From Longimicrobiales bacterium (lineage in GTDB: Bacteria; Gemmatimonadota; Gemmatimonadetes; Longimicrobiales; Gaopeijiaceae): DNA of 36,420 nt. Below, piece after piece: positions 1 to 36,420 of this stretch. Numbering within the stretch: position 1 is the stretch's first letter; every line of letters starts with the position of its first letter. The notes beneath the pieces were generated by a model. It worked only from the letters and a program-made list of their open reading frames with translations. It did no database searches and was not told where the DNA came from. Where the stretch lies: contig JANQDZ010000054.1 of NCBI GenBank assembly GCA_028278645.1, forward strand, positions 1 to 36,420, in the 5' to 3' direction. A program made the translations under genes and the position numbers.

Positions 1-36
1 ATCCTTGAACTCTGGCGTGTAAATCCGATGGCTCAT
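1..36 (-). CDS. Insertion-sequence transposase, N-terminal fragment (runs off the window)
   Basis: Twelve codons are visible, reading MSHRIYTPEFKD from an ATG at 36-34. A strong Shine-Dalgarno AGGAGG lies 4 bases upstream of the ATG. This opening is typical of the small helix-turn-helix subunit (OrfA) of IS3-like transposases, which binds the element's ends. The rest of the gene lies outside the window. The palindrome and the tandem TGTCCAC motifs just upstream are in the place expected for the element's end and promoter. Family assignment rests on the start only, so the IS group cannot be named. Confidence 0.6.
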   Translation of the reverse strand, partial: MSHRIYTPEFKD

Positions 37-51
37 GACACCTCCTGGGTT

Positions 52-69
52 GGTCTAGAATTCTAGACC
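52..69. repeat. 18-bp perfect palindrome upstream of the transposase start
   Basis: The sequence GGTCTAGAATTCTAGACC is its own reverse complement. It ends 15 bases before the transposase ATG, next to the ribosome-binding site, so in RNA it could form a hairpin controlling translation, or in DNA bind a dimeric repressor. Its role is not known. Confidence 0.7.
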
Positions 70-74
70 CCACG

Positions 75-130
75 TGTCCACCAAACCATGGGAATTCCAC
101 CTAGCTGTCCACTGAACCATGGGAAGTCCA
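75..130. repeat. Two tandem 25-mers starting TGTCCAC, probable IS-end motif
   Basis: Copies at 75-99 and 106-130 start TGTCCAC, share the core AACCATGGGAA and end TCCA. They match at 22 of 25 positions and are spaced 31 bases start to start. A third, degenerate version with the same first 8 bases and the same TCCA end is at 199-223. Position next to a transposase start suggests transposase-binding sites at an IS terminus. The other end of the element is not in view. Confidence 0.5.
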
Positions 131-262
131 AACCTCCAGTGGAGTTCGAGCGGGATCATGCAGCATGAACAACAGTGGTCAATCTTGCAGGCCGCCCCTG
201 TCCACCTTCAGGGGTTCACTCCAACTTTTGTGCAATTTTGGGCCGCCGCTAACACAGCCACC

Positions 263-1003
263 TCAGCTTCGCTTGGGATACGTCCCCCGGGTCGAGAACA
301 GGTAGATCTTCGCAGCGGATTTTAGTAGAAACACCACAGAATAGAGAAATAGTGCGATCATCAAGACTCGCACATTGTTATAGAAATATGCCGCTATATA
401 GCTCACCAGCAGTCCTTCAACGGTGAATAAATCAAAAAAGAACGGGTGTATTTTTCCAAAGACATTTTTCTGAGCCGTCTCTCCAACAGTTTTTTCGTGC
501 TTATCTTTCACAACGCCATTTGAATACAACGCCCGATAATAGTTGTTTTTCACAGAGTCATAAAAGCCAATGGATATTGCTCCCGATATAGCAAGGTAAA
601 GAAAGCGAATATCATCATATCTGTTGAATTGTGCGATTCCCATTGACGCGAATAGCAATGGCAACACAAGGGAATGAGTAAGGTAGTCCCAGTAAGCCCC
701 ATTTTTGGAGAAGCACTGTGTAAACCTCGCCACTTCACCGTCAGCAAGATCCAAGAGGACCTGCAAGCGCCAAAGCACGTAGGCAACCAATAACTGAAAA
801 GGTCCGCCGAGTAGTATGAGTATCGTGCTTGTCAAACCAACAAGAAAAAACGCGCCCGTCACAAAGTTAGCCGACAAGCCAAGGTTCACGAAGACGAAGG
901 TAAGGTAGGTGGCTCCCCGACTAGAGAAGTAGTAGAGTCGAGTGTGTTCTCTCACGTTGGCCCGTTTCGAGCGGCCCTTAATCTCCTCAATACTATGCAC
1001 CAT
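263..1003 (-). CDS. CDP-alcohol phosphotransferase family membrane enzyme
   Basis: Encodes 246 residues with several hydrophobic helices (about 34-60, 65-84, 110-122, 133-146, 198-232). Enzymes of this family move a phospho-alcohol from a CDP carrier to another alcohol in the membrane and make phospholipids or polyol-phosphate-modified glycans. The signature D-x2-DG-x2-AR-x8-G-x3-D-x3-D is present at residues 85-110 (D85, D88, G89, A92, R93, G102, D106), but the last aspartate, the proposed catalytic base, is His110. The ATG overlaps the end of the glycosyltransferase gene by 11 bases, so translation is probably coupled. The DNA is visibly A+T-richer than the rest (25 of 60 G+C in 361-420), which suggests transfer. 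Substrate unknown; the family call is firm, activity less so because of His110. Confidence 0.8.
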   Translation of the reverse strand: MVHSIEEIKGRSKRANVREHTRLYYFSSRGATYLTFVFVNLGLSANFVTGAFFLVGLTSTILILLGGPFQLLVAYVLWRLQVLLDLADGEVARFTQCFSKNGAYWDYLTHSLVLPLLFASMGIAQFNRYDDIRFLYLAISGAISIGFYDSVKNNYYRALYSNGVVKDKHEKTVGETAQKNVFGKIHPFFFDLFTVEGLLVSYIAAYFYNNVRVLMIALFLYSVVFLLKSAAKIYLFSTRGTYPKRS

Positions 1004-2117
1004 GGGCTACCCCCAAGATCCGATCATAGACACTCTCATAACTCTTCGAGGTTTTCTCCCAGGTGAAACCGGTGGGGTCGATGTTGAAACGTTGACCGCG
1101 AGGTGATAAACACTCGGCGATCTTGGCAGCCAAGTCTTCACTGTTGCCTGGAGAGCATAAGAACGGATAATCGGTTCCCAAGATGGTTCTGACAGACCCA
1201 ACTTTGCTGCTAACGACTTTTGTCCCGCAGGCGATAGCCTCTAATAGAACCTTGGGTACCCCTTCAGAAACACTCGAAAGCACAAATATCTCGGCCGAGT
1301 TTAGTATCTCTACCACCTCATTTCGCCTTTTATGACCGAGGAATTCAACCTCGTTTGTCAAATCAAGGCGTCGGGTCTGATCTTTTAGCCGATCCTCCAG
1401 TGGCCCACCTCCAACGATGCTAAGAGAGTAACCATTAAGCCTTCCTGAACCCTTTAGGATTTTGACGGCATCTATCAATACATCAAACCCCTTTTCTTTC
1501 TTGAGTGACCCTATGGAGACGATTTGTTTTCGCCGGGTATGACCCATATCGAAGAAGACCTTTGGGTCCACCCCGTTCAACACCTCGGTCCTGGCTCGGA
1601 TGCCCTGTTCGTCGAAATATGGCTCCATGTGAGAGCCTAGAAAAAAGACATGATCAAAGTGCACCAATAGGCGCGTAAGGAGATTTGATTCCCTTAGCAC
1701 GTTGAAATCACCGCCGTGGAACGTAATGAAAATCTTCTTTCCCAAGAGTTTCGCAAATAGAGCGATCGGATAATAGGCTGGAGAGTGAATATGCACAGCA
1801 TCATGCCTGAAGGTATGTGGTGACACTCTCACGGCGAAAGCGATCGCTCGACACGCCCTTAGTACCCTATCAGCAAAAGACTTGCGTTCCTTTCCACCTA
1901 TGAACACGGGAAATGTACGGATTAGTCTTGCATTCTTCGGAACCGGAAGGGGGTGTCCAGCCAGCCGTTCAGATATGATGGTAGTCTGACACCTGCAATG
2001 TTCAGTGACCTTATATGCATGATACCCCGCCCCACTGAATACCTCCGTTGGATAGTTCCCAATGCGTAGGAGCCGATACATGGACCCTGGAAGTTTCCTC
2101 GTTCTCCGTTTTACCAT
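993..2117 (-). CDS. GT4-family glycosyltransferase (GT-B fold)
   Basis: Encodes 374 residues. The N-terminal domain has FHGGDFN at 133-139. The C-terminal donor-binding domain has GSLKKEKG (203-210), IVGGGPLEDRL (234-244) and the E-x7-E motif of retaining GT4 enzymes (E285 and E293 in SEGVPKVLLE). Such enzymes transfer a sugar from a nucleotide donor to a lipid-linked or growing glycan on the cytoplasmic face. It overlaps the downstream CDP-alcohol phosphotransferase gene, so both probably modify one glycolipid or polysaccharide. No good Shine-Dalgarno precedes the ATG at 2117; Met13 (2081) is an alternative start. Donor and acceptor cannot be read from sequence. Confidence 0.88.
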   Translation of the reverse strand: MVKRRTRKLPGSMYRLLRIGNYPTEVFSGAGYHAYKVTEHCRCQTTIISERLAGHPLPVPKNARLIRTFPVFIGGKERKSFADRVLRACRAIAFAVRVSPHTFRHDAVHIHSPAYYPIALFAKLLGKKIFITFHGGDFNVLRESNLLTRLLVHFDHVFFLGSHMEPYFDEQGIRARTEVLNGVDPKVFFDMGHTRRKQIVSIGSLKKEKGFDVLIDAVKILKGSGRLNGYSLSIVGGGPLEDRLKDQTRRLDLTNEVEFLGHKRRNEVVEILNSAEIFVLSSVSEGVPKVLLEAIACGTKVVSSKVGSVRTILGTDYPFLCSPGNSEDLAAKIAECLSPRGQRFNIDPTGFTWEKTSKSYESVYDRILGVAHGA

Positions 2118-2876
2118 GCCAGGGAAGCCCGGATACAGTAACCCGGAGGGTTTTGTGATTTTGGACGCGGTAGAATCTGCAAAACCACTTTGCAGAGGGT
2201 GTTTAAGGCATTCCGACTCGATGCCCCCACAATGCTCATGCCACCAACCAGAACGGCGAAAGCTCGTACTAGACCCAACGGGCGTCCCTTACACTGCCAC
2301 GAGCTGAGGCCCAGCGATGCCAAAGAGAAGCTAGAAGCTGCCCCACCCCCGGTGGAACCCCGAGGGTCCGGGCGGCATAAGGGACCTGGATCTCAACCCC
2401 TCTCGTCCATGGTACGCTCCCGAAGAGGAAACTCACCCGCGCTATCCATCGATTCCATCTGGACCGATCTCACTATGCTCGTAGTTGGGCGCATCGAATC
2501 CGATTGAGGTTTCGGTCTTAGTCGAGGCTCCGCTCGGATCCCACCACGTACCTTCCATCCCCACACCGAGGCCACACTTGGCAGTTCGGGAGAATGGTTG
2601 GCGGCCAAGAATTAATACAACAAACGTAGCCTTAGGATGGGTCGGAGTCCTTTCCGGCGGTTCCTGAAACATGGTTAGTCCCAAGGCCTCTTCTTGGAAC
2701 CCAAGCATGGCCGGACACAAGGGACCACGTACCGCTTCTCAGACTCCACCCCACGAAAGAAAAACCCTGGAACTGGTGAGCCCTTTCTCGAATGAAACAC
2801 AGCCCGGCAGACGCATTCCCAGGGAATGCTAGCCTTGGAATCTCGATTCCTTCCCACAGGCAAGGTCGAACCCCTA
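2118..2876. other. 759-bp gap with no convincing gene
   Basis: Both strands were read. Open frames are short, lack ribosome sites and resemble no family I know. The most protein-like stretch is on the minus strand at 2442-2720 (92 codons), which continues the frame of the upstream acyltransferase after its stop; it may be a remnant but I would not call it. A clear inverted repeat lies at 2176-2196. A gap this long inside a co-directional cluster suggests a lost gene or a second promoter for the glycosyltransferase pair. Confidence 0.5.
2176..2196. repeat. 8-bp stem inverted repeat upstream of the glycosyltransferase
   Basis: TCTGCAAA (2176-2183) pairs with TTTGCAGA (2189-2196) around a 5-base loop, about 59 bases upstream of the glycosyltransferase start. 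No T-run follows on either strand, so it is not a standard intrinsic terminator. An operator or leader hairpin is possible. Confidence 0.45.
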
Positions 2877-3983
2877 CTATGCCCTTTGAGTAGCTCCATC
2901 GGGAAGGTCCTTGAATAGACTCACCCCATTGGCGATCAACACATTGCATCCAATCCGTACTTTTATGAATACGGAGGCTCCCATTCCAACCAAAGTGTTT
3001 TTGCCGACAGAGACATGACCGGCCAGAAGCGCTCCCGGAGCGATATGAACATTGTCCCCAAGGATACAGTCGTGGGAAACCACAGCACCGGAGTTGATGA
3101 TGCAATTTTTTCCGATTTCCGCACCGGAACCAACCACGGCTTTGGCGAATACTTGGGTCCCCTCTCCGAGGTTGGCCGACGGCTCCACTGTCGCATGTGG
3201 GTGGATCAGATGGGGAAGTTCGAATCCCGCACTTTTCAAGCGTCGGAAAACCTCGGCCCGGTCGGCGTGTCGCATTGCGGCTCCGAAGGCGTTCACAGCA
3301 TACCGAACTCCATTGGCGAAGAACTGAACCAGTGTTGTGTCGGAATCGTCACCGATCACCGGAACATCGAGAATGGTGGTTCCGATCACCAGGTTTCCAT
3401 CGAGGATCCCAGCGATTTCGTGGGTCCCCAGTCGTCGGATCAGATCGATACACATCTTCCCGTGGCCGCCACCGCCAAAGAGCAGGATCGCATTTTTAGG
3501 AAAGGACCGGCCTTCGGTTGGAGTTGGATCTTTCTCATCCCGAGCCAAAAAGCTCTCAACATCGTCCCGAGTTACCAGGCTCAGGTGATCAAAGAGCTTA
3601 GGATCTAGTTCGTGGAAGGCAATGAGCCGGGCAGCCGGTTTGGAGATTCGGGGTCCGCCATCTCTTGGCTCTGGTTCGTTGGCTTCGGACTCCTGACTTA
3701 AAGGCTCCGTGTCGGCCTGAAACTCGGCCGTAGGAAAGCTCGGATCATCGGATACCACAGCCAAGATTGAACCGACCTGGATCCGGTCACCCTGGGAGTG
3801 GACGAAAAACAAGTATCCATTACAGGGGGCAGCTACCTCAAAAACCGCTTTCGAGGTTTCCAGAGCCGCGATGACTTCACCCTCCAGGATTTGCGCACCG
3901 CTCTGAACAGTAAATTCGACTATTAGGTAGTAGTCATCGCTGACGGTCTCTCTCGGAACGTGGATCCGCGTTGCAGGACTCAA
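2877..3983 (-). CDS. Lipoyl domain - PSBD - NeuD/PglD-type acyltransferase fusion
   Basis: Encodes 368 residues with three parts. Residues 5-80 are a lipoyl/biotinyl domain; ETSKA places the modified lysine at K45, and ETSK is the lipoyl rather than the biotin (MKM) type. Residues 112-146 look like the peripheral-subunit-binding domain (PSBD) that docks E1 or E3 in 2-oxo-acid dehydrogenase complexes. Residues 165-368 are a NeuD/PglD sugar O/N-acyltransferase: a nucleotide-sugar-binding start (FGGGGHGK, 169-176) and then left-handed beta-helix hexapeptides. His304 in VVSHDC is at the position of the PglD catalytic base. The usual E2 catalytic domain is absent. The ATG overlaps the E1 stop by 4 bases. 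Inference: E1 charges the lipoyl arm with an acyl group, and the beta-helix trimer passes it to a sugar. Domain calls are firm; the reaction is a hypothesis. Confidence 0.85.
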   Translation of the reverse strand: MSPATRIHVPRETVSDDYYLIVEFTVQSGAQILEGEVIAALETSKAVFEVAAPCNGYLFFVHSQGDRIQVGSILAVVSDDPSFPTAEFQADTEPLSQESEANEPEPRDGGPRISKPAARLIAFHELDPKLFDHLSLVTRDDVESFLARDEKDPTPTEGRSFPKNAILLFGGGGHGKMCIDLIRRLGTHEIAGILDGNLVIGTTILDVPVIGDDSDTTLVQFFANGVRYAVNAFGAAMRHADRAEVFRRLKSAGFELPHLIHPHATVEPSANLGEGTQVFAKAVVGSGAEIGKNCIINSGAVVSHDCILGDNVHIAPGALLAGHVSVGKNTLVGMGASVFIKVRIGCNVLIANGVSLFKDLPDGATQRA

Positions 3984-5953
3984 GAAATCATCTCCATTGC
4001 CTTCCTTGCAATGTGTCGTGCCGAGGGTAAACAGGCGCGCTCGGCCTCGATACTACTGGGAACGATATCATTGTGGCCGAGTCTACCAAAAGCCTCCAGT
4101 TGGACCCCTGCCTCTGCTACTCGCGCGGCGACCTCGCTTCCCAGGGCCGCAAAACAGGGACCTTCCTCCGCAACCAATAATCTGCCCGTTGACCGCACGG
4201 AATGTAGGACGGGGTTTATGTTGAGGGGGTGGAGTTGGGTGGGGCAGATAATCTCACCCAGGACCTCTTCGTCGTCAAAGAGGTCCTGGACAGCTCTTTC
4301 AGCTTCTTCAAGCATCCCGCCGTAGCAGAAAATAGTTATAGCCGCGTTTCCCCGGGCCGGAGAGATCCGAACACAGGGGAGCGGCTCGTTCGAGAAAGTA
4401 ACTCGAAACCCTCGTGGGGGTTCGGCGTCAAGGTACCTAGTATAAAGTACCTTGTTCTCGATAACGACGGCGGGGTGGGAGATACACTCGCACAGGGTTT
4501 GGTATACCCTTCGAGGCGACCAACGGGCGTTCAGTGCAACTACGTCTAAGCCTGGTATGCCCAAGAAGTGTTTTTCAATAGACTGGCTATGCGTTGGACC
4601 GTACCCCCGTCTCCCCCCCATCGGTGTCCGCAGTATAAGTGGCACCTGGACCTTCCCATCGTACATGCGTTCAAACTTGCAGGCATGTTGCTGGAGTTGG
4701 TCGAATGTGAGGGAAAGAAAATCACCGAACATGATCTCAACGAGAGCCGGGAAACCAGCCATCGATGCTCCGGCTCCGACACCGGTAATGGCTGCTTCAC
4801 TGATCGGTGTGTTCCTTACACGACTCGGGAAAAGCTCGCTAAGGTCTCTAGTGACTTTGAAAGCTCCCCCGTACCCACCCTCAATATCTTCCCCGAGCAT
4901 CAGAAGGTCTGGCCGACTCTGCAAAAGACCCCGAAAGGTGTCGTAGAGGATATCAGAGATTTTCGCCTGCTCAAAATGGACCTCCTGCCACTCTGTCTGG
5001 GGATCAGATTCAGCCAGGTCTTCCGGTAGGGAGCAATGAGGTGCGCTCTCGCTGAGCTGGACAGCCTGCTCAACCTGGTGGTCAATCTCTGACAACAGAG
5101 GAGGAAGCCATTGAGGTTCATCGTTAAGGAGGCGAGTCAAGGAATCTTTCTGGACGAACGCACCGATCTCCTCCGGGGCCCTGTTGTCATCTCCCTTTGA
5201 ATGGGCCTTGAGTCGATAGGTCTTAATCTCGAGCAAAAGAGGTGCTCTATTTGTCCGAACCTGCTCGATAGATCCTGCAGCGTCAGTGAGAAGCCGCCGC
5301 CAGTCCCAGGTGTTTGACTCTGCAAACGGGATCCCAAATGCTGAAGCCCGTGCCTCAACCGATCCGGCCAAAGTCTGGGTTGACGCAGTAGATTGAGCAT
5401 ACCCGTTGTTCTCCACAACGATGAGAAGCGGAATGGCCCACTTAGATGCGAGGTTTAGTGTTTCATACAGGACACCCTCCCCCAGCGTCCCGTCTCCAAC
5501 GAACACAACAACAATACCGTCCGACTCATGCAGGCTTTGCGCAAGGGCCAGGCCGGCTGCCACCGGCACCATCCCGCCCTGAACCCCATTGGAGAAAAAC
5601 CCGGGCGCATGAAGGTGTTGACTACCTCCCTTGCCCCCGCAAACCCCAGTGGCCCTTCCCATAATCTCGGCTGTAAGTCCTTCAACGTCTCCGGTCCAAG
5701 CAATGAAGTGACCATGTCCCCGATGGTTGGAAACGATGATGTCGTTTTGGCCAAGGCCAGCGGCGATCGCCACGCCAACCCATTCTTGCCCGATACATGT
5801 GTGGACGGTTCCGTTTAGTTTGCCCTCAGAGAAGAGGGATAAGAAACGCTCCTCAGTCCGGCGGATGAGCAAGGCTTGGGAGATCAGACGTTTCTCAAGG
5901 TCATCGGGGGCCGGGTCTTCGGAACCCGGTTTTCGTATCACAGGTTTGTTCAT
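3980..5953 (-). CDS. 2-oxo-acid dehydrogenase E1, alpha and beta subunits fused
   Basis: Thiamine-diphosphate enzyme that decarboxylates a 2-oxo acid and reductively acylates a lipoyl arm. Numbering runs from the longest reading frame (686 residues, ATG at 6040). The alpha part (about 48-330) has the TPP motif GDG (182-184)...NN (211-212) and KAHSKGDD (278-285), equivalent to the GHS-type loop. The beta part (about 355-686) has LGEDIEGGYGG (382-392), NTPISEAAI (410-418) and GPTHSQS (481-487) with the conserved histidine. I prefer the start at Met30 (5953), since residues 1-29 are arginine-rich and unlike E1; neither start has a good ribosome site. A possible -10 box (GATAAT, 6079-6084 reversed) lies upstream. 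The only lipoyl partner in view is the next gene; no E2 core or E3 is present. Substrate could be pyruvate, acetoin-like or branched-chain. Confidence 0.9.
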   Translation of the reverse strand: MNKPVIRKPGSEDPAPDDLEKRLISQALLIRRTEERFLSLFSEGKLNGTVHTCIGQEWVGVAIAAGLGQNDIIVSNHRGHGHFIAWTGDVEGLTAEIMGRATGVCGGKGGSQHLHAPGFFSNGVQGGMVPVAAGLALAQSLHESDGIVVVFVGDGTLGEGVLYETLNLASKWAIPLLIVVENNGYAQSTASTQTLAGSVEARASAFGIPFAESNTWDWRRLLTDAAGSIEQVRTNRAPLLLEIKTYRLKAHSKGDDNRAPEEIGAFVQKDSLTRLLNDEPQWLPPLLSEIDHQVEQAVQLSESAPHCSLPEDLAESDPQTEWQEVHFEQAKISDILYDTFRGLLQSRPDLLMLGEDIEGGYGGAFKVTRDLSELFPSRVRNTPISEAAITGVGAGASMAGFPALVEIMFGDFLSLTFDQLQQHACKFERMYDGKVQVPLILRTPMGGRRGYGPTHSQSIEKHFLGIPGLDVVALNARWSPRRVYQTLCECISHPAVVIENKVLYTRYLDAEPPRGFRVTFSNEPLPCVRISPARGNAAITIFCYGGMLEEAERAVQDLFDDEEVLGEIICPTQLHPLNINPVLHSVRSTGRLLVAEEGPCFAALGSEVAARVAEAGVQLEAFGRLGHNDIVPSSIEAERACLPSARHIARKAMEMIS

Positions 5954-6040
5954 CTGTTCTATCGGTGATCCTTTGGAGCAAAGGGCGACTCTGGAAAAAA
6001 TGTGCCTGCGTGATTCGGCGACGCAACGCCAATTCCTCAT

Positions 6041-6794
6041 CTCCCAGTCGCATCGGCACCTACCAAAGCCGGGGGCGCATTATCACTCAGCAAAAAGCCT
6101 GTACCGTCCTCCCTACCTCCGCGGGACGGCGGACCTGGGGACCCTATCGAACACCACCCCGCCTCAATGAACTTTATGGAGGGCCTCTCGGAGCGGCAGA
6201 AGCCCATCTGTGAGTACGGAAGCCTCCAGCGACGGTATCTGGAGAAAGACCACCAGGCGAAACGGGCGTCCTTTACTCCGTGGATTCCTAGGAGGACGGC
6301 CGTCCCGACCAGCCGATGAGCTCACCCTCCAATCTACCCCGTAGGGGCTCTCCGACTTAGGCCCTCAGCTAAACAGACGTCTGAGGGCGCACGCCGAACA
6401 ATGACCAACCCTACCGTGGCTCCCCGCGCGGATGGAACAGACTCGGTTTCGGGTTGAATATGCGGCACCGAGGGTAGCTAAAGCGACTCTCCTTTCCGTG
6501 AATTGACCCAACCGGCACCACTTTTCCCCCCTCCCCTTGGAACCGCTTGCCAAGTCCGACCGCCGAGCCTTTTTCTGACGCGGCCCTGGTCTTCCGACTT
6601 CTTCTTCGATCGATCGGCCGTTCTTTTAACCCTGGATTCCCTTTCGACCTGACCCCGTACTGGAGGCCAAACCGAGGTCCGGTTGGGCACCTCCCATCCG
6701 GAGGCTGGTATCTCTTCGGCCGCTCCCTTTTGATGCAGGATGTCGACATCCCATTGGAGGTCGAAGCCAGGGCCTGGTAACCGATGGATTCGGG
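6041..6794. other. Gap between envelope operon and E1, no convincing gene
   Basis: Presumably holds the promoter of the E1 cluster. An inverted repeat, GCCCTCAG (6361-6368) with CTGAGGGC (6381-6388), has an 8-bp stem and 12-base loop; no T-run follows. A short plus-strand frame at 6167-6319 (50 codons, mostly G/C at third positions, start MNFMEGLSERQK) has no ribosome site and resembles nothing I know; it may be a gene remnant. Other frames here look random. Confidence 0.45.
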
Positions 6795-8387
6795 CTAGGG
6801 GGGGCCTTCGGGCCGGGCGAAGTCGAAGGCTAGACCGATACTCACGAAAACGCTGTTCAACCGATTCGGCGATGCCAGCGTTCTTCCCGCCGCGGCCTGG
6901 ATAATGACCCCTGACCTCGTCCGGATATGGATGCCGGCTTGGGCTTGGAAAGTAGAGCCACCCCCCACGTTTACCCCTCCCCCGCCACTTCCGCCTCCGG
7001 TCAACTCCGCCGCGACCGAGACCGCTTCTGAGGTGTCGAGCCGGTGTTCTACGCCCAACCCCAGCAAGCCCATAGCATACCCACCGGCATGTCCGGAATG
7101 GGCTGCAAGGGCCTGACCGGTCACGTACAGCCAGGGCTCGAAGAACCGGTCGAAACGCAATCCGATTAGGTTCAGATTCTCGGGATCGGAGGCTTTTCGC
7201 TTAGCGTCGAGCACTGTTTGGTGTACAGCGCCCAGCCGCCATTTAGCCAACACTAGTGAATGGCAATCAGTCATCGAATCGGTTTCGGCCCGTTGGCGCA
7301 CACCTCCCCCCATTCGCGCATCCCCGAACCTGTACCCGACGCGGCCCTGGTATGATTCCGCCGAGAAGCTGCCAGTGGATGCTATACGGCCCACGTTCCA
7401 ACCAACAGAAAGGGAGGTGGTGAGCAGGAGATTCAGACCCGCCTGAACCTTTCCTGCGACACCTCCAGAAGTATCTACGCTGCCGCCACCCCCCCCACCT
7501 CCGGTCGCGTTCAGGTCCCCGAAAAGGCGTCCCCGGATCAGTGGTAGCCGCAGACCCAGGCCACCGAACATCTCGGCGTATCCGTCGGACCTTCCTCCTG
7601 CCGCACCCGCCGCCTGGAACAGAAAGTACAAGGGTTTGGTGTTGAGGTGCCGGCGGTATTCCACACCGACGAGGGAGATGGTGCTTGTCATGGGTGTGCC
7701 CTGAGTGGTCTCCACTCCCGAAAGGGGTAGGTAGGCTCCCCCTATGGCCAACCACTCGGTTTCCACTATTCGCAAACCGGCACCCGAAGGATCGAAACTG
7801 TCCAGTGTCTGTCCTGCTTGGGTTGAAGGTCCGTAGGTCTCGAGGAATCGGGTCGACAGTGACACATAAGCCTGCCCGCTATCGACCTCTCCGTTTGGGA
7901 ACTTCACCCAGGAGACACCTCCCCCTGCTTCCACCGATCCCAGGGAGTATGTGGCGCCGGCGTGAACACGTACCATCATTCCACCACCTTGGGGCGCTGA
8001 CCCGCCCCCTCCCCCTCCGAGAAAGCCACCCACATCAAACCGCAGGACATCCGATACGGGTGGTTTCAAACCTAGGCTAACCCCCCCGGTGAAGAATCCT
8101 CCCCGCTCTCCGACAAGAGCTCCAAAACCAGTGGCCCCTGCATAGAATTTCGATCCGAAATCCATGAGAAAACCCACAGCCGCCAAACCCAGGTTTTCAC
8201 CCGAGTTGATCTTCAGCGATTCGTATTGGAGGCGTACCTCCGCCGGGCGGGTGTTGAGAACGGAACGCTGACTGGGATCCACCTGATTATTTGCCCCGGT
8301 CTGCCCCCCCAAGGGAGGAGGGGAACCAGCCGCCCAGACCGCGGCGCATCCAGCGGCCAAGAGTGCTGCAATCAACGGTCCACGCAC
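6795..8387 (-). CDS. Secreted beta-rich protein with three glycine-loop repeats, function unknown
   Basis: Encodes 530 residues and starts with GTG (8387-8385) behind a strong GGAGG site 6-7 bases upstream. Residues 1-20 are a signal peptide; AAGC at 11-14 could be a lipobox, so it may be a lipoprotein. The mature part contains three related modules of about 135-160 residues (roughly 50-185, 205-360, 366-525). Each has a hydrophobic beta-hairpin, a polyglycine loop (GGGGGG at 124-129, GGGGGGG at 296-302, GGGSGGGG at 464-471) and then an alternating strand region. The modules have diverged but align in order. Alternating hydrophobic and polar strands suggest an outer-membrane or surface beta structure. 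I do not recognise the family. It is last in the envelope operon. Confidence 0.7.
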   Translation of the reverse strand: MRGPLIAALLAAGCAAVWAAGSPPPLGGQTGANNQVDPSQRSVLNTRPAEVRLQYESLKINSGENLGLAAVGFLMDFGSKFYAGATGFGALVGERGGFFTGGVSLGLKPPVSDVLRFDVGGFLGGGGGGSAPQGGGMMVRVHAGATYSLGSVEAGGGVSWVKFPNGEVDSGQAYVSLSTRFLETYGPSTQAGQTLDSFDPSGAGLRIVETEWLAIGGAYLPLSGVETTQGTPMTSTISLVGVEYRRHLNTKPLYFLFQAAGAAGGRSDGYAEMFGGLGLRLPLIRGRLFGDLNATGGGGGGGSVDTSGGVAGKVQAGLNLLLTTSLSVGWNVGRIASTGSFSAESYQGRVGYRFGDARMGGGVRQRAETDSMTDCHSLVLAKWRLGAVHQTVLDAKRKASDPENLNLIGLRFDRFFEPWLYVTGQALAAHSGHAGGYAMGLLGLGVEHRLDTSEAVSVAAELTGGGSGGGGVNVGGGSTFQAQAGIHIRTRSGVIIQAAAGRTLASPNRLNSVFVSIGLAFDFARPEGPP

Positions 8388-8490
8388 GAGAGCCCTCCGC
8401 GAAAAGGATTCAACGGGTACCGGAAGGCGGGGATTTCACCAGATATTAAGTAAGGTAGGATGACCCTCAGGCCGCAGCGAATTCCTGACA

Positions 8491-8875
8491 TCAGCCACGT
8501 GCAAACCGCAGTCGACGAAGTAACCATCGGGCAGACAGGACTCCCATCGCCACACCCAGGGCGTCGGCCAAGAAGTCGCCCATTGAGGGCCCGCGAACGG
8601 GAACGAACGACCGGCGCCATTCGTCCGAGGCCGCGAAAAGGATACCGGATGAGGACCAGGAAAAGCTGGGCGGAGGGAGCTATCGGTGACGGTTTCGCCG
8701 ATCGCCATCCGCCCCTCGCCAATGTCACTCCAAGCACCGCGAAGAGACCAAAATGGACAACTATATCGTTGATGTGGAAAGTGTCCGCCCCCGGCACGTC
8801 GGTCCGGGAGCTCAGGAAAAAGAGGAACGCCGCCCAAGTCACGGCCGGGATCCAGGAGATCAGAAGTTTTATCAT
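8491..8875 (-). pseudogene. VanZ-like membrane protein, interrupted by one extra base
   Basis: The first frame reads MIKLLISWIPAVTW...FFLSSRTD...HFGLF, the two opening helices of VanZ-family proteins, to about 8650. The C-terminal half, GILFAASDEWRRSFVPVR then SMGDFLADALGVAMG, is in another frame and carries the VanZ D-E-x-x-x-x-F-V-P-x-R...D...AD...G pattern. Removing one G of the GG at 8647-8648 joins them as LVLIGILFAAS into a normal-length protein of about 127 residues ending at 8491. The start at 8875 is chosen by homology; an upstream ATG at 8935 is possible. It lies just downstream of the PorV-like gene (stop at 8923). It is either a real pseudogene or a sequencing error. VanZ proteins are small membrane proteins of unclear function, first met in teicoplanin resistance. 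Confidence 0.75.
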
Positions 8876-8922
8876 CAGACCAATATGTCCGGTATCAAGA
8901 TCTCGGCCACGGCACGCCCGTC

Positions 8923-10125
8923 TCACCCACCCCACCCCACTGACAGGTTTAATCCCGGATACAACCGGTCCCGGGCATAACTCATGACTGGATGGGGGTA
9001 CAGCGCCAGGTCGACGCTCAGGTTATGCCACCGCCTGGCCAGGCCCAAGGTGACGCTGAAAGGCAGAGGCATCTCGTCTTTCACATCACCGGTGAATTCG
9101 CTTTTGATTGCCAGGGGTATCAGCAAACCGATTCTGTACGAATAGTTTTCGCCTATCTTCTGCAACCCGCCACGAATCACTTTGAAATCCAGGGACGAGG
9201 TTCCGTACTCACCAAAGAGTGTCTGATAATCCACTTCGAGTTCGAGGGTCCCACTCCCAGCTTCAGTCCTGCGGGCCCACAGGAAGCCGAAGGTCAGGTC
9301 CCTCGGGAACTCCGATGTATTGGACTCCTCCCGTGTGCCGTCCTGATCCGTGATGACCGTTATTACGTCGAGGCCGGTGTCCAAGTCCTTCATGTTTGTT
9401 CCGAACGTGAGGTTCTCGGTCAAGAACAGTTTCGCGCCGAGATTCAAAGACAGTGCCGTTGCATCCGTTGAGCCCACGATGACGTTGCCAGGATCTTCGG
9501 CTGTGACTCCACAGAATGTGGTCCTGCAATCTACCCATCCCACCGTCACACCGAAGCTCCACCTTGGGTTCAAGCGGGGCGAAAGGGCCAGGCCCAACCG
9601 ATAGTCCCTGGTTTTGGAGTTGATCGTCCCATCGAAGTCATCGGGCAAGCCGGGAAGAGTGAACTTCAGAAGTACGGATTCCAGGTCCTCCGGTTTGAAA
9701 CGACCTTTGGCCCGGACATGCAACCGTGTCATCCACGAAAGGCCGAGTGCCGCCTTGAGGCCACGCACCGAGAAAATACCTGGGCTACAAGACACTCCCG
9801 CGAAGCTCATCCCGACGAGTCGTGCGTTGATTTGGCGCCCTATGGCAACTTGGAGGGACCCGGCCTCCACCAGCCCCGCCGGGTTCCAGTAGATCGAGTG
9901 CACGTCGCTGGTGCTGGCCACCACCGCCCCGCCCAAGCCCATGGCGCGGGCCCCGACACCCATGAGGAGGTCACTCCCTTCTGCCTGGAAGGACCTCAAT
10001 AGCTGTTGAGTTTTGCTGGCGGATGGTGCCAAGAAGGAGAGAGACGCAGCAACAAGTAGGGGGAGGAAAAACGGTTTAAAGAAGGGCGCCTCACTCAACT
10101 GACCACCCCGGTCACCTACCCCCAT
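8923..10125 (-). CDS. PorV/PorQ (UPF0164) family outer-membrane protein
   Basis: Encodes 400 residues with a signal peptide (about 13-37). The family hallmark follows: GARAMGLGGA (58-67), then DVHSIYWNPAGL (74-85). The remainder is alternating beta strands ending in LSVGWGG, as in FadL-like 14-strand barrels. In Bacteroidota, PorV serves as a shuttle of the type IX secretion system; related proteins in other phyla occur without it, and no other Por component is in view. The ATG overlaps the stop of the upstream gene as TGATG, showing translational coupling. Likely location is the outer membrane. Family call is good; cargo or role unknown. Confidence 0.85.
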   Translation of the reverse strand: MGVGDRGGQLSEAPFFKPFFLPLLVAASLSFLAPSASKTQQLLRSFQAEGSDLLMGVGARAMGLGGAVVASTSDVHSIYWNPAGLVEAGSLQVAIGRQINARLVGMSFAGVSCSPGIFSVRGLKAALGLSWMTRLHVRAKGRFKPEDLESVLLKFTLPGLPDDFDGTINSKTRDYRLGLALSPRLNPRWSFGVTVGWVDCRTTFCGVTAEDPGNVIVGSTDATALSLNLGAKLFLTENLTFGTNMKDLDTGLDVITVITDQDGTREESNTSEFPRDLTFGFLWARRTEAGSGTLELEVDYQTLFGEYGTSSLDFKVIRGGLQKIGENYSYRIGLLIPLAIKSEFTGDVKDEMPLPFSVTLGLARRWHNLSVDLALYPHPVMSYARDRLYPGLNLSVGWGG

Positions 10126-10783
10126 CAGGCCTCGTTCACCTCAAGCTTCCTGCCTCGGGAGATGACCTTGATGGGATCCATCGACCTTCCGTTACTATCA
10201 ACTGCCAGAAGGACGCCGGTGCCGGGTTCACGGAAAAGCTCCACAAGAGTTTCCCCGAAGACCCAGGTTCCGCAAATAGCACGGGTGTGCTCTTCGGTGG
10301 GTACAATTCGGGGAATCTGGTCTGATGGAAGGTCTTGATCGGCCAAGTCTCGCCTCGATTCTTCCACAAAGGGGTTGAAAACCGACTTTTTTCAAGTTCA
10401 GGATAACCCGAATACCTCAAAACTCCCTCATCCTCGTCCCCGCCCGGCCTCATCAATCTCCCTGCCTCGTCAAACCGAAGCACTCCAGCCTTCTCTAGAA
10501 GGGAGGTGAAGTAGGGGTTCCCGAGGAGGTCCGTCACTTCCTTCCAAGTGATTCCGTACAACACCCTGATGGTTCCCCCTTGAACAAGGGAAAGCTCCAT
10601 CAACCGCCCCCCTTGGACTGTCACGGTGGCCACACCTGAGACCTCCCCCGCCACCACCGACGCATGAGGGGTAGCAGGATGATGAATCTGGGCTTCCACC
10701 GTTGATACCGAGAAGGCCGCTAGGCCGGGGGCCATGCCTACGAACAAAACCAACGCCCTATCCCACCTCCGGACAATCATCAA
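10125..10783 (-). CDS. Secreted protein of unknown family, split by a -1 frameshift
   Basis: The first frame opens with a signal peptide (residues 1-32, ending STVEAQ) and reads sensibly to GYPELEK. It then continues as an unlikely tail to a stop at 10136. The -1 frame from the same point reads KKSVFNPFVEESRRDLADQD and continues to LEVNEA, stopping with a TGA (10127-10125) that overlaps the PorV-like ATG. Joining the frames gives 219 residues. The join is at an A6 run on the coding strand (T6 at 10387-10392). The ATG overlaps the upstream gene's stop by 4 bases, so this is the second gene of the operon. Either one A is missing (mutation or read error) or ribosomes slip at GAA-AAA-AG. The family is not recognised. 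Confidence 0.65.
10387..10392 (-). other. A6 run at the frameshift point
   Basis: The coding strand reads GAA AAA AGT in the first frame. A -1 slip with the lysine tRNA on AAA gives AAA AAG TCG in the second. Six A residues are short for transcriptional slippage, and no clear stimulatory hairpin was seen downstream. A seventh A would restore one frame. Confidence 0.5.
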
Positions 10784-11595
10784 AACACCCTCAGCGCCGA
10801 CCCGGCACCAAAAACGAACCTGGGCCGGTCGCCCACGTTCTTGGTGATGTCCGCTATCCCCATAGTGATGGCCGGGTAGAATCCCGGAAGGGGCAGGCTA
10901 TAGGACATCCCGAGGTTCATCGCCAGGCCGTCCCATTCGGCGATGGCGTTCCAGTTTTCGGCCAGCTCCACCGCGGCGTTTCCGAAGAACCACGTCCCGC
11001 CCGTGGTCCCCAGTGAGGCCCGGGTGGCCAGGGGCATGCTGGCGAACTGTCCTGATCCGGCGCCTAAGCTGAGATGGACTCTACCGACCCCGGGCCGGGT
11101 TCCGTCGACGGTCTGGAGCGTGTGGCTGACGACGATGAAGAACGATCGGCCCAGGTTTTGGTCGTCGACGTTCTCTATGAGCGTCATGGCGCCGGCCGCA
11201 ACCGAGGTGCCGCGGCCCAGGTACCGGTGCAGCTTTCCGCCAAGGCTGATCTGGCTGAAGCCGGAGATGTCGTAGATGGTGCCGTGGCCCTGTGCTCCGA
11301 TGAGCTTCACCGGGTCTCCGATCCCGGCTCCGAAGCTCCAATCGGCGTCGCTGCCCCCGCCGGGGTAGGCGTCGGTTTGGTATCCCATTCCCCCGAAGAT
11401 GGTGTTGTAGGCGGCGCCCCATCCGGTGGGTGAAAGGATGGACTTACCGGCGGCGTTGGGGAGCCGGAGCCTCAGGATGGATTCGGGAACGACGATCTCG
11501 TTCGCTTGGCTGGTTTCTTGGGGAAAACTCGGCTGGGGTGCCAGAAGGATGGCACCCACGGTAACGTGCAGAATCACCGTCGAGAATCTGCCCAT
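10780..11595 (-). CDS. Probable outer-membrane beta-barrel protein, function unknown
   Basis: Encodes 271 residues. Residues 1-26 form a signal peptide (VGAILLAPQPSFPQ before the mature end). The mature protein is rich in glycine, serine and aromatic residues in alternating strands and ends in the hydrophobic stretch FVFGAGSALRVF, as expected of a small barrel. The ATG at 11595 has AAAGGGA about 5 bases upstream. It is the first gene of the envelope operon; its stop overlaps the next ATG by 4 bases. Its promoter, leader and first five codons lie in a 125-bp sequence repeated at 14658-14782. I do not recognise a named family. Confidence 0.65.
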   Translation of the reverse strand: MGRFSTVILHVTVGAILLAPQPSFPQETSQANEIVVPESILRLRLPNAAGKSILSPTGWGAAYNTIFGGMGYQTDAYPGGGSDADWSFGAGIGDPVKLIGAQGHGTIYDISGFSQISLGGKLHRYLGRGTSVAAGAMTLIENVDDQNLGRSFFIVVSHTLQTVDGTRPGVGRVHLSLGAGSGQFASMPLATRASLGTTGGTWFFGNAAVELAENWNAIAEWDGLAMNLGMSYSLPLPGFYPAITMGIADITKNVGDRPRFVFGAGSALRVF

Positions 11596-11704
11596 GGCTT
11601 CCCTTTGGGGGTCGGGAGACAGCCGTTACACGCAGTATACCCGGGCCTACGGTGGGGCCGCCATCAGCCATTCGCGAGCCCGCCCGTAGGTGTGACACCG
11701 ACAA
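11580..11704. repeat. 125-bp repeat, copy A (promoter region of the envelope operon)
   Basis: Identical to 14658-14782 at 122 of 125 positions and in the same orientation (differences at 11644, 11646 and 11678). This copy contains, on the minus strand, the first five codons and the ribosome site of the barrel gene plus 109 bases upstream. Internal structure: CCTACGG (11646-11652) can pair with CCGTAGG (11684-11690), and GGTGT-G-ACACC at 11689-11699 is an operator-like dyad. Confidence 0.9.
11634..11639 (-). promoter_or_regulatory. Candidate -10 box TATACT for the envelope operon
   Basis: TATACT on the minus strand matches 5 of 6 bases of the sigma-70 -10 consensus and lies about 38 bases upstream of the barrel gene's ATG. 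No -35 hexamer is seen at 16-18 bases. The two dyads just upstream (11646-11690 and 11689-11699) could bind an activator. It is preserved in the second repeat copy at 14712-14717. Confidence 0.4.
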
Positions 11705-11710
11705 GCCTCC

Positions 11711-12079
11711 TTAATTCTCCGTCAAATCCGGCTCCGGATTGAGGTCTTCGAGGCACCTGGGGCACAGGGTATGGCTGAGATCCGCCTTCGGAGGGGCGCT
11801 CACCTAGCCCTCTACTTCGGTCAGCCAATCCCGCTCCCACCGGATTTTCGTTCAGCCGGCGCATAGGGCGAGCCGGCCGTGTTGGGTTTCGATGCGGGCC
11901 AGAGCATTCTAAATCCCCACGATCAGCTTGTCCCGTTCCCTCTCGGAAATGATGACCCTGTACATGGACCCCACCCAGGCCAGCAGCTCCCGGATCGCCA
12001 GGGTTCGGGCAATTCGCCCGTGGGAGCCCACCTCCAGAATCCGGATGTCTTTTCACAGACTCGCGCCGTCGGTAGACAT
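11711..12079 (-). pseudogene. Decayed regulator remnant with zinc-ribbon tail, four in-frame stops
   Basis: One unbroken phase of 123 codons runs from ATG 12079 to TAA 11711 with internal stops TGA, TAG, TGA and TAG. Between the stops it reads as protein: SERERDKLIVGI-stop-NALARIETQHG, then LALCAG-stop-TKIRWERDWL, TEVEG-stop-VS, KADLSHTLCPRCLED. This matches the C-terminal tail C-x2-C...Y-x-S...K-A-x-F-S-H-x-L-C-x2-C found on the receiver at 25930-26526. Two stops can be explained by single changes from expected codons (CAG to TAG, TAC to TAG). Absence of indels suggests recent death by point mutation. It ends 7 bases from the repeat at 11580-11704. Its upstream sensor or receiver part is missing. 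Confidence 0.75.
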
Positions 12080-12286
12080 GGTCGGGCCTCGGAAAGTGTG
12101 TGACCTCGGTCCAGCTCCTCGGGTGGAAAGTCGGCCGTCAGCTGGTATCCCCAGGGATTCTCGGGGTACCCCGCCAGACGGATTAGGGTTGCTGGCTGTC
12201 AATAAGGACAGGATCTACCTTAGAATAAGACAGGGAAGCCGTCAGTTGTCTCCTCACCATCGAGTCCACAATGAGGATCCTGTTGA

Positions 12287-13666
12287 ATGCTAGACCATAC
12301 TGAGCAGAGCAGCGGAGATGGACGCTTGGACCTGGGAGTAGTTGGACTAGGTTACGTGGGACTCCCGCTGGTCGTGGAGGCGGCCCGCGCTGGGATGCGC
12401 GTCCTGGGATTTGATGTGAAGGAGGAGACCGTCCTGAGCACCAACCGGGGCGAATCCCACCTCAACGATCTCACAGATGATGACGTGGGGGATTGTGTGA
12501 GGGCCGGCCGGCTCGAAGCCACCACCGATATGACCCGGCTGCGTGAGTGTGACACCGTGTCCATCTGTGTTCCTACGCCCCTCTCCAAAACCCGTGACCC
12601 GGACATTTCTTTTATTCTCTCGGCAACTGAAGCCGTCGCAGCTAACCTTCGCCCCACCCAGCTCATCCTCCTGGAGTCCACCACCTATCCGGGAACCACC
12701 CGTGACGTCCTTCTGCCCAGATTGGAGAAGACCGGCTTTCGTGTGGGGAAGGATTTCTTTTTGTGCTTCTCTCCGGAAAGGGTGGACCCGGGTAACCGCG
12801 TCTGGCTCACCAAGAACACGCCCAAGGTCATAGGGGGCATAACACCTCAGTGTCTCGACAGAGGGAAAGAGTTCTATTCCCGCTTCATCGACACGCTGGT
12901 GCCAGTTTCGTCGGTTGAAGTCGGGGAGATGACCAAGATCCTGGAGAACACCTTCAGAGCCGTGAACATCGGCTTGGTGAACGAGATCGCCCTCATCTCC
13001 GACCGCCTCGGTGTGGACGTTTGGGAGGTCATTGAGGCGGCGGCCACCAAACCCTTCGGATACATGAAGTTCACGCCTGGGCCGGGCCTGGGAGGGCACT
13101 GCATCCCGGTCGACCCTCGCTATCTGGCTTGGAAGATGAGATCCCTCAACTACTCCACGCGCTTTATCGACGTGGCTTCGGAGATTAACGCCGAAATGCC
13201 CTTTTTCGTGGTGGGGAAGGTTAGAGAGGCGTTGAACCATGCCCGGAAGTCGGTAAGTGAATCCAGGGTCCTGATACTCGGTGTGGCCTACAAATCGGAG
13301 GTCGATGATGTCCGTGAGTCCCCGGCCGTGGACATCCTTCGGCTCTTGGAAGCCGATGGGGCCGAAGTGGTATACCACGATCCCTTCGTGGCGAGCTTGG
13401 AGGCAAACGGGACCGTTTGGGAGGGAGCAACCCTTACCGACGATCTCCTCTCCCGAGTGGATGCGGCCGTGATAGTCACCGACCACAGAAGCGTGGATTA
13501 CGAAAAAGTCCTCGAGTTGGCTCCAATCGTCGTGGACACCCGAAACGCCACCCAGGCAGCCCGCCGCGGCATGCTCCGACCCAATCCGGGCGGGTGGATC
13601 GTGAAGGGATACCGATCCCCCCCTGCAGATACCATCCCTACGGAGGAGTCCTGTACAGATGAGTGA
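12287..13666 (+). CDS. wbpA: UDP-N-acetylhexosamine 6-dehydrogenase (WbpA/WbpO type)
   Basis: Encodes 459 residues. It oxidises C6 of a UDP-HexNAc with two NAD+ to the uronic acid for surface polysaccharide. The N-terminal Rossmann start is LGVVGLGYVGLPL (16-28), then SICVPTPL (92-99), FSPERVDPGN (161-170), typical of the UDP-GlcNAc class, ILENTFRAVNIGLVNE (218-233) and GLGGHCIPVDPRYL (267-280) with catalytic Cys272. The C-terminal domain carries GVAYKSEVDDVRESP. GAGG lies 10 bases before the ATG. The upstream 207 bases hold a dyad CTGTC-N6-GACAG at 12196-12211 and no clear promoter. It overlaps the epimerase gene by 8 bases; together they could make UDP-GlcNAcA/UDP-GalNAcA. WbpO (UDP-GalNAc) is the alternative. 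Confidence 0.88.
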   Translation: MLDHTEQSSGDGRLDLGVVGLGYVGLPLVVEAARAGMRVLGFDVKEETVLSTNRGESHLNDLTDDDVGDCVRAGRLEATTDMTRLRECDTVSICVPTPLSKTRDPDISFILSATEAVAANLRPTQLILLESTTYPGTTRDVLLPRLEKTGFRVGKDFFLCFSPERVDPGNRVWLTKNTPKVIGGITPQCLDRGKEFYSRFIDTLVPVSSVEVGEMTKILENTFRAVNIGLVNEIALISDRLGVDVWEVIEAAATKPFGYMKFTPGPGLGGHCIPVDPRYLAWKMRSLNYSTRFIDVASEINAEMPFFVVGKVREALNHARKSVSESRVLILGVAYKSEVDDVRESPAVDILRLLEADGAEVVYHDPFVASLEANGTVWEGATLTDDLLSRVDAAVIVTDHRSVDYEKVLELAPIVVDTRNATQAARRGMLRPNPGGWIVKGYRSPPADTIPTEESCTDE

Positions 13667-14651
13667 CCTCTCAAGCTACGTGTCTCCAGAGACGACTTAC
13701 TTGGTAACCGGCGGGGCCGGCTTCATCGGATCTCACCTTGTGGAGCACCTATTGGCTGGAGGTGCCCTTGTGCGTGTTGTGGACGATTTCTCAACGGGGC
13801 GTCGGGAGAACCTTTCACCCTTCCTGGACCGCATCGTGCTTGTAGAAGGAGACATCACCGATCCCGAGGTTTGCCGACAGGCGTCGAAAGGAGCGCAGGT
13901 GGTCTTTCATCAGGCGGCCCTTCCCTCCGTCCCACGGAGCGTGGTGGATCCTATCCGGTCTCACCATGTAAACGCTACCGGCACCCTGAACGTTTTGTTG
14001 GCAGCGAAGGAGGCAGGGGTTCGGCGGGTGGTCTACGCAAGCTCCTCTTCCGCGTATGGCGATACCCCCACTCTGCCCAAACGAGAAGACCAAACTCCCA
14101 GCCCTCGCTCACCTTACGCAGTTGCGAAGCTCACCGGGGAGCATTATGTGAGAAGCTTCCCTGGGGTTTACGGGATGGAGTGTGTCGCCCTTCGGTATTT
14201 CAACATCTTTGGTCCGCGGCAGGACCCGAGTTCGGCCTACGCGGCGGTGATTCCCCTGTTCGCCGTGGCTGCCCTCGCCGGGGTGTCCCCTACCATCAAC
14301 GGCGATGGAGAACAAACTCGGGACTTTACATACATCGATAACGCCGTCTTTGCGAACCTCTTGGCAGCGTCAGCTCCGGCCGAAGATGTCTCCGGGGAGG
14401 TCTTCAACGTCGGGTGCGGAGACCGGATTTCGGTGAACCAGCTATGGCATGGGATCCGGGCAGCACTAGGGGCTTCAGTTGAGGCAAACCATGGCCCGCC
14501 CAGGGCAGGAGATGTGAGGGATTCTCTGGCCTCTCTGGACCACATCCGAGAACGGGCCGGTTACAGGGTGATCGTGGAGTTGAATGAGGGAATTCGGCGA
14601 ACAGTGGAGTGGATCCGGGAAACTAATGTTTCGGAGGGCGCCGCGACTTGA
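13659..14651 (+). CDS. wbpP: UDP-N-acetylglucosamine 4-epimerase (WbpP type), extended SDR
   Basis: Encodes 330 residues. It interconverts UDP-GlcNAc/GalNAc or their uronic acids by transient oxidation at C4. It has the NAD-binding TGGAGFIG (17-24), SSSSAYGD (128-135) with the catalytic serine, and Y153-x3-K157 (YAVAK). The stretches LRYFNIFGPRQDPSSAYAAV and INGDGEQTRDFTYIDN follow the pattern I recall for Pseudomonas WbpP. Normal length. Translation is coupled to the dehydrogenase (8-base overlap), which supports a UDP-HexNAcA pathway. A repeat copy of the envelope promoter begins 7 bases after its stop. A generic NAD-dependent sugar epimerase/dehydratase is the fallback call. Confidence 0.85.
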   Translation: MSDLSSYVSPETTYLVTGGAGFIGSHLVEHLLAGGALVRVVDDFSTGRRENLSPFLDRIVLVEGDITDPEVCRQASKGAQVVFHQAALPSVPRSVVDPIRSHHVNATGTLNVLLAAKEAGVRRVVYASSSSAYGDTPTLPKREDQTPSPRSPYAVAKLTGEHYVRSFPGVYGMECVALRYFNIFGPRQDPSSAYAAVIPLFAVAALAGVSPTINGDGEQTRDFTYIDNAVFANLLAASAPAEDVSGEVFNVGCGDRISVNQLWHGIRAALGASVEANHGPPRAGDVRDSLASLDHIRERAGYRVIVELNEGIRRTVEWIRETNVSEGAAT

Positions 14652-14657
14652 TCCTAT

Positions 14658-14782
14658 TCGAGAATCTGCCCATGGCTTCCCTTTGGGGGTCGGGAGACAG
14701 CCGTTACACGCAGTATACCCGTGGCTACGGTGGGGCCGCCATCAGCCATTCGCGACCCCGCCCGTAGGTGTGACACCGACAA
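14658..14782. repeat. 125-bp repeat, copy B (between epimerase and NarL-type regulator)
   Basis: Second copy of 11580-11704, 3.1 kb away, same orientation, 3 mismatches. It keeps the -10 box (14712-14717), the ribosome site, the ATG and five codons (MGRFS) of the barrel gene on the minus strand. It then runs into the epimerase gene, where the frame stops after 16 codons. Transcription from it would be antisense to the epimerase. One mismatch shortens the CCTACGG/CCGTAGG stem to 6 bp. Confidence 0.9.
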
Positions 14783-14790
14783 ACCGACCC

Positions 14791-14808
14791 CCATGCCGGC
14801 AGGCATGG
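14791..14808. repeat. Hairpin CCATGCC/GGCATGG
   Basis: CCATGCC (14791-14797) and GGCATGG (14802-14808) pair perfectly around a 4-base loop, directly after the repeat and 75 bases before the regulator start. No T-run follows, so it is a leader hairpin or operator rather than a classic terminator. Confidence 0.45.
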
Positions 14809-14883
14809 CTTCCTTGCGGCGCTACACCAGCCGTCCCTATGATCGGCCAGGACCGCAGAAGGCCCTCGAGAACCGAGCCAGGC

Positions 14884-15516
14884 GTGATCGAACTCATCAT
14901 TGCAGACGACCACAAGATGGTCCGCCAAGGCCTCCGTAGGATCGTAGAGTCCCACTCCGACATGGAGATCGTGGCCGAGGCCGCAAGCGCAGACGAGCTC
15001 AGAGAGGCGCTTTCCGAGACAAAGGCGGATGTCCTCCTGCTGGATATCTCCATGCCAGGTCCCGGGTTTTTGGCGCTTATGAAGGAGCTGAGAGAAGGCC
15101 ATTCGGACCTGCCCGTTCTGGTGGTCAGCATGCACGCCGAGGAGCTTTGGGCCGTCCAGGCTCTCAAAGCGGGAGCCGCGGGGTACCTCGCCAAGACCCA
15201 CTCGGCTGAGGAGTTGGCGGAAGGTATCCGCAGGGTCTATCAGGGGGGACGTTACATCACCCCGAGCCTTGCCGAGGCCCTTGCCCTGCACATGGGGCCC
15301 GAGGGTGGTGAGCCCCTGGTCCAGAGCCTCTCCCGGCGGGAGTTTGAAGTCCTCCAGAAGCTGGGTTCCGGAAAAATGGTCAAAACCGTGGCCCGAGAGC
15401 TCGGAATCAGCCAGAAAACGGTTAGCACCTATCGAACCAGGATCCTCGAGAAACTGCGTCTCAAGTCCACTGCGGAGCTGATCCGGTTCGCGGTGGAGAA
15501 CGATCTGCTGGACTAG
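14884..15516 (+). CDS. NarL/FixJ-family response regulator (REC-LuxR)
   Basis: Encodes 210 residues from a GTG start. The receiver (2-118) has acidic DD at 8-9, phospho-acceptor Asp54 (LLLDIS) and Lys104. The LuxR helix-turn-helix domain (about 145-205) has LSRREFEVLQ and ELGISQKTVSTYRTRI. It binds DNA when phosphorylated and regulates transcription. The GTG is chosen because the receiver starts right there; an ATG at 14839 would add 15 residues and neither has a strong ribosome site. It opens the signalling array. Its kinase is not adjacent; the orphan HisKA_3 kinase at 33351 is of the right type to be its partner. Confidence 0.88.
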   Translation: MIELIIADDHKMVRQGLRRIVESHSDMEIVAEAASADELREALSETKADVLLLDISMPGPGFLALMKELREGHSDLPVLVVSMHAEELWAVQALKAGAAGYLAKTHSAEELAEGIRRVYQGGRYITPSLAEALALHMGPEGGEPLVQSLSRREFEVLQKLGSGKMVKTVARELGISQKTVSTYRTRILEKLRLKSTAELIRFAVENDLLD

Positions 15517-15722
15517 AGCCTGTAGGAATCGGCTTACACGTAAACCCCCATCCCCTCACACTTTCCCTCTATCAGACCCGATACCGGCCGAGCGCCGGGA
15601 AACCGACCTTGGATCAGGAGGGTCAAGAGGCGGAGCCCCCCCAATCCGGCCCCGGGAGTCGTTTCTCCTCAGCAGGCCCGTAACACGAAGCCAGGGCCGG
15701 CCAAGTAGCACGAGGAGGACCC

Positions 15723-16118
15723 ATGAGAGTTTTGGTGGTAGACGACGCGGCCTCGGTTCGCCAGAGAATGGCCGCGGCAATCAATCGGACCGAAGGGATC
15801 GAGGCGGTCGCGGAGGCGGCGACCGGCGAAGAAGCGCTGGTCCTTCTTGACGAGTTCAAGCCAAACGTGATGACCCTGGATATGATGCTTCCGGGTATGA
15901 GCGGCCTCGATCTCCTCGAAGAAATCAGGGAGCGGGAAAGCGACGTGAAGGTGGTCGTTTTCACCAACTACCCCTACCCGGCCTTCCGGAGACGATGTAT
16001 GGAATTGGGGGCCGCCCAGTTCTTCCCGAAAACGACCGATGTCAGTCGTGTTTTGGAAGCGCTTCGAAACGGGGTTTCCGCTCTCGACGATCTCCAACCA
16101 GATCCGGGCCAAGCCTGA
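15723..16118 (+). CDS. Single-domain response regulator (CheY/CheB-type receiver)
   Basis: Encodes 131 residues and is a complete receiver with DD at 7-8, Asp53 (TLDMMLPGMSG) and Lys in FFPKTTD. There is no output domain, so it acts by protein contact or as a phosphate relay. A strong GAGGAGG site sits 4-5 bases before the ATG, the best in this region, and a 206-base upstream gap without a gene suggests a promoter here. The TGA overlaps the next ATG by one base (TGATG). Confidence 0.88.
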   Translation: MRVLVVDDAASVRQRMAAAINRTEGIEAVAEAATGEEALVLLDEFKPNVMTLDMMLPGMSGLDLLEEIRERESDVKVVVFTNYPYPAFRRRCMELGAAQFFPKTTDVSRVLEALRNGVSALDDLQPDPGQA

Positions 16119-17200
16119 TGGCCCTCGAACCCGTCCGCCCTCCCCCCCTGACGTTGTGGGGAGACGATCCCGGCAGGGAGTGGGACACTATCGTAACAGG
16201 GCGGGAGGAAAACCGGCCCAAGGTGGCCCATTCGCCCCATGTCCTCGTCGTTGACGACGAGCGGGAAGTTCGGATGGTCCTGGCGAAGATCCTGAGGGAA
16301 GAAGGGTTCGATGTCGGGTTGGAGGCGGACGGTTCAGGCGCCCTGGAATCGGCCCGGTTGGTTCGCCCGGACCTGATCCTCCTCGATGTGATGATGGAGG
16401 GCGTGGACGGTCTCGAGGTGTGCCGCCAACTCAAAGCCGACCAGGAGACTCGCCTGATCCCGATCGTCCTCCTCACCGGCCTTTCACTCCGGGAGGACAG
16501 ACTCCGGGGGCTGGAGGCCGGCGCGGACGACTTCCTGTCGAAGCCCGTGGATCGATCCGAAATGATCGCGAGGCTGCGAGGCCTGATCCGAAGCAAACAA
16601 TTCACCGACCGACTGGTGAAGGCCGAATCGGTGGTCCTCTCCCTGGCCCGGAGCATCGAAGGCAAGGATCCCTTCACAGAAGGTCACTGCGAGCGGTTGT
16701 CGGAGCTGGCGGTCCTCCTGGGTCAACGGCTGGACCAGGACCCAGTGGCCCTGGAAGCGCTGTCTCAGGCGGGGTACCTCCACGACATCGGAAAGGTGGC
16801 GGTGCCGGATTCGATCCTTCTCAAGCCCGGGCCGCTGGATGCGGAGGAGTGGGACGTGATGAAGAGACACCCCATTGTCGGGGAGCACATCTGCGGCCCC
16901 GTGGACTCCTTCCGAGAGGTACTTCCCATCATCCGGCACCATCACGAGAAGGGGGACGGGTCGGGGTATCCGGACGGGTTGGCCGGAGGTGAGATACCTG
17001 AAACGGCGAGGATTCTCCAGACGGTGGATGTCTTCGATGCCCTGACATCGTCTCGACCCTACAAGGACCCCATGGAGGTCCGAGAGGCAATTGGTGTCAT
17101 GGACCAGGGCGTTTCAGTTGGGTGGTGGGATCCGCCATGCGTCGACGCCTTCACCGAGTTGGTGAGAGAATCGCCCCGAGTTGTTGATCGGGGGAGGTAG
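16118..17200 (+). CDS. REC-HD-GYP cyclic-di-GMP phosphodiesterase (RpfG type)
   Basis: Encodes 360 residues. A 40-residue lead is followed by a receiver (41-155; DD 46-47, Asp90, Lys142), then an HD-GYP domain (about 170-345) with HD at 222-223 in [12 protein letters not shown] and [12 protein letters not shown] at 274-285. HD-GYP domains hydrolyse c-di-GMP with a di- or tri-metal centre, lowering its level and usually changing motility, biofilm or exopolysaccharide. All core residues are present, so activity is likely. The start overlaps the preceding receiver's stop; longer upstream starts would sit inside that gene. Confidence 0.92.
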
Positions 17201-17259
17201 CCAGGTCATCGAGCCGGCGACGACTCGATCCGAGAGCAGCCGAAACGGTAGGGGTGGAC

Positions 17260-17712
17260 ATGGCCGAAGCGACGAACGGAAGAGAAGTCGAGATTCTCCT
17301 GGTAGAGGACAATGCCACCGACGCAGAGCTCGCGTTCCGGTCGCTGAGGGGGAAGGGCATCAGGAACGAGATGTTCCTGGTAAAGGACGGCGAGGAGGCG
17401 CTGGACTTTCTCTTTTCCCGGGGGGACTACGCCGACCGCGACCAGGTTGGAAGGCCAAAATTGGTGCTCCTCGACCTCCGCCTTCCGAAGGTGGACGGGA
17501 TCGAGGTCCTCCGTCAGATCAAAGCCGACGATCGGACCCGAACCATTCCTGTGGTGATTCTCACCTCCTCCCGGCAGGATCCGGATATCCAACGGTGTTA
17601 TGACCTCGGGGCGAACAGCTACATCGTAAAACCGGTCGCGTTCGAGAAATTCGGCGAAGCCGTTAGCCAGCTCGGCTTTTATTGGCTGCTGCTGAACGAG
17701 CCTCCGAAATAA
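17260..17712 (+). CDS. Single-domain response regulator (Rcp1-like)
   Basis: Encodes 150 residues. The receiver (10-140) has VEDN (15-18), Asp72 in [11 protein letters not shown], and YIVKPV with the conserved lysine. The insertion LFSRGDYAD after the third helix is typical of Rcp1-type receivers, which partner hybrid kinases or phytochromes. The ATG at 17260 follows TAGGGG. It lies 2 bases before the hybrid kinase, which is the likely partner. Confidence 0.88.
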
Positions 17713-17714
17713 CC

Positions 17715-20498
17715 ATGGGCAAGACGCTTCGTTCCGAGGAATGGGTGCGGCTTCTTATTCTCGAAGACCGACCGGAAGATGCTGACCTGGCCGTGCTCAG
17801 CATGAAGAAGGGCGGTTTTTCGGTCGATTGTGTGAGAGTGGAGACGGAAGAGGATTTCCGAAAAGAACTCCTGGTTTCAGACCCGGACCTCATAATCTGC
17901 GACTACAGCCTCCCTTCCTATGACGGCTACTCGGGTCTCCTCTTGGCACGTTCGTTGGCGCCCGAGATTCCCGTGGTCATGTTCACCGGTCCCCAGAACG
18001 AAGAGATCGCAGCCCAGTGCCTGAGGGCCGGGGCCCGGGACTATGTCCTCAAGGACAAGCCAGCCCGCCTCCCGCAGGCGGCCCGCGCGGCCCTGGAAGC
18101 TCGGGAAGCCGAACGGCATGCCAACCTGGCGCAGCGCCGACTGGAGGAGAGCGAAGAGCGGTTCCGAAGCCTCGTGGAGACAGCCAACGACGCCATCCTC
18201 TCGTTCGACATGGAGGGAATCGTCCGGTTCTGGAACCCTGCGGCGGTTGACACCTTCGACTATCTAGCGGATGAAGCCGTAGGGCAGGATATCGGCTCGT
18301 TCCTCGAAGATGACGAACAAAATTCCCTTGAGCGTTGGATCAAAAGTGTAGGGGCAGACCCTGGGCCGGATCTGCCGGGGATGCCCCTGCGGCTGACCGG
18401 GTTGCGAGAAGGGGGAATTCGATTCCCGGCCGAAGTGTCCCTTTCCGGATGGGAAGCGGACTCAGGGCCAATGGTGACGGCCATCATCCGGGACACCACG
18501 GCGCGGGATGCCGCCCGGATGGCCCTGGAGACCTTAAGCGCCGAGTACGAGCTCTTATTGAACACGGCCGGGGAGGGCATCCTGGGCCTCGATCGGGACG
18601 GGCACGTGACCTTCGCGAACCCCGTCGCATTGGACATGGTCGGCCTTCAGGCCGATGAGTTCTTGGGTAGAAACCTCCACCAGCTTGTTCACGCGGCAGA
18701 GGGGGACCAGGACCAGACGGAAGACGGAGACTGTCTGGTCACCGAATCGCTTCGGACGGGGGAACCCGTCAGAGCTGAGGACGTGTTCTTCAGGAAGGAT
18801 GGCACCCCCGTTCCCGTCGCTCTCTCCTCCACCCCCATCCGGGAAAACGACGAGGTGGTGGGGGCGGTGATGATCCTCGAAGACATCACGGCGAGAAAAG
18901 ACCAGGAAGAGGCCCTCCGTGCCTCGGAGGCGGAGTACCGGGAGCTGATCGAGAACGCCCCCTACGGGATCTACCGGTCGACCTTCGATGGGCGGTTCCT
19001 CTCCGTGAACCCGGCCCTCGTAGAGATTCTCGGCTACTCCTCGGAGCAGGAGCTGATGCAGGCGGGGCTCCCCAACCTCTACGCCGACGCCGGCGTAAGG
19101 ACCGGGGCTTTGGCGGAAGCGTCCCTTCACGAGCGGTTCATCGGCCTGGAAACCCAGTGGAAGAAGCAGGACGGAACGATCATCGACGTCAGTTTGTCTG
19201 GGCGGAAGATGGGTCCGATCGGCGAACGCCCGGAAGGTTTTGAGGTCATGGTCCAGGACCTCACAGAAAAAACGAATCTGGAGGCCCAGCTCCGGCAGGC
19301 CCAGAAGATGGAGGCCGTCGGTCAGCTTACCGGTGGAATCGCCCATGACTTCAACAACGTCCTGGCGGTAGTGCTCCTGAACTCCGAGTTGATGGCCATT
19401 TCCCTTGAGCAGGGGGAGGCCGTGGAGCTGGAAGACGTCCTGGCCATTCGGGACGCGGCGAAGAGGGCGTCCGGAATCACGAAGAAGCTTCTGGGATTCA
19501 GCAGGCGAGCGGAGCTGACCCTGGAGCCCACGCTCCTGAACAAGGTTCTCGAGGAACTTCAGGTGATGCTCCGCTCTCTACTCCCCGAATCCATCGATGT
19601 CCAGGTGAGGATCGAACCGCACCTCCATGACCTGGTCATGGCCGATGCGGGGGCCGTGGAGCAGATGATTCTGAATCTCTGCACCAATGCCCGCGACGCC
19701 ATGCCCGATGGGGGCCGCCTCACCCTGAGACTCACCCGGGAGATGCTGGACGAGGCCTTCTGCCGGCTCAACAGCCAATTCACGCCCGGCGCCTGGATGA
19801 AGCTGGAGTGTGAGGATACCGGCTCAGGGATGGAACCCGAGACGTTGGAGAGGATTTTCGATCCGTTCTTTACGACAAAACCGCCAAGCTCGGGCACAGG
19901 GTTGGGCCTGGCCATGGTGTATGGCCTTGCGAAGCAGCAGGCCGGGCACGTCTCAGCCATCAGCGAACCGGGTAGGGGCACCACTTTCCAGATCTTCTTC
20001 CCGGTCATTACCCCTGAGACCGAAGAGGCGGCGAGTGACTCCGGTTGGGAGGGGGACCTTACCGGATCGGAGACGATCCTGGTGGTGGAGGATGATGAGC
20101 ACCTCCGTAGGGCGGTGGCCTTGGCCCTGGGGAAACACGGCTACCGGGTCCTCCTGGCCGCTGACGGGGAAGAGGGGATGAAGGTGTATGCGGAACACCA
20201 CGATTCAATCGACCTCGTTTTTTCGGACCTGGTCCTTCCAAAACTGGACGGGATGAACTTCCTGGAGCGCCTCCAGGGAGAATTCGGACCTGCGCGGTTC
20301 GTTCTGGCCAGCGGATATTCGTCGGCCGAAACCGAGGCGAACGGGAGCCAACCCACCGGCCTGCCCGTGGTCAGAAAACCCTGGAGACTTCGGGACCTTC
20401 TCTCGACCATTCGGGCGGTTTTGGAGTCCGAACCCCCCGGCCTTCTGGCGTCGGTCGGTGAGAACAAAAAGAGAACCCCCTTCGAAGTGGGGACATGA
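17715..20498 (+). CDS. Hybrid histidine kinase REC-PAS-PAS-PAS-HisKA-HATPase-REC
   Basis: Encodes 927 residues with no membrane segments, so it is cytoplasmic. Order: receiver (12-125, Asp63 in ICDYSLP), PAS (about 148-270, 275-400, 403-525), HisKA with His544 in GGIAHDFNN, ATPase (about 640-760, G1/G2 boxes and SSGTGLGLAM), receiver (about 783-905, Asp838 in SDLVLPKLDG). The H-D-F-N-N type core with a C-terminal receiver is common in multi-PAS hybrids. It begins with a receiver, so it can take phosphate from elsewhere as well as sense through PAS. Start chosen right after the preceding stop; ribosome site weak. Stop overlaps the next gene by 4 bases. Confidence 0.92.
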   Translation: MGKTLRSEEWVRLLILEDRPEDADLAVLSMKKGGFSVDCVRVETEEDFRKELLVSDPDLIICDYSLPSYDGYSGLLLARSLAPEIPVVMFTGPQNEEIAAQCLRAGARDYVLKDKPARLPQAARAALEAREAERHANLAQRRLEESEERFRSLVETANDAILSFDMEGIVRFWNPAAVDTFDYLADEAVGQDIGSFLEDDEQNSLERWIKSVGADPGPDLPGMPLRLTGLREGGIRFPAEVSLSGWEADSGPMVTAIIRDTTARDAARMALETLSAEYELLLNTAGEGILGLDRDGHVTFANPVALDMVGLQADEFLGRNLHQLVHAAEGDQDQTEDGDCLVTESLRTGEPVRAEDVFFRKDGTPVPVALSSTPIRENDEVVGAVMILEDITARKDQEEALRASEAEYRELIENAPYGIYRSTFDGRFLSVNPALVEILGYSSEQELMQAGLPNLYADAGVRTGALAEASLHERFIGLETQWKKQDGTIIDVSLSGRKMGPIGERPEGFEVMVQDLTEKTNLEAQLRQAQKMEAVGQLTGGIAHDFNNVLAVVLLNSELMAISLEQGEAVELEDVLAIRDAAKRASGITKKLLGFSRRAELTLEPTLLNKVLEELQVMLRSLLPESIDVQVRIEPHLHDLVMADAGAVEQMILNLCTNARDAMPDGGRLTLRLTREMLDEAFCRLNSQFTPGAWMKLECEDTGSGMEPETLERIFDPFFTTKPPSSGTGLGLAMVYGLAKQQAGHVSAISEPGRGTTFQIFFPVITPETEEAASDSGWEGDLTGSETILVVEDDEHLRRAVALALGKHGYRVLLAADGEEGMKVYAEHHDSIDLVFSDLVLPKLDGMNFLERLQGEFGPARFVLASGYSSAETEANGSQPTGLPVVRKPWRLRDLLSTIRAVLESEPPGLLASVGENKKRTPFEVGT

Positions 20499-20890
20499 TG
20501 GCGAAGATCCTCGTAATCGACGACCAGCCCGAGATCCTCCTGGCGATCCGGAAGATCCTGGAGGCCGAGGGGCACCAGGTCCTCCAGGCTTCAGACGGGA
20601 ACGAGGCGCTGACAAGCTTCAAGGCCGACCCGCCAGATCTGGTGATCACTGACCTGTTCATGCCCGGGAAGGATGGAATCGAGTTTCTGCTGGAGCTCAA
20701 AACCGTGTCTCCAGCAAGCCGGGTGATCGCCATGTCCGGGGGCGGGGTTCTTCCGAGAGAGGAGATCCTGGAGTTCGCCGACGTGCTCGGTGCTCACACC
20801 CTTCTTCGGAAGCCCTTCTCCCGGGAAGAGGTCCTCGATGCAATCGGGAAGGTCCTCGACCAGGAGCTCGAAAGCCGACCGGGACGGTGA
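20495..20890 (+). CDS. Single-domain response regulator
   Basis: Encodes 131 residues and is a complete receiver: IDDQPE near residue 10, ITDLFMPGKDG with the phospho-acceptor, and LRKPFS with the lysine. ATGATG gives two possible starts (20495, 20498). The first overlaps the kinase stop by 4 bases, so it is probably co-translated and a direct target of that kinase. The next gene starts 28 bases later. Confidence 0.88.
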   Translation: MMAKILVIDDQPEILLAIRKILEAEGHQVLQASDGNEALTSFKADPPDLVITDLFMPGKDGIEFLLELKTVSPASRVIAMSGGGVLPREEILEFADVLGAHTLLRKPFSREEVLDAIGKVLDQELESRPGR

Positions 20891-20918
20891 GACCAATTCT
20901 CAAAGGGAGTGGAGACCC

Positions 20919-22004
20919 GTGGGACTGACTCATTCTTTACCGCCGCAGCCCGGCCCGGCCTTTCCGGAGGCGCGTTGGCCGGAGCCCACCGCAACTTCCA
21001 TCGTAGTCGTCGACGACGAACCAGGCATCCTGAAAGTCCTGACCAAGTTCCTGACCGGGAAGGGTTACATCGTCCGGCCGTTCGAGTCTTCCCTCGAAGC
21101 CCGGGATGCCCTCCTCGAAGAGTGTCCCGATCTGCTCCTCACCGATCGTCGGATGCCGGACATGGACGGTCTGGAACTGGCCAGAATCGCCATGGAGGAG
21201 GATCCGAACCTCCCCGTGGTGATCCTCACGGGCGAGGGAGACTTGGAGTCCGCCACGGAAGGGCTGCGGTTGGGGATCGCTGACTACCTCTCGAAACCGC
21301 CGGAGCTGGCGGAATTGGAGAGCACCCTTTGGCGGGCCCTCGTGAAGCGTACACAGGCCGAATTCCATCGGGAGGTGGAAGGGTGGATGCGGCAGGAGTT
21401 GGAGGATCGGGCCGATGAGGCCGTGCGGAAGGCCCAACAGCTCGAGGACGTGACGGTGGGTGCCTTCTCGGCACTGGTCAGCCTCCTGGAAAGACGCTGC
21501 CCCCAGTACGAAGGCCACAGTAAAGCCGTGGCCGACCTGTCAGCAAGCATCGCGAAAGCATGTCATCTCCCGCCGCCTGATATCGACGCCATTCGAACCG
21601 CCGGGTTCCTTCACGACATCGGCATGGTGGCGGTGCCTGATGCCCTGGTCGAGAAGACCTCTCCTCTTACGCCCGAAGAGCTGGACCAGATCAAGAGCCA
21701 CTGCTGGGTAGGAGCGGATATCCTTCGGCCCTTTACGCACCTGGGTCCGGTCTCGGATTTCGTTTTGTGGCACCACGAGAGGATGGATGGATCCGGATAC
21801 CCCGACCACCTCCTCGGAGACGCCGTCCCCCTGGGTGCCCAGATCGTCGGCGCGGCCGACACCTTCTGCGCCATGACGGAGGAGCGGCCCTTCCGATCCG
21901 CAATGGATCCGACTGAGGCCTTGGCAAAGATGATAGAAAAAAAGGACGCCTGGTTCTCAGCTGCGGTAGTTGACGCCCTGGCAGCCGTAGTGCACGAGGT
22001 ATAG
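20919..22004 (+). CDS. REC-HD-GYP cyclic-di-GMP phosphodiesterase, second copy
   Basis: Encodes 361 residues from a GTG with GGAG at 20911-20914 just upstream. The receiver (27-142) has VDDE (31-34), Asp76 (TDRRMPDMDG) and Lys126. A helical linker (145-175) leads to the HD-GYP domain with HD at 232-233 and HHERMDGSGYP at 285-295. The usual HDIGK reads HDIGM, so the lysine after the metal-binding HD is lost; metal ligands otherwise look intact. Probably an active phosphodiesterase, or one with altered chemistry. It is related to but clearly diverged from the copy at 16118-17200. Confidence 0.9.
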   Translation: MGLTHSLPPQPGPAFPEARWPEPTATSIVVVDDEPGILKVLTKFLTGKGYIVRPFESSLEARDALLEECPDLLLTDRRMPDMDGLELARIAMEEDPNLPVVILTGEGDLESATEGLRLGIADYLSKPPELAELESTLWRALVKRTQAEFHREVEGWMRQELEDRADEAVRKAQQLEDVTVGAFSALVSLLERRCPQYEGHSKAVADLSASIAKACHLPPPDIDAIRTAGFLHDIGMVAVPDALVEKTSPLTPEELDQIKSHCWVGADILRPFTHLGPVSDFVLWHHERMDGSGYPDHLLGDAVPLGAQIVGAADTFCAMTEERPFRSAMDPTEALAKMIEKKDAWFSAAVVDALAAVVHEV

Positions 22005-22012
22005 GACGAGCG

Positions 22013-25000
22013 ATGAACAACCCGTACCAGATGGCATTCGAGAACAGCCTGGCCGGGATCGTGACCACCTCACCGGACCGAACGTTCCTCGAAGTCAACC
22101 AACGCGCGGGCGAGATCCTGGGCTATAACCCAGCCGATCTCATAGGGAAACCGTCGGAGATGGTTCATGTCTCACGGGAGAATTACCTCCAGTTCGGAGA
22201 AGCCGTGGTGGCGTCCCTCCCCGAAAAGAGAGCATTCCGGCACCGCTTGCCCCTGCGAAAAAAGGACGGGGACGAGATTCTGGCGGAGTTATCGGGTGCT
22301 CCACTGAACGGGGTGGACCTCGAGGACGGCGTTGTGTGGATCTTTTTTGACGTTTCCGACCAGGCTCGGGCCGAAGATGAGGTACTCCGGACCAAGCGCA
22401 TGTTGGCCGCGACCGTTGAAGCGGTCCAATCCGCCATTGTCACGGTCGACGTAGACAGCCTAACGATCGTCGATGCGAACAGCGCGGCAGGGGAGCTCCT
22501 TGGCGTCTCCGTAGACGATTTACTGGGAGCCCCCTGCCAAGACTACATCTGCGGAGAAATCTGCGAGTGCCCATTCCGGGATGCCCAGGAACCCGTCATC
22601 GGCAGGGAAACTCTTCTGAGTCATGCGGACGGCTCGGATCTCCACGTCCTGAAGAGCGTCGCGCCGCTGGATCAGAACGGCCGGCAGTTCCTGGTCGAAA
22701 ACCTGGTGGACCTGAGCGGGGTGAGGAAAGCCGAGGAGGCCGCCCGGGAGACCCTCCAGCGTTTGACGACGATCAGCAATGCCGCCCTCGACGGGGTCAT
22801 CATGATGGACCACGAAGGAAAGGTGGAGTTCTGGAATCCGGCCGCAGAGGGCATCTTCGGGTACACAGAAGAGGAGATCCTGGGAGCTAACCTCCACGAA
22901 GTCCTTGCCCCCGCGCGATTCAGAGATGCCTTCAATGCAAATTGGCCCCACTTCCTGAAGACCGGTGAGGGCGCAGCGGTGGGTCAGAACCGGGAACTTC
23001 GGGGCGTCCACAAAGACGGCCGAGAGGTTCCGGTGGAGCTATCCCTTTCAGCCACGGAGCGGGGCGGAAAATGGTGTGCGGTGGGAGTGGTCCGGGACAT
23101 CACGTCTCAGAAGCTGGCCGAAGCCCAGCTCCATGAAACCCATCAGAAGTACGAGAGCATGGTTGAGAATCTGGGGGTCGGGGTTTCCCTGATCTCTCCG
23201 AAAATGGAGATCCTGGAGTTGAACAAGACCATGCGGGACTGGTTTCCCCACGTGGATCTAAAGGATCGCCCCACCTGTTACGAGGCGTTCAACCAGCCCC
23301 CTCGGGACGAGGTATGCGAGTACTGCCCAACCGTGAAGGCGCTGAAAGACGGACAGGTTCACGAAGCCATTACGGACACCCTGGCTGGTGAGGAAGTCCT
23401 CCACTACCGCATCGTTTCCACTCCCATCCTGGACGATACCGGCCGGATCGAGGCGGCCATCGAAATGGTCCAGGACGTAACGGAGGCGAGGCGTGCGGAG
23501 GAACAAACCCTGTTGTTCCGCCGCCTGATCGACGCAAGCACGGACGGGGTGTTCCTCATTGATGCCCCGACCGCGGCTTTCGTAGACGCGAACGAAGAGG
23601 CATGCAGGTCTCTCGGGTATTCAAGGGACGAGCTGCTCTCCATTACCCTGCACGACGTCGTCGCCGACATGCCGGAGGGTTTCCACTGGGAGGGGTTGGT
23701 CGAGCATTTGAGGACCCACCGCGGCATGACGGTGAACGGCAGTCACGTGCGAAAAGACCGGTCGAGCTTTCCGGTGGAGGTGAGTATCACTGTGGTGGGG
23801 ACCAACGGCACCGAGACCATCGTCGCCGTCGCCCGGGACGTAACCGAGCGGAAGGAAGCGGAGGATGAGCTTCGGGCCGCGAACGCACGCCTCGAAGCCC
23901 AGTCCATCCACTCCGCTCAGCTCGCCGAGGCTGCCCAAGCCGCCAACCAGGCAAAGAGCGAATTCCTGGCCAGGATGAGTCACGAAATCCGGACGCCCAT
24001 GAACGGCGTCATCGGGATGACCGAAATCCTGATGGACCTGAATCTCACACAGGCCCAGAAGGACTGCGCCGAAACCATTCGACACAGTGGAGACGCACTC
24101 CTTTCCATCATCAACGACCTCCTGGACTTCTCGAAGGCGGAGGCCGGCAAGCTGGACCTGGAGGTGATGGACTTCGACCTCCGTACGACCCTCGAGGACT
24201 TGAGCGACCTGTTGGCCGTGCGAGCCCATCAAAAAGGTCTGGAGTTTCTGAACCTCATCGATCCCGCGGTGCCTGCGCTGGTTCGGGGCGATCCCGGAAG
24301 GCTGCGACAGATTCTGACCAATCTCATCGGCAACGCTGTGAAGTTCACCGATCAGGGAACTGTCCAGGTAAAGACCTCGGTGGATGATGATGAGGAGGAT
24401 CGGGTAACCCTGCGTTTCACCGTCATCGACCAGGGAATCGGAGTCCCGGAGGATCGTCGGGACCGCCTGTTCACTCCTTTCGAGCAGGCGGACGGCTCTC
24501 TCACCAGGCGCTTCGGAGGCACCGGGCTGGGCCTGTCTATCGCGAAACAACTCGTTGACCTCATGCAGGGGGACATCGGGTTCGAGAGCCACCAGGGCGA
24601 GGGCTCCGAGTTCTGGTTCACCGCGGTCCTGGAAAAACAGGCGAGGGCGGGGGGTCGGCTTTCAGGGGACCTTCAGAAACTCGAGGGAAAGCGGGTCCTG
24701 GTGGTCGACGACAACCGGATCAACCGGATCTTCGTCTGCCAGCTTCTTCGGTCCTGGGGTTGCAGGGAAGCGGAGGCCACCGATGGGGAATCAGCACTCT
24801 CGAAGCTGAAGCAGGCCAAGGAAGTGAACGACGCCTTCGATCTGGCCATCTTGGATATGCAGATGCCGGGTATGGACGGTGAGACCCTCCAGAGAAAGAT
24901 CGCGACCGACCCGGCTTTGGACGGAGGTCCCCCGCTTGTCATGCTGACCTCCCTGGGGATCCGGGGGGACGCCGCTCGACTCGCCAGCTCCGGGTTCGCA

Positions 25001-25933
25001 GCCTACCTGACAAAACCGATCCGAAAGACTCACCTGTTCGATGCACTGGTCGCGGTGATAAACCGGCCTGACCCAGAGGCGGTCGATCAAGAACAACCCA
25101 TCATCACGAGGTACAACGCGGCTGAAGAACGGAAGGCCCGATCGAGGATCCTCCTGGTAGAGGACAACGTTACGAACCAGAAGGTCGCGATCATGATGCT
25201 GGACCGGCTCGGCTATCCCGTCAAGACAGCCGGTGACGGCAGAGAAGCCATCGAGAAGCTGACCGATAGCGATTTTTCTGTCGTGTTGTTGGACCTCCAG
25301 ATGCCCGTGATGGACGGCTTCGAGACGATCAAGGTGATCAGGGACGAAGGGTCTCCGGTCAGGGACCACAACATCCCCGTAATCGCCATGACGGCCCATG
25401 CTCTCAAAGCCGACGAGGATCGATGCCGGGAGGCGGGAATGGACGGTTACATCTCCAAACCCGTCCGCATTCAGATTCTCGAGGACCTGCTTAAGAAGTG
25501 GACCAGGGAAAGGAGTAGGTCCGGAGAAGGGGAAGTTGGAGCGGCCGGGACCGGTACGGGCGGGCAGGGGGAACACGGAGGCCCTGACCTGCCGGGCCTT
25601 CCGGTGTGGGATCAGGCGGCCTTTCTGGAGCGACTCTCGGGGGATGAAGAGGGAGCGAAGGAGATCCTCGAGGTGTTCCTCGAGGACATTCCCCGCCAAG
25701 TCAGGGAGCTCAGCGAGCACCTCTCGGTGGGCCGGAGGGGAGAGGCGAAGAAGGTGGCCCACACCGTGAAAGGGGCTTCGGCCAGCGTGGGAGCCGAGGC
25801 CCTGGCGTACGCCGCGGCGGAAATGGAGGCTGCGGTCATGGGTGACAGCGCCGGAGCGGTGGCGAGAGGGGTAGAAGCCCTGGAATCGGAGCTACAACGG
25901 CTCACCCATGTTCTGTCCAAAGGCATGGGATGA
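22013..25933 (+). CDS. Hybrid histidine kinase with five PAS domains, two receivers and HPt
   Basis: Encodes 1306 residues without membrane segments. It has five PAS domains (about 1-120, 130-240, 248-368, 376-495, 498-615), HisKA with His657 (MSHEIRTPMN), ATPase (755-873, FGGTGLGLSI), REC1 (893-1018, Asp948), REC2 (1044-1163, Asp1094), a glycine-rich linker and HPt (about 1195-1300) with His1250 (AHTVKGAS). It holds a full His-Asp-Asp-His relay in one chain, so it can hand phosphate to free receivers such as those next to it. PAS2 has four cysteines (175, 180, 184, 186) and PAS4 three (422, 435, 438), suggesting metal, Fe-S or redox sensing. ATG follows the previous stop by 8 bases; its stop overlaps the next ATG by 4. 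Confidence 0.94.
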   Translation: MNNPYQMAFENSLAGIVTTSPDRTFLEVNQRAGEILGYNPADLIGKPSEMVHVSRENYLQFGEAVVASLPEKRAFRHRLPLRKKDGDEILAELSGAPLNGVDLEDGVVWIFFDVSDQARAEDEVLRTKRMLAATVEAVQSAIVTVDVDSLTIVDANSAAGELLGVSVDDLLGAPCQDYICGEICECPFRDAQEPVIGRETLLSHADGSDLHVLKSVAPLDQNGRQFLVENLVDLSGVRKAEEAARETLQRLTTISNAALDGVIMMDHEGKVEFWNPAAEGIFGYTEEEILGANLHEVLAPARFRDAFNANWPHFLKTGEGAAVGQNRELRGVHKDGREVPVELSLSATERGGKWCAVGVVRDITSQKLAEAQLHETHQKYESMVENLGVGVSLISPKMEILELNKTMRDWFPHVDLKDRPTCYEAFNQPPRDEVCEYCPTVKALKDGQVHEAITDTLAGEEVLHYRIVSTPILDDTGRIEAAIEMVQDVTEARRAEEQTLLFRRLIDASTDGVFLIDAPTAAFVDANEEACRSLGYSRDELLSITLHDVVADMPEGFHWEGLVEHLRTHRGMTVNGSHVRKDRSSFPVEVSITVVGTNGTETIVAVARDVTERKEAEDELRAANARLEAQSIHSAQLAEAAQAANQAKSEFLARMSHEIRTPMNGVIGMTEILMDLNLTQAQKDCAETIRHSGDALLSIINDLLDFSKAEAGKLDLEVMDFDLRTTLEDLSDLLAVRAHQKGLEFLNLIDPAVPALVRGDPGRLRQILTNLIGNAVKFTDQGTVQVKTSVDDDEEDRVTLRFTVIDQGIGVPEDRRDRLFTPFEQADGSLTRRFGGTGLGLSIAKQLVDLMQGDIGFESHQGEGSEFWFTAVLEKQARAGGRLSGDLQKLEGKRVLVVDDNRINRIFVCQLLRSWGCREAEATDGESALSKLKQAKEVNDAFDLAILDMQMPGMDGETLQRKIATDPALDGGPPLVMLTSLGIRGDAARLASSGFAAYLTKPIRKTHLFDALVAVINRPDPEAVDQEQPIITRYNAAEERKARSRILLVEDNVTNQKVAIMMLDRLGYPVKTAGDGREAIEKLTDSDFSVVLLDLQMPVMDGFETIKVIRDEGSPVRDHNIPVIAMTAHALKADEDRCREAGMDGYISKPVRIQILEDLLKKWTRERSRSGEGEVGAAGTGTGGQGEHGGPDLPGLPVWDQAAFLERLSGDEEGAKEILEVFLEDIPRQVRELSEHLSVGRRGEAKKVAHTVKGASASVGAEALAYAAAEMEAAVMGDSAGAVARGVEALESELQRLTHVLSKGMG

Positions 25934-26526
25934 GGGTCCTGATCGCCGAGGACGACCTCACCTCGAGGAAGGTCCTCAAGACGGTCGTCGAGAGGCTCGG
26001 CTACGGGGTGGTCCTCACCGGAGATGGGAACGAAGCCTTGGAAGCCATGCTCGGCCCCAACGGCCCCCGAATCGCCCTCCTCGATTGGGAAATGCCAGGT
26101 CTCAGCGGCGTGGAGGTCTGTCGTACCATTCGGGAAAAAGACCCCGAAGACCGGCCTTACCTGATCATGGTGACCGGGAAGGCCGATGCGCGGGACCTGG
26201 TAGCCGGGTTCGAAGCCGGCGCCGACGACTATGTCACCAAACCGTTCGCCGGCTCCGAGTTAAAGGCGAGGTTAGGGGCGGGAATCCAGATCCTGGAGCT
26301 TCAGGCCAGGCTCGAGGAGAAGATAGCGGAGTTGAAGGAAGCCCTCGATCGAGTGAGGACCCTGGAGGGGATCGTTCCCATCTGCATGCACTGTAAGCGG
26401 GTCCGAGACACGGACAACTACTGGCAACAGGTCGAGGTTTACGTGTCGTCCCACTCGAAGGCCCAGTTCAGTCACGGCCTGTGCGAAGAATGCATGACCG
26501 AACATTACGACCTGGAAGAAGGGTGA
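25930..26526 (+). CDS. Response regulator with C-terminal zinc-ribbon-like tail
   Basis: Encodes 198 residues. The receiver (1-118) has AEDD (6-9), Asp52 (LLDWEMPGLSG) and KPFA. A coiled coil (about 120-147) leads to a tail with C152-x2-C155 and C185-x2-C188, plus YWQQVEVYV and SKAQFSHGLC. This tail recurs on many bacterial sensor and receiver proteins; the paired CxxC suggest zinc binding, and its function is undefined. It is coupled to the five-PAS hybrid kinase (4-base overlap), probably its direct phospho-acceptor. The same tail survives as a pseudogene at 11711-12079. Confidence 0.88.
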   Translation: MRVLIAEDDLTSRKVLKTVVERLGYGVVLTGDGNEALEAMLGPNGPRIALLDWEMPGLSGVEVCRTIREKDPEDRPYLIMVTGKADARDLVAGFEAGADDYVTKPFAGSELKARLGAGIQILELQARLEEKIAELKEALDRVRTLEGIVPICMHCKRVRDTDNYWQQVEVYVSSHSKAQFSHGLCEECMTEHYDLEEG

Positions 26527-26533
26527 GAACCCC

Positions 26534-29500
26534 GTGATTGAACCTCCGGGTGGTGACCGCCAGGTCTCGTTCGACCTCATAAGAAGTTTGGTCGAGAACT
26601 CCCAAGACGTCCTGTATCGAATGTCGCTCCCGGACGGCCGATACGAGTACGTAAGCCCTGCCGCCACCGGCATCTTCGGGTACACCCCGGAAGAATTCTA
26701 CGAGCGACCCCGTCTCATCGCCGAGATTATTCACCCTGATTGGGAGGATTTTTTCGTCAAGGAGTGGGAACGGCTTCTGGAGGGCCAGGTTCCGCCCACC
26801 TACGAGTACCAGGTCACCACCCCGGACGGGGAGACGAGGTGGATCCACCAACGGAACAGCGGAGTTTGGAACGAGGACGGTTCCCTCATCGCCATCGAGG
26901 GGGTGGTAACCGACTCCACACGGCGAAAAGCGGCGGATGGAGCCCTGATCCGGGAACGGGACCAGAATTCCTGGTACCTGGATATGGCTGGGACCCTACT
27001 GGTCGGGTTGGACCGGGCCGGACGGATCGAGATGTTGAATCGGAAAGGGTGTCAGATTCTGGGTTACGAGCGGGAGGAGATTCTGGGTCGAAACTGGTTC
27101 GAACTATGCCTCCCGGAGGAGCAGGTGGCGGAAGTCCAGAAAGTCTTCGACCAGTTGATGGAGGGTGAGCTGGAGCCGGTGGAATTCTACGAAAACCGGA
27201 TCCGGACCCGGACCGGCGAGGAGAGGCTCATCGCCTGGCACAACGCCCACCGGCGAGATGAAAATGGGGAGATCATCGGCACCCTCTCATCGGGGGAGGA
27301 TCTCACCGACAGGAAGGTCGCAGAAGATCGTTTGAGGGCATCCGAGGAAAAATACCAGGACCTGTACGAAAACGCCCCAGACATGTACGTCTCGGTCTCC
27401 CCTGAGAACGGGGAGATCATCGAATGCAATCAAACCCTCCTGCGGACCTTGGGATTCGAACGCCAAGAGATCCTTGGGAGGCCGGTCTTCGACCTTTATG
27501 CCCCCGAGGCTCATGAAGCCGCCCGACATGCTTTCCGGATTTTTTTGGAGACCGGAAGGGTGAGGGAGGCCGAGCTCGTCGTGAAGCGAAAGGACGGATC
27601 CAGGTTGGATGTGAGCCTGAACGTCGAAGCCGTACGGGGCGAGGACGGCCAGATCCTCCATAGTCGCTCCTCCTGGAGGGACATAACGGAAACAAAAGCC
27701 GCCCGGGGAGAGCTCCGGCAGGTGAACCGAACCCTCAACGAGCGGGTGAAGGAACTCGGGTGCATGTACATGGTGGCAAAAGCCGTGGGTGAGGAACCGG
27801 ATCTGGCCTCCCTGTTCAGGAATGTGGTCGAGTTGGTTCCCCGGGGTTTCCAATTTCCCGACCTCACCCGATGCCAGATACAGTTCGACGGGACCGATTA
27901 CTCCACGCCGGGTTTCGAGGAGGGAAAACCAACTCTGGACACTGAGCTCACGGTTGGGGGTGAGGTCCGCGGTACCTTGAAAATCTGTTATGTCGACGAG
28001 GAGCCCGAAGCCGACGAGGGACCCTTCCTGGCCGAAGAATGTCAACTGGCCAAGGGCATTGGCCGGGCGCTGTCCTCAGCAGTAGAACGGAGAGAGGCGG
28101 AAGAGAAAGCCGCCCGAAAAGACGCCCGATTCCGGCACACCTTCCACTCCCAGATGATTCCCATGTTCTTCTGGAACATGGACGGGGACATTACCGAAGC
28201 AAACGAGGCCTTCCTCGAGATGGTCGGCTACACCCGGGCCGAGCTCCTTTCCGGGGAGGTGAGCTGGGCTGCAATGACGCCCCCCGAATACGCCGATCTC
28301 GATGTGAAGGGGATTGAACAAATCCGGACCACCGGAGTCTGCCGGCCCTTCGAGAAGGAGTACATCCGAAAAGACGGCTCCCGGGTGCCTATCCTGATCG
28401 GGGCTGCCATTTCGGAATGGTCCGACCGGGACGGGATCTGTTTCGTGGTGGATATCACCGACCGGAAGGAGACCGAAAAAGCTCTGGCAGAATCAGAGGA
28501 GCGCTTTCGCCTCATGGTCAGTGAAGTGGAAGACTACGCAATTTTCCTCATGGATCCCGAGGGTAGGATCAACAGCTGGAACGAGGGCGCGGAGAAGATC
28601 AAAGGATACAAAGCCGAAGAAATAATCGGAGAACACTTCTCACGGTTCTACCCTCAACGGGATATCAAATCGGGAATCCCCGATGAGAAGCTACGGATCG
28701 CGGAAGAGAGAGGGAGAGTCGAACAAGAGGGTTGGAGGCTCCGAAAAGACGGATCCCGCTTCATGGCCAGCGTGGTCATTACGGCCGTCAGGGATTCCGA
28801 GGGTGAACTGGTGGGGTTCTCGAAGGTCACCCGGGATATCACCGAGCGAAAGGCGGCTGAGGAGAAGCTGGCCCGCCATGCGGATCAGCAGGAGGCCCTG
28901 GTTTCCGAAAGAACCGAGGAGTTGCAGGCCATCAACCGCGAACTGGAAGCTTTCACCTACTCAGTGTCCCATGACCTTCGGGCGCCCCTTCGGGCCATTA
29001 ACGGCTTTTCCGAGATCCTGGAGGATGAAAAGAGCCATCAACTGGATGAGGAAGGTACCAGGTACCTTGCTACGATCAGAAGCAACACCGTCCTCATGGC
29101 CACCCTGATCGAAGACCTTCTGGAGCTTTCCAGGGTCGGGCGGGTCGAGCTGGAGACCGGGCCGGTGCCGATGGCGGGCCTTGTCAAAGGGGTGTTGGAG
29201 GATCTCGAGGCGGCATTCCCGGATCCAACCCGGATCCTTACAGTTGGTGAGCTGCCGGGAGCCGTGGGGGATTTGTCTCTGTTGAAGCAGGTATGGTCGA
29301 ACCTCCTTTCCAACGCCTTTAAGTTCAGCGCCGAAGCCGGGCCCAGCCGGGTGGAAATCTCGGGGTGGGAAGAGGGCACCGAGACCATTTACGCGGTTCA
29401 GGACAATGGCGCCGGCTTCGACATGCGTTATGAGAGCCGCCTCTTTAGCCCGTTCGAACGGCTGCATTCCAGCGAGGAATTCGAAGGTACCGGTGTGGGA

Positions 29501-29608
29501 CTGGCCATCGCGAAGCGAGCTATAACCCGGTTGGGTGGCAGGATTTGGGGCGAGGGTGAGGTTGGCCAAGGCGCCCGATTCTGCTTCTGCCTCCCGAACG
29601 GCCGGTAG
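26534..29608 (+). CDS. Cytoplasmic PAS/GAF histidine kinase
   Basis: Encodes 1024 residues from a GTG 7 bases after the preceding stop. PAS (15-133, 145-262, 272-390), a GAF-like region (about 400-520, ELGCMYMVAKAV start), PAS (530-645, 655-773), a coiled coil, HisKA with His813 (YSVSHDLRAPLRAI) and ATPase (about 900-1020, GTGVGLAIAKR). This is the phytochrome-like HisKA subclass. No receiver is fused, so it must use one of the free receivers nearby. Its PAS2 closely resembles the first PAS of the kinase at 33351. Ligands unknown. Confidence 0.92.
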   Translation: MIEPPGGDRQVSFDLIRSLVENSQDVLYRMSLPDGRYEYVSPAATGIFGYTPEEFYERPRLIAEIIHPDWEDFFVKEWERLLEGQVPPTYEYQVTTPDGETRWIHQRNSGVWNEDGSLIAIEGVVTDSTRRKAADGALIRERDQNSWYLDMAGTLLVGLDRAGRIEMLNRKGCQILGYEREEILGRNWFELCLPEEQVAEVQKVFDQLMEGELEPVEFYENRIRTRTGEERLIAWHNAHRRDENGEIIGTLSSGEDLTDRKVAEDRLRASEEKYQDLYENAPDMYVSVSPENGEIIECNQTLLRTLGFERQEILGRPVFDLYAPEAHEAARHAFRIFLETGRVREAELVVKRKDGSRLDVSLNVEAVRGEDGQILHSRSSWRDITETKAARGELRQVNRTLNERVKELGCMYMVAKAVGEEPDLASLFRNVVELVPRGFQFPDLTRCQIQFDGTDYSTPGFEEGKPTLDTELTVGGEVRGTLKICYVDEEPEADEGPFLAEECQLAKGIGRALSSAVERREAEEKAARKDARFRHTFHSQMIPMFFWNMDGDITEANEAFLEMVGYTRAELLSGEVSWAAMTPPEYADLDVKGIEQIRTTGVCRPFEKEYIRKDGSRVPILIGAAISEWSDRDGICFVVDITDRKETEKALAESEERFRLMVSEVEDYAIFLMDPEGRINSWNEGAEKIKGYKAEEIIGEHFSRFYPQRDIKSGIPDEKLRIAEERGRVEQEGWRLRKDGSRFMASVVITAVRDSEGELVGFSKVTRDITERKAAEEKLARHADQQEALVSERTEELQAINRELEAFTYSVSHDLRAPLRAINGFSEILEDEKSHQLDEEGTRYLATIRSNTVLMATLIEDLLELSRVGRVELETGPVPMAGLVKGVLEDLEAAFPDPTRILTVGELPGAVGDLSLLKQVWSNLLSNAFKFSAEAGPSRVEISGWEEGTETIYAVQDNGAGFDMRYESRLFSPFERLHSSEEFEGTGVGLAIAKRAITRLGGRIWGEGEVGQGARFCFCLPNGR

Positions 29609-29666
29609 GCCGCCCCGCTGGCGTCTTCCCTCAACCGGCCTAACTTATTAGGTACCCCCCAGCCCC

Positions 29667-32276
29667 ATGGGTGTAATGAATCCAGGGTCCGAACCGCCGC
29701 CCCTTCCGTTGAAGAGACTCCGCCGGAGACTCTACCTCCAGGTGATAGCCCTTGCGGCAGCGGCGGCTCTGGTCGGGGTGACGGCCCTCCTTCTCCAGTA
29801 CCGTACTGCCCTTCAGCGGGAGCTCCACCACCTGGCCTACGTGGCCCGATCCCGGGCCAAGCTCATTGAAGCGGTGGCGAGGTTCGACGCCCAATTCAGG
29901 GCAGATGACATTAAAAGAGGGGGCGCCGCCGGCACCCTCTCTCAACTGTTTCCGGGCCGCGACCGCCCCGAGGGCTGGGGCCAGTCGGGAGGGATCATCA
30001 TCGGCCGAAAACTGGGCGACCAACTCGTACTTCTGATCCCACACCGACGGGATTCCCACCTTCCGAGGAGGACGCTCTGGGCCGACCACCCTACGGGCCC
30101 CGTCAAAGAGGCCCTCCAAGGCCGTTCCGGCAGCGGCCGACACCGGAATAGGGCGGGTACTCAGGTGCTCGCGGCTTGGGAGCCGGTGGCCTTACCAGGG
30201 ATGGACCTGGGGCTCGTCGCGAGGATCGACCTAGCCGAGATTCGCGCGCCTTTTGTCAGAACAGGCGGGATGGTGGCCCTCATCTCGCTACTCCTGATCG
30301 GGGTGTTTTCGATTACCGTGAGACGTCTGGGTGAACCAGCCGTGGTGGGCGCGTTAAAAGCCGAAAGGAAGTTCCGAAGGTTGTTCGAACAGTCCCCCCT
30401 TCCCCTCTTCGAAACGTCCCTGGCAGGGGACATCCTCGCCGTGAACAAAGCTGGATTGCGCATGACGGGGTCCGCCTGGGAAGATCTTGAAGGGAAGAAC
30501 GTCCTGGATTTTTATGCTGAGCCTAAACAGCGAGAGGATTTCGCAGCCCGGCTCCGGGAGAATGGTGAGGTACATGGGTTCGAGGCGACCCTGGTAGATC
30601 CGGATGGCTCCCATCTCGTTTGTTCCCTCTCTTCGGCCTTGACCGATGGGGAAAAGGACGAGGTGCCGACCATCCAAACCGTAGCCATCGACATTACAGA
30701 GAGGGCGAAGCTGCAGGACGAACGGGATTGGGCCGCCAGAACCCACGAAGCGTTGGCACGGGTTGGCGGGGCCCTGATCGATCCCGAGGCCACCCCGGGT
30801 CTCGCCGCCGACCTGATCCTGGACGCCGCGGTAATTCTCACCGGGTGCGAGCACGGCTTCGTCTCCTCCATCGATCCTGCCACCGGAGCAAACGTAGGCC
30901 ACACCATGACCCCGATGATGGAATCGGCTTGTCTGGTGGATGGGGAGTTTCGAGTCATCAGGCTCATGCCGGCCGAGGACGGAACTTATCCCTCCTTATG
31001 GGGACACGCCCTCAACACAGGGGAAGGGTTCTTCACCAATACTCCCGGGATTCACCGGGCGGCGATGGGCGTGCCGGAGGGTCACATCGGGCTTCAGAAC
31101 TTCCTGACCGTTCCCTCCATGGTCGGAGAAAAAGCGGTTGGGCAGATAGCGCTGGCCAACAAATCAGGGGGATTCGCCGATCGGGACCTGGAGGCGGTGC
31201 AGCAGCTCGCCGCCCTATACACAACTGCTCTGATCCAGCGGCGGAACCGTGACCTCCTGGAGGAGAGCGAGGGCCGGTTCAGGAACCTTTTCGAGTGGGC
31301 CCCGGTGCCGTATCAATCCCTCGACGAGGGAGGCCGGTTCCTGGCAGTAAACGAGAGGTGGCTCGACTTTTTTGGTTATAAGAAAGCCGACCTGGCCGAC
31401 AAATACTTCGAAGACTTCGTACCCCCGGCTGAAAAGGCGTCGTTCCAGGCCCGATTCGCCCAATTCCTGGAGACCGGGGAAATCACGGGGATGGAGTTTC
31501 GGGTGCGGGCCAAGGGTGGGAAGGACCGCCTGGTTTCCTTGTCGGGGAGGGTGAGTCATGACCGGTCCGGAGGTTTTTCCCGGACCCACTGCCTTCTGTT
31601 CGACGTGACAGAGGTAAAACGACTCGAAGCCCAGCTCCTGGAGATCAGTGAGCGGGAACGGAAGAACGCCGGCGAGATGCTTCACGAGACCGTGGGCCAG
31701 GAAATCTCGGGAGTCGCCATGTTCGCCAGCGCGCTTGCAAAAGACCTGAAGGACTCGGGCGAAACCGGGTTTGCTTTTGAGGCGGGTCGGATCGAGGAGT
31801 TGGCAACCCAAACGGCCGGGCGGGTCAGGAATCTCGCCCACCACCTGTTCCCTGTCCATTTGAAGGACTTCGGTTTTCGGACTGGACTGGAGGCACTGGC
31901 CCGCCAGAGTTCGAGGTATCCCGACATCACCCTGGAGGTCTCACCTGGCGGGGAGGAACCGAATCTCTCTGCCGATACCTCGATACAGCTCTATCGCCTG
32001 GTCCAGGAAGCGGTTCGAAACGCCCTCCGGCATTCCGAAGGCTCCACGGTCCGGGTTTCCATGGAGATCCGGAATGGTGAGTTGACCGTGGTCGTGGAGG
32101 ATGACGGGCGGGGATTTGATCCCGACGCCGTCAGGGAAGAGGGTCTCGGCCTTGGCCTGATGCGACACAGGGCAACAAGCCTCGGGGCCAGTTTCAGCAT
32201 TGTCTCCCAACCGGGCCAGGGAACACGGGTGGAATGCAGGTTGAGGTACCCTGGAGAGGATAAAGGGAATGGTTGA
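29667..32276 (+). CDS. Membrane sensor kinase of NarX class (PAS-GAF-PAS-HisKA_3)
   Basis: Encodes 869 residues. TM1 (22-44) and TM2 (about 201-218) flank a periplasmic sensor of about 155 residues with the pattern GxxxxIGRxxGDQLVLLIPHR (107-127) and VLAAWEPV...LGLVARID, seen on other bacterial sensors. The cytoplasmic part has PAS (232-346), GAF (about 355-525), PAS (533-650), HisKA_3 with His673 (EMLHETVGQEISG) and ATPase ending in GLGLGLMRHR. HAMP is absent. HisKA_3 kinases pair with NarL regulators, and one overlaps its 3' end by 8 bases. The ATG at 29667 or 29676 may be used; ribosome site is weak. Confidence 0.92.
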   Translation: MGVMNPGSEPPPLPLKRLRRRLYLQVIALAAAAALVGVTALLLQYRTALQRELHHLAYVARSRAKLIEAVARFDAQFRADDIKRGGAAGTLSQLFPGRDRPEGWGQSGGIIIGRKLGDQLVLLIPHRRDSHLPRRTLWADHPTGPVKEALQGRSGSGRHRNRAGTQVLAAWEPVALPGMDLGLVARIDLAEIRAPFVRTGGMVALISLLLIGVFSITVRRLGEPAVVGALKAERKFRRLFEQSPLPLFETSLAGDILAVNKAGLRMTGSAWEDLEGKNVLDFYAEPKQREDFAARLRENGEVHGFEATLVDPDGSHLVCSLSSALTDGEKDEVPTIQTVAIDITERAKLQDERDWAARTHEALARVGGALIDPEATPGLAADLILDAAVILTGCEHGFVSSIDPATGANVGHTMTPMMESACLVDGEFRVIRLMPAEDGTYPSLWGHALNTGEGFFTNTPGIHRAAMGVPEGHIGLQNFLTVPSMVGEKAVGQIALANKSGGFADRDLEAVQQLAALYTTALIQRRNRDLLEESEGRFRNLFEWAPVPYQSLDEGGRFLAVNERWLDFFGYKKADLADKYFEDFVPPAEKASFQARFAQFLETGEITGMEFRVRAKGGKDRLVSLSGRVSHDRSGGFSRTHCLLFDVTEVKRLEAQLLEISERERKNAGEMLHETVGQEISGVAMFASALAKDLKDSGETGFAFEAGRIEELATQTAGRVRNLAHHLFPVHLKDFGFRTGLEALARQSSRYPDITLEVSPGGEEPNLSADTSIQLYRLVQEAVRNALRHSEGSTVRVSMEIRNGELTVVVEDDGRGFDPDAVREEGLGLGLMRHRATSLGASFSIVSQPGQGTRVECRLRYPGEDKGNG

Positions 32277-32970
32277 CCCCCCTACCCCCTCACATGATTC
32301 CAGCCAGGGGCGAGTACACCGCATCCTCGTGGTGGATGACCACCCCATCGTTCGGGAGGGCCTCTCCGCGCTGATCGCCCGGGAACCCGATATGATTGTC
32401 AGCGGCGAAGCCGGAGATCCGGCCTCGGCCTGGACCGCCATGGAGATTGACCCGCCCGACATTCTGGTTCTGGACCTTGTGCTTCCCGCGGGTGGCGGTT
32501 TGGAGTTCCTTCGAAAGGTGCGAAGGGAGTGGCCCTTACTCCCCGTGTTGGTGGTCACCATGCACGGCGACGCCTTCCACGCCGAGCGCTCACTCCAGGC
32601 CGGTGCCAACGGTTTCGTCTCAAAAGCCGATGCTACACGGAAGCTGGTCAAAGCCATCCGCGCCGTTCTAGCCGGTGACCTCTTTCTAAGCGGGGAGATG
32701 GCGAAGCAGATTATCGCGGCGCGGATCAAAGGCGATCGGACGTTGGAGGAAAAGGAGTCCCCCACCGACATTCTCACCCCGAGGGAGCTCGAGGTGTTCG
32801 AGAAGGTCGGGCTCGGCCGCTCTTCCCGGGACATCGCGGCGGAGCTGGGAGTGAGCCAGAAAACCATCGAGTCACATAAGGAGAACATCAAGGCGAAGTT
32901 GTCGCTCCCTGATGCCTCCGCTCTTGCCCACTCCGCCGTCCGATGGGTCGCAACCGGACAGACCCCCTGA
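32269..32970 (+). CDS. NarL/FixJ-family response regulator, partner of the NarX-like kinase
   Basis: Encodes 233 residues. The receiver (18-130) has VDDH (22-25), Asp69 (LVLDLVLPAGGG) and SKAD with the lysine. The LuxR DNA-binding domain (about 165-228) has LTPRELEVFE and ELGVSQKTIESHKENI. The 8-base overlap with the HisKA_3 kinase gene makes them a cognate pair. An intrinsic terminator follows 23 bases after the stop, so this ends a transcription unit. Confidence 0.92.
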   Translation: MVDPPTPSHDSSQGRVHRILVVDDHPIVREGLSALIAREPDMIVSGEAGDPASAWTAMEIDPPDILVLDLVLPAGGGLEFLRKVRREWPLLPVLVVTMHGDAFHAERSLQAGANGFVSKADATRKLVKAIRAVLAGDLFLSGEMAKQIIAARIKGDRTLEEKESPTDILTPRELEVFEKVGLGRSSRDIAAELGVSQKTIESHKENIKAKLSLPDASALAHSAVRWVATGQTP

Positions 32971-32993
32971 ACTCGGAAACGCCACCCGGCACC

Positions 32994-33045
32994 CCCCTAG
33001 GAACAGAACAAATCGCAGGCGATGTGAAAGGATCTAGGGGTTTTT
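32994..33045 (+). terminator. Intrinsic terminator after the NarL-type regulator
   Basis: CCCCTAG (32994-33000) pairs with CTAGGGG (33034-33040), followed at once by TTTTT (33041-33045). The 33-base loop contains a small inner hairpin, ATCGC/GCGAT. The stem-then-T pattern and the position just past a stop codon support termination on the plus strand; the long loop lowers certainty. Confidence 0.55.
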
Positions 33046-33113
33046 CCCATAGGAAAGTGGGGGAACCTCCGAGAAGAATACACCTGACCCCGATTGAAAG
33101 TGCGCACTCCTCC

Positions 33114-33132
33114 GTCAACTATACCGTTGACA
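33114..33132 (+). promoter_or_regulatory. Dyad GTCAAC-N6-GTTGAC overlapping a TTGACA hexamer
   Basis: GTCAAC (33114-33119) and GTTGAC (33126-33131) form a 6-bp inverted repeat. TTGACA at 33127-33132 is a perfect -35 consensus. The best -10 18 bases on, TAGCGT (33151-33156), is poor. A repressor or activator site for the downstream kinase is plausible. Confidence 0.35.
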
Positions 33133-33350
33133 ATGGAATCTGTCCGGACGTAGCGTGCGGTCAGCCTCCCCTGACCAAACGACCGACCGTTCAAGCCGTC
33201 TTCGCCTCCGGGCGGATGCTCGAGGTGTGCTGTAAGTTCGTGGCACGCCCGGGAGACGGTGAAATGGGGTCGGAACGGGGGTGTCATTTGTCCGTGGATT
33301 GCAGGACCAGGCTCCGTCCAAGGGGCTTCTCCACGTGGTGGGGGCGGCTT

Positions 33351-36284
33351 ATGTCCAACGCCACCCAAGTGGTGGCGATGGCTGGGCTTGTTATTGCCTC
33401 CTTCCCAGGCGGATTTCCCCAAGAGCTCGCTGGTTTGCGCGGACGCGTTCTCCCCGCGCCCGTCCCTTCGGAGGCCCAGGTCTTCGGGGCCGGGGGATTG
33501 GTCGCCCTCCTGTTCTTTCTTTTGGGAGCTGCGGGGACCTACTTGGCCCAGAGGACCAAAAAGAAAACCCCATCGGGTCAGACGCGGGGATCGGAAAACC
33601 CAGGCACGGCCGACCTTCAACAATACCTCGATGTGGTGGAGGTAATCCTGGTTGCTCTGGACCAGGATGGTAGGGTCGAGCACCTGAACCGAAGGGGTTG
33701 CGAACTCCTGGGATGGTCCGAAAAGGAGGTCATCGGGAAATCCTGGTTTGACACCTTCATCCCGGAAACTGACCGAGAACATATCCGTACCGGATTCCAC
33801 CAACTCATCGCCGGCGAGAACGAGGCGATGGAATATTTCGAGAACGATGTCCTCCCCCGGGATGGAGGGGCCAGGACGGTCGCCTGGCACAACACACTCC
33901 TCCGTGACGCCTCCGGGCGAGTGGTAGGCACCCTGAGCGCCGGCCAGGACGTTACCGAGTGGAAACTCGCCGAGGCCGCATTGCGGGAATCCGAGGAGAC
34001 CTCCCGCGCCCTCTTCGAGGATGCTCCTTTACCGATCCTGGAGGCGGACTTCTCCGAGGTGGCAGACCGTTTCCTGGACCTTCGGCAACAAAGGGTGGTC
34101 GACCTGGATGCCCATTTTGAGGCCAACCCTGAGGCCCTGGAGGAACTAGCTAGCCGGATACGGATTCTCCGTTGGAACAGAGCCTATCAAGATACCTTGG
34201 GAGGCGAGGATTCGAAGGACGGTGAAGGCCGCCTATCTGTGGAAGCCTCAGAAGCGATAAAGAAGCTGGTGGTAGCCTTGTGGCAAGGCGAAACCTCCTT
34301 TTCCGTGGATGGGCTTCCCCACCCATCCGATAAACGGAGTCGGCTTCTTTTTGACGTGAGGTTCAAGGTACTCCCCGGATACGAAAAAAACCTTGGGAGG
34401 GTCCTCGCGGCGGGCCAGGAGGTTTCGAGGCAGCGATCCGCGGCCCAGGCTCTGGTTGAATCCGAGGCCCGGTTCCGGAGTGTTTTTGAAGCTAGCCCTC
34501 TGGGTATCCTCCTGGTCGATCCAGATGAAGGGATCACCTCGGTGAACCCGGCTGCGGAAGACATACTGGGTTATCCGAGGGAAGAGTTGACAGGCCGGTT
34601 CCCGTCGGAGATCACCCACCCGGAGGACCAGGAACCCAGCAGGACGCTCTCCCGAAAGATGCTCACGGGTGAAGGAGAAGGATTCAGCCTGGAGAAGAGG
34701 TTCCAGAGGAGGGACGGCACATTCGTCCCTTGTCGACTGTCTACCCAGCCGATCCACGGACCGAACGGTGAGCTGGTAGCCGGTTTGGGGATAATCGCGG
34801 ACGTAACCAAGCTCAAAACGTCGGAAGCCGCGTTGGCCAAGTCCGAACGTCGCTTCCGAAACCTCGTTGAGACCTCCCAAGACCTGATTTGGCAATGTGA
34901 CCTCGAGGGGCGCCTCCGGTATTTAAACCCGGCCTGGGAGGAAACCCACGGACTGGCTGCCGAAGAGTTGTTGGGTAAGAAACTCCAAGACCTGGCCAAG
35001 CCCTCATTACAGGCCAGGGACGCCGGAATGTTAGACGTGGTGTTCTCCGGACTGGCCGTGAGGGGCCACAGGACAGAACATACCGGGAAGGATGGAAAAA
35101 CCATCCACCTACTGATGAATGCCCTTCCGATGCGGGGGCGGGATAACTCCCCTGTAGGGGCCCAAGGGGCGGCCTACGACCTCACCGACCTCATCCTCAC
35201 CGAGGAAGCCTTACGGTCCAGCGAGGCACGATTTCGGGCCACCTTCGAACAAGCCGCTGTCGGGGTGACTCACCTTTCCCAGGAAGGGAGGCTGCTCCGG
35301 GTCAACAAAAAACTCGCTGAGATTTTAGGGTACGCAACAGAAGAGCTCACTGGGACGCTCCTGGCGGATGTGATCCACTCTGAAGACTCCGACGCCCTAT
35401 TGGATCTCTTGGGCGGCATATGGAACGGGACCATTCGGGCCGGATCCCTTGAAGGCCGGTTCGTGCGCAGGGACGGCACGCTTGGTTGGTTGAGCTTCAC
35501 TTCCACCCTGGCCAGGGACCAGGCCGGAGGCCCCGGTTACGAGATTGCCGTGATCGAAGACATCAGCCAGCGGAAGGCGGGCGAAGAGGAGTTGAAAGAA
35601 TCCCGCCGGAGACTGCAGAACCTGGCCGCACGTATGGAGGAGGCGAGGGAGAATGAGCGGGCGGGAATCGCGAGGGAACTTCACGACGAGCTGGGCCAAA
35701 ACCTCACCGCCCTTCGGATGGACCTGGTGTCCCTGACCCAGGCCATGGACCGGGACCGACGGAGCTACACAGAAGACCTCCACGGCCTGGTCGGAATGGT
35801 GGACGAAAGCATCGCCTCGGTCCAGAGCATGTCCGCGAGGCTCCGGACACCGATTCTGGACGTATTGGGGCTACGGGCGGCGGTGGAATGGCAGGTAGAA
35901 GAATTTACACGCCGGAGCGGGATTCGGTGCCACGCCGAGATCACCTCCGATTTCTCCTGGGCCTCCGACCGGATCACCACCGCAACGTTCCGCATCCTCC
36001 AGGAGGCCCTCACCAATGTCGCCCGGCACGCCCAGGCTCAGAACGTGGCCATCCGGCTCGTGGGCCGGGCGGACAGGGGCCTCCTATTGGAAGTCGAAGA
36101 TGATGGTATCGGTGTGCCGGCCGCGGCCCTCTCCTCCCACGAGTCCCTCGGTCTCATCGGGATGAGGGAAAGAGCCGAGGGGTTGTCAGGAACGCTGGAG
36201 ATCGAGGCTTTGACAAAGGGTGGTACCCGGATCAGACTGCAACTACCTGAGCGGGCGGACAACGGCGAGGAGGCGAGTTTATGA
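33351..36284 (+). CDS. Membrane-anchored multi-PAS sensor kinase (HisKA_3)
   Basis: Encodes 977 residues from ATG 33351. Hydrophobic segments at 6-20 and 45-66 with a short loop between anchor it in the membrane, with almost no periplasmic sensor. The cytoplasmic part has PAS (about 92-205), an atypical PAS region (about 215-362) with ADFSEVADRFLDLR and RWNRAYQDTL, further PAS (372-490, 500-620, 630-755), HisKA_3 with His778 (ARELHDELGQNLTALR) and ATPase near the C-terminus (LGLIGMRERAEGL). The class predicts a NarL partner; the next gene is not one, so the regulators at 14884 or 32269 are candidates. The next ATG overlaps the stop by 4 bases. The true start is uncertain because the frame is open upstream. 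Confidence 0.9.
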   Translation: MSNATQVVAMAGLVIASFPGGFPQELAGLRGRVLPAPVPSEAQVFGAGGLVALLFFLLGAAGTYLAQRTKKKTPSGQTRGSENPGTADLQQYLDVVEVILVALDQDGRVEHLNRRGCELLGWSEKEVIGKSWFDTFIPETDREHIRTGFHQLIAGENEAMEYFENDVLPRDGGARTVAWHNTLLRDASGRVVGTLSAGQDVTEWKLAEAALRESEETSRALFEDAPLPILEADFSEVADRFLDLRQQRVVDLDAHFEANPEALEELASRIRILRWNRAYQDTLGGEDSKDGEGRLSVEASEAIKKLVVALWQGETSFSVDGLPHPSDKRSRLLFDVRFKVLPGYEKNLGRVLAAGQEVSRQRSAAQALVESEARFRSVFEASPLGILLVDPDEGITSVNPAAEDILGYPREELTGRFPSEITHPEDQEPSRTLSRKMLTGEGEGFSLEKRFQRRDGTFVPCRLSTQPIHGPNGELVAGLGIIADVTKLKTSEAALAKSERRFRNLVETSQDLIWQCDLEGRLRYLNPAWEETHGLAAEELLGKKLQDLAKPSLQARDAGMLDVVFSGLAVRGHRTEHTGKDGKTIHLLMNALPMRGRDNSPVGAQGAAYDLTDLILTEEALRSSEARFRATFEQAAVGVTHLSQEGRLLRVNKKLAEILGYATEELTGTLLADVIHSEDSDALLDLLGGIWNGTIRAGSLEGRFVRRDGTLGWLSFTSTLARDQAGGPGYEIAVIEDISQRKAGEEELKESRRRLQNLAARMEEARENERAGIARELHDELGQNLTALRMDLVSLTQAMDRDRRSYTEDLHGLVGMVDESIASVQSMSARLRTPILDVLGLRAAVEWQVEEFTRRSGIRCHAEITSDFSWASDRITTATFRILQEALTNVARHAQAQNVAIRLVGRADRGLLLEVEDDGIGVPAAALSSHESLGLIGMRERAEGLSGTLEIEALTKGGTRIRLQLPERADNGEEASL

Positions 36285-36420
36285 CCCTCGGCCATCGGAC
36301 CTCTCGGTGGTTGGGGTCCCTGTCCACCCGTATCACGGTGGTGATACTGGGCTTGATCACCGTTTTTTCCCTCACCACGATGGCTTTCTCCTACTTTCTG
36401 ACGACGTCCTGGTTGGAAAC
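36281..36420 (+). CDS. Membrane protein, N-terminal fragment (runs off the window)
   Basis: 46 complete codons are visible. A short basic start, MTLGHRTSRWLGSL, is followed by a hydrophobic helix (about 17-41). The ATG overlaps the preceding kinase stop by 4 bases (ATGA), so it is co-translated. The layout fits another membrane sensor kinase or a chemoreceptor-like protein, but nothing beyond the first helix can be seen. Confidence 0.7.
   Translation, partial: MTLGHRTSRWLGSLSTRITVVILGLITVFSLTTMAFSYFLTTSWLE

Follow-up and report, generated by a model that had tools for sequence, protein, structure and literature searches.

Gene organization of the locus

As listed in Table 1, two overlapping minus-strand genes lie near one end of the window, a stretch of 36,420 nucleotides that is one whole contig of the 4.9-Mb draft host genome. 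The first encodes a fused E1 alpha-beta enzyme, with the Pfam domains E1_dh, Transket_pyr and Transketolase_C all in one chain, and the second encodes a protein that joins a lipoyl domain, a PSBD-like segment and a NeuD-type acyltransferase. The shared 4 bp, TTGA, hold the TTG start of the fusion gene and the TGA stop of the E1 gene, and a ribosome site of the GGAG type lies immediately 5' of this TTG. An earlier note on this DNA had described a fused E1 overlapping the fusion gene by 4 bases, and both its coordinates and this overlap were right.

The contig ends just past the CDP-alcohol phosphatidyltransferase-like gene. The GC content at positions 1-5953 was 0.46-0.57, compared with about 0.61 over the remaining contig, which suggests that this low-GC end may be horizontally acquired DNA. 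No aminotransferase was found in the window, and no carrier protein was found among its ORFs. At 12287-14651 on the plus strand, a nucleotide-sugar dehydrogenase gene and a TviC/LegB-like epimerase or dehydratase gene overlap by 8 bp, a possible source of uronic amino sugar near the E1/fusion pair. On the plus strand at 14584-36284, genes for response regulators, HD-type phosphodiesterases and PAS-rich hybrid histidine kinases follow one another in a long series, and one of the kinases has an Hpt domain. Four proteins without a Pfam match, some of them glycine-rich and with export-like N-termini, are encoded at 6795-11595 on the minus strand.

Table 1 Features of the E1/fusion locus (positions in the window)
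Feature	Position	Strand	Basis or remark
Fused lipoyl / PSBD-like / NeuD acyltransferase gene	2877..3983	-	368 aa, TTG start
Lipoyl domain, residues 7-76	3756..3965	-	PF00364 35.8 bits, cut-off 22.1
Lipoyl-lysine candidate K45	3849-3851	-	within ETSKA, alignment
PSBD-like helical segment, residues 112-147	3543..3650	-	hhalign, helices in model
NeuD/PglD-type sugar acyltransferase, residues 166-365	2889..3488	-	TIGR03570 176.2 bits, cut-off 160.8
Catalytic His304	3072-3074	-	aligned with PerB His141
Fused E1 alpha-beta ThDP enzyme	3980..5953	-	657 aa, ATG start
E1-alpha part (E1_dh, residues 28-295)	5069..5872	-	GDGT...ENN ThDP motif
E1-beta pyrimidine-binding part, residues 331-504	4442..4963	-	clade-specific RGYGPTHSQSxxKHF motif
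K461 of E1	4571-4573	-	in RGYGPTHSQSxxKHF motif
E1-beta C-terminal transketolase domain, residues 534-648	4010..4354	-	Transketolase_C
GT4 family glycosyltransferase	993..2117	-	PF00534 116.8 bits; downstream of pair, same strand
CDP-alcohol phosphatidyltransferase-like gene	263..1003	-	PF01066 23.3 bits, cut-off 22

The fused protein carries a sugar acyltransferase in place of the E2 core

The earlier note had read the fused protein as a lipoyl domain with K45, a PSBD (112-146) and a NeuD/PglD left-handed beta-helix acyltransferase with His304 that replaces the E2 catalytic core. Most of this reading held. The lipoyl domain exceeded its PF00364 cut-off, with the predicted lipoyl lysine K45 placed at the hairpin. 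The acyltransferase part, which passed TIGR03570, also matched PglD_N at residues 166-234 (33.8 bits, cut-off 23.4) and Hexapep (52.8 bits, cut-off 27), and its nearest solved relatives by both sequence and fold were PerB, the gonococcal PglB acetyltransferase domain, VioB and PglD. The PerB counterpart of His304 is the residue mutated in 4eaa/4eab. Of the two UDP-binding Asp residues of PglD/Pcryo_0637, the first is retained as D195 and the second is replaced by Gly. No CAT-type E2 core (PF00198) was found in the fused proteins, and the window fusion has a complete NeuD/PglD domain instead, in agreement with the proposed exchange of the core.

The PSBD was the part that stood only in weakened form. 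A helix-loop-helix like that of a PSBD is present in the AF2 model (pLDDT about 64-82), and the segment, picked by hand, aligned with canonical PSBDs in hhalign (94.9%, E 4e-8). It is nevertheless degenerate, gave no Pfam match to a PSBD even at E<=10, and lacks the usual GTG/GSG loop, a feature common to all five fused copies and the RenI-type E2s; its docking role is putative. The structure was predicted from seven sequences, which made the sugar-nucleotide domain and the PSBD-like segment usable and left the lipoyl domain poor; an earlier prediction from two sequences reached a pLDDT of 39 and was not usable.

Conservation of the E1/fusion pair across three phyla

The operon of E1 and lipoyl-NeuD fusion was found in five genomes from three phyla, namely that of the window, another Gemmatimonadota MAG, one gammaproteobacterium and two Bacteroidota. 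Sought elsewhere as the earlier note had proposed, the two genes were thus conserved together in four other genomes. The E1s of these pairs are 40-55% identical, all frames are full-length, the gene order is the same, and E1 and fusion overlap by 4, 4, 14, 4 and 8 bp. A scan of one genome per species over about 85,000 species, seeded with exact peptides of the fused protein, returned one full-length relative (L008, Gemmatimonadetes MAG KW1-S21_32), which has the same 4-bp overlap as the window and is 55% identical in E1 and 45% in the fusion. The window was placed in Gemmatimonadota through this named relative and, less directly, through its kinship tables. Using E1 profile searches, the gammaproteobacterial pair (L165) was found in one of 369 genomes and E1s of the same clade in three of 267 Bacteroidota genomes (L173, L174 and L175).

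The lipoyl-NeuD partner lies beside the E1 in L173 and L175 but not in L174, whose partner is an E2 with a lipoyl domain and a CAT core, adjoining a phosphopantetheinyl-transferase-like protein with an N-terminus that looked carrier-protein-like by eye. One E1 family is thus paired with two acceptor modules. The L174 cluster (6602-13222) also holds a B12-type radical SAM protein and an ATP-grasp protein, and it is possibly an undescribed acyl-carrier pathway.

The fusion is rare. No further copy was found near home, either in 395 sampled genomes of the phylum or in 394 genomes of the class, where E1s of 320-360 bits were classed as ordinary by score. Relatives of the gammaproteobacterium had none, and a survey of G1052's class (245 genomes) turned up G1052 alone. 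Viral contigs contained no relative of the fused protein, and plasmids searched with it gave stand-alone NeuDs only.

The E1 belongs to a clade with a remodelled pocket

In the PDH E1 equivalog model the window E1 scored 211.7, far under the cut-off of 393.85. In the tree it formed a group with RenH and E1s from NRPS/PKS clusters (support 100/100), on a long branch and apart from the PDH and acetoin E1s. This group consisted of the E1s of the window, L008, L165, L173, L174, L175 and RenH with four NRPS/PKS-cluster or similar E1s; the tree was built without authentic NapB/NapD sequences, so that its Nap-like membership is given by RenH and the NRPS/PKS-cluster E1s. Eleven residues were invariant across 11 E1s of the clade and absent from six other E1s, and part of them fall in the expected pocket motifs, THTC, GGSQH, HSK(G/S)DD and RGYGPTHS followed by K461. 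The conserved H455 occupies the position of H128-beta in PDH, a residue in contact with pyruvate (PMC2663715). Six residues past it, the invariant K461 would suit a phosphorylated substrate.

According to later papers, xylulose 5-phosphate is the source of a hydroxyethyl unit that homologues of NapB/NapD deliver to a carrier protein (PMC7570522; also PMC5384830); this donor chemistry (Peng et al. 2012) was taken through what the citing papers PMC5384830, PMC7570522 and PMC9268379 say of it. A locus of S. cattleyicolor encodes a corresponding set of proteins, namely E1-alpha, E1-beta, E2, an ACP-like and a KASIII-like protein. The window E1 belongs with the RenH/Nap-like enzymes, its pocket is remodelled, and the Nap literature points the same way. 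On these grounds we hold with modest confidence that a ketose phosphate donor and a glycolyl group are likelier than a 2-oxo acid; the glycolyl/ketose part by itself falls somewhat short of an even chance.

The earlier note had taken a 2-oxo acid as the donor, and this became doubtful. E1 would then decarboxylate pyruvate, 2-oxobutyrate, a branched-chain 2-oxo acid or hydroxypyruvate, and the acyl group would reach the sugar from the arm with no CoA involved, the same transfer from another donor. The enzyme has the set of domains typical of 2-oxo acid E1s, H455 is conserved, and the pepteridine E1 and E2-T-C fusion are proposed to use 2-oxo acids (PMC5384830). These points are opposed by the position of the E1 outside the PDH/acetoin group, its low PDH equivalog score and the clade-wide alteration of the pocket motifs, and the host already has a PDH of its own. 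A 2-oxo acid donor is, in our judgment, rather unlikely, and a ketose phosphate is preferred below.

Three homologous pairs lie in nucleotide-sugar clusters

In three of the four homologous loci, the pair has an aminotransferase beside it and lies in a nucleotide-sugar cluster. In the L173 cluster, PseB and PseC score above their cut-offs and the NeuB/PseI- and PseG-like genes below theirs, and a cytidylyltransferase-like gene is also present. The E1/fusion pair stands directly before the NeuB-like gene and, with no PseH N-acetyltransferase seen on this 38.7-kb contig, could supply the missing N-acylation, judging from gene content. In L175, E1 is immediately preceded by a DegT aminotransferase, the fusion is immediately followed by a Gfo/Idh oxidoreductase, and a TviB-like UDP-GlcNAc dehydrogenase is present as well; we take this set to resemble WbpA-B-E, with the pair in the place of WbpD. 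A DegT aminotransferase also adjoins the pair in L165, and no obvious sugar cluster was seen around the pair in L008.

Within the nonulosonic-acid cluster of L173, ATP-grasp, amidohydrolase-like and PIG-L deacetylase genes were observed at 14253-18167, which suggests further unusual editing of the sugar.

The fused copies lack a C-terminal motif linked to CoA

Of 30 stand-alone NeuD relatives, 27 carried the C-terminal motif G(V/N)PA(K/R), and the five fused copies all lacked it (Fisher 1.7e-4), although these five may be one clade and the loss a single event. In Pcryo_0637/PglD, a conserved last-turn proline (Asn212-Pro213) adopts the trans form in the CoA-free state; when CoA is bound it is cis, and the coil after it folds back and completes the helix (PMC8040287). 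By analogy, the motif would correspond to this CoA-linked last-turn segment. Because the segment is missing in all five fused copies, acyl-lipoyl is favoured over acyl-CoA as donor, and the loss is the best sign against CoA that the sequences offer. Two separate origins of the fused NeuDs (L165 and L175 versus the rest) were also considered; the tree is compatible with one origin (support 74/90).

Alternatively, the fusion might merely co-localise the enzymes, with the acyl group passing from the arm to CoA through another E2, or with the acyl-CoA pool serving a NeuD part that uses acyl-CoA. In other respects the NeuD half is typical of its family and exceeds the TIGR03570 cut-off, and other E2 CAT cores are present elsewhere in the host genome. 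Since the operon lacks a CAT core in all five genomes and the CoA-linked segment is gone from every fused copy, we consider use of acyl-CoA improbable. Direct transfer from the arm is the reading that we keep. The earlier note had claimed transfer without free CoA, and this claim is favoured by motif loss and gene context while the activity itself is a prediction.

The three stand-alone NeuDs without the motif were L012, L013 and L124. Those at L012 11-586 and L013 7992-8579 each have a CBS/nucleotidyltransferase-like gene in their cluster, and the L012 cluster includes a NeuB-like gene as well; these two NeuDs may draw on a different donor or may have become inactive.

Proposed lipoyl-dependent acylation of sugars

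We propose that the pair is a two-protein lipoyl machine for the N-acylation of a nucleotide amino sugar, in which the acyl group passes from acyl-lipoyl to the sugar and acyl-CoA is not used, and we hold this with somewhat better than even confidence. E1 would form an activated acyl-ThDP carbanion, most likely converting a ketose phosphate to a two-carbon glycolyl unit. As expected from the domain families, lipoyl-K45 would accept the unit as an S-acyl-dihydrolipoyl thioester. The arm would then reach the NeuD/PglD site, where His304 would activate the amine and the acyl group would pass directly to the sugar, a step to which motif loss and gene context lend support. In the last step, a housekeeping E3 would re-oxidise the arm. 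Transfer of an acyl group off a lipoyl arm leaves dihydrolipoyl, as is established for complexes of this kind, so E3 is required at every turnover, and the earlier view that it is needed only if the arm must be re-oxidised was wrong. Besides a separate PDH operon, close to which E3 is found, the host genome encodes LipB together with an OGDH-like E2, and such housekeeping genes can supply both lipoylation and re-oxidation.

The fuller picture, a CoA- and carrier-free system in scattered bacteria in which a transketolase-like E1 draws glycolyl from ketose phosphate and the lipoyl arm makes N-glycolyl (or similar) surface sugars, is more tentative, and we would not give it an even chance. A chance or decaying gene join without joint function would agree with the rarity of the fusion among the 395 Gemmatimonadota genomes and with the low GC of the contig end, but it is hardly credible because both the architecture and the operon are found in five genomes from three phyla, in full-length frames with E1s of conserved sequence, the same order and overlapping genes.

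To our knowledge, hexapeptide sugar acyltransferases take their acyl group from CoA or acyl carrier protein. If the proposal is true, direct donation by a lipoyl arm would add a third kind of donor for these enzymes and a way to put acyl groups that lack CoA esters onto bacterial surface sugars. The swinging-arm logic of PDH would be rewirable by exchanging the acceptor domain only, and CoA-free sugar decoration would become testable with two proteins in vitro.

Comparison with known systems

No description of such a system was found in the literature on lipoyl with NeuD or pseudaminic acid. PMC4875605 was discarded as a precedent, because its 'lipoylation' means fatty acylation of glycans. 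For the loading of non-CoA acceptors by E1 and lipoyl, there are precedents in pepteridine (PMC5384830) and naphthyridinomycin (PMC7570522).

RenH of the renieramycin system is 46% identical to the window E1 and belongs to the same clade, and the N-terminal half of RenI has lipoyl and PSBD-like parts like those of the fusion. RenH/RenI and the NapB/NapC/NapD/NapE-type systems (naphthyridinomycin, dnacin) form small operons with overlapping genes, as here. However, RenI has a CAT-type E2 core (PF00198, 127 bits) where the window fusion has the NeuD sugar acyltransferase, and the Nap-type systems load a carrier protein, as cited accounts report, whereas there is no carrier protein near the window pair. 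In Photorhabdus, the pepteridine E1 and E2-T-C fusion (plu2796; PMC5384830) likewise rewire E1-lipoyl chemistry to acylate a small-molecule amine; there, transfer onto the pterin is proposed to go through a carrier protein and condensation domain, and in the window pair it is predicted to be direct, by the sugar acyltransferase.

The pyruvate, acetoin and branched-chain dehydrogenase complexes share E1 domains, a lipoyl arm and the need for E3 with the window system, which differs from them by having no CAT core, an E1 of another clade with another pocket, and a product that is presumably a sugar amide rather than acyl-CoA. With PerB, PglD, VioB and NeuD, the fusion has the fold, TIGR03570, the catalytic His and the first UDP-binding Asp in common; it differs by the added N-terminal lipoyl and PSBD-like domains, the E1 operon partner and the loss of the C-terminal motif. 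At L089 1342-3378, a NeuD and a DegT aminotransferase were observed in a single 678-aa open frame, another sign that this type of acyltransferase works with amino sugars.
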